Source: a virus | DNA length: 64,000 nt | Strand: one strand, 5' to 3' | IMG/VR virus record: IMGVR_UViG_3300043436_004687 | Coordinates: 259,099 to 323,098 of that record | Shown: one piece after another, positions 1 through 64,000 of the stretch | How the letters are laid out: each line of letters begins with the position of its first letter | Position numbering within the stretch: position 1 is the first letter of the stretch | Notes under the pieces: generated by a model | Seen by the model: only the letters and a program-made list of their open reading frames with translations | What the model was told of the DNA's origin: nothing | The model's database searches: none | Translations under genes and position numbers: made by a program

Positions 1-208
1 TGATGTTTATTTAATTTAAATTTATTTATATTTACTCCATTAAAATTGAATGAATTATTTGGTGGTAGGATGTATTTTAAGTCTGGTGATAAATTACAAA
101 TAACCCACTCATCTGTTTGAAAGTATCTAACTTTTGCTTTATTTTGGTGGGGTATAAATTGTAAATAAAAATAATAAATTTCACCCCTTAAGGTTTTTTA
201 ATTCTCAT
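1..208 (-). pseudogene. Unknown protein, frameshifted near its start, 3' end outside window
   Basis: An ATG at 208-206 overlaps the stop of the upstream gene in the usual ATGA fashion but reads only MRIKKP before a TAA. A -1 shift at the run of six A residues opens a frame that continues to the window edge and reads like real protein (for example RYFQTDEWVICNLSPDLKY). It is either a broken gene, a sequencing indel, or a product of slippage on the A6 run. No family recognised. Confidence 0.5.
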
Positions 209-405
209 TGTATTTCAATTAAATCTTTCGGAATATCAAACCAATTTGAATATTTAAAATGTTTAATCTGATGGTTACCAATAGATCCATCTTTAAATTT
301 TACAATTCTACCATCAAAAACCCTATCGGTTCCAACATAATTTCTAAATAACCAACGTGGATTATCAGATGGTTTAATAATCCTAATTTTAACATATTCA
401 AACAT
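205..405 (-). CDS. Hypothetical protein (66 aa)
   Basis: Small basic protein beginning MFEYVKIRI. The ATG at 405 overlaps the upstream stop codon; a second ATG nine bases earlier is possible. A tryptophan/arginine-rich stretch (NPRWLFRNYVG) is followed by a DGRIVKFKDGSIGNHQ segment. It is translationally coupled to the genes on both sides. No family recognised. Confidence 0.7.
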   Translation of the reverse strand: MFEYVKIRIIKPSDNPRWLFRNYVGTDRVFDGRIVKFKDGSIGNHQIKHFKYSNWFDIPKDLIEIQ

Positions 406-907
406 TTGCCACATCTAATTTTATCCCAATAGATTGAAATAATTCAACAAATTTTTCTACATTCATCGGGAATGATGTTTTATATGCTCTTCTTGGGGAT
501 GGATAATTATCTTTTATAAAATCCCACTCCCTAAATTCCTTACTATAAAATAATTCCCCAACAAACTTACCATTTTCAGTAACGTCCCAAGCATAGTCTA
601 CACCAGGGGAATTGCAAGGTTTATGATTAATATTTTTAAATATGTTAGATAAATTATTTGGGGAGAATTCAGTGGCAAGATTTATTTCTTTTAATGAGCT
701 ATAACTTTTAAAAAAACCGTTTGTAAATCTTACATCAATAGTACTCCAATCTTGCGTTGGTGGCCACCAATCATTTTCTCTAGTTGCTGGAGCTAAATCC
801 CTACTATGATGTTTTTCTTCAGCACTTTCTATTTCTAATTGAACTATTACTTTAGCATCAGTCTTAACATTGACTAATTTTCCTTTTAATAAATTTGTGA
901 TTTCCAT
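398..907 (-). CDS. Hypothetical protein (169 aa)
   Basis: The frame is open further upstream, but a promoter -7 box lies inside that extension, so the start is placed at MEITNLLKGK (907). The protein is acidic in its first half, with a tryptophan-rich segment (NDWWPPTQDW) and no signal peptide or membrane segment. It is the first gene of an operon that continues through the genes at 405 and 208. Repeated AAAAAACGCAATAA elements over its promoter suggest specific regulation. Function unknown. Confidence 0.75.
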   Translation of the reverse strand: MEITNLLKGKLVNVKTDAKVIVQLEIESAEEKHHSRDLAPATRENDWWPPTQDWSTIDVRFTNGFFKSYSSLKEINLATEFSPNNLSNIFKNINHKPCNSPGVDYAWDVTENGKFVGELFYSKEFREWDFIKDNYPSPRRAYKTSFPMNVEKFVELFQSIGIKLDVANV

Positions 908-939
908 TATTGCGTTTTTTTCTATTATTGCGTTTTTTC

Positions 940-972
940 TGCAAATATACATTTATTGCGTTTTTTTCGCAA
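940..972 (-). promoter_or_regulatory. Bacteroidota-type promoter with repeat operator-like sites
   Basis: Minus strand: -7 TATATTTG (plus-strand gcaaatata near 940-949) with -33 ATTG 20 nt upstream. The promoter sits among three copies of AAAAAACGCAATAA between about 908 and 970. One copy forms an inverted pair, TTGCG-N7-CGCAA, over the -33 box. This is a good candidate site for a DNA-binding regulator of the gene at 398-907. Confidence 0.6.
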
Positions 973-989
973 TAATGCAATTTTTATTT

Positions 990-2114
990 TTAAGAAAACG
1001 GTGTTTCATCAACATTTTCTTCCTCTGTCTCATTGTTCATTGCATCACCAATAAGTGCACCCATTATGTTACCACCCACCGTTGCCCCCAATAAAGGGTC
1101 ATCAGTTATGTAACTAATAGCCATAGATTCTACAAACCCATCATCTTCACACACTTCTCTTTCTTTAAAATAATTTTTAACATAAGATTCATCTTTTTTA
1201 TTAGATATGAATAATCCATTTTCATCACGCTTGGTGATACTTTTAGCTTTAGAAGTAAAGTCCTGAATTCTTTTAAGGTATTGACGTTTCTTCAAATCAC
1301 CATGCCAAATATGGTATAAGTCACCCTTAACAAATCCTATTTTACCTTTTACTACATCATAAAATTCTTTACTCCATTTATTGACTTCATCAATATTATC
1401 TGTAAATGATTTGGTGATACAATTGTGAGGTATTTGACCAGCAGAAGCATGTGCAATTATATGATCAGCACCACCAATTAAAGCTCTATCATATAATGGT
1501 ACTTGTTTTAAGATTTCACGCCTTGCGCCCCAAGCAAATCCTACGTGTCCATGGTTATTATAATTATCATCTTTCCATAAACTTGTTGTGGAAAAATTAG
1601 CACAAAAGCTACGCCAAACTTTATTGTTTCGTAAATTAGGTAAATGAGTTAAATGTAATGGTTCCATATTAAATGATGGTTTAATTTCATTTTCATCTAA
1701 GTGGACACAATACTCAAATGGTTGGATAATGTTATTATTTTTCAATGATTTTACACCCTCTGTTAACCAATTTAAGTTGTTAAATAAAACATCAGCATCA
1801 ACCCAAAAAATGTATTTATATTTTTTAGGTAAATTATTGATAATGTTATTTAATAAAGTTTCCTTATGCCAAAGTAAATTTTCGGTGTAAATTCTTTTTA
1901 TATTTTCATTTTCATCAAGCTGCGGTTCAGTATTACCAATAACACACTCTATAATAGAATGATTAAGATGTTTTATACTTTCATACCAGATTTTAAATGC
2001 TTTAATTCGATATGGAGAGTTTTGTGGGTTAAAGAAACAAGAAATTATTATTGCCTCAGAATGTGTTCGATATTTATTTAAATATATCGTGTTGTTTTTA
2101 ATTAAATCTAACAT
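990..2114 (-). CDS. Phage GT-A type glycosyltransferase-like protein
   Basis: 374 aa. The N-terminus (IIISCFFNPQNS) resembles the nucleotide-sugar binding strand of GT-A glycosyltransferases. A DxD motif sits at residues 106-108 (YIFWVDADVLF), followed by conserved-looking HVGFAWGARREIL and GGADHIIAHASAGQ blocks. A C-terminal LYHIWHGDLKKRQYLKR segment is shared by phage enzymes of this type. It would transfer a sugar from a nucleotide-sugar to an unknown acceptor (DNA, virion or host glycan). It follows the gene at 2126-2368 by 11 nt and probably shares its promoter. The fold assignment is fairly sure; the substrate cannot be told. Confidence 0.8.
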   Translation of the reverse strand: MLDLIKNNTIYLNKYRTHSEAIIISCFFNPQNSPYRIKAFKIWYESIKHLNHSIIECVIGNTEPQLDENENIKRIYTENLLWHKETLLNNIINNLPKKYKYIFWVDADVLFNNLNWLTEGVKSLKNNNIIQPFEYCVHLDENEIKPSFNMEPLHLTHLPNLRNNKVWRSFCANFSTTSLWKDDNYNNHGHVGFAWGARREILKQVPLYDRALIGGADHIIAHASAGQIPHNCITKSFTDNIDEVNKWSKEFYDVVKGKIGFVKGDLYHIWHGDLKKRQYLKRIQDFTSKAKSITKRDENGLFISNKKDESYVKNYFKEREVCEDDGFVESMAISYITDDPLLGATVGGNIMGALIGDAMNNETEEENVDETPFS

Positions 2115-2125
2115 TTTTATTATTT

Positions 2126-2368
2126 TTAGTTGTTTATATAATAACTCTCATCAACTCCATCTTTATCCATGGAATTTTTAACCCACTCTCTAATGGGGTT
2201 TATTTCATCATCCTTACCTTTTTCTAACATTTCGTTGAATAACTCCTCATTCCAACTATTAGTTAATTTAAATTTAGCTCTTTTCTTAAAATCTTCATAA
2301 TTGGTTAATTCACCACGATATTTTAATATCCAAAAGGCCATATTGTTTGCAAACATTAATAAACTCAT
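2126..2368 (-). CDS. Hypothetical protein (80 aa)
   Basis: The longest frame starts inside the promoter -7 box, so the start is placed at MSLLMFANNMAFW (2368). A short hydrophobic N-terminus is followed by a charged helical region ending in DGVDESYYINN. It is the first gene of a two-gene unit with the glycosyltransferase. Family unknown. Confidence 0.75.
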   Translation of the reverse strand: MSLLMFANNMAFWILKYRGELTNYEDFKKRAKFKLTNSWNEELFNEMLEKGKDDEINPIREWVKNSMDKDGVDESYYINN

Positions 2369-2396
2369 ATTAGTTTTATTTAAAATTAATATAAGG

Positions 2397-2428
2397 CAAA
2401 GATAAAACATTAATTTCTATTTACCAAA
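2397..2428 (-). promoter_or_regulatory. Bacteroidota-type promoter
   Basis: Minus strand -7 TATCTTTG at 2397-2404 and -33 TTTG at 2425-2428 with a 20-nt spacer. It drives 2126-2368 and the glycosyltransferase. Confidence 0.8.
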
Positions 2429-2440
2429 TTTTTTACAATA

Positions 2441-2470
2441 AAAAAAACCACAAATATTAATTTGTGGTTT
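2441..2470 (-). terminator. Bidirectional rho-independent terminator
   Basis: Stem ACCACAAA/TTTGTGGT (2447-2454 with 2461-2468) and a six-base loop, with runs of A and T on the two sides. It ends the 2477-2812 transcript. Confidence 0.85.
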
Positions 2471-2476
2471 TTATCT

Positions 2477-2812
2477 TTATTTAAAACAAAATCGAAGCAT
2501 CAATTCCCAATTTTGAAAAAATCTTATTCGTTCTTCATATATGCTTAATGTAGCTTTGGTTTCAAAATCTTTATTTATCATTTCAAACATAATATCATTT
2601 ATGTTTTCGTTGTTTGTAATTCTATATTTAGCTTCTTCAAAATAATCTAATTTATTTAGAGTTATTAATTCAACCATAATTTGATTATAAATTTCCCATT
2701 GTTCTAAAGATTGTTCATCTTCTATTGAGTTTTTAACAAAATTATTATAAGCTTTATCTAAAAAGTTAAACTTTCCTTTAGAATGTTTAACACAATGAAT
2801 TAAATTTTCCAT
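2477..2812 (-). CDS. Hypothetical protein (111 aa)
   Basis: Mostly helical, charged protein beginning MENLIHCVKHSKGKF. No motif or membrane segment is seen. It is followed directly by a strong terminator. No consensus promoter was found just upstream, so it is probably the last gene of the unit containing 2878 and 3243. Confidence 0.75.
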   Translation of the reverse strand: MENLIHCVKHSKGKFNFLDKAYNNFVKNSIEDEQSLEQWEIYNQIMVELITLNKLDYFEEAKYRITNNENINDIMFEMINKDFETKATLSIYEERIRFFQNWELMLRFCFK

Positions 2813-2877
2813 TTTAAAAAATGATAAATTAGAAATATGTTATAACGATAAATATCTAAAATAGCTTGTTAAATTAT

Positions 2878-3222
2878 CTATTTAGCTGAAATATTTTTGC
2901 TTAATTTACCATTATTTTTCAAGTTGCCTTTATACCAGTCATTTATAACTTGTTTTAAAAAATCTTTATTTAAACCATTAAATTTATGATTGAGATATTC
3001 ATATAAATCTTTAGGTGTAATCACTTCATTATTAACTTTCTTAGAAATCATGGGTGTGTTATAAAATTCGTGACCAATCTCATGTGTTCCAGTAGCTGGT
3101 TCATAATTTAAATCTAAATCCGTTACTATTGATTTTAAAATATTGTCTTGAACTTTATTTTCTTTTATTAAATTGACAATTAATTTTAATTGGTTTTCGT
3201 TAATTATAATTTTCTTTCCCAT
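2878..3222 (-). CDS. Hypothetical protein (114 aa) with IIINENQ N-terminus
   Basis: It starts MGKKIIINENQLKLIV, an N-terminus that recurs in small proteins of large phages. The middle contains THEIGHEFYNTP. The HEIGH segment resembles the HExxH zinc-protease signature, but no downstream metal ligands can be placed with confidence, so no enzyme call is made. The C-terminus is lysine/asparagine-rich. Confidence 0.75.
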   Translation of the reverse strand: MGKKIIINENQLKLIVNLIKENKVQDNILKSIVTDLDLNYEPATGTHEIGHEFYNTPMISKKVNNEVITPKDLYEYLNHKFNGLNKDFLKQVINDWYKGNLKNNGKLSKNISAK

Positions 3223-3242
3223 ATAAATAAATAGCTAAATTA

Positions 3243-3608
3243 CTATTTTAATTTAGGTTCTGGAGTAATATTTCTTTTAAATAAACCATAACCATCTGAA
3301 GTTAAATATTCAAACCTTTTAGACGATTGTTTTATAGCATATTCATAGTATTTTTTAAAGCCTATTATTGTTTCGGGTTTTATTGCATCAGAAGCACCAT
3401 CTATATTGTCCAATAAACGCCATAAAGCATGTGATATATCTTTATATTGATGTTCGCAAACTGCAACATCTAATTCCCCAACCCATTCAATGTGTTTATC
3501 AGTTTCTCTAGAACCAGTTTGTATTTCTTCATCAAAATCGTTGGCAACAAATGTTTTATTATTTTTGGTATTTAATAAAATTGTTTTACCTGAAATTACT
3601 TTATTCAT
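3243..3608 (-). CDS. Hypothetical protein (121 aa)
   Basis: Soluble, slightly acidic N-terminus and basic C-terminus (FKRNITPEPKLK). No motif recognised. It starts just downstream of the 3' remnant of the gene interrupted by the TnpB element, so it was probably already its operon neighbour before insertion. Confidence 0.75.
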   Translation of the reverse strand: MNKVISGKTILLNTKNNKTFVANDFDEEIQTGSRETDKHIEWVGELDVAVCEHQYKDISHALWRLLDNIDGASDAIKPETIIGFKKYYEYAIKQSSKRFEYLTSDGYGLFKRNITPEPKLK

Positions 3609-3620
3609 AATTAATTATTT

Positions 3621-3668
3621 TTAACATGGGTACCCCTCTCTTAAATTTCCTTGATTATCTGTGTGAAC
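3621..3668 (-). pseudogene. 3' remnant of small secreted-protein gene interrupted by TnpB element
   Basis: Immediately beyond the GTTCAC end of the TnpB element the minus strand reads in frame HTDNQGNLREGYPC then stop. This looks like a true protein C-terminus. Its N-terminal partner is probably the signal-peptide frame at 4924-4998 on the other side of the element. Confidence 0.55.
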
Positions 3669-3790
3669 TACCCACCCCACCAAAGGCGATGAGATGGGCT
3701 TCTTGCACAACGCATAGCCTAATTGCTTACGTTATCGTACAAAGGGTTGTTCCTAACCCCAAAATTCTTTATGTTATATGCAGCGTTTAA
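3643..3790 (-). ncRNA. Putative omega RNA (reRNA) scaffold and guide of TnpB
   Basis: The 3' part of tnpB and the bases after it contain a GC-rich, foldable segment (minus strand AAGCCCATCTCATCGCC then GGTGGGGTGGGTAGTTCAC, ending at 3663). This matches the usual end of IS200/IS605 right-end elements and their guide RNAs. By analogy with known TnpB systems, the next 16-20 nt (3662 downward, starting ACAGATAATCAAGG) would be the guide. The 5' boundary is only approximate. Confidence 0.65.
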
Positions 3791-4837
3791 ATCTCTATCT
3801 ATTGAATTACCACACTTATCACAATTGTAAGTTCTATCTGAAAGTTTTAAATCTTTCTTATGGTTTCCACAATTAGAACATATCTTACTGCTTGGTTTAA
3901 ACCTACCAATTACAACAAGATTTTTACCTTGCCACTCAGCCTTATATTCCAACATAGTCCTTAATTGCCTCCAACCCATTTCAGCTATTGCTTTAGCTAA
4001 ATTATGGTTCTTTACCATATTACTAACTGCTAAATCCTCTAATACAATTGTATCATACGTGTTTACTAATTCAGTAGATATTTTATGCAAATAGTCAGTC
4101 CTTTGGTTACGGATTTTCTCTTGCAGTAATGCCACTACTAATTTTTGTTTTTCTCTATTTTTTGAGCCTTTCCGTTTTCTTGCAAGGCTTCTCTGTTCAA
4201 TTCTTAATCTTTTCTGTTGGGATTTAAAAAAGTTTTTATTTTCATATACTACACCATCAGAAGTAATTGCCAAATCTTTAATTCCAAAATCAACACCAAT
4301 AGTTGTGCTTTCTTTAATTGGGGTTTTAATTGGGGTTTCATTATTAGTATCGACTAATAATGAAACAAAATATTTACCAGTTACGGTTTTAGTTAATGTA
4401 ACTCTTTTAGTTAATCCCTTAAAATTTCTATGATAATCAATAGCAACATCCTTTAACTTTGGTAATTTTAAAATGTTGTTATCAAAATCAACATCAAAAC
4501 CTTGTGGAAATGTAATTGACTGTTTAGAATATCTATTCTTGTATTTAGGGAACTGACCTTTACCTTTAAAAAAGTTTTGATACGCTGTATCTAAATTGAT
4601 AATACTATGCTGTAAAACTTGACTTGGACATTCTTTAATATAATCAAACTCATTTCTTAATTCTGGAAGTTGTTTAATTAAATCATATTTAGATATTGAT
4701 GTTTTATTTGAAGCATACGCAACAGTCTTGGTTTCTAAACCAAGATTATATACCAACCTATTCACACCAAAATACCTTTGTAATTGGTCTTTTTGGTCAT
4801 CCGTTGGGAATATTCTATATTTGTATCCTTTAAGCAT
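3719..4837 (-). CDS. tnpB: TnpB, RNA-guided nuclease of IS200/IS605-type element
   Basis: 372 aa, normal TnpB length. N-terminal OrfB helix-turn-helix-like start (LKGYKYRIFPTDDQKDQL). RuvC-like catalytic residues appear intact: D183 in IGVDFGIKDLA, E267 in IVLEDLAVSNM, and D347/D349 in IDRDLNAAYNI. A zinc ribbon has C320, C323, C339 and C342. TnpB cleaves DNA next to a transposon-adjacent motif, guided by an RNA from the element's right end. There is no tnpA beside it, so it is an orphan. It interrupts a small secreted-protein gene (remnants at 4924 and 3621). Classification is secure; activity is inferred from the intact residues. Confidence 0.95.
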   Translation of the reverse strand: MLKGYKYRIFPTDDQKDQLQRYFGVNRLVYNLGLETKTVAYASNKTSISKYDLIKQLPELRNEFDYIKECPSQVLQHSIINLDTAYQNFFKGKGQFPKYKNRYSKQSITFPQGFDVDFDNNILKLPKLKDVAIDYHRNFKGLTKRVTLTKTVTGKYFVSLLVDTNNETPIKTPIKESTTIGVDFGIKDLAITSDGVVYENKNFFKSQQKRLRIEQRSLARKRKGSKNREKQKLVVALLQEKIRNQRTDYLHKISTELVNTYDTIVLEDLAVSNMVKNHNLAKAIAEMGWRQLRTMLEYKAEWQGKNLVVIGRFKPSSKICSNCGNHKKDLKLSDRTYNCDKCGNSIDRDLNAAYNIKNFGVRNNPLYDNVSN

Positions 4838-4923
4838 ATATTATTAAATAATCTAAACTTTTGTAAAAGTACTATATTTTTATCTAAATTACAAGTTTTG
4901 GTTAAAATAATTCCTTTAAATCT

Positions 4924-4998
4924 CTATATCTTATTTATATTTTGACTGAAACTTAATGTATTTAATAGAAATAAAAACCCTAAAATTAATTTTTTCAT
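4924..4998 (-). pseudogene. 5' remnant of secreted-protein gene (signal peptide)
   Basis: The 24-residue frame MKKLILGFLFLLNTLSFSQ is a textbook Bacteroidota signal peptide (KK, hydrophobic core, SFSQ cleavage site) that stops shortly afterwards. It lies upstream of the TnpB element in the same orientation as the C-terminal remnant at 3621-3668. The likeliest reading is one short secreted-protein gene split by the insertion. Confidence 0.6.
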
Positions 4999-5061
4999 AT
5001 TCTTTAATAATATTGGTATTATTTCTTTGACAAATCTTGCCTTAGACCCCATATACTTCAT

Positions 5062-5385
5062 TTACAACAAACTATTTAATTTCAAATTTAAAGTATCATA
5101 ACTCTGAACGCCAACCATTCTATCAACAACTACACCATCTTTAAAAAATAATAAAGCTGGGATGTTCCTAACTCCATTAGCTGATGCAAACTCTTTTGAC
5201 TCATCAACATTCATCTTGATGATTAAAACATTATCATCTTTATTTTCATTAGCTAACTTATCAATAGTTGGTGATAACATTCTACAGGGTCCACACCATG
5301 TAGCATGAAAATCAATTAACATTACCTTACCGTTTTCTTTTTCCAATGTTTCATTTACATTAGAATCATTTAATTCTAAAACCAT
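5062..5385 (-). CDS. trxA: Thioredoxin
   Basis: 107 aa, the usual single-domain length. It has the thioredoxin fold signature with the redox site WCGPC at residues 30-34, a KMNVDESKEFASANGVRNIPALLFF block with the cis-proline loop, and the C-terminal G in KDGVVVDRMVG. It reduces protein disulfides in the cytoplasm. In phages, thioredoxins can serve ribonucleotide reductase or the replisome, but no such partner is in this window. The start codon directly follows a run of 15 AAAT repeats, which may affect expression. Confidence 0.95.
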   Translation of the reverse strand: MVLELNDSNVNETLEKENGKVMLIDFHATWCGPCRMLSPTIDKLANENKDDNVLIIKMNVDESKEFASANGVRNIPALLFFKDGVVVDRMVGVQSYDTLNLKLNSLL

Positions 5386-5445
<60 letters not shown>

Positions 5446-5464
5446 GTAGATGAAAATATTTCAC

Positions 5465-5677
5465 TTAATGAATTGGGAAAATATTTTCATCAAACCCAAA
5501 TATTTCCTCTATTTTAAGTGTTATAAATCTAATTGTAAGATAATCATCATCAATTAAATTATTCTCAAATAAATCACACATATAGCCACACCCAATTTTA
5601 TAATCCTTAAATTTTTCATGTTGCCTTAATTGATATTTACATATCCTATCAATTTCAATAAAAAATGATTTATACAA
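5465..5677 (-). CDS. Hypothetical protein, FKDY-GC family, copy 1 (70 aa)
   Basis: Paralogue of the next gene upstream (5682-5996). Both carry FKDY-x2-GC-x-Y followed by a helical segment ending in an L/IE-x-IFG motif. The pair is adjacent with a 4-nt gap, pointing to a local duplication. No signal or membrane segment. Function unknown. Confidence 0.75.
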   Translation of the reverse strand: MYKSFFIEIDRICKYQLRQHEKFKDYKIGCGYMCDLFENNLIDDDYLTIRFITLKIEEIFGFDENIFPIH

Positions 5678-5681
5678 TTTA

Positions 5682-5996
5682 TTAATTATTTAGATTGTTT
5701 ATCACATATTTACCAAAATAACCTCTAATTTCTTTCATTGGTGAATAATATGTTTCATAATGCTTCTCCATAAAATATCTATCAACATATTCAATAGTTA
5801 TATCTATTTCTAGACCAAAGATAGGTTCTAATTTGATTATAATAGCTTCTATTAAATGATATATACCATTAGTGTTATTAACAGATAAATAATTGTGAAT
5901 ATAATTACAACCAGCAATATAATCTTTGAAATTAGACTTTTGTTTCAAAACTTCAATTGAAATATCTGCTATGACCATAAAAAATTGAATGATCAA
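5682..5996 (-). CDS. Hypothetical protein, FKDY-GC family, copy 2 (104 aa)
   Basis: Longer paralogue of 5465-5677, with FKDYIAGCNYIHNYL in the middle and a C-terminal extension (EKHYETYYSPMKEIRGYFGKY). It lies 4 nt upstream of its paralogue and 9 nt downstream of 6006-6242, so all three are one transcript. Confidence 0.75.
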   Translation of the reverse strand: MIIQFFMVIADISIEVLKQKSNFKDYIAGCNYIHNYLSVNNTNGIYHLIEAIIIKLEPIFGLEIDITIEYVDRYFMEKHYETYYSPMKEIRGYFGKYVINNLNN

Positions 5997-6005
5997 ATTT
6001 TTTCA

Positions 6006-6242
6006 TTATGGTACAAAATTCAAATGTAGTAGTTCCAAAATTTCTTTATAGGCCATTTTATAACCCCTATCAATTAAAATACTTTCATTAGTGTGTTCAT
6101 ATTCCGTAGAATTTAACTCATCTAATTTAGATTTAATTAATTTATGTGCTTTTTGACCACCTTTGTTTTGATGATAAACCGCAAATTCATTTAATTTATC
6201 ATGTAATTCTATTAAATTTTCACTTTCAAAAAGTTCTTTCAT
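6006..6242 (-). CDS. Hypothetical protein (78 aa)
   Basis: Start placed at MKELFESENLIELH (6242) because the longer frame runs through a promoter. Acidic, helical, leucine-rich protein with a YHQNKGGQKAHKLIKSK segment. First gene of the small operon that ends with thioredoxin or the FKDY pair. Confidence 0.75.
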   Translation of the reverse strand: MKELFESENLIELHDKLNEFAVYHQNKGGQKAHKLIKSKLDELNSTEYEHTNESILIDRGYKMAYKEILELLHLNFVP

Positions 6243-6262
6243 ATTTAAACCATTTATATATG

Positions 6263-6294
6263 CAAATATAATACTATTTATTATCAGAAACAAT
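6263..6294 (-). promoter_or_regulatory. Bacteroidota-type promoter
   Basis: Minus strand -7 TATATTTG (6263-6270) and -33 ATTG (6291-6294), spacer 20. It drives 6006-6242 and downstream genes. Confidence 0.65.
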
Positions 6295-6298
6295 TCAA

Positions 6299-6577
6299 AT
6301 GGTGAAAAATTATAAAAATACTTTAATGAGTAATTTCCTAAACATTAATTTTCCAATTGTGAAAGTTAAATTAAAACCAAAGGATCTTAATTTTTCTAGA
6401 ACATTATTAGTAAAAAGCGTGTTTACTGGCAATCACGATAAATATTACCCTATAAATAAAAATTTACCTAAAGAGTTGCTTCTAGTAGATTTAATTACAG
6501 CACTAAAAAACGTTTTTCCGTTTAGTGAAGAAGAAGTAAAAGTAATTGCTTTAAATTATTTAAAAAAATTAAATTAG
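6299..6577 (+). CDS. Hypothetical protein on plus strand (92 aa)
   Basis: One of the few plus-strand genes. Basic N-terminus and a C-terminus rich in branched residues and charge (PFSEEEVKVIALNYLKKLN). It fills the gap between divergent and convergent minus genes with no competing frame. A TATTTATTAT motif shared with other plus-strand genes lies 24 nt upstream. Family unknown; a second start at residue 10 is possible. Confidence 0.6.
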   Translation: MVKNYKNTLMSNFLNINFPIVKVKLKPKDLNFSRTLLVKSVFTGNHDKYYPINKNLPKELLLVDLITALKNVFPFSEEEVKVIALNYLKKLN

Positions 6578-6831
6578 ATTTCATATTTTTGTTTTAAATA
6601 ATCAATTAAAGTGTTTCCACTTTCTTTAGCTCTATTTCTTAATTTATTAAAAATAAATATTCTAAATAAAAAATAAATAAAAGTAATAAAGTTAAAAAAT
6701 GAAAATAAAAATCTCTCAAAATAAATATGTTCAAGAAAAGAACCTAATTGGAATGTAAGCATTAAATATAGGAATAATAAATAAATTATTCCACCAATAT
6801 CGCTAACTTGTAAATTATTCTTATCTGTCAT
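6574..6831 (-). CDS. Small membrane protein (85 aa)
   Basis: Two strongly hydrophobic segments (about residues 13-32 and 42-62) predict two membrane spans with a charged C-terminal tail (NKLRNRAKESGN). It overlaps the end of the convergent gene 6299-6577 by 4 nt. Probably in the host inner membrane; role unknown. Confidence 0.7.
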   Translation of the reverse strand: MTDKNNLQVSDIGGIIYLLFLYLMLTFQLGSFLEHIYFERFLFSFFNFITFIYFLFRIFIFNKLRNRAKESGNTLIDYLKQKYEI

Positions 6832-6938
6832 TTTGTAGGTTTTTATCTTTATATAAATATAACTTAATTTTGATGAATTAATAAATAAACTATAATTAAT
6901 AAAGTAAAACTTGCTAAATATTTAACAATAAGTTGAAT

Positions 6939-7490
6939 ATGATAAATAAAAACATGAAAACACCTAAACTGACAATTGAATTAATCCCAAGTAGTGTATT
7001 TGGGTCAAATGTAAGAACAAATGTACCTAAAAAAGATTGGGATAAAATAAGAAAAGAATGCTACGCTAAGGCTGGTAATAAGTGTGAAGTTTGTGGGGGT
7101 GATGGTAAAGAACAAGGTTATAAACATTCTACTGAAGCCCACGAACAATGGCATTATGATTATGAAACAAAAACCCAAATACTAGTCAAAGTAGTAGCAC
7201 TTTGTGTTAATTGTCATCTTATAAAACACATAGGTAGAACATTTGCGATTGGTAAACAAGCAATAGCTTTCAAACATATTGAAAAAGTTAATGGTTGGAA
7301 CCATAAAGAAGTTATTGATTATATTGTAGAGTGTTTTATTGAACATAAAGAAAAATCTAAAATCAATTGGAAATTAGATTTAACTCATTTAAAGTTAGAA
7401 TACAATGTAGGTAAATTAGAAATATCTAAAGGTCAAACAAAGCGTTCAACATCTAAGAAACCTTTTTGGTTTAAAAAGAAGAAAAAATAA
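6939..7490 (+). CDS. HNH nuclease-domain protein
   Basis: 183 aa from the ATG at 6939 (the frame is also open from a TTG six bases earlier). KLTIELIPSSVFGSNVRTN leads into an HNH module with a zinc pair CEVCGG, the AHEQWHYD histidine block and LCVNCHLIKHIG. This arrangement matches a widespread phage and bacterial HNH family. The C-terminus is strongly basic (FWFKKKKK), as expected for DNA contact. It may nick or cut DNA; whether it is a homing enzyme or a replication/packaging nuclease cannot be decided. Confidence 0.85.
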   Translation: MINKNMKTPKLTIELIPSSVFGSNVRTNVPKKDWDKIRKECYAKAGNKCEVCGGDGKEQGYKHSTEAHEQWHYDYETKTQILVKVVALCVNCHLIKHIGRTFAIGKQAIAFKHIEKVNGWNHKEVIDYIVECFIEHKEKSKINWKLDLTHLKLEYNVGKLEISKGQTKRSTSKKPFWFKKKKK

Positions 7491-7491
7491 T

Positions 7492-8079
7492 TTATTTATT
7501 ATAAAATTTTCGAAAATTTTCTAAATAACTATAAATATTGTTCTTACCTATATCATTTTTGGAATGTACTATATATTCAAACATTGGCAAACCTGGAGTG
7601 TCCATATAAAATTCTCCTAACCATTTAGCACAATCTAAACCAGTTCTTTCTCTTCTATTTGTTCCACTAAAGTCTGCTAAATCATGATCAAAAGAAATTA
7701 ATTCTGGAATTCCATTGTTTAAAATATATCTAATAAATTCACGATATGTTCTAACCACTACCCATTTATTTGAAGTATCATAAAATTCACTAAGTGGATT
7801 ATTTTCTTTTTTTAAAAATAAATAAACATCCATCGGAGTTCGCTCATCATCCAAAAATAAATTATATTTTTTAGTTGGTAACGAAATAGAACTTCCCAAT
7901 AAAATATCTTTTTTAAGTTCTTCAATTCTTTTTCTATAGTTAAGTCCTTCTTCGATTAGTTCTTTTGGTGGTGAATAACCATGAATTGAAGCTAGTGAAG
8001 TTAAATTAGACACTTCACCACCAAGAAAGATAATATAGTTACTTAATTCATCTATTAACAAATCTTTATTGTTTTTCAT
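7492..8079 (-). CDS. cREC-like (cyclic-phosphate processing receiver) domain protein
   Basis: 195 aa. An N-terminal helical region of about 70 residues is followed by a receiver-like domain: LFLDDERTP (75-82), a WVVVRTYREF strand-helix, ISFDHDL (128-134) and YIVHSKN (170-175). LDDER, FDHDL and HS-x-N are the hallmarks of the cREC family, predicted from comparative genomics to act in RNA or nucleotide end processing. The genome also encodes an RNA ligase (15929-17239), which fits RNA repair, although the two genes are about 8 kb apart. Domain call good; reaction unproven. Confidence 0.75.
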   Translation of the reverse strand: MKNNKDLLIDELSNYIIFLGGEVSNLTSLASIHGYSPPKELIEEGLNYRKRIEELKKDILLGSSISLPTKKYNLFLDDERTPMDVYLFLKKENNPLSEFYDTSNKWVVVRTYREFIRYILNNGIPELISFDHDLADFSGTNRRERTGLDCAKWLGEFYMDTPGLPMFEYIVHSKNDIGKNNIYSYLENFRKFYNK

Positions 8080-8230
8080 AGATTTTTAATTTAGTTTTAA
8101 GAATTTCATTTTGATGCTCAAGTTTTTCATTTTTATCTCTTTCTTCGTGAAAAGCAATAAAATACATAAACGTTGCAATACAAACGAAAATAAATGGGAA
8201 TAATAGTTTATCAGTTTTTGTTTCTTTCAT
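8066..8230 (-). CDS. Small single-span membrane protein (54 aa)
   Basis: MKETKTDKLLFPFIFVCIATFMYFIAF has one membrane span followed by a charged helical tail (EERDKNEKLEHQNEILK) that could be a coiled coil. This layout resembles a phage spanin or Rz-like subunit, but that is not claimed. It overlaps the cREC-like gene by 14 nt and is joined TAATG to the upstream gene. Confidence 0.7.
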   Translation of the reverse strand: MKETKTDKLLFPFIFVCIATFMYFIAFHEERDKNEKLEHQNEILKTKLKIYEKQ

Positions 8231-8403
8231 TATAATTTTATATTTAATTCGAAGTTTAATAATTTAGCTTCTGATTTCATTTCTTTTAATTTTTCGGTTT
8301 CATCTTTAACTTTTCTTTCTTGAGTTTTAATTAAATAAGAAAGCTCGTTATATCTATCTTGCTTTGATTTTTTCATTAAATTGTTAAATGGATGGTTATT
8401 CAT
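8230..8403 (-). CDS. Small coiled-coil protein (57 aa)
   Basis: MNNHPFNNLMKKSK then a long heptad-like charged helix (LIKTQERKVKDETEKLKEM). Its TAA stop overlaps the next ATG. The pairing with the membrane protein at 8066 hints at a two-component membrane complex; that is inference only. Confidence 0.7.
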   Translation of the reverse strand: MNNHPFNNLMKKSKQDRYNELSYLIKTQERKVKDETEKLKEMKSEAKLLNFELNIKL

Positions 8404-8407
8404 ATAT

Positions 8408-8734
8408 TTAATTTTTTACTGTTAACATATCTAAAAAAATGTTTCTATCTTTATTCTGTAAGTGATGGAATTTATTTTCTATCAGATACTCTAATGCTTT
8501 TAAACATGCTGAGTTTATATCAAATCTTTTAGTTGATATATTAGGAGTACCAACAGTTTTATCGTTGCTATTATAACAAATGGTCCAACCATGATTCCCA
8601 CGCCATATTTTCATGTGGCACATAGTCTCATTTATAATTATTGTGGAACTTAAAGCATTTAATAATGTTTCCGTATCATATTCACCTAATGCAATATAAT
8701 CTTGTAAATCTTCAATAGTCTTAATTTTTTTCAT
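8408..8734 (-). CDS. Hypothetical protein (108 aa)
   Basis: Soluble protein with a tryptophan/glycine segment (MKIWRGNHGWTICYN) and a C-terminal helix. It overlaps the gene at 8721-8915 by 14 nt. No family recognised. Confidence 0.75.
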   Translation of the reverse strand: MKKIKTIEDLQDYIALGEYDTETLLNALSSTIIINETMCHMKIWRGNHGWTICYNSNDKTVGTPNISTKRFDINSACLKALEYLIENKFHHLQNKDRNIFLDMLTVKN

Positions 8735-8915
8735 TTTCTATTTTTTTATTATATAATTCTATAATCTCTTTAATTGTAAATTCTTCTGTATCATCTGAAT
8801 TATCTTTTAATTCACAAAATCTTTCTTCTTGGTTGCCATACATAATAGAAAATCGACTATTTTCGTTTGTAATAAAATCTAATAATCCTTCACAATATTC
8901 ATTTAATTTATCCAT
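8721..8915 (-). CDS. Hypothetical acidic protein (64 aa)
   Basis: Acidic protein (DNSDDTEEFTIKEIIELY) coupled by overlaps to the methyltransferase upstream (8 nt) and to 8408-8734 downstream. The strong negative charge could suit a DNA-mimic or partner protein, but nothing specific is seen. Confidence 0.7.
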   Translation of the reverse strand: MDKLNEYCEGLLDFITNENSRFSIMYGNQEERFCELKDNSDDTEEFTIKEIIELYNKKIENEKN

Positions 8916-9705
8916 TATAATCTTTTTTATATATTTCTAAATATTTTTGTTTTATTTCTTTGGTTTTTAAATGTGGGAATTCTCTACGTATTAAACCCAT
9001 CTTATAAAAACGTTCTTCTTTTTCAATCAATATACTCTTCCTATTCAACCTATCTGCACAAACTCCAACGCCATTAACGCCTCTACAAGGATCTAAAATA
9101 ATATCACCCTCATTTGTGTACGTTTTTATAAAATATTCAATTAAAGCTTCTGGTGTTTGTGTTGGATGTATCGCTAATCTTTGTTTGTCACTTGCAAATT
9201 TTAAAATATTCCTAGGGTACCTATCTGTATTACCACCACCACTAATATCTTTAGTATTTTTGTTGTATAATTCACATTTATCCGCTATTTCTTTTCTTTT
9301 AGTAAAAGAATTAACTGGTTTATGGCCTTGTGTTTTTTGTGGATTATAAAGACATTGTTTCTTATAAAAAACCATTAAGTTTTCACTTGCTTTTAAAGGG
9401 GCTTTTTTACAATTTAACCCTCCAGTTGCTGAAGTTTTTTCCCATATCCATTCATATTTAAAATATTTTAATTGTGAACTACCTAAAGTAATGTTAAATG
9501 GTGGTTGTGCTTTAGCTATCACCACCCCATTATCTAAAAGTATTCTCCAAGTTTGTTCCCAAAATAGTTCTAAATCTATTGGGGTATCCCATTTAGCTTT
9601 AGTTGTATTGAATGGAGGGTCAATAAATATCATTCTCACTGAATTACTTTCTAACGTGGGCATAATATGTTCTAACTTACCTAAAAATTCATTTTTATAA
9701 CTCAT
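8908..9705 (-). CDS. DNA adenine/cytosine-N4 methyltransferase
   Basis: 265 aa from the ATG at 9705. Catalytic motif IV DPPF at about residues 29-32 comes first, followed by a target region and a C-terminal HPTQTPEALIEYFIKTYTNEGDIILDPCRGVNGVG block with the SAM-binding motif. That is the beta-class order (PF01555-like). The SAM loop is CRGVNGVG where FxGxG is usual, so activity is not certain. No restriction gene is adjacent, so it is probably an orphan protecting phage DNA or altering expression. Confidence 0.88.
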   Translation of the reverse strand: MSYKNEFLGKLEHIMPTLESNSVRMIFIDPPFNTTKAKWDTPIDLELFWEQTWRILLDNGVVIAKAQPPFNITLGSSQLKYFKYEWIWEKTSATGGLNCKKAPLKASENLMVFYKKQCLYNPQKTQGHKPVNSFTKRKEIADKCELYNKNTKDISGGGNTDRYPRNILKFASDKQRLAIHPTQTPEALIEYFIKTYTNEGDIILDPCRGVNGVGVCADRLNRKSILIEKEERFYKMGLIRREFPHLKTKEIKQKYLEIYKKDYNG

Positions 9706-10081
9706 GTGGGTAAGGAACAAATTTAAATTCTTTTATTGATGAATGGTAGAGGTTATCCATTGGTCCTTCAAATGGATGATAATAAATTCCACTTTCATTT
9801 GCAGTATAACAAAAAGTACTATCTAAAAAACAACCACCATCCCTATTACAAGAACCTCCACCAAAATAATACATAGTACCTCCAATAGATTCATTTAATT
9901 TGTCTAACCCAGAAATTATAAATATATTTCCAGTAGAACCAACAATTATATCTCCTTCTTGTGGGATCCATTTATTTTGAATTTCTTCATTAAAAATCTT
10001 ATCTATTATATATTCTTTAGATAAACCTTTAAAATTATTTGGTAAAAAGAATTCTAAATCTTCTATATTAAACTTTTCCAT
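9695..10081 (-). CDS. Hypothetical protein (128 aa), glycine/cysteine-rich centre
   Basis: The central WIPQEGDIIVGSTGNIFIIS strand region is followed by a GGTMYYFGGGSCNRDGG patch, suggesting a small beta-rich fold. It overlaps the methyltransferase start by 11 nt. Similar small proteins occur in phages of Bacteroidota, but no function is known to me. Confidence 0.75.
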   Translation of the reverse strand: MEKFNIEDLEFFLPNNFKGLSKEYIIDKIFNEEIQNKWIPQEGDIIVGSTGNIFIISGLDKLNESIGGTMYYFGGGSCNRDGGCFLDSTFCYTANESGIYYHPFEGPMDNLYHSSIKEFKFVPYPHEL

Positions 10082-10126
10082 TATTTATTTTGTTTCATTA
10101 TTTATGCAATTATTTGTTTTGTTGCA

Positions 10127-10228
10127 TTATTCTTGCAACGATAAAAATTTTAAACGATAACCTACACACCACAAATCTATTCTGAAAAACCATTCACCCT
10201 CGTGTTTTCCAAAACCTATTCGTAACAT
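10127..10228 (-). CDS. Hypothetical micro-protein (33 aa)
   Basis: MLRIGFGKHEGEWFFRIDLWCVGYRLK: compact, aromatic and basic, with an ATG and a clean stop in a gap between longer genes. The GFGKHEGEWFFRIDLW pattern looks like a conserved phage micro-protein rather than noise. Function unknown. Confidence 0.6.
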   Translation of the reverse strand: MLRIGFGKHEGEWFFRIDLWCVGYRLKFLSLQE

Positions 10229-10260
10229 TCTATTTTCTTTATTTAATTTTAATTTGGTTA

Positions 10261-10455
10261 TTAACAATTGAAAATATATTTAATTAATTTTATTATTGAT
10301 TTTAAAGGGTGAACAAACCAAAATAAAGAATAAATTAAGTAATCCCATACATTATTAATTTCGAAATCAAATTCAACTAGACCTAATAAACAAAAACCAC
10401 TTATAATAAGTGATAACAATACTATGATTAAATAAATGTTTATAATTAACTCCAT
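10261..10455 (-). CDS. Small membrane protein (64 aa)
   Basis: Two hydrophobic stretches (about residues 4-26 and 38-60) separated by an acidic loop (EFDFEINN). Likely an inner-membrane protein. It follows 10458-10829 by 2 nt. Confidence 0.7.
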   Translation of the reverse strand: MELIINIYLIIVLLSLIISGFCLLGLVEFDFEINNVWDYLIYSLFWFVHPLKSIIKLIKYIFNC

Positions 10456-10457
10456 AT

Positions 10458-10829
10458 CTATTTTTTAATAATTTCTATTAATTTATTAAGACAAACTAAT
10501 TCTGCCTCTTCATAAGTTTCTAACCCCTCTTCTATAATTTCATATTTTCCATTTGTTCCATATCGAGACATATAGCTTTCAAAATTATTATGTTTATTTA
10601 TTTCATGATCTAAATTATATTTTTCTCTAAACCATCTAAAACTTTGTGAAAATGTTGGGGTTGAAATAAAAACAAAATCATCATTAACATCCATTGGATG
10701 ATAGAAAAATTGCAATTTCTTTGTTGCTGAACCATAAGCATTTTCAGTATAGCTTCCAATACATTCTTCATTAAACCCCAAACGTTTTAATTCAAATGCA
10801 ATTTCATAAGGTACAAAATCTTTATTCAT
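10458..10829 (-). CDS. PYE-family protein (P1), 123 aa
   Basis: Member of a paralogous family present nine times in the window in two subtypes. This P1 copy has FVPYEIAFELKRLGF at the N-terminus, a central FRWFREKYNLD and a C-terminal EEAELVCLNKLIEIIKK. It pairs with the P2 copy 10831-11229, one nucleotide upstream. Soluble; no enzymatic motif. Function unknown. Confidence 0.8.
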   Translation of the reverse strand: MNKDFVPYEIAFELKRLGFNEECIGSYTENAYGSATKKLQFFYHPMDVNDDFVFISTPTFSQSFRWFREKYNLDHEINKHNNFESYMSRYGTNGKYEIIEEGLETYEEAELVCLNKLIEIIKK

Positions 10830-10830
10830 C

Positions 10831-11229
10831 TTATATTATTTTTAATCCTTGTTGTAAACCAAATTCTAATGCTTCTTCATAAGTTTTAAACACTGTTAAA
10901 GAACAAGGGGCATCACCATCTAAACCTTTTTTATATACATTATACTCCCATTCAACTTTTCCTTTATCCCACCAACCAGAAGTTACTTCCACTGATATTT
11001 TTTTATCTTCTCTTAACCATTTTTGTAGTAATGATTGGGTTGGTGCATTACAACAATCTTTTAAATCATAATCTTTTTCATCAAAAGCTTCTCTAATATT
11101 GTGTAATATACTCCTATCATCATAGTAATGTTGTTGAGAAAGTCTTACTTCACCATAAACATTTTTATCAAAAAATCCCTTTTCTTTAGCTAATTTAGCT
11201 GTTTCAAAACTTATTAGTTGTTCTTGCAT
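10831..11229 (-). CDS. SFETAKLAKEKGF-family protein (P2), 132 aa
   Basis: P2 subtype of the nine-member family: LISFETAKLAKEKGF, central QSLLQKWLREDKKISV and C-terminal YEEALEFGLQQGLKII. Same plan as P1 (N-terminal helix, central W-x-R-E helix, C-terminal helix), with a variable beta-rich middle. Proteins of this plan are common in Bacteroidota phages and prophages. Confidence 0.8.
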   Translation of the reverse strand: MQEQLISFETAKLAKEKGFFDKNVYGEVRLSQQHYYDDRSILHNIREAFDEKDYDLKDCCNAPTQSLLQKWLREDKKISVEVTSGWWDKGKVEWEYNVYKKGLDGDAPCSLTVFKTYEEALEFGLQQGLKII

Positions 11230-11234
11230 AATTT

Positions 11235-11579
11235 TTATTTTATTAACCTCTGTCGTTTCAATTCATTTTCCACTTCTCGCCAATGAATTTTCATCTCTCT
11301 AATTGTGGTCATATATTTTTGGGCATAAGCACCCATTGTTTCACTAGGAATTGGTCGTTTACTTGGTCTATCATCTGTATAATCATATTTTAATATACAA
11401 TTCTTTTCATATTCTAATAATGCTTGAAATGCCCTTCTACTTTTCTCCCATGAAATATAACATTCCTCAGAACAAACTGGAACATCTACGGGCATACCCA
11501 TACACCCACAATCTCTTCCAGAACAACACAAGTGAACTTCGATTCCAATATTACAATTTAAACAATAACCCACATCCAT
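11235..11579 (-). CDS. Cysteine-rich putative zinc protein (114 aa)
   Basis: The N-terminal 45 residues hold a dense cysteine cluster (CLNCNIGIEVHLCCSGRDCGC, then VPVCSEECYISW), probably binding one or two zinc ions. The rest is a charged helix. The stop overlaps the start region of 11579-11899. Could be a nucleic-acid or protein adaptor. Confidence 0.75.
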   Translation of the reverse strand: MDVGYCLNCNIGIEVHLCCSGRDCGCMGMPVDVPVCSEECYISWEKSRRAFQALLEYEKNCILKYDYTDDRPSKRPIPSETMGAYAQKYMTTIREMKIHWREVENELKRQRLIK

Positions 11580-11899
11580 TATTTTATATTTTCAAGAGGG
11601 TAAGCATTTAATATAGTACTTTTTACGACAATAGCATCACGTGTTCCATCAAAATCATCATAACTAACATTAGCTTTTGCTTTATTGGAAGCTTCTTTTA
11701 ATGCAGCTTTTACATGCATGGTAGCGAATTCTAACATCAATTGTTTATTAGATTTTTCTTTTCCATTAATTTGTCCACACCAATGTAAATCAATATACTT
11801 TTCTAAGGTAATAAACTTTTTAAAAGTATTGGGCATATCATCATATATTTTTGAGTAATGATTATAAATCAATTCATCTGCTGTTGGTAATTTATCCAT
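11579..11899 (-). CDS. Hypothetical protein (106 aa)
   Basis: It starts LPTADELIYNHYSKI. A helical core (QLMLEFATMHVKAALKEASNKAKA) and the end ILNAYPLENIK form a pattern seen in many phage hypothetical proteins. Overlaps both neighbours by a few bases. Function unknown. Confidence 0.78.
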   Translation of the reverse strand: MDKLPTADELIYNHYSKIYDDMPNTFKKFITLEKYIDLHWCGQINGKEKSNKQLMLEFATMHVKAALKEASNKAKANVSYDDFDGTRDAIVVKSTILNAYPLENIK

Positions 11900-12284
11900 A
11901 ATAATTAAATTTTTTTACTGAAAAATGTTCTTGATTTATATAACCAAATTGTTGTAATACATCTAAATCTAACTTCCTTTGTTTATAACCAAATAAACTA
12001 ATGTGGTCAACTTGATCTATAAAATCTTTTGTTTTGATATTCAAACTATGCATAGTTATTGATCTATTTGGGGGTAAAAGATGATACCATAAAGTATAGT
12101 GCTTTTCAAAATCCAATCTACTATTAATAATTACTTTATGAATTAATTCTGGTTGTGGACAACTATAATTCATTTCAACCATAGGGTAAGTACACCTATC
12201 AGTTTTCAAAATCTCATATTCTATTATATCTCTTTCATTTCTAGAGAATCCTACTAATAAAGTTAATAATGGTTTTTTAATCAT
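11892..12284 (-). CDS. Hypothetical protein (130 aa)
   Basis: Hydrophobic N-terminal strand (KPLLTLLVGFSRNERDIIEY) too short for a signal peptide with a cleavage site. Mixed alpha/beta composition. No motif recognised. Sits between two unknown genes without spacing. Confidence 0.75.
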   Translation of the reverse strand: MIKKPLLTLLVGFSRNERDIIEYEILKTDRCTYPMVEMNYSCPQPELIHKVIINSRLDFEKHYTLWYHLLPPNRSITMHSLNIKTKDFIDQVDHISLFGYKQRKLDLDVLQQFGYINQEHFSVKKFNYYG

Positions 12285-12746
12285 CTATTCAAATTCTTTA
12301 GGACTAATACGGTATAATTCACAAATCCTTTCCTTTGTTAACCAATGCATATCTTTTATTCCATATTTAGTAATATCACTATTGTGAATTAACCATTTTA
12401 AAACTTTAGCCTTATTGTCTAACTCATCTAAGCATTCTTGAATTGAATTCATTCTCCTATGAGATTCAACCTGGAAAATCAATTCATTAATCTTATCTTG
12501 ATGTTTACGTTCTGCTTTTAATAATCTGGTATATTCTTTATACATATCTTCAGCACGAAATACTGACCAGTCAATTTTTGAATAAACATCTTCACCAACT
12601 ATTTGAAAACCATTGTAAAATCTACCCATTACATGTCTTAAATCTGGAATAAATATATAATCATCTTTATCATATCCCCATTCTTTAAGAAACCAATAAT
12701 AATCTTGTATTTTATTGCAAATTACCGCTGTTTTATATCTTTTCAT
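12285..12746 (-). CDS. Hypothetical protein (153 aa)
   Basis: First half alpha/beta (TAVICNKIQDYYWFLKEWGYDKDDYIFIPD), second half a long helix (DMYKEYTRLLKAERKHQDKIN). The N-terminal strand-loop and YIFIPDLRHVMGR could belong to a small Rossmann-like fold, but no binding motif is clear. Confidence 0.75.
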   Translation of the reverse strand: MKRYKTAVICNKIQDYYWFLKEWGYDKDDYIFIPDLRHVMGRFYNGFQIVGEDVYSKIDWSVFRAEDMYKEYTRLLKAERKHQDKINELIFQVESHRRMNSIQECLDELDNKAKVLKWLIHNSDITKYGIKDMHWLTKERICELYRISPKEFE

Positions 12747-13258
12747 AAATCACTAATTATTAAATTACAATCTAAACACTCGACTATCCAACCTTCAGTT
12801 TCCCCAAATTGATTATAATACTTAATTCTAGATTTTCTATGAGTATGTAAACATTTTTTTTGTTTGTTTAGCAATTTATCATTTTCTGCTTTAGTTTCTA
12901 AAATATTAATTATTGAATCAAATGTTTCTTGGATGTCAAAATTATTAAATTTTATTTGATTAACATTTTCTGGACACACTTCCTTTATTTTAGAACAAAC
13001 TTGAAGCAATAAATTCCAATCAGAGTCAAAATTTAATTTATTTTTTAATTCGCAAGGAAAACCACCAGTATAAATTAAAAAAATATCTTTAACACCTTCA
13101 TCAAAAATTGGTGATTTACCACCATCTAGTTTTAATTCTTTTTTTGAAAAACATCTTATATTTGAATATAATCCACCACAATATGAATAATCTGCTTCAT
13201 AATCATAAACGTAATGATAACCTAAAAAATCTAATATTAAATCATCTTTATAATCCAT
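12743..13258 (-). CDS. Hypothetical protein with C-terminal zinc-like cluster (171 aa)
   Basis: The N-terminal domain is unrecognised. The C-terminus KKCLHTHRKSRIKYY...IVECLDCNLII has C-x-H and C-x2-C ligands that would make one zinc site. ATGA overlap with 12285-12746. Confidence 0.75.
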   Translation of the reverse strand: MDYKDDLILDFLGYHYVYDYEADYSYCGGLYSNIRCFSKKELKLDGGKSPIFDEGVKDIFLIYTGGFPCELKNKLNFDSDWNLLLQVCSKIKEVCPENVNQIKFNNFDIQETFDSIINILETKAENDKLLNKQKKCLHTHRKSRIKYYNQFGETEGWIVECLDCNLIISDL

Positions 13259-13476
13259 TATATAAATTTATTAAAAAATTTGATTAATTTTTTATCTGTT
13301 TTAGTTACATTACTACAATGTAAAATATATTTTCTAGTTTTAAAATCAGCTTTTAAATAGTTAGAAACTAATTTATTTATATCGTCTTGTTCAACAATAG
13401 ATAAATTACTATCTATTTTAGTGCATTCATAATTACTTAAATTTACAACCTTTTTAACCTTTACATCTACTTCCAT
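13258..13476 (-). CDS. Hypothetical protein (72 aa)
   Basis: Start set at MEVDVKVKK (13476), whose ATG overlaps the upstream TAA (TAATG). Basic C-terminus (THKKLIKFFNKF-like). Function unknown. Confidence 0.7.
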   Translation of the reverse strand: MEVDVKVKKVVNLSNYECTKIDSNLSIVEQDDINKLVSNYLKADFKTRKYILHCSNVTKTDKKLIKFFNKFI

Positions 13477-13733
13477 TACGCATTCCAAACTTTAAATTTA
13501 TATAATCCTGATTTTGTTTTTTTACAAGAAACATGAAACGGAGTGTAAACATCACTTTCAATTTTAATACCATTATTTTTCTTTGTTTCTTCTAGTTTAA
13601 TTATAACATCTTGAAAACCACTAAAATCGTTTTTTTCATATGTTTTTGTTGAATATTTATCAATGTAAATATTAACAGCTGATAATTGAGCAGCAATATT
13701 AGTATTTTCGTTTAATTCTATATGTATTTTCAT
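13476..13733 (-). CDS. Hypothetical protein (85 aa)
   Basis: Beta-rich small protein beginning MKIHIELNENTN. No motif. Coupled to the downstream gene by TAATG. Confidence 0.72.
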   Translation of the reverse strand: MKIHIELNENTNIAAQLSAVNIYIDKYSTKTYEKNDFSGFQDVIIKLEETKKNNGIKIESDVYTPFHVSCKKTKSGLYKFKVWNA

Positions 13734-13737
13734 ATTT

Positions 13738-14862
13738 TTATTTATTTAAAATTACACCCATTCCATTACAATGTTCACATTCAATAAATGGTTTATTTAT
13801 TTCTTCCATTAGCTCATTTAAATATAAATCAACTTTTTCTTCTAAATCTTTTTGGTTTAACCCATTGATTGGTTTCTGAGTTGGATAATCAGTATACCCT
13901 TCTGGTGATGTTTGAAATATTTTAATTGACCTTGAGTTACGATATCTGGTTTCGTTTCTAGGTCTTCTTTTAGTACCCATAACAACAGAATATGGTATAG
14001 GTTCGTGAGAAATTACTTTTTCAACGGTTAAACAAAAATCATAATCAGAAGTAATTCTAGCATATTTTGGATCTATATTTAATTTAATGTGGTTTCTTAT
14101 TATTTTATAAAATTCTTTCCCAGAAATTGAACAAGGTCTTTCCATATGCAAAGCTGGGTGTGTTGCTAATGCATTTAATAAACTAGGTGTACTAATGTAT
14201 TTAGGTTTTTCAACATAAAAATTATCTTCTTCAGATAATAGTTCTATTTCAAAACTAACCTCTTCTAATTTACCCTCAATTGTGTCTGATTTTAAAACAT
14301 ATAATCCCCTAATATCTGAATCATAATCCATTTCATTAGATGGAATTACTTTAGGTGTTAATTCACTTTCTGGGAAACCCTCTTTTAATTCATATCTAAG
14401 ATTAGTGGTTTGATCAGCACTTTTAGTTTCTACTTTTTTAGGTAAATCCTTTATCCACCAAATACAAAATTGCCATTTAAAAAAGAAAAGATAAAACGCT
14501 GGTGACCATTCTTGCCTAGGTGAATTAAATTTGTCCTTCCAACCTAAACCAAGTTTCTTATAAACTATCGGATAACCTATCTCTAAATAATAATGATTTC
14601 CTAGTAATTTGAAAATTATATTTTTAGTTGTTTTACCCATTGGTAAATTTTTAAATTTTTTAGCATTTCTTAAATGGTCATTAGGCAATTTATCTAAATC
14701 CTCTTGAGATGTTAATTCTAATTTTCTGAATGTTATAATACTTCCATTAAAACTTCTAGGGTAAAAATAAGGTGTTCCATGGGTAATTTCACCTAAATAA
14801 TATTTTTTTATTGGTAATTTAAAAACACCTTTAATTTCTCTTATTAATTTTTTTATTTTCAT
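13738..14862 (-). CDS. Hypothetical protein (374 aa), aromatic core and C-terminal CEHC
   Basis: One of the largest unknown genes. A conserved-looking aromatic region (LGWKDKFNSPRQEWSPAF then FFFKWQFCIWW) lies at about residues 105-140 and matches a protein type seen in other large phages. A C-terminal CEHCNGMG could bind metal with other ligands. No membrane anchor is predicted despite the aromatic stretch. Function unknown. Confidence 0.8.
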   Translation of the reverse strand: MKIKKLIREIKGVFKLPIKKYYLGEITHGTPYFYPRSFNGSIITFRKLELTSQEDLDKLPNDHLRNAKKFKNLPMGKTTKNIIFKLLGNHYYLEIGYPIVYKKLGLGWKDKFNSPRQEWSPAFYLFFFKWQFCIWWIKDLPKKVETKSADQTTNLRYELKEGFPESELTPKVIPSNEMDYDSDIRGLYVLKSDTIEGKLEEVSFEIELLSEEDNFYVEKPKYISTPSLLNALATHPALHMERPCSISGKEFYKIIRNHIKLNIDPKYARITSDYDFCLTVEKVISHEPIPYSVVMGTKRRPRNETRYRNSRSIKIFQTSPEGYTDYPTQKPINGLNQKDLEEKVDLYLNELMEEINKPFIECEHCNGMGVILNK

Positions 14863-15197
14863 TATATGTTTGTATTTATCACATTTACATCCAAATAAAA
14901 ATCTGAAAATATGTGAATTGTGTAAATTATTCTATTATTTGGTTTACCTATACTTTTTTCAGTTTTAAAAATTCTCTCATCTGGTTTGGTTAAACAATCC
15001 TCTAAAGCTAAAATCATATCTTCAACTGGTTTAGCATCTTCAGTCCATGCCATTGCCATAATATCCATATCACTTGAAAGGCTACCATGCAAACCTAAAG
15101 CCCAACCACAATCTAATGCGGCTTTTCTAAAATCTTCCCACAAGCAAGCGTAAAATACAGCTCTACCATTTGTGATTACATGTTCTCTACTTTTCAT
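14862..15197 (-). CDS. Nucleotidyltransferase-like phage protein (111 aa)
   Basis: It opens REHVITNGRAVFYACLWEDFRKAA. The core GWALGLHGSLSSDMDIMAM carries a G-S-x-x-x-D-x-D arrangement like the catalytic strand of minimal nucleotidyltransferases. This family is common in phages. The GS and D-x-D residues are present, but no third aspartate is obvious, so activity is uncertain. Confidence 0.7.
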   Translation of the reverse strand: MKSREHVITNGRAVFYACLWEDFRKAALDCGWALGLHGSLSSDMDIMAMAWTEDAKPVEDMILALEDCLTKPDERIFKTEKSIGKPNNRIIYTIHIFSDFYLDVNVINTNI

Positions 15198-15378
15198 AAA
15201 TTAATTCAACTAATTGACCATCTTTCTTCACCCAATAATTATGGTTTTTTATTTTTATAATAAATCTAGTAGAAGCCTCAGTCCTTAAACTTAATTTATC
15301 AGATATTAAAGGTATTTCAAATTCTTTAGTTTCTTTAATATTTCCAGTAGGATCAACCTTACATATTGTTGCTATCAT
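15187..15378 (-). CDS. Hypothetical protein (63 aa)
   Basis: Beta-rich small protein (CKVDPTGNIKETKEFEIPL, then RFIIKIKNHNYWVKKDG). Overlaps the start of 14862-15197 by 11 nt. Confidence 0.72.
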   Translation of the reverse strand: MIATICKVDPTGNIKETKEFEIPLISDKLSLRTEASTRFIIKIKNHNYWVKKDGQLVELIYEK

Positions 15379-15390
15379 TTAAGTAATTTT

Positions 15391-15549
15391 TCATAATTTT
15401 ATTAAAAATTTAATAAAATTATGAAAACTCGATTCTTCAATAATTTTATTACTCTCATTTAAATAAAAATTGGTTCTTATTGTAAAACTACTATTTGTAA
15501 TGTTTTTACTTATTACTAGTAATTTATTTTCAATTCTAAGATTAATCAT
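15391..15549 (-). CDS. Hypothetical protein (52 aa)
   Basis: Short frame MINLRIENKLLVISKNI with ATG and TGA, filling the gap between 15187-15378 and 15555-15764. Repetitive ATAAAATTATGA at its 3' end. Moderate support. Confidence 0.5.
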   Translation of the reverse strand: MINLRIENKLLVISKNITNSSFTIRTNFYLNESNKIIEESSFHNFIKFLIKL

Positions 15550-15554
15550 ATCAT

Positions 15555-15764
15555 TTAATTATTTTTATTTCTTAAAATATAAGGCAATCTTATTAAACTC
15601 CAAAATACTACCCATATGATAAAAGCATAATAATTATTTTCAACATATGTTAAATATTGTACAAACAATAGACTCCCAAAAATAAAAAATAAGAAGATTA
15701 AATCTCTTTTTATGGCTGGGAGTTTATCATACCATTTATTTAATTTAAATAAATGTTTAGTCAT
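15555..15764 (-). CDS. Two-span membrane protein (69 aa)
   Basis: Two hydrophobic segments (about residues 22-40 and 46-62) and a positively charged N-terminus and C-terminus (RNKNN), implying both ends in the cytoplasm. Overlaps 15757-15942. Confidence 0.72.
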   Translation of the reverse strand: MTKHLFKLNKWYDKLPAIKRDLIFLFFIFGSLLFVQYLTYVENNYYAFIIWVVFWSLIRLPYILRNKNN

Positions 15765-15942
15765 GACACTTGATCAATTTTTCTAATTTACTAATATGTT
15801 TGATAGTAACGTTATATGCATGTGTTAATACAGTGGCATGTCCATGCAATTTTGTAGCATTTATCATTTTACTTCTCTTATAATTTTCTTCTTTCAATTC
15901 ATTTATTAGTTCTCTAACACAATTTTCGCTAATTGTTTTCAT
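15757..15942 (-). CDS. Hypothetical protein (61 aa)
   Basis: Helical protein with HGHATVLTHAYN in the middle. Overlaps the 3' end of the RNA ligase gene by 14 nt and the next gene by 8 nt, so it is co-translated with them. Confidence 0.7.
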   Translation of the reverse strand: MKTISENCVRELINELKEENYKRSKMINATKLHGHATVLTHAYNVTIKHISKLEKLIKCHD

Positions 15943-17239
15943 CTTGATTATCTTCGATATTAGTAATCTCTTGCTCTTGTTCTTCAGATTCCATCAATAA
16001 GAATTTTTTAGATTTTAATTTATATGCTTCATATTGTTCCAACCTATCGATTCTTAAAATAATCCCTTCTTCTGGAACTTTATTTTTACACATATAACAA
16101 TTTTTCTCATTATAATCTTCTTCCAACTTAGATAAGAAATTCTCTCTCCAATGATTATTCAAATCTAAATGTGGGTACAAATCTTTAGCGTAACCATAAT
16201 ACATAAGGGTGTCTTTAAATAATAAACCCACTTTTTCACAAAATTCTTCAATTTGTTTTGTAGATAGGAAAATAACTTTACCATCTTCATTCACAACTGA
16301 TATTTTGTAAACGTAAAATTTGTGTTCTCCTGGTGAACAACCATAATCAAATTTTCCTTGTATAGGGCTTCCAGATGGTGTAAACCCAAGTATTTCACCA
16401 TATAATGTAAAACCTTTAGGGATTAAATGCCCAACCTCTTTAGCCACTACACCCCAAACATCCTCACCGTAAAAACCCTCGCCTTGAGTTGGATTTAAAT
16501 AACCATTTTTAATTACTTTTCTTGATGAATATACAATATCGAATTTAGTTTCATCTAATTTAACTTTAAATTTCTTCAATATTTTTTCAAACCAAGTTAA
16601 TTCTCTTTTAACTTTAACATTTCCAATAACAATTGAGGTTCCATGTTTTTTATAAGAAATTTCAATTAAATCATTTGGATTTAATTTGTGGATTTCCTTT
16701 CTTAAATTTGAAGTATCGTTATGTAAATAGAATTGATTATCAACTAATCTACTAATTTTAACTGATTGTTGCCCCTTATTTTTAGAACTAGATTCTTTAA
16801 TAGGTACAATATACTTTTCACAAATACTAATATTATCAATATCCGTAAATTGATCCCCCACTTTTAAAGAAGTAACATTAGTTACCAATGAAAATAAACT
16901 ATCTAAAGGCATTAGCATACCATTAGATATAACACCTCTTAATTTTAAAGCTTTTACACGCTTTTGTCTAAATGAAATAAAACCTTTTTTCTCAACATCT
17001 AAATTTTCTTCTGGTTTATCATATAAATTATTATTTTTACAATAATCGGCTGATAATTTAGTTCCAGCAACAAAATATAACATAATAGAACCCACTTCAG
17101 TAGTTTTTGGTACTACAACATTATTCCCATCGACCACAACCCTACAAATTGCATCAGCGTTTTCAATATCAAATTTTTCTTTAATTTCAACTACTGAACA
17201 AGCATAGTTAGTTGATGATTCTTTAATAGTTAATTTCAT
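15929..17239 (-). CDS. ATP-dependent RNA ligase
   Basis: 436 aa. The N-terminal OB-like region (RQKRVKALKLRGVISNGMLMPL, residues 91-112) is typical of phage RNA ligases with an added domain. The nucleotidyltransferase core has motif I KKHGTS with K197 as the likely lysine to be adenylylated. A YSSRKV block, motif III LYGEILGF, motif IV EGIILRIDR and motif V AYKLKSKKF follow. It seals RNA ends; in phages this counters tRNA cleavage by the host. It is the first gene after its promoter. The cREC-like protein at 7492 may prepare ends for it. Confidence 0.9.
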   Translation of the reverse strand: MKLTIKESSTNYACSVVEIKEKFDIENADAICRVVVDGNNVVVPKTTEVGSIMLYFVAGTKLSADYCKNNNLYDKPEENLDVEKKGFISFRQKRVKALKLRGVISNGMLMPLDSLFSLVTNVTSLKVGDQFTDIDNISICEKYIVPIKESSSKNKGQQSVKISRLVDNQFYLHNDTSNLRKEIHKLNPNDLIEISYKKHGTSIVIGNVKVKRELTWFEKILKKFKVKLDETKFDIVYSSRKVIKNGYLNPTQGEGFYGEDVWGVVAKEVGHLIPKGFTLYGEILGFTPSGSPIQGKFDYGCSPGEHKFYVYKISVVNEDGKVIFLSTKQIEEFCEKVGLLFKDTLMYYGYAKDLYPHLDLNNHWRENFLSKLEEDYNEKNCYMCKNKVPEEGIILRIDRLEQYEAYKLKSKKFLLMESEEQEQEITNIEDNQDENN

Positions 17240-17266
17240 AATAGTATTTTTTATTAATTAAGATTA

Positions 17267-17298
17267 CAAAGATAGAAATAATAAATTAAATAAACAAA
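17267..17298 (-). promoter_or_regulatory. Bacteroidota-type promoter
   Basis: Minus strand -7 TATCTTTG (17267-17274), -33 TTTG (17295-17298), spacer 20. It drives the RNA ligase operon. Confidence 0.85.
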
Positions 17299-17709
17299 TT
17301 ATTTTTTCTTTTTATTTAAACTTTTTCTTTGTACGTTTTTCATTGCGTCAGCAACTTCTTTATTTTGTTTAATTAAATCTGCGATTAAACCGTCAAATTT
17401 AACAAGGGTGGGTGTATCTAATGTTGATATGGCATTCATGCTTCTAAGGTCATTTAAATCTATTAAAATACCCGATTTTGGTTCTTCTTCCTTATGAACA
17501 ATACTAATTGATGGTTCTTCTTTAATAATTTCCTCATAACCACTTAATTGGTTATACAATTCTTTAATATTTATTGAAACTTCACCAGATTTCATACCTT
17601 TTAATTTAAATTTAATAGATTGGTCTTCTGAAAGTGTGACAATTATTTCTCTACCATCAATAATTTCAGAACTTTCTCTAATTAAATCTTTATCTAATTT
17701 AGTGGCCAT
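17299..17709 (-). CDS. Hypothetical protein (136 aa)
   Basis: N-terminal beta region (GREIIVTLSEDQSIKFKLKG, MKSGEVSINIKELYNQL), an acidic linker and a helical lysine-rich tail (NKKKK). The domain with SIKFKLKGMKSG recurs in Bacteroidota phages. Function unknown. Confidence 0.78.
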   Translation of the reverse strand: MATKLDKDLIRESSEIIDGREIIVTLSEDQSIKFKLKGMKSGEVSINIKELYNQLSGYEEIIKEEPSISIVHKEEEPKSGILIDLNDLRSMNAISTLDTPTLVKFDGLIADLIKQNKEVADAMKNVQRKSLNKKKK

Positions 17710-17714
17710 ATTTA

Positions 17715-18158
17715 TTATTTTGAGTTTTTGCTAATAAAATCATTATAATTTTTTTTATACATTTTTCTATAAAAGTTTTGTGGACCATAATCACAATATG
17801 TTCCACGAGTTCTTTTTAATATTTTAAATTCGCAAGGAACATTTTCTATGATATAATAATATATTTTATCGTTTTCTTTTGTTTTGGGAATACAATAAAT
17901 CCTATCTAATGAATTAGCAACGCAAATCTTAATACCCGTTATTTCATGTAACTCTTCCATAGAAGAATCCATCGGCCCAAGCATATATTCTATTTCAAAA
18001 TGTTCATCATATCCCTTATTTATTGAAAATTTTAACAAATTTTTATAAAATTCTAAATATTCCCCATAATCACCCCACATTAATTTAGCATTGTTTTTTG
18101 AAATCTTTTTATAAGGGGTTATTTTAATAAATCGATGTGTTTTGCTAGTTATCATCAT
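17715..18158 (-). CDS. Hypothetical protein (147 aa)
   Basis: Alpha/beta protein rich in tyrosine. No family recognised. It lies 6 nt downstream of the AAA+ gene and is probably co-expressed with it. Confidence 0.75.
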   Translation of the reverse strand: MMITSKTHRFIKITPYKKISKNNAKLMWGDYGEYLEFYKNLLKFSINKGYDEHFEIEYMLGPMDSSMEELHEITGIKICVANSLDRIYCIPKTKENDKIYYYIIENVPCEFKILKRTRGTYCDYGPQNFYRKMYKKNYNDFISKNSK

Positions 18159-18164
18159 ATTATT

Positions 18165-19115
18165 CTAATTTTTAAATCCAACTCTACTTGGGGTTTCATT
18201 ATTAGGTTCAATGTCCATTACTTTATCCAAAACCCATTGCTTCAATTCATCAATAGTCCAACCTTTCATCTTAGATATTTCACTAGAAAAATCATATTTC
18301 ATATCTACTTTTTCTAAACTTTGATTTAAAAATCGAGTTATTAAGTTTTCATCTTCAAGACCCTTAACTTCAATAGAATATTTTACTCTACTAGGTCTTT
18401 CTTTAATAGTTTTTGGTATTTTGTTAATATAATTTGTGGTCATGAAAAACAAAGAATTGTCTATGGAATCAGTACCATCTAATATTCTTTTAAATTCGGT
18501 CTCATATGAATTTCTACTTTGGTTAAAAAATTCATCATATTCATCTAAAAATATAATTATTGGGTTTTTTTGAATTTTTCTAATGCTTACTATTAAACTC
18601 CACCAAACCATAACATTATTTGTTGCAGTAATATTAAAAACAATTGCATTTTTATTTTTAACTGCTTCATTAAAATATTTTTTAAACATGGATGTTTTAC
18701 CAGTTCCTTGTTTGCCATATAATATAATCCCTAATTTATGGTTGTAACCTAATTTTTTAACTTTGATCCTTATTTCTTTAGTAAAGAATTTTTCGTAAAT
18801 ATTTTTGATTTTATCTTCATAATAAAACCCTAAATCATCATTAAATTGTTCTTTATCTAAACAAACACTTAAATCTGGCACATAATCACCATTTAAAACT
18901 TTAACACCTAAATTATAAACTTTGGGTTCTAATTTTTTAGTTGTGTATTTTGTTTCTAATATTGAAAAATCAATACTATCATTTTCAAGGTAATGAAACG
19001 ATTTTATATTAGTTGTGTTAGATTTACTTTTACTTTTACTTCTAACTTTAATTGGTTGGGGTTCTGGCATAACTTCTTCAGTTAAATTTATTTCTTCGTC
19101 TTCGTAATCTTCCAT
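18165..19115 (-). CDS. AAA+ ATPase
   Basis: 316 aa. An acidic and lysine/serine-rich N-terminal extension (about 1-45) precedes the AAA+ core: Walker A GKQGTGKT (134-141), Walker B IIIFLDEYDEFF (187-197), a sensor-1-like MTTNYINKIP and an arginine-finger region ERPSRVKY. The layout resembles protein-remodelling AAA ATPases (BCS1/Vps4/proteasome type) rather than DNA helicases. Partner unknown. Likely hexameric and cytoplasmic. Confidence 0.88.
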   Translation of the reverse strand: MEDYEDEEINLTEEVMPEPQPIKVRSKSKSKSNTTNIKSFHYLENDSIDFSILETKYTTKKLEPKVYNLGVKVLNGDYVPDLSVCLDKEQFNDDLGFYYEDKIKNIYEKFFTKEIRIKVKKLGYNHKLGIILYGKQGTGKTSMFKKYFNEAVKNKNAIVFNITATNNVMVWWSLIVSIRKIQKNPIIIFLDEYDEFFNQSRNSYETEFKRILDGTDSIDNSLFFMTTNYINKIPKTIKERPSRVKYSIEVKGLEDENLITRFLNQSLEKVDMKYDFSSEISKMKGWTIDELKQWVLDKVMDIEPNNETPSRVGFKN

Positions 19116-19129
19116 ATTATTTTTGGGGG

Positions 19130-19462
19130 TTAATTATCAAATTTATTTCCAATTATTTCAATGTTTTTAAAAGAGTATAGTGGTCTATCGCCATTTACAC
19201 TAGCACCAGATAATGGTGACCATTCTACTATATTAAAATCATCTAACCAATCATTGCTGTATATTTCAACATCATTTTTATCTTTTAAACCAACAAATAT
19301 ACAAAGAGTATTTGGATTTACCTCATAAATTACATCAGAACCCTCTAATCTATCATAATATATTATAGCGCCTTTGATAACCCCTAAATGATTTTCTTCA
19401 AAATAATGGCCAAAAACCCATTCATTGTTATCTACTCTTTTTGCTTTAAATTTTAAATTCAT
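19130..19462 (-). CDS. YopX-like protein
   Basis: The 110 aa protein opens LKFKAKRVDNNEWVFGHYFEE and has NPNTLCIFVGLKDKNDVEIYSNDWLDD. This is the plan of YopX-family phage proteins (FRAK...WVYG...TGL.D.NG..IYEGD). Expected to be a small beta protein; the role of the family is not established. Confidence 0.8.
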   Translation of the reverse strand: MNLKFKAKRVDNNEWVFGHYFEENHLGVIKGAIIYYDRLEGSDVIYEVNPNTLCIFVGLKDKNDVEIYSNDWLDDFNIVEWSPLSGASVNGDRPLYSFKNIEIIGNKFDN

Positions 19463-19665
19463 TATTTAAATTTGTATATGTAAATTGTATCTATTTCTTT
19501 TCCGTCCGTAGTTATTCTATAATCTGGCTTTACCAACTCTTTACTTTCGATTGTTGTGTCTGAAACCCATTTATAACCACTGTAAACAATAATTCCTATT
19601 ATCAAAATAATTGATAACATAAATCCTTTAAAAATAATATCTAAACCACTTCCTATTCCACTCAT
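19462..19665 (-). CDS. Single-span membrane protein (67 aa)
   Basis: One hydrophobic segment at about residues 9-30 (GFMLSIILIIGIIVYSGYKW), with a polar C-terminus rich in threonine and lysine. One-base overlap with 19130-19462. Confidence 0.7.
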   Translation of the reverse strand: MSGIGSGLDIIFKGFMLSIILIIGIIVYSGYKWVSDTTIESKELVKPDYRITTDGKEIDTIYIYKFK

Positions 19666-19669
19666 ATAA

Positions 19670-20023
19670 TTATAATTTAATCATTTTATTTAATATTAAT
19701 ATCTTATTAGTTTCAAATTCTTCACTTGAAATTTCCTTTATTTCTAATTCATCTTGTTTCCACTCACCTTTAAAATATTCTTCAATTAAGGCACCTAAAT
19801 AATCTGTAATTTCTTCTTTAAATGAAACTAAATAATCATCATATGAATTCCGAACTTTTGTAATTTTTAAATTGACTTGATCATAAACTTCATTTTCAAT
19901 TATAACTTTATAAAATTCATAAGGTTCTTCATTTTTATAACCATAACTAAAGTAATAAATCCCATCATTTACTTCGATTTCTTCTGTTATAGTCTCAATT
20001 TTTTTTGTTTTAGTTAACTTCAT
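19670..20023 (-). CDS. Hypothetical acidic protein (117 aa)
   Basis: Very acidic with repeated EE/EI segments (KKIETITEEIEVNDG). No motif. Isolated by short gaps from its neighbours. Confidence 0.72.
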   Translation of the reverse strand: MKLTKTKKIETITEEIEVNDGIYYFSYGYKNEEPYEFYKVIIENEVYDQVNLKITKVRNSYDDYLVSFKEEITDYLGALIEEYFKGEWKQDELEIKEISSEEFETNKILILNKMIKL

Positions 20024-20046
20024 ATTATCCCTATTTGATTTAAAAA

Positions 20047-20226
20047 TTAATCTATTTTACCTAAATAATATTCCTCTATGTCTGACATTTGTTTTAAATA
20101 TCTCTTTTCTAGTTGTTTTATGCGACCAACTAAAGAAAACAAATCTTTATCATCTTCTCTTGGTATTTTTAAATCATCTAAATACATGTGAGCACATTCT
20201 AGTTCTTCTTTATAATAATCTTCCAT
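20047..20226 (-). CDS. Hypothetical protein (59 aa)
   Basis: Start placed at MEDYYKEELECAHMYL (20226), just past the upstream stop. Charged helical protein ending EEYYLGKID. Confidence 0.7.
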   Translation of the reverse strand: MEDYYKEELECAHMYLDDLKIPREDDKDLFSLVGRIKQLEKRYLKQMSDIEEYYLGKID

Positions 20227-20230
20227 AATT

Positions 20231-20704
20231 TTAATTTTTAATTTCGGCAAAAATATTGGTGGTATATTTATATGAGTTAGAAATACCCATAATATTCCAT
20301 TTAGGGTTTTCTAAATTCTCCTTATGTGATGGGCTTTGTAACCAAGCATATAATGTGGCTTTTGGTGTTGAAAAATTAAAAGCTACGTTTTCACCCACTG
20401 AATCTGCTTCTAAATTAGAAACTATTCTCTCACTTCTTTCCTCAAAATTATCGTGAGAGGGTTTATTATTTTTTTGCATGTAAGTATTATGTTCTAAACA
20501 TATTTTAGATATGTAGTTAGACAATTTGACTTCTTGAATATTTAAAGATTTGCGATATCTATTAACTTCATCAATAATCCCTAATTCAAAATCAGTGTAA
20601 AAAAAATTTACATAAGTATTTTCTTTTACCTTATTAATTTTCTTTTTCTTAATTAATAGAAAATAAACCAATAAAATTACTATTATTATAATTGCTAATT
20701 CCAT
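20231..20704 (-). CDS. Membrane-anchored CAP/SCP-domain protein
   Basis: 157 aa. An N-terminal anchor (residues 1-17, followed by KKKK) puts the rest outside the cytoplasm. The CAP (SCP/PR1) domain follows: NRYRKSLNIQEVKLSNYIS, the histidine-containing HDNFEERSERI, VGENVAF and AWLQSPSHKENLENPKWNIMGIS. These contain the usual H-E...E-H pocket. CAP proteins bind lipids or peptides or act outside cells; in a phage this may modify the host envelope. The domain call is good and the function is open. Confidence 0.85.
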   Translation of the reverse strand: MELAIIIIVILLVYFLLIKKKKINKVKENTYVNFFYTDFELGIIDEVNRYRKSLNIQEVKLSNYISKICLEHNTYMQKNNKPSHDNFEERSERIVSNLEADSVGENVAFNFSTPKATLYAWLQSPSHKENLENPKWNIMGISNSYKYTTNIFAEIKN

Positions 20705-20718
20705 ATTTTTTAATTTTA

Positions 20719-20780
20719 TTTACCATTATAATGATAAAATTTGTTAATATTTAATTGTTTTAACCATTATAATGGTTAAA
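20719..20780. promoter_or_regulatory. Paired palindromic operator-like sites
   Basis: A perfect 22-bp palindrome (20759-20780, half-site TTTAACCATTA) overlaps the stop of 20776-21048. A degenerate copy (20719-20738, with the same ACCATTATAATG core) lies 40 bp away, upstream of the CAP gene. Two spaced copies suit a dimeric repressor. The AT-rich hairpin could alternatively act in termination, but no T-run follows. Confidence 0.55.
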
Positions 20781-21048
20781 CCCTAATTTCTGTTGTAATG
20801 TAAGCATCTTTTATTTGATAACCCTCCCAATCAATTATTTCATTGATTTTATTAGTTTCTTCTTCTGAAATTTCAGAAACATATTGATATCCATCCCATT
20901 TTTTATCCCTATTAAATATTTTATTTAAGAATTCTCTGTCAATGATAGCATTTTCTTTATTATCATAAAATCTAGAGATAATGGTATTTCCATTATCGGC
21001 CCTACCCGTATTATATTTGTAAATTGGTATGTTTAATGAATAACTCAT
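20776..21048 (-). CDS. Hypothetical protein (90 aa)
   Basis: Soluble, mixed alpha/beta. No known motif. Its stop lies in a palindrome that separates it from the CAP gene. Confidence 0.72.
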   Translation of the reverse strand: MSYSLNIPIYKYNTGRADNGNTIISRFYDNKENAIIDREFLNKIFNRDKKWDGYQYVSEISEEETNKINEIIDWEGYQIKDAYITTEIRV

Positions 21049-21058
21049 ATCCTTTAAT

Positions 21059-21310
21059 TTAATTTTTTTCTACCCAAGCGGCAGCTGTTGAAGTTCCTTT
21101 CTCTACTATAGTCAAACCTTTATCTATTTGAACATAACAACCAGGATTAGCTTCAACCATTTCATCAAATTTCTTATCCGAAACTTTTAAAACTATAATA
21201 TCACAATCAATAGGGGTAACACCTAAATTTTTAACACTATGGGCTATTTGGCTTGCGACCTTCCCTTCTGGCATTTTCAAATTCTTCTTATATATTGCTT
21301 TTATTCTCAT
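21059..21310 (-). CDS. Pth2-family peptidyl-tRNA hydrolase-like protein
   Basis: 83 aa. KKNLKMPEGKVASQIAHSV matches the N-terminal Pth2 signature (NLKM..GK.AAQ..HA), and GCYVQIDKGLTIVEKGTSTAAAW matches its C-terminal half (D.G.T.I..GS.T..A). It is shorter than archaeal and eukaryotic Pth2 (about 115 aa), having lost much of the central helix region. Pth2 releases peptides from peptidyl-tRNA. Whether this short form is catalytic is unclear. ATGA overlap with the gene upstream. Confidence 0.75.
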   Translation of the reverse strand: MRIKAIYKKNLKMPEGKVASQIAHSVKNLGVTPIDCDIIVLKVSDKKFDEMVEANPGCYVQIDKGLTIVEKGTSTAAAWVEKN

Positions 21311-21534
21311 TGTTTTAATGATTTTATGAATTTTTCAATTTCATCGTCTGATTTAGTTCCAATTATATTCCCATACATTGTATGATACTTATTAAAATCA
21401 ATCGCTTTTCTAATATCTTCTTCAGTGTAGAATATTTTTTTCTCGGTTTTAATTTTGGTGGGTTCTTCGTTGTAATTATAAGTGCAACTACATTGAACTA
21501 TCCACATTCCACAATCTTCACAAACAGTACTCAT
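21307..21534 (-). CDS. Hypothetical protein with CxxC-CxC cluster (75 aa)
   Basis: The N-terminus CEDCGMWIVQCSC has four closely spaced cysteines that could bind zinc. The rest is charged. Coupled to the Pth2-like gene (ATGA) and to 21534-21875. Confidence 0.72.
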   Translation of the reverse strand: MSTVCEDCGMWIVQCSCTYNYNEEPTKIKTEKKIFYTEEDIRKAIDFNKYHTMYGNIIGTKSDDEIEKFIKSLKQ

Positions 21535-21875
21535 TATAATAACATTTCATGGTTAGATAAAACTAATATAGTAAATGACCAATTTCCACCCCCTAAGATA
21601 TCCACCTCACAACTACTTAAACCCTTTTCATTTAATTGTTTAATGTAAGAATCAATCCCTTTTTCTAAATCACCTTTATGCCATTCTTTACAAGAATCTA
21701 TCTCCAGCTCATTTAAAAAATCTATTAAGTTTTCTTTTGCGGTTTCATCGTTAAATTCTAAATTTATTTTGTAATCGTAATTACGTTTAATTTTAAATCT
21801 ACTTGCATTAATAAATTTTGGAAATCCTAATTTAAAATCTCCATCAGTCTCTACTTTAATTTTTACTTTTATCAT
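21534..21875 (-). CDS. Hypothetical protein (113 aa)
   Basis: Beta-rich start (IKVKIKVETDGDFKLGFPKF), helical middle, and GGGNWSFTILVLSNHEMLL at the end. No family recognised. Confidence 0.75.
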   Translation of the reverse strand: MIKVKIKVETDGDFKLGFPKFINASRFKIKRNYDYKINLEFNDETAKENLIDFLNELEIDSCKEWHKGDLEKGIDSYIKQLNEKGLSSCEVDILGGGNWSFTILVLSNHEMLL

Positions 21876-22117
21876 GATTTTAAATCTTCCTTTATAATTT
21901 TAATACAATTTTTTATATCATAACTCATAGCTTGTATTTTTAAATCACCCGTTTTCTCATTATAAATTCCAATAGTGTAACCATCGTTTATCCCTTGACA
22001 AATACTTATGGGGTGATTTAAATCAGCTGAAATTTTATTGAATAATTTTTCAAATTGTTTATAATCATCGTCAGTTATTTTTTCTGTTTTTTTGCTAAAA
22101 AATCTTTTTAAATTCAT
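21872..22117 (-). CDS. Hypothetical protein (81 aa)
   Basis: Lysine-rich N-terminus (NLKRFFSKKTEK) then an alpha/beta core with GYTIGIYNEKTGDLKIQAM. ATGA overlaps on both sides. Confidence 0.72.
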   Translation of the reverse strand: MNLKRFFSKKTEKITDDDYKQFEKLFNKISADLNHPISICQGINDGYTIGIYNEKTGDLKIQAMSYDIKNCIKIIKEDLKS

Positions 22118-22377
22118 AATTTATTTATTTTTATAGTTTTCCACTCATATTGCCAAAGACTCCAATATTCTTGATAGGTCCAACCATCATCAAACCATTT
22201 ATACCTAGTCTTTATTTTACGTTGTTTTAACTTTACCTTACCATAAATTTCATTTGTAAAGTGAAATTTACCACCAAAGAAAGTTATGTATAATATACTA
22301 AAACTAATTACTTCTCTATATTTATCCAATCTAATTTCTTGGAAATCGCTAACAAATGAATTAAATGGTGCTCTCAT
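22114..22377 (-). CDS. Hypothetical protein (87 aa)
   Basis: Basic and tryptophan-rich C-terminal half (KTRYKWFDDGWTYQEYWSLW). No known motif. Confidence 0.72.
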   Translation of the reverse strand: MRAPFNSFVSDFQEIRLDKYREVISFSILYITFFGGKFHFTNEIYGKVKLKQRKIKTRYKWFDDGWTYQEYWSLWQYEWKTIKINKL

Positions 22378-22379
22378 AA

Positions 22380-22718
22380 TTAATAAATTTCTTGAATTAA
22401 ACGATCAATATTTAAAGGACAATTCCCTAAATGTTCTTTACCCACGAAAACGCCATTAAAATAATATGGGGTTTCTTTTTTTAAATCTTTATCGTATTTA
22501 TACTTGATTTCTTTTATTGTGAATTTTTGATTGGTTACCCATTTTGTTTGATAAGTTTTATTTATTTGAAAAGGTTTGTACCTAATTTCTTTCTTTTCTT
22601 TACCTAAATGCTTCTCAACAATATTCATTAATTGTTGTGGTTGTAACTTAAAATCACCATGTTTATTTTTAGGAATTGCGATACATTGATTCCATATATC
22701 TCTTACTAATGCTTTCAT
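22380..22718 (-). CDS. Hypothetical basic protein (112 aa)
   Basis: Basic, with KHGDFKLQPQQLMNIVEKHLGKEKKE. No motif recognised. Lies 2 nt from the gene downstream and 4 nt from the gene upstream. Confidence 0.73.
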   Translation of the reverse strand: MKALVRDIWNQCIAIPKNKHGDFKLQPQQLMNIVEKHLGKEKKEIRYKPFQINKTYQTKWVTNQKFTIKEIKYKYDKDLKKETPYYFNGVFVGKEHLGNCPLNIDRLIQEIY

Positions 22719-22722
22719 AAAT

Positions 22723-23250
22723 TTATTTATAAATAGGTTTAAAAAATTCTGGATTAGATAAGCAATTTAATATACTATAACCAACTGTTTCGTTTAAACT
22801 AATCCCACCATCTCCAGATAATTCAATTATTTTACCTTTTCTACTAAAAGGTAAATTATTTACTATTTCAAAAGCAATTATTTCTTTCCCAGGATACCAA
22901 GGATGTGGATAATAATTATCTAAGGTTTTACCCCACCATTTTCTTGTTCCACCATGTTCCATTCTTAAAAATTCATCCTCTAAGTCATCATCATTAAAAT
23001 ATTCTACTAATTCGTAAAATTCAACTTCGGTTATCTGAACACCTTTTAAGTAATGCTTACACCCATCCTCAACAAATTCAAACAATTGAACCTCATTATT
23101 ATGGTTTAAAATAAAACCACTAGTACCACCATAAGAATTTAATTGTAATGGAGTGTCTGAATTTATTTCATAAAAAGATTTCCCACCAAATTTTATATAT
23201 CCTAAACCAACATCTTTATAACGCTCACTAAGTTCTTTTAAATTTAACAT
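22723..23250 (-). CDS. Hypothetical protein (175 aa)
   Basis: Acidic centre (FNDDDLEDEFLRMEHGG), then an aromatic segment (RKWWGKTLDNYYPHPWYPG). Mixed alpha/beta. No family recognised. Confidence 0.76.
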   Translation of the reverse strand: MLNLKELSERYKDVGLGYIKFGGKSFYEINSDTPLQLNSYGGTSGFILNHNNEVQLFEFVEDGCKHYLKGVQITEVEFYELVEYFNDDDLEDEFLRMEHGGTRKWWGKTLDNYYPHPWYPGKEIIAFEIVNNLPFSRKGKIIELSGDGGISLNETVGYSILNCLSNPEFFKPIYK

Positions 23251-23252
23251 AT

Positions 23253-23549
23253 TTATTTATTTAATATATTATTCCTTACTAATTTATATAAGTTATGTTC
23301 TTTTCTCAAATGTTTATAAGTCCAATTATTTTCACCTAATTTCAAGTCATATATTATTCCTTTATGTTCAATTTCAATTGAATTAAACCCCTGATCAAAT
23401 AAATCAAAACTTATAAAATCTAAATTGGTTGTTGCAATCAAATCATAACCCATTTCAATTGCAATAGAAGTTTCATTATAATAATGATAAGGTGTTGGAT
23501 AATATTTTGATCGTTCTGTTAAAAATACTATTTTTCTAGGTGAATTCAT
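23253..23549 (-). CDS. Hypothetical protein (98 aa)
   Basis: Begins RKIVFLTERSKYYPTPYHYYNE. Compact alpha/beta protein in the same transcript as its neighbours. Function unknown. Confidence 0.73.
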   Translation of the reverse strand: MNSPRKIVFLTERSKYYPTPYHYYNETSIAIEMGYDLIATTNLDFISFDLFDQGFNSIEIEHKGIIYDLKLGENNWTYKHLRKEHNLYKLVRNNILNK

Positions 23550-23553
23550 ATTT

Positions 23554-23997
23554 TTATTTAATTATTTCTTTTAATTCAGTGGATATTCTGCTATATTTAT
23601 CTAAATACTCTTGATATTCTTCTTTACTGATTTTAAGCATTCCTCTTAAATCTTTTGTTGAAAAAGAATTTTCACATCTATTAGTATCAAACTCAACATC
23701 AAATAAATGCCTATTTGAAAATGAAGTTTTCCTTCCTTCAAAATAATAAACAAGATTCCATTCAGTTGTTCTTTCATGTCTTATTAATTCCCTTAATTCA
23801 AAAACTTCTAATTCTTTTCCGAATAATGAATTTTTATCTAAACGCTTTAAATAAGTATTTTCAAACTCATTTTTAATGGTGTTTATTTCTTCTGTTTCTC
23901 TTTCTTTTTTAAGAATTTCATCTTGTTCAATTGCTTTCTTTAATTGTGCAATTGTTAAATTATCGCCATATTTTGATAAGTCTATGCATGTTTTCAT
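23554..23997 (-). CDS. Hypothetical protein (147 aa)
   Basis: A helical charged N-terminal half is followed by TTEWNLVYYFEGRKTSFSNRH and a C-terminal helix. No motif. Confidence 0.75.
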   Translation of the reverse strand: MKTCIDLSKYGDNLTIAQLKKAIEQDEILKKERETEEINTIKNEFENTYLKRLDKNSLFGKELEVFELRELIRHERTTEWNLVYYFEGRKTSFSNRHLFDVEFDTNRCENSFSTKDLRGMLKISKEEYQEYLDKYSRISTELKEIIK

Positions 23998-24001
23998 TAT
24001 A

Positions 24002-24376
24002 TTATTTTTTTAAATAACCATTTGTTTTAGCAAATCTTTCAACTATTACTTCTTCATCCTTTAATCTTTCAACATATGGTGGATTATGTACACCATTCAC
24101 CATACCATCACTAAACAATCTTATTGGATTTAATGTTTGCCAATGATTAAAAAAGCTTTCGTATTTTTCTTGTTCAGAAATTCTATCATTTTCTACATCA
24201 ACAAATAATTTATGTTTATATGGTTTATGTTGAACATAAAATTTATAATAAGTGTTATTATTAACCCAACTTATATCATTTTCAAACCAAACTCTAACTC
24301 TATAAGTACCTTCTTTACCTTTATTAATTTCGGTGAAAGTATCTTTGGTGCCAGTACAATATATTTTATTTTTCAT
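24002..24376 (-). CDS. Hypothetical protein (124 aa)
   Basis: Start chosen at MKNKIYCTGTKDTF (24376), overlapping the upstream TGA. Beta-rich, aromatic protein (YRVRVWFENDISWVNN). Function unknown. Confidence 0.73.
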   Translation of the reverse strand: MKNKIYCTGTKDTFTEINKGKEGTYRVRVWFENDISWVNNNTYYKFYVQHKPYKHKLFVDVENDRISEQEKYESFFNHWQTLNPIRLFSDGMVNGVHNPPYVERLKDEEVIVERFAKTNGYLKK

Positions 24377-24663
24377 AGCCACTCACTTTTATCAAATTCT
24401 TCATTTTCATTTTCCACATCATCAAGAATTTGCTCATAACTTTTACTTAATAAGGCATCTAATTCTTCTTTGGTGTTAATGTAAATAAACCCATCTAACC
24501 CCTCTAATGAGTCTAGTTTTGTTGGGGAATTATTACAAACAGATAATGTACTTAATCTTAAACCATTGGGTAATTCATATTCAACTTGAACATCATCCCA
24601 GTCTGGTTTACTTATAGTCTGAGGAAATTCATACCCCTCAATAATTTTTTTACTTAATTTCAT
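24373..24663 (-). CDS. Hypothetical acidic protein (96 aa)
   Basis: Beta strands in the first half (PDWDDVQVEYELPNGLRL) and a strongly acidic C-terminus (DDVENENEEFDKSEW). No motif. Confidence 0.73.
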   Translation of the reverse strand: MKLSKKIIEGYEFPQTISKPDWDDVQVEYELPNGLRLSTLSVCNNSPTKLDSLEGLDGFIYINTKEELDALLSKSYEQILDDVENENEEFDKSEWL

Positions 24664-24671
24664 ATTTTTAA

Positions 24672-24824
24672 TTATTTATCCATATAATATACTGCTACTA
24701 ATAAAACAATAATAATTATAATTATTATTAAACACCCCCAACCAGGTTTCTTATCTTTAGAGGTAGATTCTAATCCAGCTTCAGCTAAACCTGCTATTAC
24801 CTCAGCAATTATTTCGTGTGCCAT
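24672..24824 (-). CDS. Small C-tail-anchored membrane protein (50 aa)
   Basis: MAHEIIAEVIAGLAEAG, a short polar linker (ESTSKDKKPGWG), then an isoleucine-rich membrane span and a YMDK end. Overlaps 24809-25123 by 16 nt. Too short for most ORF filters but clearly gene-like. Confidence 0.7.
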   Translation of the reverse strand: MAHEIIAEVIAGLAEAGLESTSKDKKPGWGCLIIIIIIIVLLVAVYYMDK

Positions 24825-25123
24825 AATCCATCTTTTTTAAGTTCATATTCTAACAAAGTTAATAATTTATCAGCACCATACCACGAACTAACATACCCTA
24901 TTACATCTCTATTGTTAATGATGAATAATATTTCGTTCAATTCTAAATTTGGAAATTTTTCATATAATATTTCTTTAAATTTACCAAACCTATAAATAAA
25001 GTCATTGGTTTCACCAACTTCTGAATAATTTAAACGTTTACCATTTTTATCGGTAACCATAGCCTCAACTAATTCTTCAATGGTTTTATATTTTTCTAAA
25101 TTTTCTTTCGATATTCTATCCAT
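24809..25123 (-). CDS. Hypothetical protein (104 aa)
   Basis: Charged, helical. Contains LFIINNRDVIGYVSSWYGADK. One-base overlap with the gene upstream. Confidence 0.73.
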   Translation of the reverse strand: MDRISKENLEKYKTIEELVEAMVTDKNGKRLNYSEVGETNDFIYRFGKFKEILYEKFPNLELNEILFIINNRDVIGYVSSWYGADKLLTLLEYELKKDGLWHTK

Positions 25124-25314
25124 TATAAGTCATGTTGAAATTCATATTCACCCTCAATGGCTTGGACCATTAAATTAAAATCCATTGTACAATCAGGGTG
25201 TGGTAGCCACCTACCATCAACAAAGAATTGTACACCACTTTCTATTTTTTCGGCCATTAAACCAGTTGTGGTTTCTGTGACAATAAAATCACCATATTTA
25301 GTTTCTACTTCCAT
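25123..25314 (-). CDS. Hypothetical protein (63 aa)
   Basis: Small beta protein (GDFIVTETTTGLMAEKIESG). First gene of a long operon running down to about 17.3 kb. Confidence 0.73.
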   Translation of the reverse strand: MEVETKYGDFIVTETTTGLMAEKIESGVQFFVDGRWLPHPDCTMDFNLMVQAIEGEYEFQHDL

Positions 25315-25333
25315 ATTTCATAATTTTAAAATA

Positions 25334-25365
25334 CAAAGATAAAACAAAAAAGTGAAATAAACAAA
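25334..25365 (-). promoter_or_regulatory. Bacteroidota-type promoter
   Basis: Minus strand -7 TATCTTTG (25334-25341), -33 TTTG (25362-25365), spacer 20. The -33 element lies in the loop of the preceding operon's terminator. Confidence 0.85.
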
Positions 25366-25378
25366 TATTTCACTTTTA
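25347..25378 (-). terminator. Rho-independent terminator overlapping a promoter
   Basis: Stem AAAAGTGAAATA / TATTTCACTTTT with a six-base loop and flanking A and T runs. It closes the 25382 operon, and the promoter of the next operon is embedded in it. Confidence 0.85.
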
Positions 25379-25381
25379 TTT

Positions 25382-25765
25382 TTAAATTATTTTTAATGCT
25401 TCTTGTAATCCTAATTCTAAAGCATCTTCAAAACTATGATTATTAGTTTCACCTTGTAAGACATTATCAAAATTCCTATCTTTAATTATAACATAATAGT
25501 AATTTTTAATTTTACCCATAAAAGATGGGTAAACTATTAAATCAATATCATGAACTTCCCTTAACCAATTTTGAAGTGATGACTGTTTTGGTCTAGAATA
25601 AAAACTCCTATCTTTTATTTCGCTTCTCCGTCCATTCCAATTAGTAAAATAGTTTTTATTAAATAGGTCTACTCCCTTTTCATCAAAACCATCTAAAGTG
25701 GTTATTTTAAACTCTTTTTCTTTAGCTAATCTAGCTGTTTCAAATGTAACTAACTGATCTATCAT
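25382..25765 (-). CDS. SFETAKLAKEKGF-family protein (P2), 127 aa
   Basis: P2 paralogue: LVTFETARLAKEKEF, central SSLQNWLREVHDIDL, and C-terminal FEDALELGLQEALKII. Last gene before a terminator. Overlaps the zinc-finger gene upstream by 26 nt. Confidence 0.8.
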   Translation of the reverse strand: MIDQLVTFETARLAKEKEFKITTLDGFDEKGVDLFNKNYFTNWNGRRSEIKDRSFYSRPKQSSLQNWLREVHDIDLIVYPSFMGKIKNYYYVIIKDRNFDNVLQGETNNHSFEDALELGLQEALKII

Positions 25766-25964
25766 AAGCTCTTCTATTTTCTTTTCTACATATTCCTGAA
25801 CAAAAGTTTATTGAATTGGTGGTAATGTATTGACCTTTATCATTTGGGATAACATCTTCTCTCTTCTTAATTATTTTGTTACATTGAGTGCATTTATATT
25901 CACCATATTTTAAATCAGATAATTCATCTGCTTTAAGTGTTCCATATCCATCTGTATATCTCAT
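25740..25964 (-). CDS. Putative zinc-finger protein (74 aa)
   Basis: CTQCNKIIKKRE...NFCSGICRKENRR provides C-x2-C and C-x3-C ligands for one zinc. Basic C-terminus. ATGA overlap with the P1 gene upstream. Confidence 0.75.
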   Translation of the reverse strand: MRYTDGYGTLKADELSDLKYGEYKCTQCNKIIKKREDVIPNDKGQYITTNSINFCSGICRKENRRAYDRSVSYI

Positions 25965-26338
25965 TTTACAAATTCTATTAATTTATTAATGCAAGCTAAT
26001 TCAGCTTCTTTATATGTTTTATAACCATCTTTTATAAGTGTAGTGGATTCATCTATAAAATCAGCAAAATTGGTAATTTTAAAATAATAATTATCACCTA
26101 TATGATTTTGTGATAATATATCAACATGACTAGAAAGTTTGTATTTTTCTCTAAAATATTTAAATACTTGTGAATATGTGGGTGCTAATATTGCATTTTC
26201 TGAACAATGAGTAGAAGTAAAATACCCTAAACTTAATTTCAAGTCGATATAAGATGCAAAACATGTCACTATTTCTATATTAAATTTTAATTTTTTCATT
26301 GTTAATGCAATTTCGTAAGGTACAAATTCTTTATTCAT
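25961..26338 (-). CDS. PYE-family protein (P1), 125 aa
   Basis: Start at MNKEFVPYEIALTMKKLKF (26338), overlapping the upstream stop. P1 features: PYE N-terminus, central YFREKYKLS and C-terminal EAELACINKLIEFVK. Confidence 0.8.
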   Translation of the reverse strand: MNKEFVPYEIALTMKKLKFNIEIVTCFASYIDLKLSLGYFTSTHCSENAILAPTYSQVFKYFREKYKLSSHVDILSQNHIGDNYYFKITNFADFIDESTTLIKDGYKTYKEAELACINKLIEFVK

Positions 26339-26750
26339 ATTTAACAATTTCAATTAATTTATTTAAACATTCTATTTGTGCTTCTTCATAAGATTGAATA
26401 CAATTAGAAAAAATACTTTTGTCAAGCTTGGAAGATTTAATATTCCATTCTGATAATTTATCACAACAATCTATATTACCACTATAATTATACTTGTTTC
26501 TAAACCACTTAAATACTTGTTGATATAATGGTGCAACACAAAGTGTGATATCATTATAATCATGTCCATAGTTACAATTATTATCCTTCAATATTATTTT
26601 ATTATTATCTCCAAAAATGAAAGTCTCTCCTCTCCTGGGATCATCTACTTCATGTTCTTTTACATAATAATATTTACCAAAACAAGATTCATCAAATCCT
26701 AATTCTTTTAAAGCTAGTGCTTGTTCGTAAGGTACAAATTCTTTTTCCAT
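26331..26750 (-). CDS. PYE-family protein (P1), 139 aa
   Basis: EFVPYEQALALKELGFDESCFG, central QQVFKWFRNKYNYS and C-terminal EAQIECLNKLIEIVK. Adjacent tandem paralogue of 25961-26338. Confidence 0.8.
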   Translation of the reverse strand: MEKEFVPYEQALALKELGFDESCFGKYYYVKEHEVDDPRRGETFIFGDNNKIILKDNNCNYGHDYNDITLCVAPLYQQVFKWFRNKYNYSGNIDCCDKLSEWNIKSSKLDKSIFSNCIQSYEEAQIECLNKLIEIVKYE

Positions 26751-26784
26751 ATATTTAATTATTTTAACACTTCTTTTGGTAAAT

Positions 26785-27384
26785 TTAACAACTATAACTT
26801 GTTTTTAAATATGTACCATCTTTTAATGGGTGCAACAACCAACCAGAATAATCATCACCCATCATACCAACTCTCTGCCAGACAAAACATTTATTATCAG
26901 AACCTAACATATATAGATAACCCTTTTCACCCTTTATTCTAGCACATTGGTAGTTTTGATATCCATTTCTTTTTTCGTCAGTTAATTCTATTTCAACTAT
27001 ACCTTCAATATCCCAAGAATCATTATCCTCCATTTCTTCCCAAAGACGCTTGACATTAATCAAACCCTTAAGTTTCTTTTTCCAAGAATCTCTTTCTTCT
27101 TCACGCTTTCTCTCCATTTCGAAAATTTGGTTCCAAGCATCGGCCATCCATTCTTTTTCTTGAATGACTTTATTTTTCCACATAGATTCTACAGCAGATT
27201 TTAATTCATCTATATTAGGTGGAAAAATATTAAAAGAAATTGGGTTAGCGTCTTCCCAATCACCCATCATATTATATTGTTCTACAACAAGTTTGTTATC
27301 AAAATCTATTTTATATCTGCTAACAAAAATGTTAGCGTAAAAATACCAAAAACCATCTACTAACTCCCAATAACTTTTCTCCAT
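26785..27384 (-). CDS. Hypothetical tryptophan-rich protein (199 aa)
   Basis: The tryptophan-rich N-terminus (SYWELVDGFWYFYANIF) resembles a small sensory or immunity fold. Charged central helix (MERKREEERDSWKKKLKG). Not recognised. One-base overlap with the P2 gene upstream. Confidence 0.75.
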   Translation of the reverse strand: MEKSYWELVDGFWYFYANIFVSRYKIDFDNKLVVEQYNMMGDWEDANPISFNIFPPNIDELKSAVESMWKNKVIQEKEWMADAWNQIFEMERKREEERDSWKKKLKGLINVKRLWEEMEDNDSWDIEGIVEIELTDEKRNGYQNYQCARIKGEKGYLYMLGSDNKCFVWQRVGMMGDDYSGWLLHPLKDGTYLKTSYSC

Positions 27385-27815
27385 TATCCAATTAATTTAA
27401 GCCCTTTTTCTAATGCAATTTCTAAAGCGTCTTCCCAGGTATCAAATTTATATTTTTCTTTCCCAACTGGCTGTTCACCTTTTATCGAGTAAGTATAATA
27501 TCCAATTTCTAAATAACCAGTATATCTAACTGGGAGCACAAAAACATCGATATCATGTTTTTCTCTAAGCCATTTCTGAAGAAGAGTTTGAGTTGGAGCT
27601 GAATATGCGTTACTATTTTTACGACTATTGTAGTTATGTAACACATATTTGCGAGCTATTATATAACCATGTTCGTTAATATCTTTTTTACCATAATATC
27701 CACCACAACATAAAATAGGTTTTTCCTTGCACTCATAAGAAAAAAATACTTTTTGATTAAAATTTTTTTCTTTTGCAAGTTTGGCTATTTTATAACTTAT
27801 TAACTTTTCTTCCAT
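27384..27815 (-). CDS. SFETAKLAKEKGF-family protein (P2), 143 aa
   Basis: P2 paralogue with LISYKIAKLAKEKNF, central QTLLQKWLREKHDIDVFV and C-terminal WEDALEIALEKGLKLI. Confidence 0.8.
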   Translation of the reverse strand: MEEKLISYKIAKLAKEKNFNQKVFFSYECKEKPILCCGGYYGKKDINEHGYIIARKYVLHNYNSRKNSNAYSAPTQTLLQKWLREKHDIDVFVLPVRYTGYLEIGYYTYSIKGEQPVGKEKYKFDTWEDALEIALEKGLKLIG

Positions 27816-28183
27816 TATTTAATTAATTTTAATCCTTCTTGTAAACCTATTTCTAAGGCTTCTTCATAAGTTAAATTATCTTTACCTTTAGTAGGAACAA
27901 ACCACTCCCATAAATCATTATTAATAAAATTAATTTTACAATGATTAGATAACGTTAAATCAGCCCAACCAATCATAAAAGTATTTACACATATCTCATG
28001 TTCATCTCTTAACCATTGTTGAAGAAAAGATTGGGTTGGGGCAGATGGTTCATCATAACCATCACTATTGGAATTTATTTGATTTACTAGATTATCATTT
28101 TGATAGTAATAATTACATTTTTCACTAAAACCCTTTTCTTTTGCGAGTTTCGAAGTTTCGAAACTAACTAATTGTTCTTCCAT
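27815..28183 (-). CDS. SFETAKLAKEKGF-family protein (P2), 122 aa
   Basis: P2 paralogue with LVSFETSKLAKEKGF, central TQSFLQQWLRDEHEICV and C-terminal EEALEIGLQEGLKLIK. Adjacent to the P2 copy 27384. Confidence 0.8.
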   Translation of the reverse strand: MEEQLVSFETSKLAKEKGFSEKCNYYYQNDNLVNQINSNSDGYDEPSAPTQSFLQQWLRDEHEICVNTFMIGWADLTLSNHCKINFINNDLWEWFVPTKGKDNLTYEEALEIGLQEGLKLIK

Positions 28184-28305
28184 AGTTCTACAAATTTTTT
28201 TAATGTTAACTTATCATCTATTTTTTTACAAATAGAGTAAGCGTCTAGTTTATGAGTATTGTTTTTGATTAATTTTTTTATTTCTTTCTTAACTAATTTA
28301 CTCAT
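28168..28305 (-). CDS. Small basic protein (45 aa)
   Basis: MSKLVKKEIKKLIKNN then a helix ending FVELWKNN. Overlaps the P2 gene by 16 nt. The 15 bp around its ATG are duplicated in tandem, together with the end of the upstream gene. Confidence 0.65.
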   Translation of the reverse strand: MSKLVKKEIKKLIKNNTHKLDAYSICKKIDDKLTLKKFVELWKNN

Positions 28306-28311
28306 TATATT

Positions 28312-28662
28312 TTACTCATTATATTTTACTTTGGTGATTAATTTGTTTTCTCGATTAAAACCACCAGCAATATCCCAAGCCAAATAATTTCCATTACTCA
28401 TTAACTTCCAATTATTTGAGTTTGATCCACTAAATTGATTTCTATAGTAAGAATTACGTTTAAATTCAAATTTAACAAAAATAAATATGAATTTTAAAAA
28501 TAAATTGTTGGTGCTTTTTATCAAAGCTTTATTAAATGATTTATCAAAATAAGTTTTATTTCGTCCAACTTTTATGATGTAATAATCAAGATACTTACTA
28601 ACTTTACTACCATAAATAAATTTATCTAAATTAAAATACCAATCTAATATCTTATCATTCAT
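28312..28662 (-). CDS. Hypothetical protein (116 aa)
   Basis: Basic and aromatic (KYLDYYIIKVGRNKTYFDK). No motif. Its last codons KYNE-stop are part of the tandem duplication that also supplies the next start codon. Confidence 0.73.
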   Translation of the reverse strand: MNDKILDWYFNLDKFIYGSKVSKYLDYYIIKVGRNKTYFDKSFNKALIKSTNNLFLKFIFIFVKFEFKRNSYYRNQFSGSNSNNWKLMSNGNYLAWDIAGGFNRENKLITKVKYNE

Positions 28663-28997
28663 AATTCTATTTTTAAATCCTCCATTTTATTCCAAAAATA
28701 AGGTAACCCAAATTCTTTATATTTACCACCTTGATCCCATAAAACACCTATACCATCTGGATTGTTAAATTTAATTATTTTACCTTTTAAAGGAGTACCT
28801 TTATAGAAAACAACCTCATTTTTCAATTCATTACATGATATAGACAAAACACTTGACATTTTATATTTTAATGATTCATCAGAAAACCAAGCACCATTAT
28901 ACCAATGACATTTGGTAACATAAAATCTATTATAATTTGTTTTAATTAAGAAATAATCTTCTGAATTAAAATATTCACTTTCATTATATTTTAACAT
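28659..28997 (-). CDS. Hypothetical protein (112 aa)
   Basis: Beta-rich small protein (VFYKGTPLKGKIIKF) with conserved-looking tryptophans. ATGA overlap with 28312. Confidence 0.73.
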   Translation of the reverse strand: MLKYNESEYFNSEDYFLIKTNYNRFYVTKCHWYNGAWFSDESLKYKMSSVLSISCNELKNEVVFYKGTPLKGKIIKFNNPDGIGVLWDQGGKYKEFGLPYFWNKMEDLKIEL

Positions 28998-29184
28998 CTT
29001 TCATAGATTTTACATAAGTCCTAAACAATTCTTCTTTTAATTTTAAACTTGAGTTTATTGTTGAAAAAGCAGCTAAATTATTTATTGAGTTATCATAAGT
29101 AGTACAATTATCAATACCTTGTAAAAGTTGTAATAAATTTGATATGTCATTAATCAAATACTTTTTAAAATTTTCTTTGTTCAT
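28984..29184 (-). CDS. Hypothetical helical protein (66 aa)
   Basis: Helical (ENFKKYLINDISNLLQLLQG). Overlaps 28659-28997 by 14 nt. No motif. Confidence 0.7.
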   Translation of the reverse strand: MNKENFKKYLINDISNLLQLLQGIDNCTTYDNSINNLAAFSTINSSLKLKEELFRTYVKSMKDVKI

Positions 29185-29196
29185 AATTATTTAGTT

Positions 29197-29442
29197 TTAA
29201 AATTCATTGCTTCTATCTCTTTGAGAAATATTTCTAATTTCATTTAACATATCTTTGAATTTATCTTCAGCTTCATCGCAAATACAACAAACTACATATT
29301 TTCTATTGCAATATTTACAATTTGATAAATCACCAGATAAATTTTTAGTTATCTTATCATTAGCCCATTGCATTTCCATTGCCTGGTTATATAAATCAAT
29401 ATTCAAATTCAATAATTGATCTCTTTTTAATATGTTACTCAT
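29197..29442 (-). CDS. Hypothetical protein with cysteine cluster (81 aa)
   Basis: CKYCNRKYVVCCIC in the middle has C-x2-C and CC-x-C groups, a likely zinc knuckle within helices. Overlaps the upstream gene by 8 nt. Confidence 0.73.
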   Translation of the reverse strand: MSNILKRDQLLNLNIDLYNQAMEMQWANDKITKNLSGDLSNCKYCNRKYVVCCICDEAEDKFKDMLNEIRNISQRDRSNEF

Positions 29443-30001
29443 TTTTCATTCGATTACATAATTCTTCAAAAGCATCAAACACAACTTCCAACCAAAAATC
29501 AACTGTTTTACAAAAAGGTATTAATTCATAATCATCAATATCAGTTTCCCTATAAGCTTTATAAGTGTATTCAAACTCATCATCAACACAATCCAATAAT
29601 TCTCTAAATTGTTCTTTTAATTTTTTAAGTTCATCACCTTCATAACCATAATCTTTAAGACCTGATTTAATAAGCTTATTTAACTCTTTTCTAGTTTTAT
29701 CTCCATCATATTTTGAATATTCTTGTCTACTAGCAATTCTTAACTTCTCAAACCAATAACTATCAGATACACCACCATCAGCACTTGGGTGAAATTCCCT
29801 ATTAAAGGTCCATCTACCAAAATCCCCATCAACAGTTAATATTCCACAAGAATTGATAAATCTAACTCTATGGTAATAATTACTATCTGGTGCTTTTAAA
29901 TCCCATATATCCAGAGAATGATAATCATTTTTAAAATGTGTTTCTAAAACGATGTGTTTTGAAAAATCGACCTTAGTTCTTTTCTTATTATTATATGACA
30001 T
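29435..30001 (-). CDS. Hypothetical phage protein (188 aa)
   Basis: LTVDGDFGRWTFNREFHPSA followed by GVSDSYWFEKL is a block I associate with a widespread phage hypothetical family. The C-terminal half is helical and acidic. Function unknown. Confidence 0.78.
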   Translation of the reverse strand: MSYNNKKRTKVDFSKHIVLETHFKNDYHSLDIWDLKAPDSNYYHRVRFINSCGILTVDGDFGRWTFNREFHPSADGGVSDSYWFEKLRIASRQEYSKYDGDKTRKELNKLIKSGLKDYGYEGDELKKLKEQFRELLDCVDDEFEYTYKAYRETDIDDYELIPFCKTVDFWLEVVFDAFEELCNRMKNE

Positions 30002-30009
30002 ATTTAGAT

Positions 30010-30243
30010 CTATTTTTTAAAAAGAATATTTTCAAACTTAATATCTACTGTATTATAAATTTGTTCCATAATTTCACAAATAGCTCCCTCAAAACTATCA
30101 GAAGCGAATTGAACCTCACATTTCCCATCCCTATAACCATCGCCTTCATAGCATGGTTGGTCACTTTCTCTTGTCATCTCATAGTTTCTCAACTCCATTC
30201 CAGCAGTTGATAATAACATTTCGATAATTTTTTTATTTGTCAT
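30010..30243 (-). CDS. Hypothetical protein (77 aa)
   Basis: Start moved to MTNKKIIEMLLSTAG (30243), after the upstream stop. Acidic, with YRDGKCEVQFASDSFEG in the middle. Confidence 0.72.
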   Translation of the reverse strand: MTNKKIIEMLLSTAGMELRNYEMTRESDQPCYEGDGYRDGKCEVQFASDSFEGAICEIMEQIYNTVDIKFENILFKK

Positions 30244-30262
30244 ATTTTTTAAATTTTGTTTA

Positions 30263-30469
30263 TTAATAAAATTCACTATTATCAATTTCTTCAATACACT
30301 CTAAATATTCCATATGAATTTTAGATTCGTTATCTTGATATTTAAATAACCTATTTTTATTTTCGTAAAAAGCGGTTCTAATGCACCCACACTTAAGACA
30401 TCTATCTTGACTGGAACTTAGCTTATTCCATTTATGGAATTTTTTGTTATTTCTATCAGCCCTAGCCAT
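30263..30469 (-). CDS. Zinc-ribbon-like protein (68 aa)
   Basis: SQDRCLKCGCIRTAF supplies a C-x2-C-x-C group and the N-terminus is basic (RADRNNKKFHKW). Similar short proteins with W-x(n)-C-x2-CG occur in many phages. Confidence 0.73.
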   Translation of the reverse strand: MARADRNNKKFHKWNKLSSSQDRCLKCGCIRTAFYENKNRLFKYQDNESKIHMEYLECIEEIDNSEFY

Positions 30470-30746
30470 TTAATTTTATATGTTTATTTATCCATTCTAA
30501 TCTAGGTTCAATTTTACCATCTTCCCAATAAAAAGCTTCAAGATAAAACCATTGTTTAAAAGCATCTAAACTAGAAAAAAGTGAAGGTCTATTATTTTTA
30601 ATGTACTTAATTAACAACCCATATTCATCTGCCGTTATTAAGTAATACAACTCTAATTTATATACCCAATGGCATAAACCGTTCTCAAATTTATCTTGAT
30701 GTTGTAACATTAATTCTAGTAATTCTTTAATTGTTCTAACTTTCAT
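30462..30746 (-). CDS. GLC-W family protein, tandem copy 1 (94 aa)
   Basis: One of three tandem paralogues (30462, 30748, 31031). Shared blocks are ELLELMLQHQD-x-F-x-NGLC-x-W, a middle YIKNNRPSLFSSL, and the C-terminal YWEDGKIEPRLEWINKHI. Helical protein of unknown function. Confidence 0.8.
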   Translation of the reverse strand: MKVRTIKELLELMLQHQDKFENGLCHWVYKLELYYLITADEYGLLIKYIKNNRPSLFSSLDAFKQWFYLEAFYWEDGKIEPRLEWINKHIKLNG

Positions 30747-30747
30747 T

Positions 30748-31029
30748 TTAATTTAATTTTATATGTTTATTAATCCATTCTAATCTAGGTTTTATATTAC
30801 CCATTTTCCAATAATAAGCGTCTGGAAAAAAATATAGTTCAAAAGCATCTAAACTAGAAAAAATCCAGGGTCTATTATTTTTAATATATTTTAATAAAAT
30901 ACCTAATTCATCCATTGTAATTAATTTATTTGCATTCAAACTAAAAGCCCAATCACATAAACCATTATTAAAGTCATCTTGATGTTGTAGCATTAATTCT
31001 AGTAATTCTTTAATTGACTTAATATTCAT
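30748..31029 (-). CDS. GLC-W family protein, tandem copy 2 (93 aa)
   Basis: Very similar to copy 1 (same ELLELMLQHQDDFNNGLCDW start and PRLEWINKHIKLN end), with a diverged middle. One base separates the copies, so the duplication is recent. Confidence 0.8.
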   Translation of the reverse strand: MNIKSIKELLELMLQHQDDFNNGLCDWAFSLNANKLITMDELGILLKYIKNNRPWIFSSLDAFELYFFPDAYYWKMGNIKPRLEWINKHIKLN

Positions 31030-31030
31030 C

Positions 31031-31324
31031 TTAATTGATTTTTATATGTTTATTTATCCATTTTAATCTGGGGTTTATTTCACCAAATCCCCAATAATAT
31101 TCAGGATAATCGAAAAGGGTTTTAAATGAACTCCAACTGGAGTATACTGGTGGTTTATTTTCACGAATATATTTTTTTAATATTTCATATTCATTACTAG
31201 TGATAAAACGTCTTATGCGTAAATGATAAATCCAGTTACACAAACCACTTCTAAATAGATTTTGGTGTTCCAACATCACCTCTAACCATTTTAAAAACCC
31301 ATTCTTTGTTAGTTGTTCTTGCAT
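31031..31324 (-). CDS. GLC-W family protein, tandem copy 3 (97 aa)
   Basis: Start at MQEQLTKNGFLKWLEVML (31324), overlapping the upstream gene by 16 nt. More diverged copy: MLEHQNLFRSGLCNWIYHL, middle YIRENKPPVYSSW and PRLKWINKHIKIN at the end. Confidence 0.8.
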   Translation of the reverse strand: MQEQLTKNGFLKWLEVMLEHQNLFRSGLCNWIYHLRIRRFITSNEYEILKKYIRENKPPVYSSWSSFKTLFDYPEYYWGFGEINPRLKWINKHIKIN

Positions 31325-31710
31325 ATTTCTATTAATTTTTTTAAACATTCTAACTCAGCTTCTTCATAATTTTTATAAGTAGGTGAGTAAAAATCTATAC
31401 AATTAGTCTTATCAATACCAAAATAATAACCAATTTGATTTATTTGTTTATACTCTTTCTTTATAAAAGAGTCTAAATTATAAACTACTCTAAACCATTT
31501 AAAGGTTTGTTGATATAATGGTGCTAATGTTAAATCATCTATTTTATAACCTAAAGATTTAGAAATGCCTGATATAGACATTCCCCAATGCTGATCAACA
31601 GCTTTTAAATTGTTATCTTTACTATAAAACCCTAAACATTCCTCATCAAAACCTAATTCTTTTAAACTCAACGCTTGTTCGTAAGGTATAAATTCTTTAT
31701 TCATCTCCAC
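31309..31710 (-). CDS. PYE-family protein (P1), 133 aa
   Basis: EFIPYEQALSLKELGFDEECLG, central QQTFKWFRVVYNLD and C-terminal EEAELECLKKLIEICK. Overlaps micro-gene 31697-31801. Confidence 0.8.
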   Translation of the reverse strand: MEMNKEFIPYEQALSLKELGFDEECLGFYSKDNNLKAVDQHWGMSISGISKSLGYKIDDLTLAPLYQQTFKWFRVVYNLDSFIKKEYKQINQIGYYFGIDKTNCIDFYSPTYKNYEEAELECLKKLIEICKNN

Positions 31711-31801
31711 TTCCTTTTTTAATTAAAAAATACCATAACCAAATTATTTTTGGTCTTATTAACTCATAAGCTAACCAAATTAGTAAATACTTTATCCCCA
31801 T
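31697..31801 (-). CDS. Micro-protein (34 aa), probably membrane-associated
   Basis: MGIKYLLIWLAYELIRPKIIWLWYF then a basic-acidic tail (KKGSGDE). Its start overlaps the end of 31792-31959 and its end overlaps the start of the P1 gene, a typical coupled arrangement. Confidence 0.6.
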   Translation of the reverse strand: MGIKYLLIWLAYELIRPKIIWLWYFLIKKGSGDE

Positions 31802-31959
31802 AATGTAATTAATGCATGAGATGTGCCAGTTAGAACTAAAATAAACATTGCAATAAACACACGTCTTTCTTTAGTTTGATCATTTAATAAGTCAATTATC
31901 ACACAAGATAGGATAAACCCTATCAATAAAACATATGTTGTTAAAAAAAATCTATCCAT
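31792..31959 (-). CDS. Two-span membrane protein (55 aa)
   Basis: Two hydrophobic spans (about residues 4-23 and 34-53) joined by a charged loop (LLNDQTKERR). First gene after the promoter at 31990. Confidence 0.68.
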   Translation of the reverse strand: MDRFFLTTYVLLIGFILSCVIIDLLNDQTKERRVFIAMFILVLTGTSHALITLWG

Positions 31960-31989
31960 AATTATTATTTTTAGTTATTTATTATTCAA

Positions 31990-32021
31990 CAAAGATATAA
32001 CTTTATTTTTTAATATCCTAA
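31990..32021 (-). promoter_or_regulatory. Bacteroidota-type promoter
   Basis: Minus strand -7 TATCTTTG (31990-31997). The -33 is TTAG instead of TTTG at the 20-nt spacing, a variant seen at about a dozen other promoters here. It drives the operon 31792 down to 25382. Confidence 0.7.
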
Positions 32022-32022
32022 T

Positions 32023-33144
32023 TTAATCAAAACATTTTCCATACTTCTTTAAAAACAATTTCCTAAACCCTTCAGCATACTTCAAATAATAAGAAGATTC
32101 TTTACCCATAAACTCACTCTTTAATTTCTCATATTTCTTTTGGTCTCTAATATCATTAAAATTATGAAAAGTCCAAAACTTATCTAAGGTCCTAAAATTT
32201 CTATCACCAGGGTTCAACAACCACATTTCCCAACTACAAGTTCTATAAGAAAGGTCATTATGTTTCTTATTCATATAATCTTTTATAGGGGTATCATTAT
32301 ATTTCAACAATCCCTTATCCTTTAAAAAATCAATAAATTCATGTAAATAAAGTAATTTAGAAATCCCACCATTATTCTTATGATTCATCATTTCACCCAC
32401 ATCAAAATATGTATTGTCAACATCATAAAAACCAATGTGAAGACTCTTATACTCATCTGGGATATCAGTATCATCAATCCAAGTATAATAACTATACCCA
32501 CTACCAAAACTAGATTTTAAATGAAACCCTAAATAATAAAGAAAATGCTGTTCATCACCAATCAATACATTCTTAAAATCCAATTTATATAGCTTATGGG
32601 AAAGATCGATATCAAAGGTATAACAAGCACAACCCCAAGGAGTATTCCCATACTCAATAAATTTAACCTTCCTTAAAATGGCTTGCTCAATAATCTTAGC
32701 ATATTTAGGATAAACCTTATATGCTGGAGTATAACTACCACTCACTTCATGACCCCTAAACACAACAGTCAATATAGTACCATCAGTTATATATTTAAAT
32801 GCAGAAAAACGATAACGATAATTGTCTTTAATATTCATTATCTTATTCAAGATACTTAAATATCGATTCTTCTTATTATAGGAAAGGGTTTTTATGATAG
32901 TATCATATGATGTTATCATTTTCTTTCTCTCAACAAAGATACCTTGATTCAACATTTCAGAAGACAAAACATCAAGCGTGGAAATGCTTTTATAATATTC
33001 ACCACCTAATGAAGGTAAAACAAATTTATTAGTATTGTCTACGATTAATTCGCTATCATTCTTATCAAGAGAAATAATCCCCTTATCAGGCAAATCTAAA
33101 ATGAAATCGGGTTTATAACAACCCATCTTTATCTTTAGTTCCAT
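32023..33144 (-). CDS. Hypothetical protein (373 aa)
   Basis: Start set at MELKIKMGCYKPDFI (33144). A longer frame to 33240 exists, but its extra codons coincide with a better small gene in another frame (33146-33289). Soluble, aromatic, mixed alpha/beta protein with SSFGSGYSYYTWIDDTD and WEMWLLNPGDRNFRTLD blocks. No family recognised. Wobble positions seem richer in C than in its neighbours, possibly a later acquisition. Confidence 0.75.
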   Translation of the reverse strand: MELKIKMGCYKPDFILDLPDKGIISLDKNDSELIVDNTNKFVLPSLGGEYYKSISTLDVLSSEMLNQGIFVERKKMITSYDTIIKTLSYNKKNRYLSILNKIMNIKDNYRYRFSAFKYITDGTILTVVFRGHEVSGSYTPAYKVYPKYAKIIEQAILRKVKFIEYGNTPWGCACYTFDIDLSHKLYKLDFKNVLIGDEQHFLYYLGFHLKSSFGSGYSYYTWIDDTDIPDEYKSLHIGFYDVDNTYFDVGEMMNHKNNGGISKLLYLHEFIDFLKDKGLLKYNDTPIKDYMNKKHNDLSYRTCSWEMWLLNPGDRNFRTLDKFWTFHNFNDIRDQKKYEKLKSEFMGKESSYYLKYAEGFRKLFLKKYGKCFD

Positions 33145-33145
33145 A

Positions 33146-33289
33146 TTATAGACTAATTTGTTTCTTTTTACAACACCAGCATAATTCAACCCCATTTTTA
33201 TTTCTGAAATAACCATCAAGTCTAGTTTTTCCATTATCACAAAATAATCTTACATCATTTTTAAGATGCTTTTTAATATATTTTTTCAT
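33146..33289 (-). CDS. Small cysteine-containing basic protein (47 aa)
   Basis: MKKYIKKHLKNDVRLFCDNG then ELCWCCKKKQISL. ATG six bases after the upstream stop and TAA just before the next ATG fit the local gene spacing. The three close cysteines could bind metal. Confidence 0.65.
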   Translation of the reverse strand: MKKYIKKHLKNDVRLFCDNGKTRLDGYFRNKNGVELCWCCKKKQISL

Positions 33290-33294
33290 ATAAT

Positions 33295-33699
33295 TTATTT
33301 TGAAAAGAATCTTTCCCTATTAGCAAAACGAGGTTCTATTATATCAGCAACAATCTCAATAAATGATTCGTCAATGACCCCATCATAAGTAAGCCAAGCA
33401 GTTTCCTTCCCCTCCTGCTCATACCCAATATTCTTTTCACCAAACACCCTTTGACATCTTATTATCTCCTCATTAAACCCCAATTCAACAAATTTTAAAC
33501 AATTAGGTTCTTGACATAATAAAAATTGCAACCAATGATAACCATCGGTATTGCTAGACAATCTTATATCACCATCATCATAAACTTCAATAGTTACGTT
33601 GCATTTTTGTTTTTCAAAGGTAAAATCAATATGATACTCAGTTTCATAACCATAATAATCTTTATCCAAACCAGTTTTCTTTGTAATCAAATAAGACAT
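33295..33699 (-). CDS. Hypothetical protein (134 aa)
   Basis: Beta-rich (YETEYHIDFTFEKQKCNVTI, EVYDDGDIRLSSN), with a C-terminal IEIVADIIEPRFANRERFF. Related in style to single-domain phage proteins of unknown function. Confidence 0.75.
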   Translation of the reverse strand: MSYLITKKTGLDKDYYGYETEYHIDFTFEKQKCNVTIEVYDDGDIRLSSNTDGYHWLQFLLCQEPNCLKFVELGFNEEIIRCQRVFGEKNIGYEQEGKETAWLTYDGVIDESFIEIVADIIEPRFANRERFFSK

Positions 33700-33704
33700 A
33701 TATT

Positions 33705-34535
33705 TTATTGTTTCTTTTTAAGTTGATTAAACCATTCTTTAGTGGGAATTTCACTTAAATTTATCTCTTTTGGTAAATTCCTTACACCTTTTTCATACCC
33801 CGCTTCAAACATAATTTTCATATCTTCAGCACTATAACTTCTTTCTTGTTGAACTTTCAAATCATCATACATTTTACTAAATGAATCATTGTAATAAAAA
33901 CAATCTTTGTGATGTTTTATTTCCCCACCATAAAAATGTTTACACCCAGGAACACATTTATCTTCTTCTGGTAAAATTACATTACCCTTACACCAACCAT
34001 AATCATACTTGTGTTCTTCATTCTGAATATTACCATGAACGTTACAACAAGCATTGTTATATGGATGCCCAATTTCACAAATACAAGTATCTTCTTTTGG
34101 AATGATGGTTTTATAGCCCAATAACGGCTTAAATTCTAATCCGTTTTTACAACCAATAATATCTTTTTCAGTTTGAATACTATCACAACCTGGATTCTTA
34201 ATAAACCATTCTAAAAATTCATTAGGAATAGCTTGTACACCATCTTTGATTAAATCTTCATCAGTTGTTAGGATAATTTTTTTATAACCAAAAGTACCAT
34301 TACAAAATAAGTTTTTATTATATTTAATAGGTTTAGTGTCTAGTTTATGTAAACACCAATTTCCTTCTTTGATCTCTTCATCAGAAGTTATAAAAATATT
34401 CAATTTAGTGGTGGTTTTACCATATTCCTTACTATCATTTTTAGTGAAAATGTGAATATCACCATACTGGTCTTTAACTAAATTACCAACAGTTTTTATT
34501 GGCTTATCTGTTGGCAAAAGAAATACGTTTTTCAT
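33705..34535 (-). CDS. Cysteine/histidine-rich protein (276 aa)
   Basis: An N-terminal beta region of about 140 residues is followed by a metal-binding stretch: CICEIGHPYNNACCNVHGN, WCKGNVILPEEDKCVPGCKH and HHKDCFYYN. The C-terminus has YSAEDMKIMFEAGYEKGVRN, a motif found in many phage proteins. Binds several zinc ions by appearance; role unknown. Confidence 0.78.
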   Translation of the reverse strand: MKNVFLLPTDKPIKTVGNLVKDQYGDIHIFTKNDSKEYGKTTTKLNIFITSDEEIKEGNWCLHKLDTKPIKYNKNLFCNGTFGYKKIILTTDEDLIKDGVQAIPNEFLEWFIKNPGCDSIQTEKDIIGCKNGLEFKPLLGYKTIIPKEDTCICEIGHPYNNACCNVHGNIQNEEHKYDYGWCKGNVILPEEDKCVPGCKHFYGGEIKHHKDCFYYNDSFSKMYDDLKVQQERSYSAEDMKIMFEAGYEKGVRNLPKEINLSEIPTKEWFNQLKKKQ

Positions 34536-34536
34536 A

Positions 34537-34959
34537 TTATTTATCTTTTACAATTTCAATTAATTTTTTAATACAAGCCAATTCAGCTTCTTTATACTGC
34601 TTGTTATTAAAGGTATCTAAACCATCAATACAATGAGGGTAATATACATCAGAAACAAAGGTATTACTTTCATCTAATTGTTTAATACTAATCTTTAGTA
34701 AGTAAGGCTCCTTATAAGAATCCAAATCAATTTCACTATATAGATTATACTTATCCCTAAACCATTTAAATGCTTGTTGATACAAAGGGGCAGTTATTGG
34801 TCTAGTAGGTAGAGTGTTAAAAACACTTGTATTTGTATGAGTGTTACTAAAGTTAATCAAATCTTTATATTCTTCAGTATAACCTTTAAAACAAGGTTCA
34901 TCAAAACCCAACTCTTTCATCACCAACGCTTCTTCGTAAGGTATAAATTGTTCATTCAT
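34537..34959 (-). CDS. PYE-family protein (P1), 140 aa
   Basis: Start at MNEQFIPYEEALVMKELGFDE (34959); longer starts lie in the promoter. Central QQAFKWFRDKYNLYS and C-terminal YKEAELACIKKLIEIVK complete the P1 pattern. First gene of its operon. Confidence 0.8.
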   Translation of the reverse strand: MNEQFIPYEEALVMKELGFDEPCFKGYTEEYKDLINFSNTHTNTSVFNTLPTRPITAPLYQQAFKWFRDKYNLYSEIDLDSYKEPYLLKISIKQLDESNTFVSDVYYPHCIDGLDTFNNKQYKEAELACIKKLIEIVKDK

Positions 34960-34985
34960 AATTGTATAATTTAAATTATTTTCTA

Positions 34986-35017
34986 CAAAGATACAATATA
35001 ATATTTTAATACACAAA
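34986..35017 (-). promoter_or_regulatory. Bacteroidota-type promoter
   Basis: Minus strand -7 TATCTTTG (34986-34993), -33 TTTG (35014-35017), spacer 20. It drives 34537 down to 32023. Confidence 0.85.
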
Positions 35018-35020
35018 TTT

Positions 35021-35236
35021 TTCCCAAAAAATTTTTAATAGATCCCCATATAGAAACAACAACAAGAAATTAGAGGGTGCCTAATATTTAAAAGCAAAAA
35101 ATTCCCCAAAAAATTTTAAGGGGAATCCATATGTAAACAATAAGGGGGAAAATTGCCAGGAAAGAAATATATTTTATAAGAACAAAATTTACCAAAAAAT
35201 TTTTGAACATCAATCTGATTGCCCATATAGCATAGC
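35021..35236. repeat. Three diverged ~85-bp repeats in non-coding switch region
   Basis: CCCAAAAAATTTTTAA-like blocks begin at about 35023, 35104 and 35191. Each is followed by a (C)CCATATA block (35044, 35126, 35221). The middle unit forms an ATTCCCC...GGGGAAT hairpin (35101-35125). No gene is seen between 35018 and 35352. Confidence 0.7.
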
Positions 35237-35237
35237 G

Positions 35238-35294
35238 TACGGGAGGGGTAGTAAGAAAGGTTACGGGAGGGAGGTCTGACGTACAGGGAGGGGT
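35238..35294 (+). repeat. Three G-rich motifs (TACGGGAGGGG-like)
   Basis: GTACGGGAGGGG, TTACGGGAGGGAGG and GTACAGGGAGGGG occur within 57 bp of otherwise very AT-rich DNA. Enough G-runs are present for a G-quadruplex on the plus strand. Possible origin, recombination or RNA-structure element. Confidence 0.8.
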
Positions 35295-35352
35295 ATGTAT
35301 TAGTTATAACTAATAATGTGGTTGTTTTAAAAAGTTTGTTATATTTATTAAT

Positions 35353-35979
35353 ATGAGAAACGAAAAATTAAAAGGTGCTAAAGAAAAATTAAAAAGACGT
35401 GGTATAGATAATTACAATAAGTATTTTTTTAATAATTATGAATCTATTCACTATATAGTTGATTGTTTAGATAATAATATCGAAATTAATATTAATAAAT
35501 GTGATACTATATTTAACATCAGTGAATTTAATATGATTAAAATTTATGAATTGATTAGTTATTATCCTAAAAAGTTAAAAGAAATTAAAATCATAACAGA
35601 CAATGTAATTAATGAATTATATTCTATATATGGTACTACAATTGATATAATGAATTGTAAAAAAAATAATACTAATGTTAGAGGTAAATTATTTAATTCA
35701 GCTAATGTTAGAATAAAAGAATTAAAAAGAGAAACCAATATTACAAGTGAAGATATTATTTTAGTTAACAAATGTCCTTATTTAGATATTGAACTTTGTT
35801 ATACTAATACAATAGCTTCTTATAATTCACCATCATTGGACAGAATTGATAATTCAAAGGGTTATTTAAAAGATAACATTCAAGTAATTTCTTTTTTAGC
35901 TAATACAATGAAAGCAAGTGCAAGTAAAGAACAGCTTTTAAAATTTTCAAAGAACGTAATTAAAATGTATGATAAATAG
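35353..35979 (+). CDS. HNH-type (homing-like) endonuclease
   Basis: 208 aa, basic N-terminus (KLKGAKEKLKRRGIDNYNKYF). The C-terminal nuclease block CPYLDIELCY...SPSLDRIDNSKGYLKDNIQVIS...NTMKASAS fits the HNH/endonuclease-VII-like family, in which LDRIDNSKGY-x(n)-N carries the active-site residues. Solitary plus-strand gene beside the repeat region. A TATATTTATTA motif lies 10 nt upstream. Probably a selfish homing enzyme. Confidence 0.82.
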   Translation: MRNEKLKGAKEKLKRRGIDNYNKYFFNNYESIHYIVDCLDNNIEININKCDTIFNISEFNMIKIYELISYYPKKLKEIKIITDNVINELYSIYGTTIDIMNCKKNNTNVRGKLFNSANVRIKELKRETNITSEDIILVNKCPYLDIELCYTNTIASYNSPSLDRIDNSKGYLKDNIQVISFLANTMKASASKEQLLKFSKNVIKMYDK

Positions 35980-36010
35980 CTCGTTTAAGCCATTATCTTA
36001 ATAGATCCAT

Positions 36011-36121
36011 CTATGAGTTCCACGCAATATAATATAGTGCGGTAAATACGATAAAAACAATTGCGTATAGTTGTCCTACTGATGCTTGTCTTTTAGTTTG
36101 ATTAAATTCAGAATTTTTCAT
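36011..36121 (-). CDS. Micro-protein with one membrane span (36 aa)
   Basis: MKNSEFNQTKRQASVGQLYA then a hydrophobic span (IVFIVFTALYYIAW). Preceded at a normal distance by a perfect promoter, which supports its being expressed. Confidence 0.68.
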   Translation of the reverse strand: MKNSEFNQTKRQASVGQLYAIVFIVFTALYYIAWNS

Positions 36122-36144
36122 TGTTATATATTTTAATGTTAATG

Positions 36145-36176
36145 CAAATATAGTAATTAAATTTGATGTATGCAAA
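36145..36176 (-). promoter_or_regulatory. Bacteroidota-type promoter
   Basis: Minus strand -7 TATATTTG (36145-36152), -33 TTTG (36173-36176), spacer 20. It drives 36011-36121. Confidence 0.75.
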
Positions 36177-36180
36177 TTTA

Positions 36181-36348
36181 TTATGTTAAAATTTGCATTC
36201 CCACCTCAACAAAATGACTTATTGGTGTTCTAACTAATCTATCCTTATCATCGTCCCACCGAATAAATAAATCATTATTTTCAATTTTTTCTATTGTGCC
36301 AAATAATATATTATCTAAATGCACTCTATCGTTTACTTTATATTCCAT
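36181..36348 (-). CDS. Small SH3-like/KOW-like beta protein (55 aa)
   Basis: MEYKVNDRVHLDNILFGTIEKI...DLFIRWDDDK looks like a tiny SH3-type barrel (V-x-D-x-V...G-x-I...V/I-x-W-D). ATG overlaps the upstream TAA. Fold inferred from pattern only. Confidence 0.65.
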   Translation of the reverse strand: MEYKVNDRVHLDNILFGTIEKIENNDLFIRWDDDKDRLVRTPISHFVEVGMQILT

Positions 36349-36842
36349 TACTCTATTAATAATTTGTTATTGTTTAGGAATATGTTAACTTCTTTGAATG
36401 TTTGTGCTACCTTTGTAAATTGTTCAATTTGGTTTTCTGTTAATTCTTGAGTTCTATCGAAAAAACCTGCTCCGTGACCATTTCTAGTTAACCAAAAATC
36501 ATGTCCCATTTGTGATGCTTCTAATGATGTAATGTCGTTAACTTGTGTTAAGAATGATTCACAATCGTTTTTAGCTTGTTTAAGGTTTGAATTTTCAAAT
36601 ATGCTATCTACATTGTCAAGGTCTTCATTTGTCCATTGTGCGCATTCTAAATAACCATTAACCATATCATTAAGATATTGTTGATAAAGCAAATAATTTC
36701 TATTTGTCTCATATTGGTCTTTATCGATTAGTTGACTTAATGATAATCTATTGTTATATAGAAAGGTTTCTTTTATAGAATTTTCTTTATTTTCTAGGAA
36801 GTCTAATACTGCTAATGATACGTTTTCTCTATTGATTTTCAT
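36348..36842 (-). CDS. GHDFWLTRNGHG-family phage protein (164 aa)
   Basis: It carries GYLECAQWTNEDLDNV and MGHDFWLTRNGHGAGFFDR, the diagnostic block of a protein family found in phages of many hosts. Function of the family is not known to me. TAATG coupling with 36181-36348. Confidence 0.82.
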   Translation of the reverse strand: MKINRENVSLAVLDFLENKENSIKETFLYNNRLSLSQLIDKDQYETNRNYLLYQQYLNDMVNGYLECAQWTNEDLDNVDSIFENSNLKQAKNDCESFLTQVNDITSLEASQMGHDFWLTRNGHGAGFFDRTQELTENQIEQFTKVAQTFKEVNIFLNNNKLLIE

Positions 36843-36872
36843 TTTGAATTGTGTTATTTGATTAATACACTA

Positions 36873-36904
36873 CAAAGATATGAATTTATATCTTATAAAA
36901 CAAA
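36873..36904 (-). promoter_or_regulatory. Bacteroidota-type promoter with TATTAATCAA leader
   Basis: Minus strand -7 TATCTTTG (36873-36880), -33 TTTG (36901-36904), spacer 20. The transcribed start reads TAGTGTATTAATCAA, the leader shared by most promoters of 36-54 kb. Confidence 0.85.
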
Positions 36905-36913
36905 CTTATTATG

Positions 36914-37198
36914 TTAAAGTTTTGAGTTATAATATTCAATAAATTTTTCAAGGGTTTTAAAATAACCTAATACAAACCCTTCGTCTTCGGACTCTTCAAA
37001 ACCATCAAATTTGGGTGCATCTAATTCGGGAGCGCACATTTGATAACGTTCCATAATTTGGGTTAATAAGCTTGTTTCTCTCGAAATTAAAGCGCCTATT
37101 TCCTTACGATTAAATATAATTGATTGGTAGTATTCTCGACCTCTGCCAGTCGAATTTGGTTCACTAAAAGTAATTTGATTTGTGTTTGTGATTCTCAT
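36914..37198 (-). CDS. Hypothetical protein (94 aa)
   Basis: RITNTNQITFSEPNSTGRGRE then a helical core. Contains CAPELDAPKFDGFEESEDEG. No family recognised. Single-gene unit with its own promoter. Confidence 0.75.
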   Translation of the reverse strand: MRITNTNQITFSEPNSTGRGREYYQSIIFNRKEIGALISRETSLLTQIMERYQMCAPELDAPKFDGFEESEDEGFVLGYFKTLEKFIEYYNSKL

Positions 37199-37221
37199 AA
37201 TGTTTGTTGATTAATACATAG

Positions 37222-37253
37222 CAAAGATATAACTTTATATTTAGATATACAAA
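37222..37253 (-). promoter_or_regulatory. Bacteroidota-type promoter with TATTAATCAA leader
   Basis: Minus strand -7 TATCTTTG (37222-37229), -33 TTTG (37250-37253), spacer 20. Drives 36914-37198. Confidence 0.85.
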
Positions 37254-37284
37254 TAAAAAGTGAATTATTTTCAAATATGCGTTA

Positions 37285-37366
37285 TAAAAAAATATAAGGT
37301 AGGTTGGAGTCTACTCTTCCACCTTGTTAGGGTACGCCCTTTGGGAGTTTTGCTCTACCAACACTA
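37285..37366 (-). ncRNA. GTAGACTCC-family small RNA, copy F
   Basis: Non-coding unit starting just after its own -7 box. The 5' end is TAGTGTTGGTAG. An internal CCC-AAA-GGG hairpin comes next, then the conserved core GTAGACTCC (37306-37314, minus), CAACCTACC and a T-run. GGTAG (37355-37359) can pair with CTACC (37298-37302) to form a terminator-like stem. Confidence 0.7.
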
Positions 37367-37398
37367 CAAAGGTATGAATAAAGATCCATATATGCAAA
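37367..37398 (-). promoter_or_regulatory. Promoter of small RNA copy F
   Basis: Minus strand -7 TACCTTTG (37367-37374), -33 TTTG (37395-37398), spacer 20. Confidence 0.8.
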
Positions 37399-37498
37399 TA
37401 AAAAGTGTTAAATTTTTACAAATAAAAAACCCTATTCACTCTGAAGTTTGGAATAGGGTTTTTAAAAACAAATGTTAGTATTAATCAGATAAAACATT
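37383..37498. repeat. 116-bp exact direct repeat, copy 1
   Basis: Identical by eye to 39794-39909. It spans the upstream promoter half of an sRNA unit, a terminator, and the last codons (NVLSD-stop) of the gene 37481-37765. Confidence 0.9.
37425..37463 (-). terminator. Bidirectional rho-independent terminator
   Basis: Stem AAAAACCCTATTC/GAATAGGGTTTTT with a loop of about 13 bases. Ends the 37481 transcript. Copied at 39836-39874 within the 116-bp repeat. Confidence 0.85.
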
Positions 37499-37765
37499 TT
37501 TCTTTTTAGGGTTCAATAAACTATCTATAAATTTATTGAATGTATTTCTTTTGTAGGGTTTGTAATTTATTTCGGTATTGAATAAGGCTTTAAATTTATT
37601 CAATTGGTACTGAATACCCGATTTTTGCAATTTGATAGGATTTTCTTTTTTCAATCTATTTTTGAATGAAATTGAAAATCTTTTTAGGTCGTAATAGCTA
37701 GGAATTATTTGAATGTTTAAAATTCTCAAGCTATATAATTTATAATCGTTTCTAAATGATTTCAT
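37481..37765 (-). CDS. Hypothetical basic protein (94 aa)
   Basis: Very basic (LKRFSISFKNRLKKENPIKL, YKPYKRNTFNKF). Possibly nucleic-acid binding. Its last six codons and terminator are duplicated at 39.9 kb. Confidence 0.75.
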   Translation of the reverse strand: MKSFRNDYKLYSLRILNIQIIPSYYDLKRFSISFKNRLKKENPIKLQKSGIQYQLNKFKALFNTEINYKPYKRNTFNKFIDSLLNPKKKNVLSD

Positions 37766-37768
37766 ATA

Positions 37769-38290
37769 TTAATAATTGTATGAATTAATAAATTTTACAC
37801 AAGCGTTATAAGTCGCATTTATTTTTGATTCATTAAAAGAAAATGAACCACTTTGTATAAATAATTCTCTTTCGTCATTTGGTTCAATTACACAACTATA
37901 ATTTTCTATGTTAACACTATATCCTAAACTTTCAATCTTTTCAACTACTTTCATTAACCAATTCCAGTCAGTATGATATTTAGAATATTTTGCAATACCT
38001 TGAATTACTTTCTCAATATCGTTTTCTCTTATTGAGAAAAAAGGCATATCTGAAAAACTATAAACTCCATCTAATTCACATTTAGGTTTTAAACCAACAA
38101 ATTCGTTTATAATTCTATTATTTTCTTCAATAGTTGGAACAATGTTTAAACTTTCCTTTGCTCTTTCAAGGGTGTTAAAATCTCCGCTTTCAAAGTTTTC
38201 CCCATTTTCAAAGATTCGTGTAAAGAATTTTTTACCTTCTTTAACTACTTGCATATTGTTTTTTTCAAAAACTACTTCTTGTGTGTTCAT
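37769..38290 (-). CDS. WNWLM-family phage protein (173 aa)
   Basis: One of three paralogues (37769, 60486, 61998): INEFVG...TDWNWLMKVVEKIESLGY...INATYNACVKFINSYN. The family is common in Bacteroidota phages. This copy has an extra N-terminal 55 residues. Function unknown. Confidence 0.8.
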   Translation of the reverse strand: MNTQEVVFEKNNMQVVKEGKKFFTRIFENGENFESGDFNTLERAKESLNIVPTIEENNRIINEFVGLKPKCELDGVYSFSDMPFFSIRENDIEKVIQGIAKYSKYHTDWNWLMKVVEKIESLGYSVNIENYSCVIEPNDERELFIQSGSFSFNESKINATYNACVKFINSYNY

Positions 38291-38322
38291 AATGTTTTTT
38301 TGTTATCTTGATTAATACACTA

Positions 38323-38354
38323 CAAAGATATAACTTTATTTTTTAATATGCAAA
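38323..38354 (-). promoter_or_regulatory. Bacteroidota-type promoter with TATTAATCAA leader
   Basis: Minus strand -7 TATCTTTG (38323-38330), -33 TTTG (38351-38354), spacer 20. Drives 37769 and 37481. Confidence 0.85.
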
Positions 38355-38355
38355 T

Positions 38356-38751
38356 TTATTTATTAAAAAATTGTATAATACAACCATTTTGATTAATATT
38401 GTAATTTTGGTTTAATATGGTTGTGTTATTGCTTTTGATTAGTATTGAATTCGTACTAGGTGTATTGTTAGTTATTTTTACTTCAAAATAACCTCTTTTT
38501 AATAAGGAAACATTTATATTCCTTTGAGTTGTTTTCAATAGTGTATCGGGTGTAATTCCGTTATAATCAATTAAGATTAAACTGCTATTGGTTGCACCTT
38601 GCCAATTGATTTGGTTTTGTGTAAATTCGGCTTTCGGTGGTTCGTTTTTAATGTTAACATTTTCGTTATCAGCTGTACAACTTGCCAATAGAAAGATTAA
38701 CGAAAATGCAACTAATTTCATTATCGACAAAGTAAAGAATAATTTTTTCAT
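38356..38751 (-). CDS. Lipoprotein (131 aa)
   Basis: The N-terminus MKKLFFTLSIMKLVAFSLIFLLASC is a type II signal peptide with lipobox LLAS-C, and the acidic residues after the cysteine (TADNEN) fit surface export in Bacteroidota. The mature part is beta-rich. A phage-encoded envelope lipoprotein is a candidate for superinfection exclusion or host-surface change. Translation could also start at the internal MKLVAF. Confidence 0.85.
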   Translation of the reverse strand: MKKLFFTLSIMKLVAFSLIFLLASCTADNENVNIKNEPPKAEFTQNQINWQGATNSSLILIDYNGITPDTLLKTTQRNINVSLLKRGYFEVKITNNTPSTNSILIKSNNTTILNQNYNINQNGCIIQFFNK

Positions 38752-38781
38752 AATATGTATTTTTAATGGTTAATACCTCAA

Positions 38782-38813
38782 CAAAGATATAAATTAATAT
38801 TTTAATATGCAAA
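38782..38813 (-). promoter_or_regulatory. Bacteroidota-type promoter
   Basis: Minus strand -7 TATCTTTG (38782-38789), -33 TTTG (38810-38813), spacer 20; leader GAGGTATTAACC. Drives the lipoprotein. Confidence 0.85.
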
Positions 38814-39143
38814 CTATTTTAGATAATTTTTTTCATAAATATCAAATTGTCCTACAATTGATAATAAGCCGTTTTCATCATTTAAAGTATCTTTGGTAAT
38901 GATTTTACCATCCTTTGATTGATATTGAGTCAAAACGCCTTTAAATTGCTTTATATAATCTATTTCGTTTTCAAATAACCATAAATCATATTCGGGGTTT
39001 GTTGGGTGTTGTAATTCGGTTTTAAATCTATATCCGTGTTGAGTATATTTAACCTCAACAATTAGAGTAGATTTTCCGTTGTATTGTGGATAATGACAAT
39101 TTTTAATAACTACCCTTTCATTTTTATAATCGTATGGTGTCAT
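38814..39143 (-). CDS. Hypothetical protein (109 aa)
   Basis: Small beta-barrel-like protein (NERVVIKNCHYPQYNGKSTLI, VEVKYTQHGYRF). No motif. It lies 1 nt from the upstream gene. Confidence 0.75.
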   Translation of the reverse strand: MTPYDYKNERVVIKNCHYPQYNGKSTLIVEVKYTQHGYRFKTELQHPTNPEYDLWLFENEIDYIKQFKGVLTQYQSKDGKIITKDTLNDENGLLSIVGQFDIYEKNYLK

Positions 39144-39144
39144 A

Positions 39145-39516
39145 TTATTTTGTTATTGGGGTGTAAATGTTGCTATTCATTGCAATTCTGTGAGTTTCTT
39201 GTGTTGCGTGGTCAAAAAATTGTAAGTAACCATTATGTTTATTACTTAACAATTGACAATTTTTATAGGTTGTTGGTGGAAAACCATAACTAGGGTTTAT
39301 ATCTTGTGTTACATCAGCAAAATAGGGCATGAATTTATTGTTAACATCAATTGCATCCTTTGGTGGGTTGCTTGAATATTCCCACAATCTTGATTGAAAT
39401 GCTAATTTGCCATTAGTATCAAAAAATTTACCATCCTTTTCAAATATGTTTGGCATTGGTTCTTTTGTATATAATACTTGACCAATTAAATCGAATTTTA
39501 CTATTTTGAATACCAT
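39145..39516 (-). CDS. Hypothetical protein (123 aa)
   Basis: Beta-rich, FKIVKFDLIGQVLYTKE at the start and HATQETHRIAM near the end. No family recognised. Confidence 0.75.
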   Translation of the reverse strand: MVFKIVKFDLIGQVLYTKEPMPNIFEKDGKFFDTNGKLAFQSRLWEYSSNPPKDAIDVNNKFMPYFADVTQDINPSYGFPPTTYKNCQLLSNKHNGYLQFFDHATQETHRIAMNSNIYTPITK

Positions 39517-39518
39517 AA

Positions 39519-39620
39519 TTATATTTGAATTAAGGTTAAAACTATTAATGATAAGAATGTAAGCAAAGCAATGTTTACTTTAGTTTGAATTTCTTTTGAT
39601 GCTTTTTTAGTTGTTGCCAT
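39519..39620 (-). CDS. Micro-protein with C-terminal membrane span (33 aa)
   Basis: MATTKKASKEIQTKVN followed by a hydrophobic span (IALLTFLSLIVLTLIQI). Directly behind a promoter, first gene of 39519-38814. Confidence 0.65.
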   Translation of the reverse strand: MATTKKASKEIQTKVNIALLTFLSLIVLTLIQI

Positions 39621-39652
39621 CGTTATAATAATGTTTGTTGATTAATACACTA

Positions 39653-39684
39653 CAAAGATATAAAATAATATTTACTTATCCTAA
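39653..39684 (-). promoter_or_regulatory. Bacteroidota-type promoter with TATTAATCAA leader
   Basis: Minus strand -7 TATCTTTG (39653-39660); -33 variant TTAG (39681-39684), spacer 20. Confidence 0.75.
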
Positions 39685-39712
39685 TAAAATGTGTTAAAAT
39701 TTTCAACCTTAT

Positions 39713-39777
39713 AAAAAAAATATAAGGTTGGTTGGAGTCTACGTCTCAACTTTTCTCGTTTGCTTTGTATTACTATG
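39713..39777 (-). ncRNA. GTAGACTCC-family small RNA, copy G
   Basis: Core GTAGACTCC (39734-39742, minus), then CAACCAACCTTATA and a T8 run at 39713-39720. The 5' half is diverged (ATAGTAATACAAAGC) and lacks the GGTAG arm, so its fold may differ. Confidence 0.6.
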
Positions 39778-39809
39778 TAAAGGTACAACAAAGGATCCAT
39801 ATATGCAAA
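39778..39809 (-). promoter_or_regulatory. Promoter of small RNA copy G
   Basis: -7 TACCTTTA (39778-39785, last base off consensus), -33 TTTG (39806-39809), spacer 20. Partly inside the 116-bp repeat. Confidence 0.6.
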
Positions 39810-39909
39810 TAAAAAGTGTTAAATTTTTACAAATAAAAAACCCTATTCACTCTGAAGTTTGGAATAGGGTTTTTAAAAACAAATGTTAGTATTAATCAGA
39901 TAAAACATT
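39794..39909. repeat. 116-bp exact direct repeat, copy 2
   Basis: Second copy of 37383-37498. Here the NVLSD codons have no gene upstream of them, so they are a duplicated gene end. Confidence 0.9.
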
Positions 39910-39917
39910 CGATTTTA

Positions 39918-40274
39918 AAAATAGGGAATAGTTTTCTCACCCTATTATGATTGAAACTTTAATATCATCCGACAATGGCGCACATATTGGCAAATCGGAA
40001 TTAAATCAATCTTTGACAAAACCACCTATCTAGTTTTTATCTTCTCTTTGAGCCGTGTGAAATCAGTTAATATAAAACGGCATTTGATAGGAATTTAAAA
40101 TAAACCATTGTGTTAAGTTGCGTACACTACTACTTGCAATATTAATAAGATTTTAAACACTTGTAATCCTAGTCTTCTTTATGGTTTATTATTTTTTAAA
40201 ATGAAAGGTAAGTCTTGATGTCTTACGTTAATTCGTTTTATGATGGCTTGCTTACAACCCTCTCATTTCTTTTA
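39918..40274 (-). ncRNA. Structured non-coding transcript of about 350 nt
   Basis: A perfect promoter (40275-40306) fires into 350 nt with no ORF longer than about 13 codons, ending in a hairpin ATAGGG-N13-CCCTAT plus T-rich tail (39912-39945). Internal pairings include AATAAACCAT/ATGGTTTATT (long range), GCCGT/ACGGC, TTGC/GCAA, TCCGA/TCGGA and GTAAG/CTTAC. It does not match tmRNA, RNase P or 6S by eye. Confidence 0.65.
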
Positions 40275-40306
40275 CAAAGGTAATTCTTTTATTTTAAACT
40301 ACCAAA
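40275..40306 (-). promoter_or_regulatory. Promoter of the 350-nt non-coding transcript
   Basis: Minus strand -7 TACCTTTG (40275-40282), -33 TTTG (40303-40306), spacer 20. Confidence 0.8.
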
Positions 40307-40315
40307 TATTTTTTG

Positions 40316-40453
40316 TTAAATTTTCAATAAAGTTTTACATTCTAAACCAAATGAATTGTTTATAAAAACCTCTTTCATTTGATATTTTCTACCATTCTTT
40401 AATTGGAATTTATCCAATGCGTCTTGACTTTTAAATTCTTTTATGAATGTCAT
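40316..40453 (-). CDS. Small hypothetical protein (45 aa)
   Basis: MTFIKEFKSQDALDKFQLKNG, basic and helical. It follows 40455-40706 by 1 nt and ends just before the promoter of the non-coding transcript. Confidence 0.65.
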   Translation of the reverse strand: MTFIKEFKSQDALDKFQLKNGRKYQMKEVFINNSFGLECKTLLKI

Positions 40454-40454
40454 A

Positions 40455-40706
40455 TTAAATAAATTTTCGTATGTTGTCAGCCTCTTTTTTATATTCAGAA
40501 GTTTTGATTTTATATTCTGAACATACGTCTTCTAAAATTGTCAAAGCCAACAAAGAATTATGTTTTAAGAATTCGCTATCTGAACCAATAGCACCGCTAT
40601 TTAAAGCACGTTCTAATTTCTTGAATGCGTTTTCTTCAATATCTTTTAACATTTGTTTTACTCTTACTTTGGAGTATCTTAATGCAGTTTTTTTAGTATT
40701 GTCCAT
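40455..40706 (-). CDS. Hypothetical helical protein (83 aa)
   Basis: Charged, almost all-helical (KVRVKQMLKDIEENAFKKLE). No motif. Its antisense frame is a shadow. Confidence 0.73.
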   Translation of the reverse strand: MDNTKKTALRYSKVRVKQMLKDIEENAFKKLERALNSGAIGSDSEFLKHNSLLALTILEDVCSEYKIKTSEYKKEADNIRKFI

Positions 40707-40733
40707 AATGTATTTTGATTAATATTTCTTTAG

Positions 40734-40765
40734 CAAAGATATGAATTAATATTTAAACTACCAAA
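40734..40765 (-). promoter_or_regulatory. Bacteroidota-type promoter with ATTAATCAA leader
   Basis: -7 TATCTTTG (40734-40741), -33 TTTG (40762-40765), spacer 20. Drives 40455 and 40316. Confidence 0.85.
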
Positions 40766-40774
40766 TAAAAAATG

Positions 40775-41086
40775 TTAAAGTTTTCTATAATCAAAATTAA
40801 TAAGGGAATTGCCTCTTGCTCTCTTTTGAATCATTGGTAAAAATCCAGCACTAAAATAAGGATATTGCCTTTCTAATTCTTTGAATTTTTTTGTACGTCT
40901 ATCTAACTTTTCAATTACAATATGTACCTTTAATTCAAAATAATCAAATATGTTAACATTCAAATCAGCAATTTCCTGGCTTTCAAACATTGTACTATTG
41001 CATTGTCTATTGGTAAGATTTTCTTTTGCGTTAAGCATAATAAATGTATCTCTACCTATCTGAACTAAACTAAATACTTTTTTCAT
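40775..41086 (-). CDS. Hypothetical protein (103 aa)
   Basis: Begins KKVFSLVQIGRDTFIMLNAKEN, an alpha/beta core, and ends RARGNSLINFDYRKL. Single-gene unit. Function unknown. Confidence 0.74.
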   Translation of the reverse strand: MKKVFSLVQIGRDTFIMLNAKENLTNRQCNSTMFESQEIADLNVNIFDYFELKVHIVIEKLDRRTKKFKELERQYPYFSAGFLPMIQKRARGNSLINFDYRKL

Positions 41087-41116
41087 TTTGTTTTTATTTA
41101 TTTGATTAATACACTA

Positions 41117-41148
41117 CAAAGATATGAATTTATATTTTAATATCCTAA
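41117..41148 (-). promoter_or_regulatory. Bacteroidota-type promoter with TATTAATCAA leader
   Basis: -7 TATCTTTG (41117-41124); -33 variant TTAG (41145-41148), spacer 20. Drives 40775-41086. Confidence 0.75.
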
Positions 41149-41152
41149 CAAA

Positions 41153-41371
41153 TTATGATAAACTTTTAGCGCAAAAGCTTTCTTTTACATCTTCAAAGTT
41201 TCTTTCAATTAATTCTATAGTTACATTTAAAATATAACGTTCATCCGTTTCTTTGTTTCCACATCTTAACCAAGTTGAAACATTTTCAGCATCAATCGCA
41301 ACTATAAATAAATCCCAATTAATACCACTACTAAATGTAATTTGTAATCTATATTTATGTGCTTTTTTCAT
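41153..41371 (-). CDS. Hypothetical protein (72 aa)
   Basis: Small alpha/beta protein (KYRLQITFSSGINWDLFIVA). Single-gene unit with its own promoter. Confidence 0.73.
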   Translation of the reverse strand: MKKAHKYRLQITFSSGINWDLFIVAIDAENVSTWLRCGNKETDERYILNVTIELIERNFEDVKESFCAKSLS

Positions 41372-41402
41372 TTTGTTTTTTATTATCTTGATTAATACAC
41401 TA

Positions 41403-41434
41403 CAAAGATATGAATTAATATCTTATAAAACAAA
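41403..41434 (-). promoter_or_regulatory. Bacteroidota-type promoter with TATTAATCAA leader
   Basis: -7 TATCTTTG (41403-41410), -33 TTTG (41431-41434), spacer 20. Drives 41153-41371. Confidence 0.85.
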
Positions 41435-41476
41435 TAAATTATCATTTATTTTTATTTGAAATTTTAACACTTTTTA

Positions 41477-41508
41477 TTTGGTGGTTTAAAATATATTTTG
41501 TACCTTTG
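41477..41508 (+). promoter_or_regulatory. Promoter of small RNA copy A
   Basis: Plus strand -33 TTTG (41477-41480), -7 TACCTTTG (41501-41508), spacer 20. Divergent from the 41403 promoter. Confidence 0.8.
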
Positions 41509-41592
41509 TTATGTTGAAAGATACAAACAAAGAAAGTAATGAAAATTATTGATACGTAGACTCCGTCACACCCATATATGAAATATTTTTTT
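41509..41592 (+). ncRNA. GTAGACTCC-family small RNA, copy A
   Basis: Core GTAGACTCC (41556-41564) and a T7 run (41586-41592). The 31-36 nt leading into the core (AAAGAAAGTAATGAAAATTA...) are identical to copy D. Its 3' half (GTCACACCC) is diverged and the GGTAG arm is missing. Confidence 0.65.
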
Positions 41593-41603
41593 AAAAGCAT
41601 AAA

Positions 41604-41630
41604 AAATCCGTATTATAATAATACGGATTT
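41604..41630. terminator. Bidirectional terminator
   Basis: Stem AAATCCGTATTA/TAATACGGATTT with a three-base loop and A/T runs. Ends the 41642 transcript and can back up sRNA copy A. Confidence 0.88.
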
Positions 41631-41641
41631 TTAAATATAAT

Positions 41642-41980
41642 TTAGTATGTAAAATTTCTCGTTCTACCTAAAAGAGTATAACGGCTTTTATCGCCTAAAT
41701 AAGTCAATTGTACATTAACAACCATTCTTACAATATCCTCAAAACTTCCACTAGTAAAAGAAACATCTTTCAAACTACCAATTGAAAATTTAACCTTGAT
41801 AGTTAACACTTCGCAATATTCGGTTTTAGTTGCTTTGATTGTATATTTTACATTCAATTCTTTTAAATAGTCTTTAACGTTTCCATTGTACTGAAGTGTT
41901 TTACTTCCCATATTCCACCAATGGATTAATAAATTTGACTTTAAAATTCTTTCTATTTCTCTTTTGTTGTATGGTTCCAT
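41642..41980 (-). CDS. Hypothetical protein (112 aa)
   Basis: Mixed alpha/beta: HWWNMGSKTLQYNGNVKDYL then a beta region. Single-gene unit between a promoter and a terminator. Confidence 0.74.
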   Translation of the reverse strand: MEPYNKREIERILKSNLLIHWWNMGSKTLQYNGNVKDYLKELNVKYTIKATKTEYCEVLTIKVKFSIGSLKDVSFTSGSFEDIVRMVVNVQLTYLGDKSRYTLLGRTRNFTY

Positions 41981-42011
41981 AATATTTTTATGTTATTTGA
42001 TTAATACACTA

Positions 42012-42043
42012 CAAAGATATAAAATAATATTTACATACGCAAA
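42012..42043 (-). promoter_or_regulatory. Bacteroidota-type promoter with TATTAATCAA leader
   Basis: -7 TATCTTTG (42012-42019), -33 TTTG (42040-42043), spacer 20. Drives 41642-41980. Confidence 0.85.
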
Positions 42044-42055
42044 TAAAAATGCAAA

Positions 42056-42087
42056 AAAAAATCCATTATTTTCATAATGGATTTTTA
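42056..42087. terminator. Bidirectional terminator
   Basis: Stem AAAAATCCATTA/TAATGGATTTTT with loop TTTTCA. Ends the 42113 transcript. Confidence 0.88.
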
Positions 42088-42112
42088 GACGTTTTAAGCA
42101 ACGTTATTAGAT

Positions 42113-42667
42113 TTAATGACTACTAACTCTAAATGGTTGGAAATCTTTAACCTCAAAGCTTTTAATTGCATCCACATCCAATTTAACTTCATTGAATAAA
42201 TTCAATGTTGGATTGTTTGCACCCTCAACCATTTTTTTAACGCTTGCATCATACAAAGGAATCAAGTCTTCAACCTTAGCACCGCAATAGATAACATTTG
42301 CTTTCATATCTAGCTTAGACATTGCAATATATGTAACATACAAATATTTAATTTCATCTTGACTAAACAAATCGAAATTTTCAGCTAAAAAATCACTTGC
42401 TCGGTTTAATTCTTTTGCACCATTCAAAGAAAATGCAGTAGTTTTAATATGATTGTTTTCATCATAGAATCTAACTAAAAATTGAGAATAGGTAGATTTT
42501 TTAGGTTTGTTTTTTAATCCAGTTTTTGGATTGATAGTTTGCGTTACGTGACGATAACCCTTCTTTTTATCGAATTCAATTGAATCAAACAAAGTAGTTC
42601 TAGCTGTGTAACCATAAGGATAATTTTCTACTTCTACTACTTCTGATGTTGGGATAAATTTTCTCAT
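42113..42667 (-). CDS. Hypothetical protein (184 aa)
   Basis: A beta-rich N-terminal half with a basic segment (NPKTGLKNKPKKSTYS) is followed by a helical half. No family recognised. Confidence 0.77.
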   Translation of the reverse strand: MRKFIPTSEVVEVENYPYGYTARTTLFDSIEFDKKKGYRHVTQTINPKTGLKNKPKKSTYSQFLVRFYDENNHIKTTAFSLNGAKELNRASDFLAENFDLFSQDEIKYLYVTYIAMSKLDMKANVIYCGAKVEDLIPLYDASVKKMVEGANNPTLNLFNEVKLDVDAIKSFEVKDFQPFRVSSH

Positions 42668-42697
42668 TTTGTTTTATGTTATTTGATTAATACACTA

Positions 42698-42729
42698 CAA
42701 AGATATAAATTAATATTTACTTATGCAAA
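42698..42729 (-). promoter_or_regulatory. Bacteroidota-type promoter with TATTAATCAA leader
   Basis: -7 TATCTTTG (42698-42705), -33 TTTG (42726-42729), spacer 20. Drives 42113-42667. Confidence 0.85.
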
Positions 42730-42730
42730 T

Positions 42731-42970
42731 TTATTTTGAATTAATTTTGATATTTGAATGAATAAAATAATTGTTATTATCTTTCAATCTCAATTTTCTC
42801 AATTTCATAATACAAATATTTGGAATATCTGAAATGTGGATAATTTTATAATGATTGTTATTAATTCGTTTTAATAATAAAGTAGGGTTTGGATTAAATA
42901 TTTCATTAATTGAATTGAAAGAACCATTTGGAATACCTACAAAAATATGTGAATTTTTAAATTTTCTCAT
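42731..42970 (-). CDS. Hypothetical protein (79 aa)
   Basis: Isoleucine/asparagine-rich small protein (NPTLLLKRINNNHYKIIHIS). No motif. Confidence 0.72.
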   Translation of the reverse strand: MRKFKNSHIFVGIPNGSFNSINEIFNPNPTLLLKRINNNHYKIIHISDIPNICIMKLRKLRLKDNNNYFIHSNIKINSK

Positions 42971-42998
42971 TTGAATTATGTTCTTGATTAATACACTA

Positions 42999-43030
42999 CA
43001 AAGATATAAAATAAAATGTTACAATCCTAA
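42999..43030 (-). promoter_or_regulatory. Bacteroidota-type promoter with TATTAATCAA leader
   Basis: -7 TATCTTTG (42999-43006); -33 variant TTAG (43027-43030), spacer 20. Drives 42731-42970. Confidence 0.75.
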
Positions 43031-43059
43031 TAAAAAAATGAATTATTTTTTATTTAAAA

Positions 43060-43091
43060 TTTGTGTATATGGATTTTTATTTGTACCTTTG
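43060..43091 (+). promoter_or_regulatory. Promoter of small RNA copy B
   Basis: Plus strand -33 TTTG (43060-43063), -7 TACCTTTG (43084-43091), spacer 20. Confidence 0.82.
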
Positions 43092-43174
43092 TAGTGTTGG
43101 TAGTGAAAACTGAAACGGGTTACTAATCAAAAATTAGTCAGAGGGTGGACTCCGACCTACCTTATATTTTTTTT
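43092..43174 (+). ncRNA. GTAGACTCC-family small RNA, copy B
   Basis: 5' TAGTGTTGGTAG, internal hairpin ACTAAT-CAAAA-ATTAGT, core GTGGACTCC (43145-43153), GACCTACC and a T8 run. The GGTAG (43099-43103)/CTACC (43157-43161) stem sits before the T-run. No ORF. Confidence 0.72.
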
Positions 43175-43195
43175 AAAAAAAACTGAAGACAAAAA

Positions 43196-43224
43196 AACCA
43201 TATAAATTTCTTATATGGTTTTTT
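43196..43224. terminator. Bidirectional terminator
   Basis: Stem AACCATATAA/TTATATGGTT with A and T runs. Beyond it, 43225-43316 holds no gene that I can support. Confidence 0.85.
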
Positions 43225-43316
43225 AATTTATTATTTTCGATCTCTATTTTATTAAGTATATATTATTTATAGTTACCTATTCGGGTGGTGCTTTATTTCT
43301 ATCCATCTTTAAATTA

Positions 43317-43598
43317 TTAATCAGCGTTCAAAACTTCTAAATTGTAACCAATGTTTTCTAATTCGTTAAACAAATCTTTGTATTGTTCTTTGGTTGCATC
43401 CTTGCAATTGTTTTTGATAAAATCAGAATGACAAATTGAGTGTTGCCCTAAATTAGCATAACAATCAAATCCATTATCTTTATTTGGCATTTCTGGGAAT
43501 ACTGCCAAAACCTCGCTAAATGGTTGTTCATCCAATTCACTTGGTGTATATGTAGCAATGTAAAATTGTACTTTGGTAATTTCTGTATCTTTTTTCAT
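43317..43598 (-). CDS. Hypothetical protein (93 aa)
   Basis: VQFYIATYTPSELDEQPFSEV then a cysteine-containing middle (FDCYANLGQHSICHSD). No family recognised. Confidence 0.74.
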   Translation of the reverse strand: MKKDTEITKVQFYIATYTPSELDEQPFSEVLAVFPEMPNKDNGFDCYANLGQHSICHSDFIKNNCKDATKEQYKDLFNELENIGYNLEVLNAD

Positions 43599-43628
43599 TT
43601 TGTTTTTATTTATTTGATTAATACACTA

Positions 43629-43660
43629 CAAAGATATGAATTTATATTTTAATATCCTAA
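43629..43660 (-). promoter_or_regulatory. Bacteroidota-type promoter with TATTAATCAA leader
   Basis: -7 TATCTTTG (43629-43636); -33 variant TTAG (43657-43660), spacer 20. Drives 43317-43598. Confidence 0.75.
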
Positions 43661-43671
43661 TAAAATATCAA

Positions 43672-44004
43672 TTATTTTCTAAAACCATTTAAAAGTTCAT
43701 CTAGTAAAATATAACCTACTCCGATAAATGGTAAACCGCTATTTGGTTCGTAGTTATAATTGTATTGTAGTCTAATTTGCAATTCATTATTTTTATCTAA
43801 TAAGAAATTTTGAAATCTACTAAATCCAGTAATTGATTTTTTAAGAATTTCGTTTACTTCTTTATCAGCTTTTTTTTCTTCATCTGTAAAATCACTTCTT
43901 TTTATTCCTTCATAACCTTTATTTTGAAGTGTTAATGATGGAAAATTTTTATAAATTTCTAATAAAGTTGAATGTTGCTCCTTAGTTAATAAATTGATTT
44001 TCAT
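43672..44004 (-). CDS. Hypothetical protein (110 aa)
   Basis: Helical first half and a GLPFIGVGYILLDELL end. No motif. Single-gene unit. Confidence 0.74.
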   Translation of the reverse strand: MKINLLTKEQHSTLLEIYKNFPSLTLQNKGYEGIKRSDFTDEEKKADKEVNEILKKSITGFSRFQNFLLDKNNELQIRLQYNYNYEPNSGLPFIGVGYILLDELLNGFRK

Positions 44005-44035
44005 AATGATTTTATTTATCTTGATTAATACACTA

Positions 44036-44067
44036 CAAAGATATAAATTAATATTTAGATATACAAA
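44036..44067 (-). promoter_or_regulatory. Bacteroidota-type promoter with TATTAATCAA leader
   Basis: -7 TATCTTTG (44036-44043), -33 TTTG (44064-44067), spacer 20. Drives 43672-44004. Confidence 0.85.
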
Positions 44068-44068
44068 T

Positions 44069-44362
44069 TTATTTTACTTTATTTTCACTATATAATTTTT
44101 TCGCTTTATATTGATAACTACCAAAAGAAACAATATGTTTTTCTACTAAATTATGAATAGTTGCATTATTACTTTCACAAGCTTTTGACAACCTACCTAT
44201 AAAAACCTTATAAGTTAAAGCACCATTATTAAAATCCTCAATTGATTTTCTTGCTTTCCAATAGTTTTGATTTTCAGTAGTTCCGTGATTTTCATTTGGA
44301 AAAAATCTACTAGTTACTTCCGTAGCCACCTTATTGAAAAAATCTTCTGTTGTATGTATCAT
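44069..44362 (-). CDS. Hypothetical protein (97 aa)
   Basis: Mostly helical; contains HGTTENQNYWKARKSIEDF. The pattern resembles a phage family with a VGRLSKAC-like helix, but no function is known. Confidence 0.74.
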   Translation of the reverse strand: MIHTTEDFFNKVATEVTSRFFPNENHGTTENQNYWKARKSIEDFNNGALTYKVFIGRLSKACESNNATIHNLVEKHIVSFGSYQYKAKKLYSENKVK

Positions 44363-44392
44363 AATATTTTATTTATCTTGATTAATATGATA

Positions 44393-44424
44393 CAAAGATA
44401 TAAAATAATATTTTAATATTCTAA
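44393..44424 (-). promoter_or_regulatory. Bacteroidota-type promoter with ATTAATCAA leader
   Basis: -7 TATCTTTG (44393-44400); -33 variant TTAG (44421-44424), spacer 20. Drives 44069-44362. Confidence 0.75.
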
Positions 44425-44477
44425 TAAAATATGTTAAAATTTAATCATAAAATATTTTAAAAATAATTGTATTTTTA

Positions 44478-44509
44478 TTTGGTAGTTTAAAATAATTGTC
44501 GTACCTTTG
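44478..44509 (+). promoter_or_regulatory. Promoter of small RNA copy C
   Basis: Plus strand -33 TTTG (44478-44481), -7 TACCTTTG (44502-44509), spacer 20. Confidence 0.82.
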
Positions 44510-44593
44510 TAGTGTTGGTGGTGATAACCGAAACAGGCTCCTACAATTCTTTTGCGGGCGGAGGGTGGACTCCGACCTACCTTATATTTTTTT
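44510..44593 (+). ncRNA. GTAGACTCC-family small RNA, copy C
   Basis: 5' TAGTGTTGGTGG, core GTGGACTCC (44565-44573), GACCTACC and a T7 run. GGTGG (44517-44521) still pairs with CTACC (44577-44581) through a G-U pair, so the arm is kept despite the base change. CTCC...GGAG forms an inner stem. Confidence 0.72.
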
Positions 44594-44609
44594 AAAAAAA
44601 AAGATATAA

Positions 44610-44641
44610 AAAAATTCCATATATTAACTATATGGAATTTT
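44610..44641. terminator. Bidirectional terminator
   Basis: Stem AAATTCCATATA/TATATGGAATTT with loop TTAAC (approximate) and A/T runs. Ends the 44659 transcript. Confidence 0.85.
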
Positions 44642-44658
44642 CAAAACCAAACCAAAAC

Positions 44659-45264
44659 CTATTTAACCAATCTTAAAAAATCATCCAATTTACTACCACA
44701 TCTTAAAGTAATTTTTTCGTAAACATGACCATTGTCCCCAATCTCAAAAAAGTATTCAACGTCTTCAGTTCTCAAGCTACCCTTTTTACCACCTTTAACG
44801 CTATTGTGAACCTCTAAACCAGTGTTTTGTATTCTAGTTAAAAACGCATTTGTTTTTTCATCAATTTCGTTTTGTTCAATGTTTTTTAAAACCTCAACCG
44901 CTTGCAAATAACTTAACCAATCATCCATTTTTTTAATGGTTGGTTTACCTACTTTGTTAGGCATAACTAAATCGTGCTTTATATCAGTTTTTGAACCATT
45001 AAGTAAAGAAAACTCGAAACTAGTTTCGTTGTAACGCTTAAATGGTCTTAACAAAATACCTTTAAACTCAACATATACATCAATAATATCGTGGTAATTT
45101 TTTATTTGTTCAATATCATTTTTAACATCTAAATAAGGAATAATTTTTACAATCCCTTCAAAGTGTTTTAAACTATCTAATTTTTCTTTTAAATATTTTT
45201 CACTATATTCAGTTAAAATGTAACCTTCTTTTTTTGCTTGCTCTAATGTAATTTGATTTTTCAT
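44659..45264 (-). CDS. Hypothetical protein (201 aa)
   Basis: Helical and beta segments; EDVEYFFEIGDNGHVYEKITLR near the C-terminus. No family recognised. Single-gene unit. Confidence 0.77.
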   Translation of the reverse strand: MKNQITLEQAKKEGYILTEYSEKYLKEKLDSLKHFEGIVKIIPYLDVKNDIEQIKNYHDIIDVYVEFKGILLRPFKRYNETSFEFSLLNGSKTDIKHDLVMPNKVGKPTIKKMDDWLSYLQAVEVLKNIEQNEIDEKTNAFLTRIQNTGLEVHNSVKGGKKGSLRTEDVEYFFEIGDNGHVYEKITLRCGSKLDDFLRLVK

Positions 45265-45295
45265 AATTAAATAATGTTTGTTGATTAATACATAG

Positions 45296-45327
45296 CAAAG
45301 ATATAAATTAATATTTACATATACAAA
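45296..45327 (-). promoter_or_regulatory. Bacteroidota-type promoter with TATTAATCAA leader
   Basis: -7 TATCTTTG (45296-45303), -33 TTTG (45324-45327), spacer 20. Drives 44659-45264. Confidence 0.85.
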
Positions 45328-45349
45328 TAAAATATGTTAAAATTTCAAA

Positions 45350-45838
45350 TTAATCTATACCCCAACCACATTCGTCATACTCATTACTATTTTTGCAAAT
45401 ATAACAAGCAATTACATTAATAATTTCATTTAAAAATAACATAGCATTTTCTTCTAATTCTGTCAAATTTCTAATATCAGTTATATGCTCAACTTCAATT
45501 TGATAATCTAAACATTGTAATTGTTTAAATAAATTAATTGGACTCAATTTAAAAATAGGAGTTTTTTCAAAAACTTGTAAATTTTCCTTTGCAATTTCAG
45601 CATCTAAAACACCCTCGTAATGATGCTTATATTGAAGTGTAACTGCCAATACATTAATTTTTCTTAACTCATCAACAATCAAATCAATTTCATTTTGCCA
45701 ATCATTTTTTTTGTTGACAATGTTTTCAAATTTTTCTTTCAATTCATAAGGCAAATAAAAATTAGATTTTGAAATTAATACTTTCAATGATTCAGCAATT
45801 GAATTAAAATGTTTCGGACTGCAAATGTAACTAGACAT
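45350..45838 (-). CDS. Hypothetical protein (162 aa)
   Basis: Starts SSYICSPKHFNSIAESLK. The centre NVLAVTLQYKHHYEGVLDAEI and the end CYICKNSNEYDECGWGID are typical of a small family in Bacteroidota mobile elements. Function unknown. Confidence 0.78.
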   Translation of the reverse strand: MSSYICSPKHFNSIAESLKVLISKSNFYLPYELKEKFENIVNKKNDWQNEIDLIVDELRKINVLAVTLQYKHHYEGVLDAEIAKENLQVFEKTPIFKLSPINLFKQLQCLDYQIEVEHITDIRNLTELEENAMLFLNEIINVIACYICKNSNEYDECGWGID

Positions 45839-45868
45839 AATATTTTATTTTTATTGATTAATACCTTA

Positions 45869-45900
45869 CAAAGATATAAAATAATATCTTAATAAACAAA
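45869..45900 (-). promoter_or_regulatory. Bacteroidota-type promoter with TATTAATCAA leader
   Basis: -7 TATCTTTG (45869-45876), -33 TTTG (45897-45900), spacer 20. Drives 45350-45838. Confidence 0.85.
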
Positions 45901-45909
45901 CTTTAAATG

Positions 45910-46116
45910 TTAAATTTTTGAAATTTCACTTGGACTTAATCTAACATCTTTTTTACAATCAGTAGTACCATATACAAACGAACCTCTTTTCATTGGATAT
46001 GGTGGAAATGATTTAATAACAAATTCAGTACCCATTGCAATTTTTTCTTTATAGTCAAAACTCTCTACTAAAGTTTTACATCTATCTCCAACTTTAAAAC
46101 CTTTATAACTTAACAT
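45910..46116 (-). CDS. Small SH3-like protein (68 aa)
   Basis: FKVGDRCKTLVESFDYKEKIAMGTEFVIKSFPPYP is the pattern of small SH3-like beta barrels of phages. Follows 46120-46269 by 3 nt. Confidence 0.72.
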   Translation of the reverse strand: MLSYKGFKVGDRCKTLVESFDYKEKIAMGTEFVIKSFPPYPMKRGSFVYGTTDCKKDVRLSPSEISKI

Positions 46117-46119
46117 AAT

Positions 46120-46269
46120 TTAATCGTTTAAATGTTCAAATACATCGTTGGTACTCATTCCCATAGTACGAGGAAAATTAATATATTGTAAGTCATTATT
46201 TTCATCAATATAACTAAATATATCGTTAACCTCATTACTTCTCACAAATTGAATATTACTTGCTTTCAT
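46120..46269 (-). CDS. Hypothetical protein (49 aa)
   Basis: Start set at MKASNIQFVRSNEVND (46269), because the longer frame runs across the promoter. Acidic, no motif. Confidence 0.7.
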   Translation of the reverse strand: MKASNIQFVRSNEVNDIFSYIDENNDLQYINFPRTMGMSTNDVFEHLND

Positions 46270-46297
46270 TTTTTTATCTTTATTGATTAATACACTA

Positions 46298-46329
46298 CAA
46301 AGATATAAATAAAATTCCATATAAACAAA
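46298..46329 (-). promoter_or_regulatory. Bacteroidota-type promoter with TATTAATCAA leader
   Basis: -7 TATCTTTG (46298-46305), -33 TTTG (46326-46329), spacer 20. Drives 46120 and 45910. Confidence 0.85.
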
Positions 46330-46382
46330 TAAATTAATATCTTTTTTACAATAAAAATAATTTGAAATTTTAACACTTTTTA

Positions 46383-46414
46383 TTTGTATATTCAAAAAAC
46401 AATTTGTACCTTTG
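46383..46414 (+). promoter_or_regulatory. Promoter of small RNA copy D
   Basis: Plus strand -33 TTTG (46383-46386), -7 TACCTTTG (46407-46414), spacer 20. Confidence 0.82.
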
Positions 46415-46493
46415 TAGTGTTGGTAGAGAATATCCCAAAAGAAAGTAATGAAAATTATTGATACGTAGACTCCAACCTACCTTATATTTTTTT
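46415..46493 (+). ncRNA. GTAGACTCC-family small RNA, copy D
   Basis: 5' TAGTGTTGGTAG, core GTAGACTCC (46465-46473), CAACCTACC and a T7 run (46487-46493). GGTAG (46422-46426) pairs with CTACC (46477-46481). An inner GTAAT-GAAA-ATTAT hairpin lies just before the core, in sequence shared with copy A. Confidence 0.72.
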
Positions 46494-46507
46494 ATAAAGA
46501 TATAAAA

Positions 46508-46536
46508 AAATATTCCATACATTATATGGAATATTT
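46508..46536. terminator. Bidirectional terminator
   Basis: Stem AATATTCCATA/TATGGAATATT with loop CATTA. Ends the 46550 transcript. Confidence 0.83.
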
Positions 46537-46549
46537 AAAAACATATTAA

Positions 46550-46831
46550 TTAATATATTAATTCTTTTATAAATTTAAAATCCTTATCAAATTTAACTAA
46601 CTTTTCTTTATTGGTTAAACTATTGATAATACCACAATCTAAAGTATAAGAGTTTTTATTTTTGTAAACTCTTGCCTTATGTAAAAATATCTTTGTTTTA
46701 GATAATAAACTATCTAAAGCATAATATCTATTTTTTTCTAAATAGATATGAACATAACCCAATTTTTGCAATCCCTCTTTACTATTATTAGCTTGTACCA
46801 AAATAGTGTTTTCTAAATTTGTGAAATACAT
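46550..46831 (-). CDS. Hypothetical protein (93 aa)
   Basis: Basic alpha/beta protein (SKTKIFLHKARVYKNKNSYTL). Single-gene unit. No motif. Confidence 0.74.
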   Translation of the reverse strand: MYFTNLENTILVQANNSKEGLQKLGYVHIYLEKNRYYALDSLLSKTKIFLHKARVYKNKNSYTLDCGIINSLTNKEKLVKFDKDFKFIKELIY

Positions 46832-46860
46832 AATATTTTACTTTATCGATTAATACACTA

Positions 46861-46892
46861 CAAAGATATAAAATAATATCTTATAAAACAAA
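46861..46892 (-). promoter_or_regulatory. Bacteroidota-type promoter with TATTAATC leader
   Basis: -7 TATCTTTG (46861-46868), -33 TTTG (46889-46892), spacer 20. Drives 46550-46831. Confidence 0.85.
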
Positions 46893-46934
46893 TAAAAATC
46901 AATAAAAAATAAATTAAAAATAATTGCATTTTTA

Positions 46935-46966
46935 TTTGCATATCTAAAATTTTATTCGTACCTTTG
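46935..46966 (+). promoter_or_regulatory. Promoter of small RNA copy E
   Basis: Plus strand -33 TTTG (46935-46938), -7 TACCTTTG (46959-46966), spacer 20. Confidence 0.8.
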
Positions 46967-47040
46967 TTATATACAAAGCAAGGGAGCAAACCTGAGAAGT
47001 AGACTCCACCCTACAATAAACTCAACTTATTTATAACAAG
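46967..47040 (+). ncRNA. GTAGACTCC-family small RNA, copy E (degenerate)
   Basis: Core GTAGACTCC (46999-47007) followed by ACCCTAC. There is no T-run and no GGTAG arm, so the 3' end is uncertain and the transcript may read on. Weakest member of the family. Confidence 0.5.
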
Positions 47041-47069
47041 TCTAAATTATAAAAATTTAACAAAATAAA

Positions 47070-47101
47070 TTTGCATATCTAAAAAACAATTCATACCTTT
47101 G
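47070..47101 (+). promoter_or_regulatory. Plus-strand Bacteroidota promoter with GTGTACAC repeats downstream
   Basis: -33 TTTG (47070-47073), -7 TACCTTTG (47094-47101), spacer 20. AGTGTACACT (47115-47124) and AGTGTACAC (47138-47146) follow in the leader, as possible operators or a hairpin. Confidence 0.8.
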
Positions 47102-47208
47102 CATTTGACTGAATAGTGTACACTCACCCAAAAATGTAGTGTACACCCAACTCATACAACCATATCACAAAAGTACCCTCTAATGCGGTACAACACAACT
47201 ATGAAGTA

Positions 47209-47520
47209 ATGCCAAACATAAAAAAACTAAAAGAAGCATACAACAAAGCAAGCCAATCAAAAATTGGTGATAAAACAATATGCCCTTCTTGTAACAACTC
47301 ATTCGAGAAAAAAACATATAACCAAATATTCTGTAAAGCAAAACCAAATACAACTTGTAAAGACTATTACTGGAATAACATAACACCCAATAAAAGAAAT
47401 AACAAAACTAGAATATCACCAGCTTCCAAAAGATTCATGGCTAATAATATATTATATAATATATTTAACCCCGATGACTATGAACACCCCTTCAGCTCCG
47501 ATGCTCTAGGACAAGACTAA
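47209..47520 (+). CDS. Putative zinc-finger protein (103 aa)
   Basis: ICPSCNNSFEKKTYNQIFCKAKPNTTCKDYYW gives C-x2-C...C...C ligands within the first 55 residues. The protein is basic and soluble. It has its own plus-strand host-type promoter with a leader of about 100 nt. Perhaps a nucleic-acid binding regulator. Confidence 0.75.
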   Translation: MPNIKKLKEAYNKASQSKIGDKTICPSCNNSFEKKTYNQIFCKAKPNTTCKDYYWNNITPNKRNNKTRISPASKRFMANNILYNIFNPDDYEHPFSSDALGQD

Positions 47521-47595
47521 AATTATATTTCATAGCAATCATGTAAGGTTAAAACTGACTATGCGTATATGAAACATAATATATAAAATATCCCC

Positions 47596-47645
47596 AAGTA
47601 CACATTTGTGTTTATAAAATTTAATGTATTGTGTACTTTATAATT
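47596..47645 (+). terminator. Hairpin with T-rich tail after the zinc-finger gene
   Basis: AAGTACACA (47596-47604) pairs with TGTGTACTT (47630-47638), followed by TATAATTTTT. Likely terminator; its arm also echoes the GTGTAC motif of the leader. Confidence 0.6.
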
Positions 47646-47674
47646 TTTCACTCTATTTATAATAAAAGATTATT

Positions 47675-48184
47675 ATGGGTAGAAATATGGAAGTTAGAAA
47701 AAAATATTTAGAAGCTAATAAAGAAAAAATAAAAGAACAAAAGAAAATTCGTTATGAAGCTAATAAAGAAAAAATAAAAGAATATCAAAAAAATTATCGT
47801 ATAAATAATAAAGAAAAAATAAATAATTATTATAAACGAAAAAGAAGTGAGGATGAATTGTATAAATTAAAAGGAAATACAAGAAATTTAGTCAAAAATT
47901 CACTTAAAGGTTTTTTTAAAAACATATATAGAACAGAAGAAATCTTAGGTTGTACACTAGAAGATTTTAAATTACACTTAGAATCAAAATTCGAATCATG
48001 GATGAATTGGGGTAATTATGGTATCTGTAATGGTGAATTAAATTATGGATGGGATATTGACCATGTTATACCAATATCGAGTGCTAAAACATTAGATGAC
48101 GTATATCGTTTAAATCATTATACTAACCTACAACCATTATGTAGTTATACTAATAGATATATAAAAAGGGATAGCTACACATAA
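47675..48184 (+). CDS. HNH homing-type endonuclease
   Basis: 169 aa. An N-terminal basic repeat region (YEANKEKIKE-like units) resembles DNA-binding repeats of homing enzymes. A C-terminal HNH module follows: FESWMNWGNYGI, YGWDIDHVIPIS, HYTNLQPLCSYTNRYIKRD. DH and the later H and N residues are present. TATTTATAAT lies 21 nt upstream. Probably selfish. Confidence 0.88.
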   Translation: MGRNMEVRKKYLEANKEKIKEQKKIRYEANKEKIKEYQKNYRINNKEKINNYYKRKRSEDELYKLKGNTRNLVKNSLKGFFKNIYRTEEILGCTLEDFKLHLESKFESWMNWGNYGICNGELNYGWDIDHVIPISSAKTLDDVYRLNHYTNLQPLCSYTNRYIKRDSYT

Positions 48185-48678
48185 CAAAAAATTAATCCTA
48201 CCCTCATACTTGAGAATAGCATTATAATACCCTTATATACCATCGATCCAAATCAATGGACACAAAAGTGTACCTGTAAAAAATAACTAATATCCAAATT
48301 TAAAATGTTAAAATTTTCATAAAATATCCGAAGCAATCAGATTTTTAGATAGATTAAGTTAGATTTAAGATAGTTTTAGATAGATTAGAATATAATCATA
48401 TTATCTTTTATTGTATGTTTATATGGTATATTCTATATCATTTCACTTTGTAATTCAAAGTACTTTATAGTTCAAATTTCTTTGTAGAATTTAGTGGAGT
48501 TCTTATATACGTTACTTTTGCGTATATTTTGTATTATGTTGCTTCTATATTCTATTAGTCTTATGCTTATATTTTATGGTATCTTATCCATAATTTACCA
48601 CATATTACCACTTGATTTTAAAGCGTGAACATGAAATATTTATTAGAATGTATAAAAATATGGGTTAATTATGGGGTT
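48185..48678. other. Non-coding stretch of about 490 bp
   Basis: No credible gene on either strand. It contains TTTAGATAGATTA twice near 48340-48390, along with AAAGTGTACC near 48266. The stretch lies downstream of a mobile HNH gene and may be the insertion flank or a decayed gene. Confidence 0.55.
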
Positions 48679-48882
48679 TTACATCAATTTTTGTATAAAA
48701 TTGATTATACCAAGAATGGGTATTGCATGAATAAATGTTGTATAGGATATTATACAATTTCTATAATTACATTCTTCACTATCCTTTCCATCGAATATCC
48801 AGTTTACCATTTCTTTTAGAAAGAAGATTGATATAAGGGGTATATAGAAATACCATTTGCTATCTAGGAATGCTTTTTTCAT
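48679..48882 (-). CDS. Two-span membrane protein (67 aa)
   Basis: KKAFLDSKWYFYIPLISIFF then a second hydrophobic segment near the C-terminus (TTFIHAIPILGIINFI). The antisense frame 48625-48819 is judged a shadow. Confidence 0.65.
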   Translation of the reverse strand: MKKAFLDSKWYFYIPLISIFFLKEMVNWIFDGKDSEECNYRNCIISYTTFIHAIPILGIINFIQKLM

Positions 48883-48889
48883 ATATGAT

Positions 48890-49165
48890 TTATTTTAGGT
48901 TTTGTTTTATGTATTGGTTGAATTCTATTTCATCTAGGTTACTGGATTTTCTACCTATATGAGAATTAAAATCTAGGAGTAGGTTTATTGCTTCTTTTCT
49001 ATTCCAATTATCTTTTGGGTTTGGAATAGGGAATGATGTAGTTTTTATATTGATAGTATTATCTTTTGGATTTACTTTCAATTGGGTTGGTTCATCTTCA
49101 TAGACTTTGAAAAGAACATCTGTTTTTATTTCATATTCTACATATACCTTTGTGATTATGTTCAA
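48890..49165 (-). CDS. Hypothetical protein, start uncertain
   Basis: The frame is open to 49273, but that part overlaps the zinc-binding C-terminus of 49131-49571. There is no ATG in the non-overlapping part, so the start may be TTG at 49165 or an overlapping ATG. The body (DVLFKVYEDEPTQLKVNPKD, then NWNRKEAINLLLDF) looks coding. Confidence 0.6.
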   Translation of the reverse strand: MNIITKVYVEYEIKTDVLFKVYEDEPTQLKVNPKDNTINIKTTSFPIPNPKDNWNRKEAINLLLDFNSHIGRKSSNLDEIEFNQYIKQNLK

Positions 49166-49571
49166 AGTAATGTTCAAGGAATTCTTTTGATGGTTTTGGT
49201 AAAGATTTGTAACCGCTTGTATCACATGATTTGCATTGATTGAATCCATCTTTATCGTGTGAGCCTTGTCCATTGCAAGAAATACAAATTGATTTTAGGG
49301 ATTCATCATTTGATGCTATAATCTTTTTATTTAATCTATCTTTTATTGGTATATGATTACCGCTTGCAAGATATTTCATATTTTCTATAAAGCAATCACC
49401 TCTTTGTATTTCATCATTTGTTATGATGGATATGCTTTGTAGTATGAGAGAAGCGTTCCAATCTTCTTTGGTTGCATTTAAATCCTTTACAAACTTTAAT
49501 TGGTTTTTATTTGAGTCCAATATAATTTGCTCTTTTATTTCGTGAGCATGATTCCAGTCTTTTAATATCAT
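49131..49571 (-). CDS. Protein with DnaJ-type zinc motif (146 aa)
   Basis: Start set at MILKDWNHAHEIKEQ (49571), just after the upstream stop. The C-terminus CISCNGQGSHDKDGFNQCKSCDTSG has two CxxCxGxG-like motifs (the second is C-x2-C-D-T-S-G), as in DnaJ zinc fingers and phage proteins that borrow them. The helical N-terminus is not a J domain. Confidence 0.78.
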   Translation of the reverse strand: MILKDWNHAHEIKEQIILDSNKNQLKFVKDLNATKEDWNASLILQSISIITNDEIQRGDCFIENMKYLASGNHIPIKDRLNKKIIASNDESLKSICISCNGQGSHDKDGFNQCKSCDTSGYKSLPKPSKEFLEHYFEHNHKGICRI

Positions 49572-49575
49572 AGTT

Positions 49576-49785
49576 TTAAATTTTTTGACAATAAACGCAT
49601 TTTGCGGTTTCTCTACCATACATAGTTTTCATTGAGCAAGTTCCATAATGAGTTCTTAAATCTGAAAACTTAATTTCTGTGTAACCTAATGTAACTAAAT
49701 GGTTTTCTAAATCCACTTCATTATTAGCTACCAACCTTAAATCTTCACCAAAATCATTTTCTAAATGTAATACTAATAAATTCAT
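49576..49785 (-). CDS. Hypothetical protein with C-terminal CVYC (69 aa)
   Basis: Alpha/beta start (LLVLHLENDFGEDLRL), a cysteine at THYGTCSMK and a final AKCVYCQKI: possible zinc site. ATGA overlap with the upstream gene. Confidence 0.73.
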   Translation of the reverse strand: MNLLVLHLENDFGEDLRLVANNEVDLENHLVTLGYTEIKFSDLRTHYGTCSMKTMYGRETAKCVYCQKI

Positions 49786-50021
49786 AATTTAATCAATTTA
49801 AGTTTTCCTATAATTCCAGTTGCAATAAATGTAGATGTCTCACCTTTTAAAATTATTGAGCCAACACCATTTGTAAATTTATCGACCAATTCAATATCTT
49901 CAATTATTCCTTTATAACCTTTGTAAGCATCTGCACCATCACGTCTTGGGCAAGTTAATATTTCAACCTCATCACCCTTTTTAAAATTCGATAAGTGTAA
50001 TTTTGATAAAAAATTAAACAT
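49782..50021 (-). CDS. SH3/KOW-like small protein (79 aa)
   Basis: FKKGDEVEILTCPRRDGADAYKGYKGIIEDIEL is a KOW/SH3-type beta pattern (GD-x-V...GY-x-G-x-I). First gene after its promoter. Confidence 0.73.
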   Translation of the reverse strand: MFNFLSKLHLSNFKKGDEVEILTCPRRDGADAYKGYKGIIEDIELVDKFTNGVGSIILKGETSTFIATGIIGKLKLIKL

Positions 50022-50051
50022 AATAGTTTTTTTTATTGATTAATAACATTA

Positions 50052-50083
50052 CAAAGATATAAAATAATATTTACATACGCAAA
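50052..50083 (-). promoter_or_regulatory. Bacteroidota-type promoter with TATTAATCAA leader
   Basis: -7 TATCTTTG (50052-50059), -33 TTTG (50080-50083), spacer 20. Drives 49782 to 48679. Confidence 0.85.
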
Positions 50084-50099
50084 TAAAAAACATATTTTT

Positions 50100-50330
50100 T
50101 TAAAATGTTTCAAGCCAACGATAAGAAGCTTGTTTAAGAATGTTTATTTGTACCATCAATAGATTAGAAGATACATCCATTTGAGTTAATTTTGCAGTTT
50201 CTCTACATAATTTGCGAACCATTGAATTATCTGGGAAAATACCAGTTTTTTCAGCTTCTTTAATTTCTCGAACACTTAACTTGATTTCATCATCAGATAA
50301 ATCAGCATATAATTTACTTATTTCATTCAT
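50100..50330 (-). CDS. Hypothetical helical protein (76 aa)
   Basis: Start set at MNEISKLYADLSDDEIK (50330), after the upstream stop at 50335. Helical, with a TKLTQMDVSSNLL-like end. Function unknown. Confidence 0.7.
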   Translation of the reverse strand: MNEISKLYADLSDDEIKLSVREIKEAEKTGIFPDNSMVRKLCRETAKLTQMDVSSNLLMVQINILKQASYRWLETF

Positions 50331-50334
50331 TATC

Positions 50335-50865
50335 TTATTTTTTTGTTGAATTGTACTTCCATTTAATTTTATTAATAAATGATTCATTTTCACATAATTC
50401 ATCAAGATTTGAAAAAAGTTTATTTTGATTTGAATTAATGTAAAAACTTATACCCGAAACCCCTTTATTTTTCGTATAATGTCTTCCATCGCTAAAATAA
50501 ACAACTTCGCCTAAAATTTTATATTCAAATGTTATATCGGGGAAATTTCTGTTTTCTTCTCCTTTTATATCTACTCTAATAAGTCTAGGGTTAGAATATT
50601 CAGTAGCAACTATTCCCATTTTATTGAGACATTCATTTAACTTTATTAAATCATCTGAAATCAATTTTTTTAAGTTATCATTAACAAACCTATTATTTAT
50701 TTCAATCTCTTTAATTGCTTTATCAATATCAAATGCTTCTATATCGAACGCTTCTTTAGATAACAATTTAAATGGTTTTTGTTCTGCATTGTTTAAATTG
50801 ATAAACTCATTTTCAAGATTAGCTAAAATTTGAATTTGTGTTGGTGTTAAATTTATGTTTATCAT
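50335..50865 (-). CDS. Hypothetical protein (176 aa)
   Basis: INLTPTQIQILANLENEFINL is a helical start; the second half is beta-rich (ENRNFPDITFEYKILGEVVYF). No family recognised. Confidence 0.76.
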   Translation of the reverse strand: MININLTPTQIQILANLENEFINLNNAEQKPFKLLSKEAFDIEAFDIDKAIKEIEINNRFVNDNLKKLISDDLIKLNECLNKMGIVATEYSNPRLIRVDIKGEENRNFPDITFEYKILGEVVYFSDGRHYTKNKGVSGISFYINSNQNKLFSNLDELCENESFINKIKWKYNSTKK

Positions 50866-50899
50866 AATCTTATTTTTATTGATTAATAATTTTCTTCTA

Positions 50900-50931
50900 C
50901 AAAGATATAAAATAATATATTATAAACCTAA
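50900..50931 (-). promoter_or_regulatory. Bacteroidota-type promoter with TATTAATCAA leader
   Basis: -7 TATCTTTG (50900-50907); -33 variant TTAG (50928-50931), spacer 20. Drives 50335 and 50100. Confidence 0.72.
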
Positions 50932-51354
50932 TTATTTTTGATTTAATTTTTCAATTAATTTCTCAATTGAAATTGGTTCTTTATAATACCTTAAATTTTT
51001 CATTGATTTAAGACGCTCTGTTACCCTTTCCCTAACAATTTGAATATCTTGTTGGGTTGGTGTATAATCATTCATTAAATGACTTGGAATGTCGTTGAAA
51101 GCATCTGAATAGTCAGTTGGATTGAAACCTCGTTTGATACATTCTTGTGTTAATGCTTCGTAGTGTTTTTTTAAAAAACCGCATTTATTCATCAAAGAAA
51201 GTTCATGCCCCTTATTGAGTGTGAATTTATCAATTGGTTTACTTTTGTATTTCCCCGATTTTATTTTGTTTGGGATTCTTAATACCTCAATTCTTTCTCT
51301 GTTAAGATGTTTATCACATAATTCATGTGAAAACCCTACTGAAACTCTAGTCAT
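50932..51354 (-). CDS. denV: Pyrimidine-dimer DNA glycosylase (T4 endonuclease V type)
   Basis: 140 aa against 138 in T4. It lines up without gaps at the N-terminus: T2 (nucleophile after Met removal), R3, E11, H16, E23 (catalytic) and R26 are all conserved. Shared blocks later are GHELSLMNKCGFLKKHYEALTQECIKRGF and DIPSHLMNDYTPTQQDI. It flips and excises UV cyclobutane dimers, then nicks the abasic site. This should help the phage survive sunlight. Confidence 0.92.
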   Translation of the reverse strand: MTRVSVGFSHELCDKHLNRERIEVLRIPNKIKSGKYKSKPIDKFTLNKGHELSLMNKCGFLKKHYEALTQECIKRGFNPTDYSDAFNDIPSHLMNDYTPTQQDIQIVRERVTERLKSMKNLRYYKEPISIEKLIEKLNQK

Positions 51355-51357
51355 ATC

Positions 51358-51576
51358 TTAAAGTGATATGAATTTAACCGCATCGGGTTGTAAAGAAAAT
51401 TCTTTTAAAATATAAGTTTCTATCTCAAGTTTTGTGAAATTTGGAACATCATCACCCTTATAAAGATAAGTATTTATAACGTTATTTGGTTCATTGTTTT
51501 CTATTCTATATACAAATAAACTTCTAGTGTTTTCTTCACCCAATATTGGTTTTAAAACGTAATATAATTTTAACAT
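51358..51576 (-). CDS. Hypothetical protein (72 aa)
   Basis: Alpha/beta small protein (LKLYYVLKPILGEENTRSLF) directly upstream of denV and co-transcribed with it. No motif. Confidence 0.74.
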   Translation of the reverse strand: MLKLYYVLKPILGEENTRSLFVYRIENNEPNNVINTYLYKGDDVPNFTKLEIETYILKEFSLQPDAVKFISL

Positions 51577-51611
51577 ATCTTTATGTTTTAATGATTAATA
51601 ATTTTCTTCTA

Positions 51612-51643
51612 CAAAGATATAAAATAATATTTTAATATGCAAA
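51612..51643 (-). promoter_or_regulatory. Bacteroidota-type promoter with TATTAATCA leader
   Basis: -7 TATCTTTG (51612-51619), -33 TTTG (51640-51643), spacer 20. Drives 51358 and denV. Confidence 0.85.
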
Positions 51644-51662
51644 TAAAAAAGACATTTTTTTT

Positions 51663-51751
51663 AATATTTTATTTAGGAGTCATTTCAACCTTATTTCTAT
51701 CCCCCAAATTAAATTTGGTGACTGGAAAGAGCGTCTTTTAAATAAAATATT
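51663..51751. other. Structured intergenic element with 13-bp stem
   Basis: AATATTTTATTTA (51663-51675) is the exact reverse complement of 51739-51751 and closes a 63-nt loop. The loop contains a second hairpin, CCAAAT-TAA-ATTTGG (51704-51718). The minus strand carries TGACTCC before the outer arm. The outer arm overlaps the stop of 51750-51983. Confidence 0.65.
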
Positions 51752-51983
51752 AGTCTAATAATTTTTTCACTAATTCATAAGATAATGAAAAACTTTTAGG
51801 TGTTACATCAAATCGTCCATTTAATTTTAAAATATGAATAGTATCATAAGTCATATCACATACTGCAATTTCTTCAGTATGTTTACCCTCTTTGAAATCC
51901 ACTTGTAATTGCCTTACTTCATATTCATTCAAAATATATTCACCAACTTTAAATTTAGGAACTGGAATTCTCGTGATATTCAT
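51750..51983 (-). CDS. Hypothetical protein (77 aa)
   Basis: Start set at MNITRIPVPKFKVGEYIL (51983), just after the upstream stop. SH3-like (VPKFKVGEYILNEYEVRQLQVD). Last gene of its operon. Confidence 0.72.
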   Translation of the reverse strand: MNITRIPVPKFKVGEYILNEYEVRQLQVDFKEGKHTEEIAVCDMTYDTIHILKLNGRFDVTPKSFSLSYELVKKLLD

Positions 51984-51987
51984 ATCT

Positions 51988-52245
51988 TTATATTTTTTTA
52001 AATGTTTCACATTCTTTTGCTATAACAAATGCTTTAAAATCGGAACCCCATCCACTTTTAGGTTGGGTTTTCAAAGCATTTATAAATTCTGTATTATGAA
52101 ATCCCAAAGGGATACAATTACCTTTATATACTGCATTTAAGTTATCACTATATTTACCCTCTGAATTACCACAATCACATTTTTTTATGATGTTGGGTGA
52201 TAATGAGAAAACAGATAAACAATCATTACAAAATAATAGTTTCAT
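51988..52245 (-). CDS. Zinc-ribbon protein (85 aa)
   Basis: LLFCNDCLSVFSLSPNIIKKCDCGNSEG supplies C-x2-C and C-x-C ligands of a small zinc ribbon. The rest is alpha/beta. One-base overlap with 52245. Confidence 0.75.
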   Translation of the reverse strand: MKLLFCNDCLSVFSLSPNIIKKCDCGNSEGKYSDNLNAVYKGNCIPLGFHNTEFINALKTQPKSGWGSDFKAFVIAKECETFKKI

Positions 52246-52439
52246 TAGAAATCGTAAGTTACTACTTGAACATCACTTAATGTTATTTCAAGATTATTAA
52301 CAAAGTAAATTTTTTTACCGCTTGATTTAAAAAACGCTTCTTTAAACTCATTTAAAGCTATTAATTTAATCTCCAAAGTTTCATTATCAGTTTGATGTCT
52401 AAACCATTCCATAAAAGGAGTTGCATACATTTTTATCAT
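52245..52439 (-). CDS. Hypothetical protein (64 aa)
   Basis: MIKMYATPFMEWFRHQTDNE then a beta-rich end. A start at the second methionine is possible. No motif. Confidence 0.7.
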   Translation of the reverse strand: MIKMYATPFMEWFRHQTDNETLEIKLIALNEFKEAFFKSSGKKIYFVNNLEITLSDVQVVTYDF

Positions 52440-52440
52440 A

Positions 52441-52611
52441 TTAATATGTTTTAAACGTTATACAATAATCAATAGCTTCTTGTTCATCGTCAGTAAACAA
52501 TATTTCTTCATACCACAATTCACCATTAGCCGAATGAGTGTTATTTTCGGTATTCATAGTCCAAAATCTTTGTTCGGTTTCTATGTTCTCTAATACTACA
52601 AATTTTTTCAT
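52441..52611 (-). CDS. Hypothetical acidic protein (56 aa)
   Basis: MKKFVVLENIETEQRFWTMN and an acidic end (FTDDEQEAIDYCITF). Good composition and a start in the normal context. It overlaps the C-terminal codons of 52541-52828 by 71 nt in another frame. Confidence 0.65.
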   Translation of the reverse strand: MKKFVVLENIETEQRFWTMNTENNTHSANGELWYEEILFTDDEQEAIDYCITFKTY

Positions 52612-52828
52612 TATAAAGAAATAGTTTAGTTAAATATTTAATATCATCAATTTTTCTTTTATTGTCATTTTCATCAACAATATTATCAAGTTGGTAATGT
52701 TTTGCACTTCTTATTGCATCAGCAGTTAATAAGATAAATGCTTGTATGAAACCATTACAATTAACTTCTAATGTATAAGTATGTCCATTAGAAGCTACAA
52801 ATGTTCCAATATATTTAGTTAATTTCAT
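52541..52828 (-). CDS. Hypothetical protein (95 aa)
   Basis: KYIGTFVASNGHTYTLEVNC and GFIQAFILLTADAIRSAKHYQL are convincing. The last 24 residues overlap the next gene and may be an artefact of a small indel. Confidence 0.68.
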   Translation of the reverse strand: MKLTKYIGTFVASNGHTYTLEVNCNGFIQAFILLTADAIRSAKHYQLDNIVDENDNKRKIDDIKYLTKLFLYNEKICSIREHRNRTKILDYEYRK

Positions 52829-52864
52829 AATACCATTGTTTTAATTATTATGATACAAATGTAT

Positions 52865-52908
52865 AAAAAAAATAATTAATAAAAAAGTTGTTTATTAATT
52901 ATTTTTTT
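52865..52908. terminator. Strong bidirectional terminator
   Basis: AAATAATTAATAAA pairs with TTTATTAATTATTT across a seven-base loop, flanked by A and T runs. Closes the 52934 transcript. A -7-like TACATTTG (52856-52863) next to it lacks a clear -33. Confidence 0.8.
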
Positions 52909-52933
52909 CGTATGGATCTAAAATGTTGTTAAT

Positions 52934-53173
52934 TTATTCTTTTAATGATGCAACTATTTTTTGGTGAACAATATGAGGATGCTCTGTTGTGATTTCATAT
53001 CTAGTATTAAGAGTCTTAATAAAATCTTCAATAATACCCCAATTTTCTTCTTTTGCATTAACTGAAACCCCACCAATAGTTATATTGGCATAATCATCAC
53101 TATCATTAGTATTGACGAATTTAATTAATTTACAAGCATCTTCGTAGCTTAACAACCTTAAATATTTTTTCAT
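52934..53173 (-). CDS. Hypothetical protein (79 aa)
   Basis: KKYLRLLSYEDACKLIKFVN then an alpha/beta body with NITIGGVSVNAKEENWG. No family recognised. Confidence 0.73.
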   Translation of the reverse strand: MKKYLRLLSYEDACKLIKFVNTNDSDDYANITIGGVSVNAKEENWGIIEDFIKTLNTRYEITTEHPHIVHQKIVASLKE

Positions 53174-53190
53174 AATTTATATTTTAATTA

Positions 53191-53400
53191 TTAACCACCA
53201 ATGCCAAATGGACTTCTTTGAGTACCAACCCTTCCATCGTTTCTTAATGTTTCCATTGATATTGACAATTCTTTTGCAAATCCCTCAATATCTTTGTGTA
53301 AAGTTCCTTTGGTGACAGATAAAGCATCTGTTAACATTTTGTTTTCAAATTCTTCATCAGTTCTAGGAATAGATTTATATCTACGTTCCAATTTTTCCAT
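53191..53400 (-). CDS. Hypothetical basic protein (69 aa)
   Basis: MEKLERRYKSIPRTDEEFENK, helical, ending VGTQRSPFGIGG. First gene after its promoter. Confidence 0.73.
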   Translation of the reverse strand: MEKLERRYKSIPRTDEEFENKMLTDALSVTKGTLHKDIEGFAKELSISMETLRNDGRVGTQRSPFGIGG

Positions 53401-53431
53401 AATAATTTAATGTTTATGATTAATAACACTA

Positions 53432-53463
53432 CAAAGATATAAAATAAAATGTTATAAAACAAA
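53432..53463 (-). promoter_or_regulatory. Bacteroidota-type promoter with TATTAATCA leader
   Basis: -7 TATCTTTG (53432-53439), -33 TTTG (53460-53463), spacer 20. The -33 lies within the end of 53452-54192. Confidence 0.82.
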
Positions 53464-54192
53464 TATTTCTTGAATAATTTTATTTAATTTTTCAACTTCA
53501 TTTGGAATTGGTTGATTATCATTCATATAAAGTTTACGATTTATTTCAATCATAACACTATTAACATTTTTATTTATGTTAAAATGCTCTAATGGGACAA
53601 TAGTTCCTTCATAAGGGTCATTTATCTTTACTGAATAACCTTTCAAAGTAAAAATGCACACCAACCTATCTAATAACCAATTTGGGGTATGGAATTTATC
53701 AAAACCTATACAAATATCAGGTCTGCTATTATCTTGCTTTAAATCACTTAAAAATGGTTTATCAGAAAAACTATGGCAATCAATAATAGTACAAAATCCC
53801 TCTTCTTTAAGTTTATGATTTACCATATCATTAAATAATTTATGATGTGGTTTATAATAATTTTGATAAATATGATTTTTAAATTCCTTATCTGTACTTC
53901 TTAAAGTTAAACCACTATCAGTTTTGGTATAGAAAAACCCTCGCCCAAATTGGAACATTGGTTCAATATCATCAGAAAGTCTTTCAACATCACAAAATAT
54001 TCTACTAAATGGTGTTATTATCTTTGAAGTGTTTGGAACATTGAAAATTTTATCCGTATCATGGTCAGTAAGCAATTGTAATTCCTTATGAACAAGCGAC
54101 CAATCATAACCATCAGTTAATGGTATATGTGTTGATGAATGTGGAATATGGAATATAAGACTATTTAAAATATTTTCTTGGAACATAATCAT
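53452..54192 (-). CDS. N-formylglutamate am​idohydrolase-like protein
   Basis: 246 aa. Motifs of the FGase family (PF05013-like): IFHIPHSSTHIP (13-24), DHDTDKIF (43-50), RIFCDVERL, CTIIDCHSFSDKPF and SVMIEINRKLYM. The histidines, aspartates and glutamate expected at the zinc site are present. The bacterial enzyme hydrolyses N-formyl-glutamate in histidine breakdown. No Hut gene is nearby, so in the phage the substrate may be another formyl- or acyl-amino acid or a peptidoglycan-like bond. The family call is good. Confidence 0.82.
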   Translation of the reverse strand: MIMFQENILNSLIFHIPHSSTHIPLTDGYDWSLVHKELQLLTDHDTDKIFNVPNTSKIITPFSRIFCDVERLSDDIEPMFQFGRGFFYTKTDSGLTLRSTDKEFKNHIYQNYYKPHHKLFNDMVNHKLKEEGFCTIIDCHSFSDKPFLSDLKQDNSRPDICIGFDKFHTPNWLLDRLVCIFTLKGYSVKINDPYEGTIVPLEHFNINKNVNSVMIEINRKLYMNDNQPIPNEVEKLNKIIQEIFVL

Positions 54193-54458
54193 ACTAAATC
54201 TAAATTATAATATTGTAAATTTTTAATTATATAACCATTGTCAAATTGCACTTCATATACATAATTTGACCTTGAGTTATGAATCTGTTTTATAGTTTTA
54301 CCCTTTATTTGTGTAATGATAATGCCAACAGATTTTCTCTTGGAATTGAGACCCTTAAATGATTGTGTATAATCATTTTTTAATGTGTAAGGTAAATAAC
54401 GACTTATATCTACATTCACCTTTGTTTTTTTACCTAAAATGTTTTCCCATTCAGTCAT
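54189..54458 (-). CDS. Hypothetical protein (89 aa)
   Basis: Beta-rich, basic (FKGLNSKRKSVGIIITQIKG, VYEVQFDNGYIIKN). An AP2-like or KOW-like beta sheet is possible. ATGA overlap with the FGase-like gene. Confidence 0.73.
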   Translation of the reverse strand: MTEWENILGKKTKVNVDISRYLPYTLKNDYTQSFKGLNSKRKSVGIIITQIKGKTIKQIHNSRSNYVYEVQFDNGYIIKNLQYYNLDLV

Positions 54459-54460
54459 AA

Positions 54461-54556
54461 TTAACTAAAATAAATTATTATGTTAACTAAAATAAAGAAA
54501 ATTAAAGCTAACCAATAACCATAAGGACTACCTAAAAAAATACCATTATTTTTCAT
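54461..54556 (-). CDS. Micro-protein with one membrane span (31 aa)
   Basis: MKNNGIFLGSPYGYWLA followed by a hydrophobic span (LIFFILVNIIIYFS). Sits snugly between two genes (2 nt gaps). Confidence 0.62.
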   Translation of the reverse strand: MKNNGIFLGSPYGYWLALIFFILVNIIIYFS

Positions 54557-54558
54557 AA

Positions 54559-54696
54559 TTATTGTATATATTTGTAACCAGTTTTTTGAAAAAGTTCTTC
54601 AATGAGGTTATTGATAATATTTGGGTCAGAACTACCATGTTCAATAGCTTCCACAATATAATAAAACTCCGATTCTAATACTTCAATAAAAGTCAT
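54559..54696 (-). CDS. Hypothetical protein (45 aa)
   Basis: MTFIEVLESEFYYIVEAIEHG, helical and acidic. ATG and TAA match the 2-4 nt spacing of neighbours. Confidence 0.65.
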   Translation of the reverse strand: MTFIEVLESEFYYIVEAIEHGSSDPNIINNLIEELFQKTGYKYIQ

Positions 54697-54700
54697 CTTA

Positions 54701-55036
54701 TTAATTTATTTGAAAAGAAAATTCTGAAAGTGTTACAGAAATTCCTTTGGTTAAAGCTAAATTGTTTGGATTTAACGCTATTATTGGCTCATCAATATCA
54801 CCATTTTCAATCCAATCTTGAATCACTTCATTTAAGGTCATACCATCATCCATAAATTCTTTTGTGATATTGATATTTCTATTTTCAGAATCAACAAAAG
54901 AAATTATTTCCCAGTTATTCAAAACTCTTTTAGGTAGTCTATTTTCTAGCAAATCATTAATATCAATTGCTTTAAATAATTCGCCCACAATTAATCCCGA
55001 ATGACAAACAGAAAAAGGTTTTAATTTATTTTTCAT
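54701..55036 (-). CDS. Hypothetical protein (111 aa)
   Basis: Acidic protein with ENRNINITKEFMDDGMTLNE. No motif. Overlaps 55026-55421 by 11 nt. Confidence 0.74.
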   Translation of the reverse strand: MKNKLKPFSVCHSGLIVGELFKAIDINDLLENRLPKRVLNNWEIISFVDSENRNINITKEFMDDGMTLNEVIQDWIENGDIDEPIIALNPNNLALTKGISVTLSEFSFQIN

Positions 55037-55421
55037 TTTCTTTAAAATTAGATACTAAATTTTCCACTATTTTTCTATCGACTACTAAATAATCTTTCTC
55101 AAATTGTTTTACTTCTTTCCAAGTTTTCAACCAACTAAATTTTGCTGAAAGAGATTGTAATTTGTTTTGTTGAGAATATGAATTAATCATTCTTTCAACT
55201 TCTTCCCTAGTCTCAACTTTATGTCTATTTCTAATTGGGAAATAATAAGAAAATATACCAGTAGCACCATAAGAAGTCTTTCTCCAAAGAGTTAAATGAT
55301 ACCCCAATAATGTTTTATTTATAAAGGTTTCGTTTTTTCTAAAGGTAAAATAATACTTCGCATCTTTAAAAATAAGAATATAAACTATTGCTAAGGTATT
55401 TAAAATAATTAAGTAATTCAT
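55026..55421 (-). CDS. Protein with N-terminal membrane anchor (131 aa)
   Basis: Start set at MNYLIILNTLAIVYILIF (55421), because the longer frame crosses the promoter. One N-terminal anchor, then an aromatic, basic domain (LLGYHLTLWRKTSYGATGIF). The C-terminus is helical. Confidence 0.74.
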   Translation of the reverse strand: MNYLIILNTLAIVYILIFKDAKYYFTFRKNETFINKTLLGYHLTLWRKTSYGATGIFSYYFPIRNRHKVETREEVERMINSYSQQNKLQSLSAKFSWLKTWKEVKQFEKDYLVVDRKIVENLVSNFKENEK

Positions 55422-55454
55422 AGTATTTGTTTTAGTAATTAATAATTTCTTTGA

Positions 55455-55486
55455 CAAAGATATAAATTAATATCTTATAAACCAAA
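55455..55486 (-). promoter_or_regulatory. Bacteroidota-type promoter
   Basis: -7 TATCTTTG (55455-55462), -33 TTTG (55483-55486), spacer 20; leader AATTATTAATTAC. Drives 55026 to 53452. Confidence 0.82.
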
Positions 55487-55492
55487 TTTATT

Positions 55493-55759
55493 TTAAACTA
55501 TTTTTATCTTTCTACCAGTTAATTTTTCATCAAACCAAAGCTTGTCAACTGAAAATGGTGTTTTAAATCGATTACCAATTAATAAAACATCATTGTTTTC
55601 ATCAAAACCAACAACAAAGTATTTATTTGTTACGCTACAATAAAAATTTGGTTCTGTGGTTATATAATCACTTTCTTTAATATTATAATCAATTGAAACA
55701 CTAATATTTTTACCAAAATAATTACTTTCAATGTCAATTTTATAATTACCTCTAACCAA
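55493..55759 (-). CDS. Hypothetical protein (88 aa)
   Basis: Beta-rich (YFGKNISVSIDYNIKESD, YFVVGFDENNDVLLIG). Overlaps the membrane-protein gene upstream by 8 nt. Confidence 0.73.
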   Translation of the reverse strand: MVRGNYKIDIESNYFGKNISVSIDYNIKESDYITTEPNFYCSVTNKYFVVGFDENNDVLLIGNRFKTPFSVDKLWFDEKLTGRKIKIV

Positions 55760-56114
55760 TGTTTTTAAATTTTACTAATAAAAAAAGAATTGTTACAGCC
55801 ACAAAAAGAAATATAATAATATTCCTCGCATCTTCTTTACTTTTTTTATCTTGTATTTGATATAACATATTATCCATTTCAACTTCTTTTTTAGTTTTAA
55901 TATATTTTTGATTTTTTTCTTCTAAAGTTAATGGTTTAATTATAATTTCTTCTAATCTTTTAGAAGCAATAACAAATAATAAACCTAAAATAGGACTAAA
56001 CAAGAACGATAACAAAAAAGAAGTTGAAAAACCAATCTCTCGCTTCCCACCTTCTTTAGCAACTAAAAAAGATAAAAATAAATTAAACACTAACACTAAT
56101 AAAATAATTCCCAT
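55752..56114 (-). CDS. Three-span membrane protein (120 aa)
   Basis: Hydrophobic segments at about 3-18, 31-50 and 98-115, with a long charged helix between spans 2 and 3 (LEEKNQKYIKTKKEVEMD). Probably inner membrane. First gene of its unit. Confidence 0.74.
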   Translation of the reverse strand: MGIILLVLVFNLFLSFLVAKEGGKREIGFSTSFLLSFLFSPILGLLFVIASKRLEEIIIKPLTLEEKNQKYIKTKKEVEMDNMLYQIQDKKSKEDARNIIIFLFVAVTILFLLVKFKNIG

Positions 56115-56143
56115 AATTTTTGTTTTTTAAATTAATAACACTG

Positions 56144-56175
56144 CAAAGATAAAACAAAAAAATAACATAAACAAA
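56144..56175 (-). promoter_or_regulatory. Bacteroidota-type promoter
   Basis: -7 TATCTTTG (56144-56151), -33 TTTG (56172-56175), spacer 20; leader GTGTTATTAATTT. Drives 55752 and 55493. Confidence 0.83.
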
Positions 56176-56203
56176 TTATTTTATTTAACTTTTAAAATAT
56201 TAC

Positions 56204-56216
56204 CTTATATTTATAA
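56204..56216. repeat. 13-bp direct repeat, left flank of second TnpB
   Basis: CTTATATTTATAA here and at 57463-57475 flanks the tnpB gene. It may be a site duplication, a recognition sequence, or chance in AT-rich DNA. Confidence 0.6.
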
Positions 56217-56237
56217 GTATATATACATAAATAATTA

Positions 56238-57458
56238 ATGATATTAGCTGAATCACATATAATAAATAAATCAAATAAACTATATTCTAGTTGTGATTCG
56301 CTATGTTTTAAATCAAAAAACCTATATAATTATGGAATGTATTTAGTTAATAGTGAATACAAATCAAGTGGTAAATATCTATCATATAATGAGTTGGATA
56401 AACTATTAAGAGATTCTAAACAATTTGATTATTTGCAATTAAAACAGAAGGTAGCTCAACAAACCTTAATGTTATTAGATAAAAATTATAAATCCTATTT
56501 TAAAGCATTAAAAAGTTATAATACTAACCCATCTAAATTCACTGGTAAACCACAATTACCTAAGTATTTAAATAAATTAAAAGGTAGGTTTGTAACTACA
56601 TTTACAAACCAAACAATATCTTTAAAAGAATTAAAAAAAGGGTATATTTTATTAAGTGGAACTGATATTAAAATAAAAAGCGATAAACAACCTAAACAAG
56701 TTAGAGTATTACAATTAAATACTGGTAGTTATAAAATTGAAATATTGTATGAAAAACTAGAATATCCATTAACTATAAATGATAACTATTGTGGTATTGA
56801 TTTGGGTTTAGATAATTTAGCTACATGTGTAACTAATACCAAGTTAGACCCATTTATAATAAATGGTAAACCACTTAAATCAATAAACCAATATTATAAT
56901 AAACAATTAGCAAAATATAAGTCTGAATTACCTAAATATAAATTAAATAGTGTAATAAAACAAAAAAATATAAGTAAAAAAATAAGTAAATTAACACATA
57001 AACGGAATTGTAAAATAATGGATTATCTTCATAAAGGTAGTCGATTAATTACAAATAAATTGAAACAAAACGATATTAGTAAAGTTGTAATTGGTCAAAA
57101 TAAAGACTGGAAACAAAATATTAATATTGGCAATAAAAATAATCAAAATTTTGTTTCAATCCCACATAGCAAATTCATTGAATTAATAACCTATAAATGT
57201 AAATTAGAGGGTATTGATGTAATAGTTAGAGAAGAAAGTTATACTAGTAAGTGTAGTTTTTTAGATGGTGAAATTGTGAAAAAACATGATAAATATAAGG
57301 GTAGTAGAGTGAAGAGAGGTTTATTTAAAACTAGTACTGGTTTTAAATGGAATGCTGATTGCAATGGTGCTTGTAATATATTAATAAAGGAAGTTCCAAA
57401 TGCGTATGCTAATGGAATAGAGGGTGTTGTAGTTCACCCATTAAAATATAATTGTTAA
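56238..57458 (+). CDS. tnpB: TnpB-family protein with rearranged catalytic glutamate
   Basis: 406 aa. RuvC-I D188 lies in CGIDLGLDNLA. At the usual RuvC-II site the sequence is VVIGQNKDW with glycine (G286) instead of glutamate. A candidate replacement, E333, lies in VREESYTSK, 47 residues on. The third aspartate D374 is in WNADCNGACNIL. This alternative-glutamate layout is known from eukaryotic Fanzor proteins and a related TnpB subset. The ending (PNAYANGIEGVVVHP) is typical of the IS1341/IS607-like group. No classical four-cysteine ribbon and no transposase gene are seen. A TATTTATAAG motif lies 30 nt upstream. Confidence 0.9.
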   Translation: MILAESHIINKSNKLYSSCDSLCFKSKNLYNYGMYLVNSEYKSSGKYLSYNELDKLLRDSKQFDYLQLKQKVAQQTLMLLDKNYKSYFKALKSYNTNPSKFTGKPQLPKYLNKLKGRFVTTFTNQTISLKELKKGYILLSGTDIKIKSDKQPKQVRVLQLNTGSYKIEILYEKLEYPLTINDNYCGIDLGLDNLATCVTNTKLDPFIINGKPLKSINQYYNKQLAKYKSELPKYKLNSVIKQKNISKKISKLTHKRNCKIMDYLHKGSRLITNKLKQNDISKVVIGQNKDWKQNINIGNKNNQNFVSIPHSKFIELITYKCKLEGIDVIVREESYTSKCSFLDGEIVKKHDKYKGSRVKRGLFKTSTGFKWNADCNGACNILIKEVPNAYANGIEGVVVHPLKYNC

Positions 57459-57483
57459 TTCACTTATATTTATAAAACTAAAT
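57370..57483 (+). ncRNA. Possible omega RNA of second TnpB
   Basis: The end of tnpB and the 30 nt after it end in a TTCAC (57459-57463), as many omega RNA scaffolds do. The next bases (TTATATTTATAAAAC) would then be the guide. Boundaries are guesses. Confidence 0.4.
57463..57475. repeat. 13-bp direct repeat, right flank of second TnpB
   Basis: CTTATATTTATAA, same as 56204-56216. It overlaps the TTCAC end and would form the first bases of a guide. Confidence 0.6.
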
Positions 57484-57493
57484 GTTTATAAAT

Positions 57494-57679
57494 TTAGTAA
57501 CTATGTGGTGGAATGATGTTGTTTTGCATATCATCAACATATCTTTTTTTAGTGATAGGAGTTTTTACCCTATCAATGAATTGACCATAAACAATATTAC
57601 GATTAAGTCCAGTAAAATCATCACTAATGACCTTAACCCTATTGTTATATCTATCTATGTAAATTTTACCTAACTCCAT
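57494..57679 (-). CDS. Hypothetical protein (61 aa)
   Basis: MELGKIYIDRYNNRVKVISDDF, small beta protein (KOW/SH3-like strand order). The plus-strand frame over it is a shadow. Confidence 0.68.
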   Translation of the reverse strand: MELGKIYIDRYNNRVKVISDDFTGLNRNIVYGQFIDRVKTPITKKRYVDDMQNNIIPPHSY

Positions 57680-57691
57680 AATTAATAGTTT

Positions 57692-57838
57692 TTATTGTTC
57701 TAACATATTTGCTAGGAACAAGATTTTATTTGGATAATCTTTATATTTTCTCATCAACTCGCAAAATTCATTTATTGTTACATAAATATTTTGTTCTTTA
57801 ATGTCAGTATTATTTGGAATATAAATTTTTTCTTCCAT
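57692..57838 (-). CDS. Hypothetical protein (48 aa)
   Basis: MEEKIYIPNNTDIKEQNIYV then a helical end (CELMRKYKDYPNKILFLANML). Directly behind a promoter. Confidence 0.68.
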   Translation of the reverse strand: MEEKIYIPNNTDIKEQNIYVTINEFCELMRKYKDYPNKILFLANMLEQ

Positions 57839-57866
57839 GATTTCTATGTGTTTTAATTTGTTGATA

Positions 57867-57898
57867 CAAAGATATAAATTAATATTTTAATATCCTAA
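57867..57898 (-). promoter_or_regulatory. Bacteroidota-type promoter
   Basis: -7 TATCTTTG (57867-57874); -33 variant TTAG (57895-57898), spacer 20; leader TATCAACAAATT, unlike the 36-54 kb class. Drives 57692 and 57494. Confidence 0.73.
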
Positions 57899-58279
57899 TT
57901 AAATTTCATAAATTTTACTACCAAATTCAATTTTATTCTTATCTTCAGTTTCTTGAATGAATGGTATTACAAATGTTTCAATATAATAATCCAAAGTCCA
58001 ATCATTAGAAACTGCTTTTTTAAGTAATTTAATCTCATCATTAATTTGAAACCATTTAAGATGTTTAGTTCTTTTATCTCTAAACAAATCACTTTTAAAT
58101 AACTCAACTTTATCTTCAAATTTGGCTAATCTAATTGAAACTACATCACGATTACTTCTAATATATTTGATTGCTTCAAGTATTTCACTTTCACTATTTT
58201 TATTTGGATAAACAATAAAATAGCCACCTTGATTACCTAGTGAATAATCATATCTAATTCCGTTTGGTGTAGTTTCCAT
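57899..58279 (-). CDS. Hypothetical protein (126 aa)
   Basis: LGNQGGYFIVYPNKNSESEI start, basic centre (DLFRDKRTKHLKW) and acidic end. No motif. Confidence 0.74.
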   Translation of the reverse strand: METTPNGIRYDYSLGNQGGYFIVYPNKNSESEILEAIKYIRSNRDVVSIRLAKFEDKVELFKSDLFRDKRTKHLKWFQINDEIKLLKKAVSNDWTLDYYIETFVIPFIQETEDKNKIEFGSKIYEI

Positions 58280-58280
58280 T

Positions 58281-58451
58281 TTAAATTAATTTTTTTAATT
58301 CAATCATTGAGATATTAAACATAGTAGAAATATCTTCAAGAGTGTAAAGATTTAAACTTTTATATTCAACAGAAAATTCTCCCTTAACAAAGATTTCATA
58401 ATAATCAAATGATTTTTTCCTATTCTTAAATTTAATTTTTATAAGTTTCAT
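58281..58451 (-). CDS. Hypothetical protein (56 aa)
   Basis: Start set at MKLIKIKFKNRKKSFDYY (58451). Basic N-terminus, then a possible small helix-turn-helix (LEDISTMFNISMIELKKLI), which suggests DNA binding. Confidence 0.7.
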   Translation of the reverse strand: MKLIKIKFKNRKKSFDYYEIFVKGEFSVEYKSLNLYTLEDISTMFNISMIELKKLI

Positions 58452-58462
58452 AATATAAATTT

Positions 58463-58789
58463 TTAAATTAAACCTTTGTTCCATTTACCTCTAAACAATC
58501 TACCATTTTCTTTATCACCATCATTATAAGCATAAAATAAATCACCATAAAAAGACTTTGATAGTAATTCAAGATTATCATATATTGATAAATCAACTTC
58601 ATTTTTTGGTTGATACCATTCGATATTGTTTTTTAACCAATATTCAACGATAATTTTATCTTCACTATTTTCTTTTTTTTGAAGACAATTTTCGCATAAA
58701 ACTCTATTATGTATTTTATAGTAAGGTAAAAAAACTATATTTTTACAATTAGAATTAATACAATCAGTTGGTGTCATTTTATCGTTCAT
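58463..58789 (-). CDS. Zinc-binding protein (108 aa)
   Basis: Start set at MNDKMTPTDCINSNCKN (58789), after the promoter. CINSNC...RVLCENCLQ gives four cysteines of a zinc ribbon at the N-terminus. The rest is aromatic. Confidence 0.75.
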   Translation of the reverse strand: MNDKMTPTDCINSNCKNIVFLPYYKIHNRVLCENCLQKKENSEDKIIVEYWLKNNIEWYQPKNEVDLSIYDNLELLSKSFYGDLFYAYNDGDKENGRLFRGKWNKGLI

Positions 58790-58813
58790 AATGTTTGTTT
58801 TAATTTTCTTTAG

Positions 58814-58845
58814 CAAAGATATAAAATAATATTTTAATATCCAAA
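58814..58845 (-). promoter_or_regulatory. Bacteroidota-type promoter
   Basis: -7 TATCTTTG (58814-58821), -33 TTTG (58842-58845), spacer 20. Drives 58463 to 57899. Confidence 0.83.
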
Positions 58846-58847
58846 TA

Positions 58848-58873
58848 AAAAAGTCATTATTTTCATAATGACT
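58848..58873. terminator. Bidirectional terminator
   Basis: Stem AAAGTCATTA/TAATGACTTT with loop TTTTCA. Ends the 58889 operon. Confidence 0.87.
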
Positions 58874-58888
58874 TTAAATTTTAACTAT

Positions 58889-59479
58889 TTAATTGCAATT
58901 CCCATGCTTCCTATAAATCACATCTGCTTCACCATATTTGGATCTAAAACTTCCATCTTCATCATATTTTGGGTCAAATTTATCCCTCTTGTATTCCTCA
59001 AAACCCATAGATTGATATATTTGAGTTAAAAATCCATCAAAATGGTCAAGATAACAACCACCATTATCAATACTTGATTTAACTAATTCTCTACCAATAT
59101 TTTTAACTGGTTCATTATTAAATACTGCAACAATTTCAGAATAACTTCCATTGAATAATTTCAAAGCAAATCCAATATTGTAACCATTTAATTTAAACAA
59201 TTTCATCTTATTAAAATCCTCTACCGAATAATCAGTTAGCATTGATTTGTGATTACTTAAATTAATTGCATCGTAAAATCTTTGAGGGTTTTGTTTTTCA
59301 TAATCATTATTCCTAATTTTAGAAATTACATCATTTCTTAAATTTTCATCCTCATTATCATTTACTTCTTTTAAAGAATAGTTAAATAATTTAACTACAT
59401 CTTTATGTTTTCTTACTCTATTTTTAAACAATTTTTTTTCATATATTTTGTTTAAATTTTCTTTTATTAATTTATTCAT
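58889..59479 (-). CDS. Hypothetical protein, partner of P-loop kinase (196 aa)
   Basis: ATG overlaps the kinase stop (TAATG). Basic helical N-terminus (KLIKENLNKIYEKKLFKNRVRKHKD), then an alpha/beta domain (FNGSYSEIVAVFNNEPVKNIG, LDHFDGFLTQIYQSMGF). The second half resembles GNAT-like or other small acyltransferase folds, but no CoA motif is clear. Tight coupling suggests it works with the kinase. Confidence 0.75.
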   Translation of the reverse strand: MNKLIKENLNKIYEKKLFKNRVRKHKDVVKLFNYSLKEVNDNEDENLRNDVISKIRNNDYEKQNPQRFYDAINLSNHKSMLTDYSVEDFNKMKLFKLNGYNIGFALKLFNGSYSEIVAVFNNEPVKNIGRELVKSSIDNGGCYLDHFDGFLTQIYQSMGFEEYKRDKFDPKYDEDGSFRSKYGEADVIYRKHGNCN

Positions 59480-60312
59480 TATTTCTCCCATTGTGATTTT
59501 TTATGAACATAAGAATTAACCCTATCAATTATTTCATTCTCAATTTGATTATAAGGTTTCATAGGTTGACCACTAGATTTTAACTTAATAACATTAGCTT
59601 GAGAAATATATTGACCACCTAAATCAGACTTTTGGATATTGGTATCTGTAACTGGATTATTAAATGCAAACCAAATATCACCATCCATAAAATTAGATAA
59701 ATCGGGTAATTGAATTAATTCATTTATAGTCCTTGAAACTCCTTTATGAATATCTTTAAATACAATTGTAGGTACAACCCTATCTCTTTTTTTATTATTT
59801 TTTAAAGCAGTTTGATATTCGGTAACAACCCAAACTAAATGAACATTTTTCATTTCATAACCCATTTCTCTAATCATAGTTGTTAGATTATTAAATGTAG
59901 TCAAAGAAGAAAGTGTTGTATCAAATATAATATTTGGTTTAAGACTTATATTTTTTATTGTGTTACTTAAAATATCAATTCTTTTAGCATTAACACCCTT
60001 TGCTGACAAGATTTGATGTAATTTGTTTACATCATTGGGATTTTTAAAATCAAATTCATTAACATTTAAACCATAATCGTTTTGTAATGCGGTTTTTAAT
60101 TTTAATGATTTAAGATATAACTCTTTTAGTTGGTCTGTATCAATAACTTTACCCTCCAAACCTAAAAGATTATCTTTAACAAAACCTTTCCCACTAGCTG
60201 AACCACCCGCAAAAATAACAACATTTCCATTATTAGGGTATGCTTTACCACCTAATGTGATAAGAACTTCATTTACCTTTTCTCTTATTTTTTCTTTTAT
60301 AATTTCCTTCAC
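59479..60312 (-). CDS. P-loop kinase, zeta-toxin-like
   Basis: 277 aa. Walker A GGSASGKG (36-43), a VIDTDQLK motif (57-64), a Walker-B-like IIFDTTLSS, and a lid region KKRDRVVP...FKDIHKGV with arginines. These match zeta-toxin-like and polynucleotide-kinase-like phage proteins. The substrate could be a nucleotide, RNA end or UDP-sugar. No antitoxin-like gene is adjacent except possibly 58889. Confidence 0.8.
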   Translation of the reverse strand: MKEIIKEKIREKVNEVLITLGGKAYPNNGNVVIFAGGSASGKGFVKDNLLGLEGKVIDTDQLKELYLKSLKLKTALQNDYGLNVNEFDFKNPNDVNKLHQILSAKGVNAKRIDILSNTIKNISLKPNIIFDTTLSSLTTFNNLTTMIREMGYEMKNVHLVWVVTEYQTALKNNKKRDRVVPTIVFKDIHKGVSRTINELIQLPDLSNFMDGDIWFAFNNPVTDTNIQKSDLGGQYISQANVIKLKSSGQPMKPYNQIENEIIDRVNSYVHKKSQWEK

Positions 60313-60322
60313 TTGATATGCT

Positions 60323-60484
60323 TTAATAATAAATAGTTACGTTGTTGAAATTGTAATATAAGTCATTGGAAACTTTATTCCAATAAGAAACACCCTTGTT
60401 ACCAAATTTAGTAATAACATTCCCATTTGGCTTTAATTTTCCACCCATATCTAACAATTCTTTTAATGAATGAGTTCCAATCAT
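60323..60484 (-). CDS. Hypothetical protein (53 aa)
   Basis: MIGTHSLKELLDMGGKLKPNG, small basic alpha/beta protein. ATG and TAA fit tightly between neighbours (1 and 10 nt gaps). Confidence 0.67.
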   Translation of the reverse strand: MIGTHSLKELLDMGGKLKPNGNVITKFGNKGVSYWNKVSNDLYYNFNNVTIYY

Positions 60485-60485
60485 A

Positions 60486-60818
60486 TTAATTTTCTTGTTG
60501 ATTATACCATTTTATAAAATCTAAACAACCACTATAAACATATTCTTTACCTTCTAAAATGCTCATATCAAAGATAGTTTTATTATTTCTTTGCCAATGT
60601 AGTAATTTAGATTTAAAATCTCCTTTTGCTTTTTGGTCTATTTCTCTTACTTTTTTCACCACTTCCATCAGCCAATTCCAGTCTTTGTGAAATCTTAATT
60701 CACTATCATTAAACCAAATTTGACCATTATATTCAAGATTTTTAAAAGCATATAAAAGTTTACTAGCTTTACCAGTTCTTCCTAAGAATTCAGCAAATAA
60801 TTTATTATTTTCAATCAT
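60486..60818 (-). CDS. WNWLM-family phage protein (110 aa)
   Basis: Paralogue of 37769 and 61998: NNKLFAEFLG, HKDWNWLMEVVKKVREID, and CLDFIKWYNQQEN. Shorter central region than the other copies. Confidence 0.8.
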   Translation of the reverse strand: MIENNKLFAEFLGRTGKASKLLYAFKNLEYNGQIWFNDSELRFHKDWNWLMEVVKKVREIDQKAKGDFKSKLLHWQRNNKTIFDMSILEGKEYVYSGCLDFIKWYNQQEN

Positions 60819-60839
60819 AATTATATTTTTTTATTTGCA

Positions 60840-60871
60840 CAAAAGTACAAATTAATTATTTATTTTCCAAG
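60840..60871 (-). promoter_or_regulatory. Bacteroidota-type promoter (weak)
   Basis: -7 TACTTTTG (60840-60847) with a CTTG at the -33 position, spacer 20. Drives 60486 to 58889. Confidence 0.6.
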
Positions 60872-61216
60872 TTTTTCAACATAAATTCTACCCAAATCAC
60901 TTAAATTACTAGAATAAGCAATTTTATTAAAATGTTTTTTCATTTCATTATGAACCCTTTTTGCAAAACCTAATCTGCGATATTCATTTAATGTAATGAC
61001 ATTCATAGCGATTGCAATATTGTTAGAATCTACCATCATGTGCAAACCCGAAACCGCAATATCATTTTCATAAAAAATAAATCTATAAGACCCAAATTTA
61101 TCTTTAAAGCATTTTATATTAGAATCGAATGTTTTTATTTGTCTTTCATTTTCAGTATAAGGATATTCATTTTTATCAAACAAAATAGATTCAAAACCAA
61201 CTGATTTAAATTCCAT
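60860..61216 (-). CDS. GNAT-family acetyltransferase
   Basis: 118 aa. Beta strands (YRFIFYENDIAVSGLHMMV) lead to AMNVITLNEYRRLGFAKRVHNEMKKHF. The R-R-x-G-x-A loop is the acetyl-CoA binding motif A (Q/R-x-x-G-x-G/A). The C-terminal LGRIYVEKLGK is typical. The acceptor is unknown; phage GNATs can modify host proteins or small molecules. Confidence 0.82.
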   Translation of the reverse strand: MEFKSVGFESILFDKNEYPYTENERQIKTFDSNIKCFKDKFGSYRFIFYENDIAVSGLHMMVDSNNIAIAMNVITLNEYRRLGFAKRVHNEMKKHFNKIAYSSNLSDLGRIYVEKLGK

Positions 61217-61243
61217 ATAATTTATCTTTTTAATATTACATTA

Positions 61244-61275
61244 CAAAGATATTAAATAATATTTTAATATCCTAA
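61244..61275 (-). promoter_or_regulatory. Bacteroidota-type promoter
   Basis: -7 TATCTTTG (61244-61251); -33 variant TTAG (61272-61275), spacer 20. Drives the GNAT gene. Confidence 0.73.
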
Positions 61276-61276
61276 T

Positions 61277-61996
61277 TTAATCGTTAGGATTTTCAATTGA
61301 GAATAAAATATTATTTATTGCAGAAAACAACCCATTAATATCTCTAATAAATGTTATATTTTCAATCTTACTTTCACCCTCACCAATTAATTCATTTTCA
61401 TAATATTGGTTACACTTTCTACTGAAGATTAATTCTTTTTTAGAATAAACTTTCATTTTATATAATTCCCCTTTAGGGGTGAATTCAACTACTAACTCCA
61501 AGTTCATTAAATTAGTAGTATTATATAAATTTAAAACTACTTTTCGATAATCTTTGTTTACTTTTAGAATATTAAAAGCATCCATTTCATCATCAATAAT
61601 ATTAAAATCAAAACTAGTAAATTCTTTAGTTAAAATATCATCTGAAATTAATTTTATAATACTTCTGTCACAAGTAGATTTTGAATAATTGTCAACCAAA
61701 ATTTGAATTTTAGAATCCAAATCTTTAGTTCTAAAATTCAATTCATTTTCCATCAATCTACTAGAAATACTTGACATGGGTAAAATTGCACCATAATCAT
61801 CATTATTGTTTTTATTATTAACATAATGTTCAGTTTGTGTGATTGCATCAGCTAATGTATAATTAAAGTGATAACTATCAAAACGTTTATGTTTATCGGG
61901 GTTCAAGGATTCTTTTTTTTCAATTTCGTTAGCAGTTTCTAAAAAATCACTAATAAATTTGTTTGTTAATTCTAATAATTTTGGTGATACTTTCAT
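61277..61996 (-). CDS. Hypothetical protein (239 aa)
   Basis: Helical N-terminal half (KFISDFLETANEIEKKESLN) and beta-rich C-terminal half (LELVVEFTPKGELYKMKVYS). No family recognised. It is 1 nt from 61998. Confidence 0.77.
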   Translation of the reverse strand: MKVSPKLLELTNKFISDFLETANEIEKKESLNPDKHKRFDSYHFNYTLADAITQTEHYVNNKNNNDDYGAILPMSSISSRLMENELNFRTKDLDSKIQILVDNYSKSTCDRSIIKLISDDILTKEFTSFDFNIIDDEMDAFNILKVNKDYRKVVLNLYNTTNLMNLELVVEFTPKGELYKMKVYSKKELIFSRKCNQYYENELIGEGESKIENITFIRDINGLFSAINNILFSIENPND

Positions 61997-61997
61997 T

Positions 61998-62447
61998 TTA
62001 TTTATTTTGTTCGTTATACCATTTGATAAACTCTACACAACCATTGTAAAAAGCTTCAATTTTATTTGTTTTTCCCCCATAACTATCAATCGTTATATCT
62101 GCGCCACTATAAGAAGTACTTCCTATTTCTATATTGCAATACATAAGACCTTCTTTTTGATTACTTTTTTGAGAAAGCATTTCAAATCTAAAATCCAAAC
62201 TTTCAATCTTTTCTACTACTTCCATTAACAAATTCCAATCATTTTGAAAATTACAACTATTATAAACATTTTCTTCTACTCGTTGTCTATCACTTGAACC
62301 ACAAGACCAACCCTTGTGATTTGTGCCTTTGTAATAAGGTTGATTTACTTCTTCCCATATCTCGATTTTAGCACCCATAAACTCTGCTATTAAACGATTA
62401 GTTTCACTTTTATTGTTTTGCGCTATCGCTTCATTTGTTGTATTCAT
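61998..62447 (-). CDS. WNWLM-family phage protein (149 aa)
   Basis: ETNRLIAEFMGAKIEIWEE, NDWNLLMEVVEKIESLDFRF and NKIEAFYNGCVEFIKWYNEQ: the fullest copy of the family in the window. Function unknown. Confidence 0.82.
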   Translation of the reverse strand: MNTTNEAIAQNNKSETNRLIAEFMGAKIEIWEEVNQPYYKGTNHKGWSCGSSDRQRVEENVYNSCNFQNDWNLLMEVVEKIESLDFRFEMLSQKSNQKEGLMYCNIEIGSTSYSGADITIDSYGGKTNKIEAFYNGCVEFIKWYNEQNK

Positions 62448-62469
62448 AATGTTTTTTAATTTGTTGATA

Positions 62470-62501
62470 CAAAGATATAAAATAATATTTTAATAAACAA
62501 A
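62470..62501 (-). promoter_or_regulatory. Bacteroidota-type promoter
   Basis: -7 TATCTTTG (62470-62477), -33 TTTG (62498-62501), spacer 20; leader TATCAACAAATT as at 57867. Drives 61998 and 61277. Confidence 0.83.
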
Positions 62502-62504
62502 TAA

Positions 62505-62531
62505 AAAAGCAACTATTTTTCAAGTTGCTTT
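62505..62531. terminator. Bidirectional terminator
   Basis: Stem AAAAGCAAC/GTTGCTTTT with a loop of about nine bases and flanking A and T runs. Originally the end of the gene now truncated at 62562. Confidence 0.85.
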
Positions 62532-62561
62532 TAATTCCCTCTAATATTCTAAATATTTTAA

Positions 62562-62744
62562 CTACAATTCAATTCCAACTAATTCTAAAGCCATTTCAAG
62601 CGATTTTTGATTAGTTTTGTAGTTAGTCCCCACCATAATACTTTCAAGTCTTCCATTGTCTCTTGTTGGCGCTTGTTTCTCGTGTGTAGTCCAAGAAGTA
62701 ACGCCCGAATGTAAACCCCATAAATTGACTTTCCAAAAATAATT
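62562..62744 (-). pseudogene. Truncated C-terminal copy of the gene at 63573
   Basis: In-frame peptide LWGLHSGVTSWTTHEKQAPTR...LESIMVGTNYKTNQKSLEM is closely similar to the C-terminus of 63573-64000. It begins abruptly after an in-frame TAA (62745-62747), just where the GIY-YIG gene starts on the other strand. It looks like the displaced original C-terminus. Confidence 0.8.
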
Positions 62745-62769
62745 TTATATTTATTATTAAAATAGTTTT

Positions 62770-63594
62770 ATGGAAATAAAAATTTATGGGTTAGTTGACC
62801 CAAAAAACAATCAGATTAGATATATAGGTAAAACACAACAACCATTAAAAAGAAGATTAACTCAACATATTTATGATAATGGTTTAAGCAATAAATATAA
62901 ATATAATTGGATAAATAAATTAAAAAATGAAGGTTTAAAACCACAAATAATAGAACTAGAAACTTGTAATGAGGAAAATTGGGTTGAACGAGAAAAATTC
63001 CATATTAAAAATAATAATAATTTGACTAATTTAACAGATGGTGGGGAAAGTGGTTTATTTTTTACTAAAGAAATTATAAAAAAAATATCAGATGGTTTAA
63101 AAAAGAAATGGTTGGAAGAAGGATTTAAAGAAAGTTTTTCATTGAGAATGAAAGAATATTGGTCTGACCCACTAAATAGGGAAGAATCATCAAAAAGAAT
63201 GACTGGTAAAAAAATGCCACTTAGTCACGAAATAAAACAAAGAAATAGAAAACTAAATGAATGGAAAGAAAATAAATATAAAGAAAAAATGTCAATTCAA
63301 AGTAAAAAATTATGGGAAGATAAAGAATATATTGATAAAACATTAAAATTTTTAAAATCTGATGAGCATAAAAAAATGGTAAGTGATAGATTTAAAAATT
63401 GTAAATTAAGTGAAGAACATAAGAAGAAAATGTCAATTTCATCTAAAAATAAAAAACCAGTTATTATTGATGGAGTTGAATTTGAAAGTATTACTGAAGC
63501 ATCTAAGCTTATCCCAATAAATAGAGATAAGCTTAAAGTTAGAATTAAATCAAAACATTTTGTGAATTATAATTACAAAGAAACACCACAATAA
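62770..63594 (+). CDS. GIY-YIG homing endonuclease with NUMOD DNA-binding repeats
   Basis: 274 aa. The GIY-YIG nuclease is at residues 4-35 (IYGLVDP, then RYIGKTQQPLKRRLTQH, with the arginine and a later E57-region glutamate). The middle has NUMOD3-like basic repeats (SEEHKKKMSISSKNKKP and earlier relatives). The end is a NUMOD1 helix-turn-helix (IDGVEFESITEASKLIPINRD). It cuts an unoccupied target allele. It lies between two copies of a C-terminus and overlaps 63573 by 22 nt antisense. TATTTATTAT is 22 nt upstream. Confidence 0.92.
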   Translation: MEIKIYGLVDPKNNQIRYIGKTQQPLKRRLTQHIYDNGLSNKYKYNWINKLKNEGLKPQIIELETCNEENWVEREKFHIKNNNNLTNLTDGGESGLFFTKEIIKKISDGLKKKWLEEGFKESFSLRMKEYWSDPLNREESSKRMTGKKMPLSHEIKQRNRKLNEWKENKYKEKMSIQSKKLWEDKEYIDKTLKFLKSDEHKKMVSDRFKNCKLSEEHKKKMSISSKNKKPVIIDGVEFESITEASKLIPINRDKLKVRIKSKHFVNYNYKETPQ

Positions 63595-64000
63595 TCTAAC
63601 ATTAATTCTAATGCTTTTTGATTGGTTTTGTAGTTAGTTCCCACCATAACACTCTCTAATCTTCCATTTTCTCGTGTAGGAGCTTGTTTCTCGTGTGTAG
63701 TCCAAGAAGTACAACCACTAAATAAACCCCAACATGTATCTCCCTTCTGTTTGGTTTCTTTTTCAATGTGAGAATAAAGGTTTTCCATGTTACTAATAGC
63801 TTTTTGACCAATTAATTTCACAGATTTTTTTGTATCAACCTTATTTCCCTCAACTTCAATTCTATTCAAACCAACCAATTCTTTTACAAAAGTTTCAACA
63901 AGTTCTTTGGTAACTGGTGTTTTTTCAAATTGTTTGTAAGCATTGATTAATTTCATTTGTTCAGCCAATGCAAAGGTAATCAAATTTGGCAATTCTTTGA
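63573..64000 (-). CDS. Possible DUF932-like phage protein, 5' end outside window
   Basis: The frame runs off the window edge upstream (KELPNLITFALAEQM...). Conserved-looking end: CWGLFSGCTSWTTHEKQAPTRENGRLESVMVGTNYKTNQKALEL. The plan recalls DUF932/phage-plasmid TIGR03299-type proteins, but this is only a resemblance. A truncated second copy of its C-terminus lies at 62562-62744. Confidence 0.7.
   Translation of the reverse strand, partial: KELPNLITFALAEQMKLINAYKQFEKTPVTKELVETFVKELVGLNRIEVEGNKVDTKKSVKLIGQKAISNMENLYSHIEKETKQKGDTCWGLFSGCTSWTTHEKQAPTRENGRLESVMVGTNYKTNQKALELMLDYCGVSL

What the first reader, a model, noticed from the sequence alone, without database searches (positions are those of the whole stretch)
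3621..4998. Orphan TnpB splits a small secreted-protein gene, and its guide is that gene
A signal peptide (4924-4998) and a matching C-terminus (HTDNQGNLREGYPC, 3621-3668) lie on opposite sides of the TnpB element. The predicted guide directly after GTTCAC (from 3662) is the coding sequence of the interrupted gene. An omega RNA carrying it would target uninterrupted alleles in co-infecting phages. The element would therefore home like an endonuclease without a TnpA.
Basis: partly seen in the sequence, partly recalled or inferred. Interest (0 to 1): 0.75.

Follow-up and report, generated by a model that had tools for sequence, protein, structure and literature searches.

The report
Truncated phage TnpB inside zinc-ribbon gene
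A giant phage carries a shortened, transposase-less jumping gene whose RNA-guided DNA cutter is still intact and aims at the phage gene it landed in; this is an ordinary member of a known element family, and the gene it interrupts is not the one first proposed.

Summary
The tnpB gene (3719-4837, minus strand) is real, with an intact RuvC triad, purifying selection and a well-formed right end (RE) stopping at GTTCAC (3663). The predicted guide starts at 3662, as stated. It is the last 13 codons of a coding sequence, TDNQGNLREGYPC*.

The pairing with the signal peptide is wrong. Intact homologues of the C-terminus are small zinc-ribbon phage proteins (MxCPYCG...FYTDxxGxLxEGYPC*) with no signal peptide. 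Several read TTTAT|AC.GAY there, so the target-adjacent motif (TAM) inferred from relatives, TTTAT, sits directly before the guide. The N-terminal part of that gene is absent from the genome.

The left side is unrelated debris: a 21-aa start of a D12 methyltransferase fused to an ORF MKKLILGFLFLLNTLSFSQNINKI* that ends in its own stop. Complete relatives carry TnpA and a left-end (LE) hairpin preceded by TTTAT or TTGAT. The window copy has lost LE, TAM and TnpA, and the viral record has no detectable TnpA.

Best reading: a one-end-deleted IS605 remnant with a working-looking TnpB/omegaRNA still programmed against intact zinc-ribbon alleles. Precise homing is weakened because the left flank does not match an empty site. 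New member of a known kind.

The parts
3719..4837 (-). tnpB, 372 aa, RuvC residues D183, E267, D349 and Zn ribbon CxxC/CxxC present
   Evidence: Pfam OrfB_IS605, Cas12f1-like_TNB, HTH_OrfB; aligns end to end with ISDra2 TnpB 8bf8, E 6e-58, catalytic residues matched; dN/dS 0.12-0.15 against five relatives
3663..3702 (-). right-end hairpin GAAGCCCATCTCATC..GGTGGGGTGGGTAGTTCAC, end of the element
   Evidence: Conserved stem with changing stem sequence in relatives; homology to relatives ends here
3663..3800 (-). predicted omegaRNA (reRNA) scaffold, overlapping the 3' end of tnpB
   Evidence: Position by analogy with ISDra2 reRNA (about 150 nt, PMC8612924); fold z = -2.46 against shuffles; no Rfam family matched; transcription not shown
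3643..3662 (-). predicted guide ACAGATAATCAAGGAAATTT (the first 16 nt correspond to the ISDra2 guide length)
   Evidence: Immediately 3' of GTTCAC; guide rule from PMC8612924
3621..3662 (-). last 13 codons plus stop (TDNQGNLREGYPC*) of an interrupted zinc-ribbon gene
   Evidence: Matches the C-terminus of intact homologues in L068, L077, L079, L080, L082, L074, L075
4838..4912 (-). tnpB leader; homology to relatives starts near 4912, so the left end (LE hairpin, TAM, TnpA) is missing
   Evidence: blastn to close relatives starts at query 289-293, about window 4912-4908
4924..4998 (-). short signal-peptide-like ORF MKKLILGFLFLLNTLSFSQNINKI*, not part of the zinc-ribbon gene
   Evidence: own TAG stop before the element
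4999..5061 (-). remnant of a D12-class DNA adenine methyltransferase N-terminus (MKYMGSKARFVKEIIPILLKN)
   Evidence: tblastn to Vibrio phage D12 methyltransferases, 71% identity over 24 aa, E 3e-4; no D12 gene left in the genome

Best explanation
This is a decayed IS605-type insertion in a jumbo phage (host probably Bacteroidota, by the style of its genes; not tested). A TnpA+TnpB element inserted 3' of a TTTAT site inside a small zinc-ribbon gene at ...F-Y|T-D.... A later deletion removed the left end, TnpA, the TAM and the upstream part of the zinc-ribbon gene. It joined the rest to debris of a D12 methyltransferase and a short signal-peptide-like ORF. The tnpB gene, the right-end hairpin and the guide survive. 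TnpB should process its own transcript into an omegaRNA guided by ACAGATAATCAAGGAAAT, and cut DNA carrying TTTAT plus that sequence, meaning intact zinc-ribbon alleles in sibling phages. The host phage is immune because its own TAM and left half are gone. Shown by sequence: anatomy, truncation, gene identity, TAM at the homologous site, selection on tnpB. Inferred: order of events, omegaRNA production, cleavage, any advantage in co-infection.
For: Complete relatives (L008, L016, L017, L024) have a divergent 134-aa TnpA-like gene, LE hairpin GGAGCGTAAAACCC.. and RE ..GTTCAC. In 5 of 5 LE-bearing copies TT[TG]AT sits exactly 5 nt before GGAGCG (background 0.0077 per position). Intact zinc-ribbon homologues place TTTAT directly before the guide-equivalent bases in L068, L077, L079 and L080. 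Only the C-terminal part is found in the phage genome. Catalytic residues and dN/dS 0.12-0.15. RE stem kept while its sequence changes. No TnpA in the record. No other guide match within 3 mismatches has a TTTAT before it.
Against: No exact intact target allele was found. The nearest zinc-ribbon sites match 16 of 20 guide bases. RNA and activity are untested. An assembly chimera at about 4912 cannot be excluded without reads. The TAM preference was inferred from insertion sites, not measured.
Confidence: 0.8

Rival explanations
1. One reading: TnpB splits one small secreted-protein gene, and the element homes into uninterrupted alleles of co-infecting phages by RNA-guided cutting, without TnpA.
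For: Guide is coding sequence beside the RE; TnpB intact; a TnpB-driven gene drive is shown for plasmids (PMC11870625).
Against: Intact homologues of the C-terminus have no signal peptide. The signal ORF ends in its own stop before the element. LE and TAM-side flank are missing.
Confidence: 0.04
2. Intronless-type homing or interference: although the left flank is not cognate, cutting of intact zinc-ribbon alleles is repaired from wider flank homology (for example the thioredoxin gene at 5062-5385 on the left), spreading the element with its debris or simply eliminating rivals. This is a sub-reading of the best explanation about present use.
For: Purifying selection on tnpB; no potential self-target with the TAM; a phage nuclease known to suppress a co-infecting jumbo phage (PMC11620839).
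Against: No related phage available to test exchange; no intact target allele found.
Confidence: 0.25
3. Inert leftover: the truncated element is no longer expressed or used, and the dN/dS signal reflects selection in ancestral complete elements only. Also a sub-reading of the best explanation about present use.
For: One-end deletion; no TnpA; flanks are debris of at least two other genes.
Against: Open 372-codon frame, intact catalytic residues and an RE stem that still pairs through G-U pairs.
Confidence: 0.4
4. Assembly chimera joining an IS605 copy from one genome to this contig at about 4912.
For: Left junction coincides with loss of homology; metagenomic contig.
Against: The right flank also lies in the phage contig; L018, an independent contig, likewise lacks the LE hairpin.
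Confidence: 0.06

Closest known systems
IS605-type elements of IS200/IS605 (ISDra2 and the phage-borne relatives L008, L016, L017, L024)
   Same: TnpB with RuvC DED and Zn ribbon, RE hairpin, guide taken from the flank at the RE, TTTAT/TTGAT target motif
   Different: Window copy lacks TnpA, the LE hairpin and the TAM; it cannot be excised or moved by TnpA
TnpA-less TnpB copies such as L013/L014/L015/L019 and L018 (viral contigs)
   Same: TnpB and RE without TnpA; L018 also lacks the LE hairpin
   Different: L013 and its near-identical contigs keep the LE hairpin and TTTAT; insertion sites differ
Phage homing endonucleases / intron endonuclease gp210 of PhiPA3 (PMC11620839)
   Same: Would cut a rival phage's allele and spare its own genome
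   Different: Protein-guided HNH enzyme in an intron; here RNA-guided, not in an intron, and without matching flanks on both sides
TnpB gene drive of IS200/605 on plasmids (PMC11870625)
   Same: Same nuclease and guide logic, cutting IS-minus copies
   Different: Complete element with both flanks matching; here the left side is lost

Membership tests
TnpB RNA-guided nuclease | RuvC D, E, D plus Zn ribbon in an OrfB_IS605 fold | tested here: met
TnpB RNA-guided nuclease | RE-derived RNA with flank guide | tested here: inconclusive
   RE hairpin conserved; RNA itself not testable here
TnpB RNA-guided nuclease | TAM directly 5' of the guide at the empty site | tested here: inconclusive
   TTTAT|AC.GA in intact homologues L068, L077, L079, L080 and TTKAT at LE of 5 of 5 relatives support it, but these are homologous sites, not the identical allele; L078, L081 and L084 have TTTAC and L082 has TCTAT
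IS605 transposon (autonomous) | TnpA Y1 transposase | tested here: not met
   none in the viral record, PF01797
IS605 transposon (autonomous) | LE hairpin and RE hairpin both present | tested here: not met
   RE present, LE absent
Homing element | both flanks join to an intact allele in relatives | tested here: not met
   Right flank is a zinc-ribbon gene end; left flank is not the same gene
Homing element | biased transfer in co-infection | not testable with these tools
   needs experiment

The most novel reading that the evidence does not exclude
A TnpB that has lost its transposon left end, and so cannot transpose or home precisely, is kept by a jumbo phage as an RNA-guided weapon against sibling phages that carry the intact zinc-ribbon allele, with immunity given by deletion of its own TAM.
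Probability: 0.12. Interest if true: 0.55.

Novelty: new member of a known kind. Interest (0 to 1): 0.2.

Why it matters
It corrects the identity of the interrupted gene, and it shows how the guide plus a family of intact genes recovers the likely original insertion site (TTTAT|ACAGAT) even after half of the site is deleted. Phages carrying TnpB copies without TnpA, with working-looking guides against sibling alleles, are natural test cases for RNA-guided interference or homing between phages. This single locus does not prove it.

Tried and rejected
Secreted-gene reconstruction rejected: the signal ORF has its own stop and intact homologues start with CPYC motifs. Searching relatives by the flanking ORF 3243-3608 gave none. 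ORF 990-2114 gave only L062, which has different neighbours. DNA similarity in phages matched only tnpB. The exact C-terminus at protein level has no second copy in IMG/VR. The TAM+guide pattern hit two contigs (L089, L090): one in a long unrelated ORF, the other in a short unrelated frame, so chance. L065-L067 hits to the short C-terminal pattern are a different short ORF. Rfam found nothing. No structure prediction was run, since sequence already places TnpB.

Full report
Setting. The window is bases 259099-323098 of a 339,635-bp viral record, a jumbo-phage-sized IMG/VR contig. It has few relatives: DNA similarity search in phage records matched only tnpB. The nearest relative of a neighbouring ORF is one contig with different gene order.

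The element. tnpB (3719-4837, minus) has Pfam OrfB_IS605, TNB and HTH domains. It aligns over nearly its full length with ISDra2 TnpB 8bf8, E 6e-58, with the RuvC residues in register. Against five relatives at 83-90% protein identity, dN/dS is 0.12-0.15. Fifty-four viral loci carry relatives.

Ends. Comparing close relatives with the window shows what is missing. Complete copies (L008, L016, L017, L024; about 1.79 kb) carry a divergent 134-aa TnpA-like gene upstream, an LE hairpin GGAGCGTAAAACCC...GGGATGTAAGCGAC, and an RE ...GGGTAGTTCAC. The TnpA-like label rests on its position, size and sequence character; it was not run against a family library. In all five LE-bearing copies, TTTAT (or TTGAT in L008) ends exactly 5 nt before GGAGCG. 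The background rate of TTKAT is 0.0077 per position. The window's homology to the relatives with an intact RE ends at 3663-3659, the GTTCAC end. On the left it begins only near 4912, about 75 bp upstream of the start codon. The LE hairpin, TAM and TnpA are therefore gone, and no Y1 transposase is found in the record (the control rings in 5 of 14 genomes). L018 shows an independent LE-less copy, and L013/14/15/19 are TnpA-less copies with LE.

RE and guide. Fourteen RE hairpins from the family keep a strong stem while the stem sequence changes, always followed by GTTCAC. The 139-nt region folds better than shuffles, z -2.46. By the ISDra2 rule (PMC8612924: about 150-nt RNA from the tnpB 3' end and RE, last ~16 nt from the flank), the guide is ACAGATAATCAAGGAAAT.. 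from 3662.

The interrupted gene. The last 13 codons, TDNQGNLREGYPC*, are the C-terminus of a small zinc-ribbon family. A degenerate DNA pattern for this C-terminus hit seven viral and two bacterial-MAG contigs. All nine translate with the FYTDxxGxLxEGYPC* end (F instead of L in L068), and seven show the MxCxxC start; L078 is cut by the locus end, and L084 reads as a short frame without the start. Vibrio phage homologues agree. The family is not named in Pfam or PHROGs at meaningful scores. Four viral homologues have TTTAT immediately before AC.GAY, the exact place where the window's RE begins. The inferred original site is TTTAT|ACAGATAATCAAGG.

The left side. Only the C-terminal piece of the zinc-ribbon gene was found in the record. 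The 45-aa ORF 4924-5061 is a 21-residue D12 methyltransferase start running in frame into MKKLILGFLFLLNTLSFSQNINKI and a TAG stop. No D12 gene remains in the genome.

Mechanism and its limits. Cutting intact zinc-ribbon alleles of sibling phages is the natural prediction for a TnpB with this guide. Such use as a gene drive is shown for complete elements on plasmids (PMC11870625), and a phage nuclease suppressing a co-infecting jumbo phage is known (PMC11620839). Here the left homology of an empty site is gone, so precise homing would need wider flank homology. No allele with the exact guide was found in this gene. The nearest homologous sites match 16 of 20 guide bases. The phage itself has no TAM-flanked match to its guide at up to 3 mismatches. 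I rate inert leftover and interference as the two open readings of its present use.

Verdict. Ordinary IS605 remnant with a corrected target gene; new member of a known kind.

Noticed in passing
window 56238-57458 (+) and L070, L071, L072: At least four further TnpB relatives in the same phage record (41%, 34% and 28% identity to this one; the window's second copy by Pfam), with no TnpA in the record.
   Followed up: partly
window 13738-14862 (-): Gad1 Gabija anti-defence protein, Pfam E 4e-75.
   Followed up: no
window 62770-63594 (+): GIY-YIG domain with I-TevI DNA-binding domain: a protein-guided homing-type nuclease in the same window.
   Followed up: no
window 5387-5443: (TTTA)n tandem run directly upstream of the thioredoxin gene 5062-5385.
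   Followed up: no
window 5465-5677 and 5682-5996: Adjacent paralogous short ORFs, 37% identical.
   Followed up: no
L008, L013, L016 around the LE: The 5 nt between TAM and GGAGCG vary between copies and partly repeat the start of the guide (TGAG/TGAG in L016, AAA/AAA in L008, AC/AC in L013); few cases, perhaps chance.
   Followed up: partly
L018 around 2900-3000: A second LE-less copy sits directly after TTTTTAT behind a long ORF that looks like a baseplate protein; the left junction may keep the TAM.
   Followed up: partly
L011 upstream of tnpA: An inverted tnpB leader and start lies beside the complete copy, suggesting nested or head-to-head insertions.
   Followed up: no

Follow-up and report, generated by a model that had tools for sequence, protein, structure and literature searches.

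The stretch analyzed here (the window, 64,000 nucleotides of a 339,635-base phage record) harbors seven copies of the motif GTRGACTCC, compared to 0.10 expected from shuffled sequences, none of which reached seven in 100 trials. All copies lie where a preliminary description of this DNA had placed them, and no further copy is present in the whole record. Likewise, the host-type promoter assigned to each unit is borne out, as Bacteroidota-type boxes of the form TTTG-N-TACCTTTG/A can be read 32–55 nt upstream of every core (Table 1). Two other details were only partly correct. The spacing ranges from 0.5 to 2.4 kb rather than being 1.5–2 kb throughout, and the proposed RACCTACC tail with subsequent T-run is exact in four of the seven units (cores starting at 37306, 43145, 44565 and 46465), while the others read AACCAACC (39734), GTCACACC (41556) and ACCCTACA (46999). 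In unit 2, tail, T-run and anti-tail form a perfect inverted repeat, and units 3 and 6 share one identical 36-nt stretch that extends from the hairpin through the core. The exact repeat upstream of units 1 and 2 points to a recent cassette duplication as the origin of one of the two. Only one listed open reading frame (ORF) of at least 60 amino acids overlaps a unit of the window, and it is encoded on the opposite strand (37260–37478, +). ARAGORN called no tRNA or tmRNA, neither across the window nor at the units themselves, and none of ten neighboring proteins in the window gave a convincing Pfam match. The window also encodes two TnpB genes as well as the anti-Gabija protein Gad1.

Table 1. 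Coordinates of the seven units in the window, the associated direct repeat and the two units of phage phiST. E values refer to covariance model R1.
Feature	Span	Strand	Core	Promoter	Hairpin	Tail or remark	E value
Unit 1	37285–37362	−	37306–37314	−7 box 37367–37374; −33 box 37395–37398	ACCCUAACAAGGU (P3)	AACCUACCUUAUA + T-run	5.7e-13
Unit 2	39715–39773	−	39734–39742	−7 box 39778–39785; −33 box 39806–39809		AACCAACC (variant)	0.0013
Unit 3	41513–41590	+	41556–41564	41477–41508	AGUAAU-GAAA-AUUAUU	GTCACACCCATATA	missed by R1
Unit 4	43096–43175	+	43145–43153, GTGGACTCC	43060–43091	ACUAAU-CAAAA-AUUAGU (P3)	GACCUACCUUAUA + T-run	2.1e-07
Unit 5	44514–44596	+	44565–44573, GTGGACTCC	44478–44509		GACCUACCUUAUA + T-run	1.2e-05
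Unit 6	46419–46495	+	46465–46473	46383–46414		AACCUACCUUAUA + T-run	0.00026
Unit 7	46971–47020	+	46999–47007	46935–46966	AGG-GAGCAAA-CCU	ACCCUACAAUAAA, without T-run	0.0013
Direct repeat, 116 bp, exact	37383–37498 = 39794–39909					upstream terminator and −33 region of units 1 and 2	
phiST units	NC_020842: 76445 and 78280						

Anatomy of the RNA

Across all units found, the order of elements from 5′ to 3′ is a promoter, an optional 5′ hairpin, usually GG(G), a hairpin termed P3, the motif RAGR, the core GURGACUCC and an exchangeable 3′ tail. The promoters follow the Bacteroidota-type form TTTG-N17-23-TAnnTTTG/A. In a first scan that was blind to promoters, 19 of 30 distinct units possessed a full −33/−7 promoter, compared to 0.22 expected; several of the remaining units deviate by one letter in the −7 box, and three (L013, L027 and L034) carry GTATAAT instead. 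The leader tends toward hairpin formation, with a score of 6.7 compared to 4.9 for shuffled sequences.

P3 consists of four to eight pairs and ends about four nucleotides upstream of the core. Its letters vary widely across units, yet the pairing is kept: in an ungapped alignment that had not been fitted to P3, the covariation score was 0.542, compared to 0.245±0.035 upon shuffling and 0.04–0.14 for slid versions. An alignment of 93 distinct rows, in this case fitted to P3, contains 160 two-sided changes (59 when shuffled), and the outermost pair is CG in 52 rows and UA in 32. Compensatory changes hence preserve the helix, and the RNA is structured. In contrast to the varying scaffold and tail, the core is unchanging. 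Its ACUCC portion is invariant in 122 of 122 rows, a count to be read in light of the fact that most patterns used for finding units contain ACUCC. Among the tails, about 58% resemble RAC-CURC and about 26% RAC-ACG(U/C), with GUU.., AUG.. and others making up the rest. A T-run follows the RNA in 33 of 63 class-1 units, whereas most class-2 units lack it. Terminators downstream were detected at 32 of 109 units compared to 24 of 109 controls.

Additional pairings were considered. A candidate second helix between GUAG and the CURC tail, enclosing the 8-nt loop ACUCCRAC, can form four pairs in 61 units, but is unproven because not a single two-sided change occurs; the register of this helix in class 2 found no support. 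A helix between 5′ leader and 3′ tail (P1) was rejected given an observed value of 8.60 compared to 8.85 for shuffled sequences. Similarly, a GGG–CUCC pairing is unsupportable, since CUCC never changes alongside GGG and stays constant where the latter is replaced by GUG, GCA or AAA. Thermodynamic folding did not single out the core as exposed and was uninformative.

Distribution, tails and genomic context

The family is carried by about 40 viral records with 1–13 copies each. As several of these records are near-duplicates, they represent fewer independent lineages (an estimated 15–20), and the copy numbers are lower bounds, with most viral records possibly being fragments. An exact scan of IMG/VR with GTRGACTCCRACCTACC yielded 33 stretches on about 20 contigs, nearly all of which share the described anatomy with several copies per contig, and scans with other variants of core and tail added further carriers. 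A sub-family of the form GGUUCG-stem-CGCAGAGG-GUAGACUCC occurs in phages whose records reach 344 kb; the G+C content of some of these is 40–46%. A covariance model, R1, built from 21 equal-length units, has matches in all records that the first scans had brought in, with 1 to 12 in each, as well as in 18 of 20 later records; among the former, G007 probably reflects a fortuitous match in coding DNA. The largest number of units, 13 within 40 kb, was found in record G001 by pattern and promoter. Pattern matches in coding or unrelated DNA were set aside (L010, L026, L030, L035, L125, L126, L130, L139, L144 and L146). Carriers include the isolates Tenacibaculum phage Larrie with four units and Cellulophaga phages phiST, phi13:1 and phi19:2 with two units each, in addition to a 634-kb metagenomic phage with one.

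In 84,980 genomes of bacteria and archaea (GTDB, one per species), neither of two patterns scanned for had a match, while the second of them finds about 60 sites in viral contigs; plasmids did not match either. As far as these patterns tell, the family therefore appears restricted to viruses, and host copies might exist in diverged form. In agreement with the initial impression that the units resemble no known RNA family, Rfam 15 returned no match at gathering score for the window and five relative-bearing loci, the E-value mode gave sub-threshold matches alone (E about 0.2–5), and a literature search found no description of these RNAs. Together with the covariation of the hairpin, the units' own promoters and the further carriers, the proposal of one non-coding RNA scaffold with variable parts has thus held up, and the existence of a new family of multicopy structured small RNAs is near certain. 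Small RNAs of phages are few and mostly occur as single copies; both the RNA family and its multicopy habit in phages are new.

The location of the variable module has to be revised. It had been sought in the hairpin, with the 3′ tail taken as near constant, while it is the tail that behaves as a module. Among 83 distinct units from 17 records, the scaffold is lineage-specific, i. e. likeness is greater within than between phage lineages (z 12.8), whereas the tails are so only weakly (z 2.1). The tail classes RAC-CURC, RAC-ACGUC and GUU.. recur in unrelated phage lineages. At an orthologous locus of three related phages, upstream of a gene that we take to be DUF932-like from our own reading of its sequence, an unusual AUG-type tail is kept next to three different hairpins. 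Moreover, tail and core vary independently.

The units are intergenic, with 78 of 90 being free of any ORF of at least 60 amino acids. They are found on both strands amid small genes and cluster in regions where these genes have no assigned function. They are often directed against their neighbors, which places the unit's own promoter beside that of the adjacent gene. With this arrangement, the units are neither leaders nor gene terminators. The main carriers constitute a single lineage whose major head protein is of the T4 type. Larrie, which belongs to the genus Cbastvirus together with phiST, shares few proteins with this lineage, namely just an SprT-like metalloprotease and common nucleotide-metabolism and methyltransferase genes. 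No protein family common to all carriers was found, so a phage-encoded partner fits badly. The DUF932-like neighbor was also rejected in this role, as it is frequent, but not universal.

Possible modes of action

With a cis role and a phage-encoded partner both fitting badly, and no enrichment of targets in the leaders of the phages themselves, the host is left as the place for a partner, and a component of the host is the probable point of action during infection. Tentatively, we favor stand-alone small structured RNAs of lytic Bacteroidota phages that target a conserved host factor in trans, serving as decoys or modulators. Host RNA polymerase would transcribe the units early. The variable P3 would then present the invariant 3′-flanking strand RAGR-GURGACUCC, followed by the short exchangeable tail, for recognition in trans by a host factor, which could be an RNA-binding protein or a component of the ribosome or of RNA turnover. 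Abundant RNAs of this kind may serve as decoys or modulators in host takeover, with many diverged copies conceivably providing dosage without mutual loss by recombination, while the tail might tune the action or add specificity. As a whole, this scheme is only weakly inferred. An invariant strand beside a hairpin of free sequence fits recognition by a host protein as well as pairing with a host RNA. The recurrence of tail classes in unrelated phages fits base-pairing better than a protein decoy. The latter, itself a yet more guarded suggestion, nevertheless has a slight edge, given the independent variation of core and tail and the lack of any conspicuous pairing target. A structured RNA maintained in as many as 13 independent copies by unrelated lytic phages, yet missing from all bacterial genomes searched, would mark a host component that many Bacteroidota phages have to counter by RNA. 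Since phiST, phi13:1, phi19:2 and Larrie are available in culture together with their hosts, a host factor bound by the core GUAGACUCC could be tested for at once.

A possible, if rather doubtful, alternative is that the units encode multicopy antisense sRNAs whose GURGACUCC, partly together with the tail, base-pairs with mRNAs of the host or with a conserved host RNA. An unbroken run of invariant letters adjoining a hairpin is what would typically be expected of a seed, and the tail classes recur across lineages. A precedent is provided by the FopS sRNAs of Bacteroides thetaiotaomicron, 14 paralogous intergenic RNAs of 65–70 nt, most of them with a σABfr promoter, that base-pair with susC-type mRNAs and are bound by the RRM protein RbpB; the authors mention one phage copy (PMC11697453). 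The units described here are likewise from Bacteroidota-associated genomes and match FopS in copy number with several paralogues, in their σABfr-type promoters and in size, their length being predicted. However, FopS is chromosomal, whereas the phage RNA family is absent from the searched bacterial genomes. Furthermore, the 35-nt FopS seed consensus GTGTTTTTCATAGTATTAGATTTAAGGTTAACAAA lacks the core of the phage RNA, which instead consists of a hairpin followed by RAGRGURGACUCC, and the FopS R1′ seed GTGTTTTTCATAGTATTAG... was not seen in the listed units. Because of the differing sequence and the chromosomal location, the phage RNAs are not assigned to FopS; by analogy, a FopS-like antisense working would be possible. 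With regard to targets, GUAGACUCCAA is complementary (with one G–U pair) to E. coli 16S rRNA 1307–1317. Yet, this 11-nt complement in h42 is within chance (0.5–3.5% for 16S rRNA alone and about 1–10% for all rRNA, by length taken) and was one of several places inspected, and h42 would have to open. Antisense action on the phages' own leaders, one of the roles considered at the outset, found no support, as complementary sites are not enriched in the gene leaders or genomes of the phages, and the independent variation of tail and core is a further argument against antisense RNAs. A host gene family with a conserved GGAGUCUAC match beside the start codon would favor them. If the family did prove to consist of antisense RNAs, it would be a fresh variant of sibling sRNAs. 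Known families of such siblings are LhrC from Listeria and Qrr from Vibrio, which are host-encoded with Hfq- or SD-linked biology. They resemble the phage units in having several similar sRNAs per genome, and LhrC possesses C-rich loop motifs, but no sequence or structural relation was seen in Rfam. Both are named in the FopS study (PMC11697453). Mimicry of rRNA was rejected, since the best E value of R1 for the rRNA operon of E. coli, 0.33, is not significant and the AGAGUAG shared with 5S rRNA is within chance.

The modular tails could also be read as addresses. It is unlikely, in our estimate, that one structured scaffold uses exchangeable 3′ address tails, which unrelated phages share, to guide an RNA-binding machine encoded by the host (e. 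g. the ribosome, an RNase or RNA polymerase) toward several conserved targets within the host. Less likely still are decoys for bacterial RNA-sensing or RNA-based defense that mimic antitoxin RNAs or crRNA repeats. While the phage-restricted, multicopy occurrence in accessory regions and the presence of Gad1 in the window would suit such decoys, neither an Rfam match to a known RNA of this type nor, at pattern level, a similar host RNA in GTDB was found.

Guide-like RNAs, whose exchangeable 3′ tails on one scaffold direct an effector to different targets, are improbable. The disparity between scaffold and tails in lineage specificity, the same tail classes in unrelated phages and the two TnpB genes in the window are compatible with guides. 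However, the tails are few and conserved in contrast to diverse spacers, and, as far as a phage-encoded partner is concerned, the earlier idea of guides serving an unknown partner has lost ground because the carriers have no protein in common, Larrie and the main lineage sharing almost none. A TnpB ωRNA or CRISPR guide was rejected on account of the missing shared protein, the small neighboring genes and the recurring tails; guides of TnpB adjoin tnpB, which the units do not.

Equally improbable are cis elements, i. e. transcription terminators, put-like antitermination sites or R-loop replication origins. A promoter followed by a short RNA and a T-run in A/T-rich context would be in line with such elements, as would the T-runs of about half of the class-1 units, but most class-2 units lack them and downstream terminators hardly exceed the control. 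The put RNA of phage HK022, one of several phage RNAs that act on RNA polymerase, works in cis on a long operon. It resembles the units in being short, structured and placed immediately behind an early promoter, whereas the units stop right away and are often oriented away from genes. Units that point against neighboring genes have nothing to antiterminate, up to 13 copies in 40 kb would be odd for origins, and the pairing of P3 is conserved as RNA. Intrinsic terminators of genes or of longer coding transcripts are excluded by the private promoters and the frequent opposite orientation to neighbors.

Non-coding RNA families without assigned role, some of them phage-carried, also include the large RNAs GOLLD and ROOL, whose structures have been described (PMC12286853). 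These comprise hundreds of nucleotides, in contrast to the about 60–90 nt and the multicopy state of the phage units.

Core motif outside the RNA units

Outside the units, GGAGTC/GACTCC is depleted in the 17 viral records that carry them, with 113 occurrences observed against 217 expected. As GANTC is contained within this motif, its depletion may possibly reflect avoidance of restriction or methylation.

Variant units and promoters

Some GUU-type units, whose exchangeable 3′ tail begins with GUU, are extended by a second hairpin (GCAAC..GUUGC) that is directly followed by a second UAGACUCC, giving a double unit. Both units of the cultured Cellulophaga phage phiST share an extra element, GCACCCUCNCNCCUUCGGRUC, 3′ of the core. 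In the viral stretches L013, L027 and L034, the usual promoter is replaced by TGTAAC-N18-19-CGTATAAT, and their units have in common a 3′ hairpin around TTTAGA..TCTAAATAAG.

Further features of the window

A minus-strand promoter, TACCTTTG, precedes the ORF-poor stretch near unit 2 (39715–39773, minus strand); this stretch folds no better than shuffled sequence (z −0.46), and a convincing relative was not found among annotated phages. One phage has two TnpB proteins, both in the window.

Coordinates of window features and variant units
Feature	Location	Strand	Remark
TnpB (OrfB_IS605 / Cas12f1-like TNB)	window 3719–4837	−	
Gad1-like anti-Gabija protein	window 13738–14862	−	Pfam PF25705, E 3.7e-75
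~380 bp without good ORF	window 39905–40285	−	a short way upstream of unit 2
Repetitive small protein	window 47675–48184	+	EANKEKIKE-type repeats
N-formylglutamate amidohydrolase-like protein	window 53452–54192	−	
TnpB (OrfB_IS605 / Cas12f1-like TNB)	window 56238–57458	+	
Zeta-toxin-like kinase	window 59479–60312	−	
GIY-YIG homing endonuclease	window 62770–63594	+	
Double unit	L029 5455	−	GUU-type
Double unit	L131 305–345	+	GUU-type
Double unit	L069 16739	+	GUU-type
phiST units	L169 8470–8560 and 10300–10390		extra 3′ element
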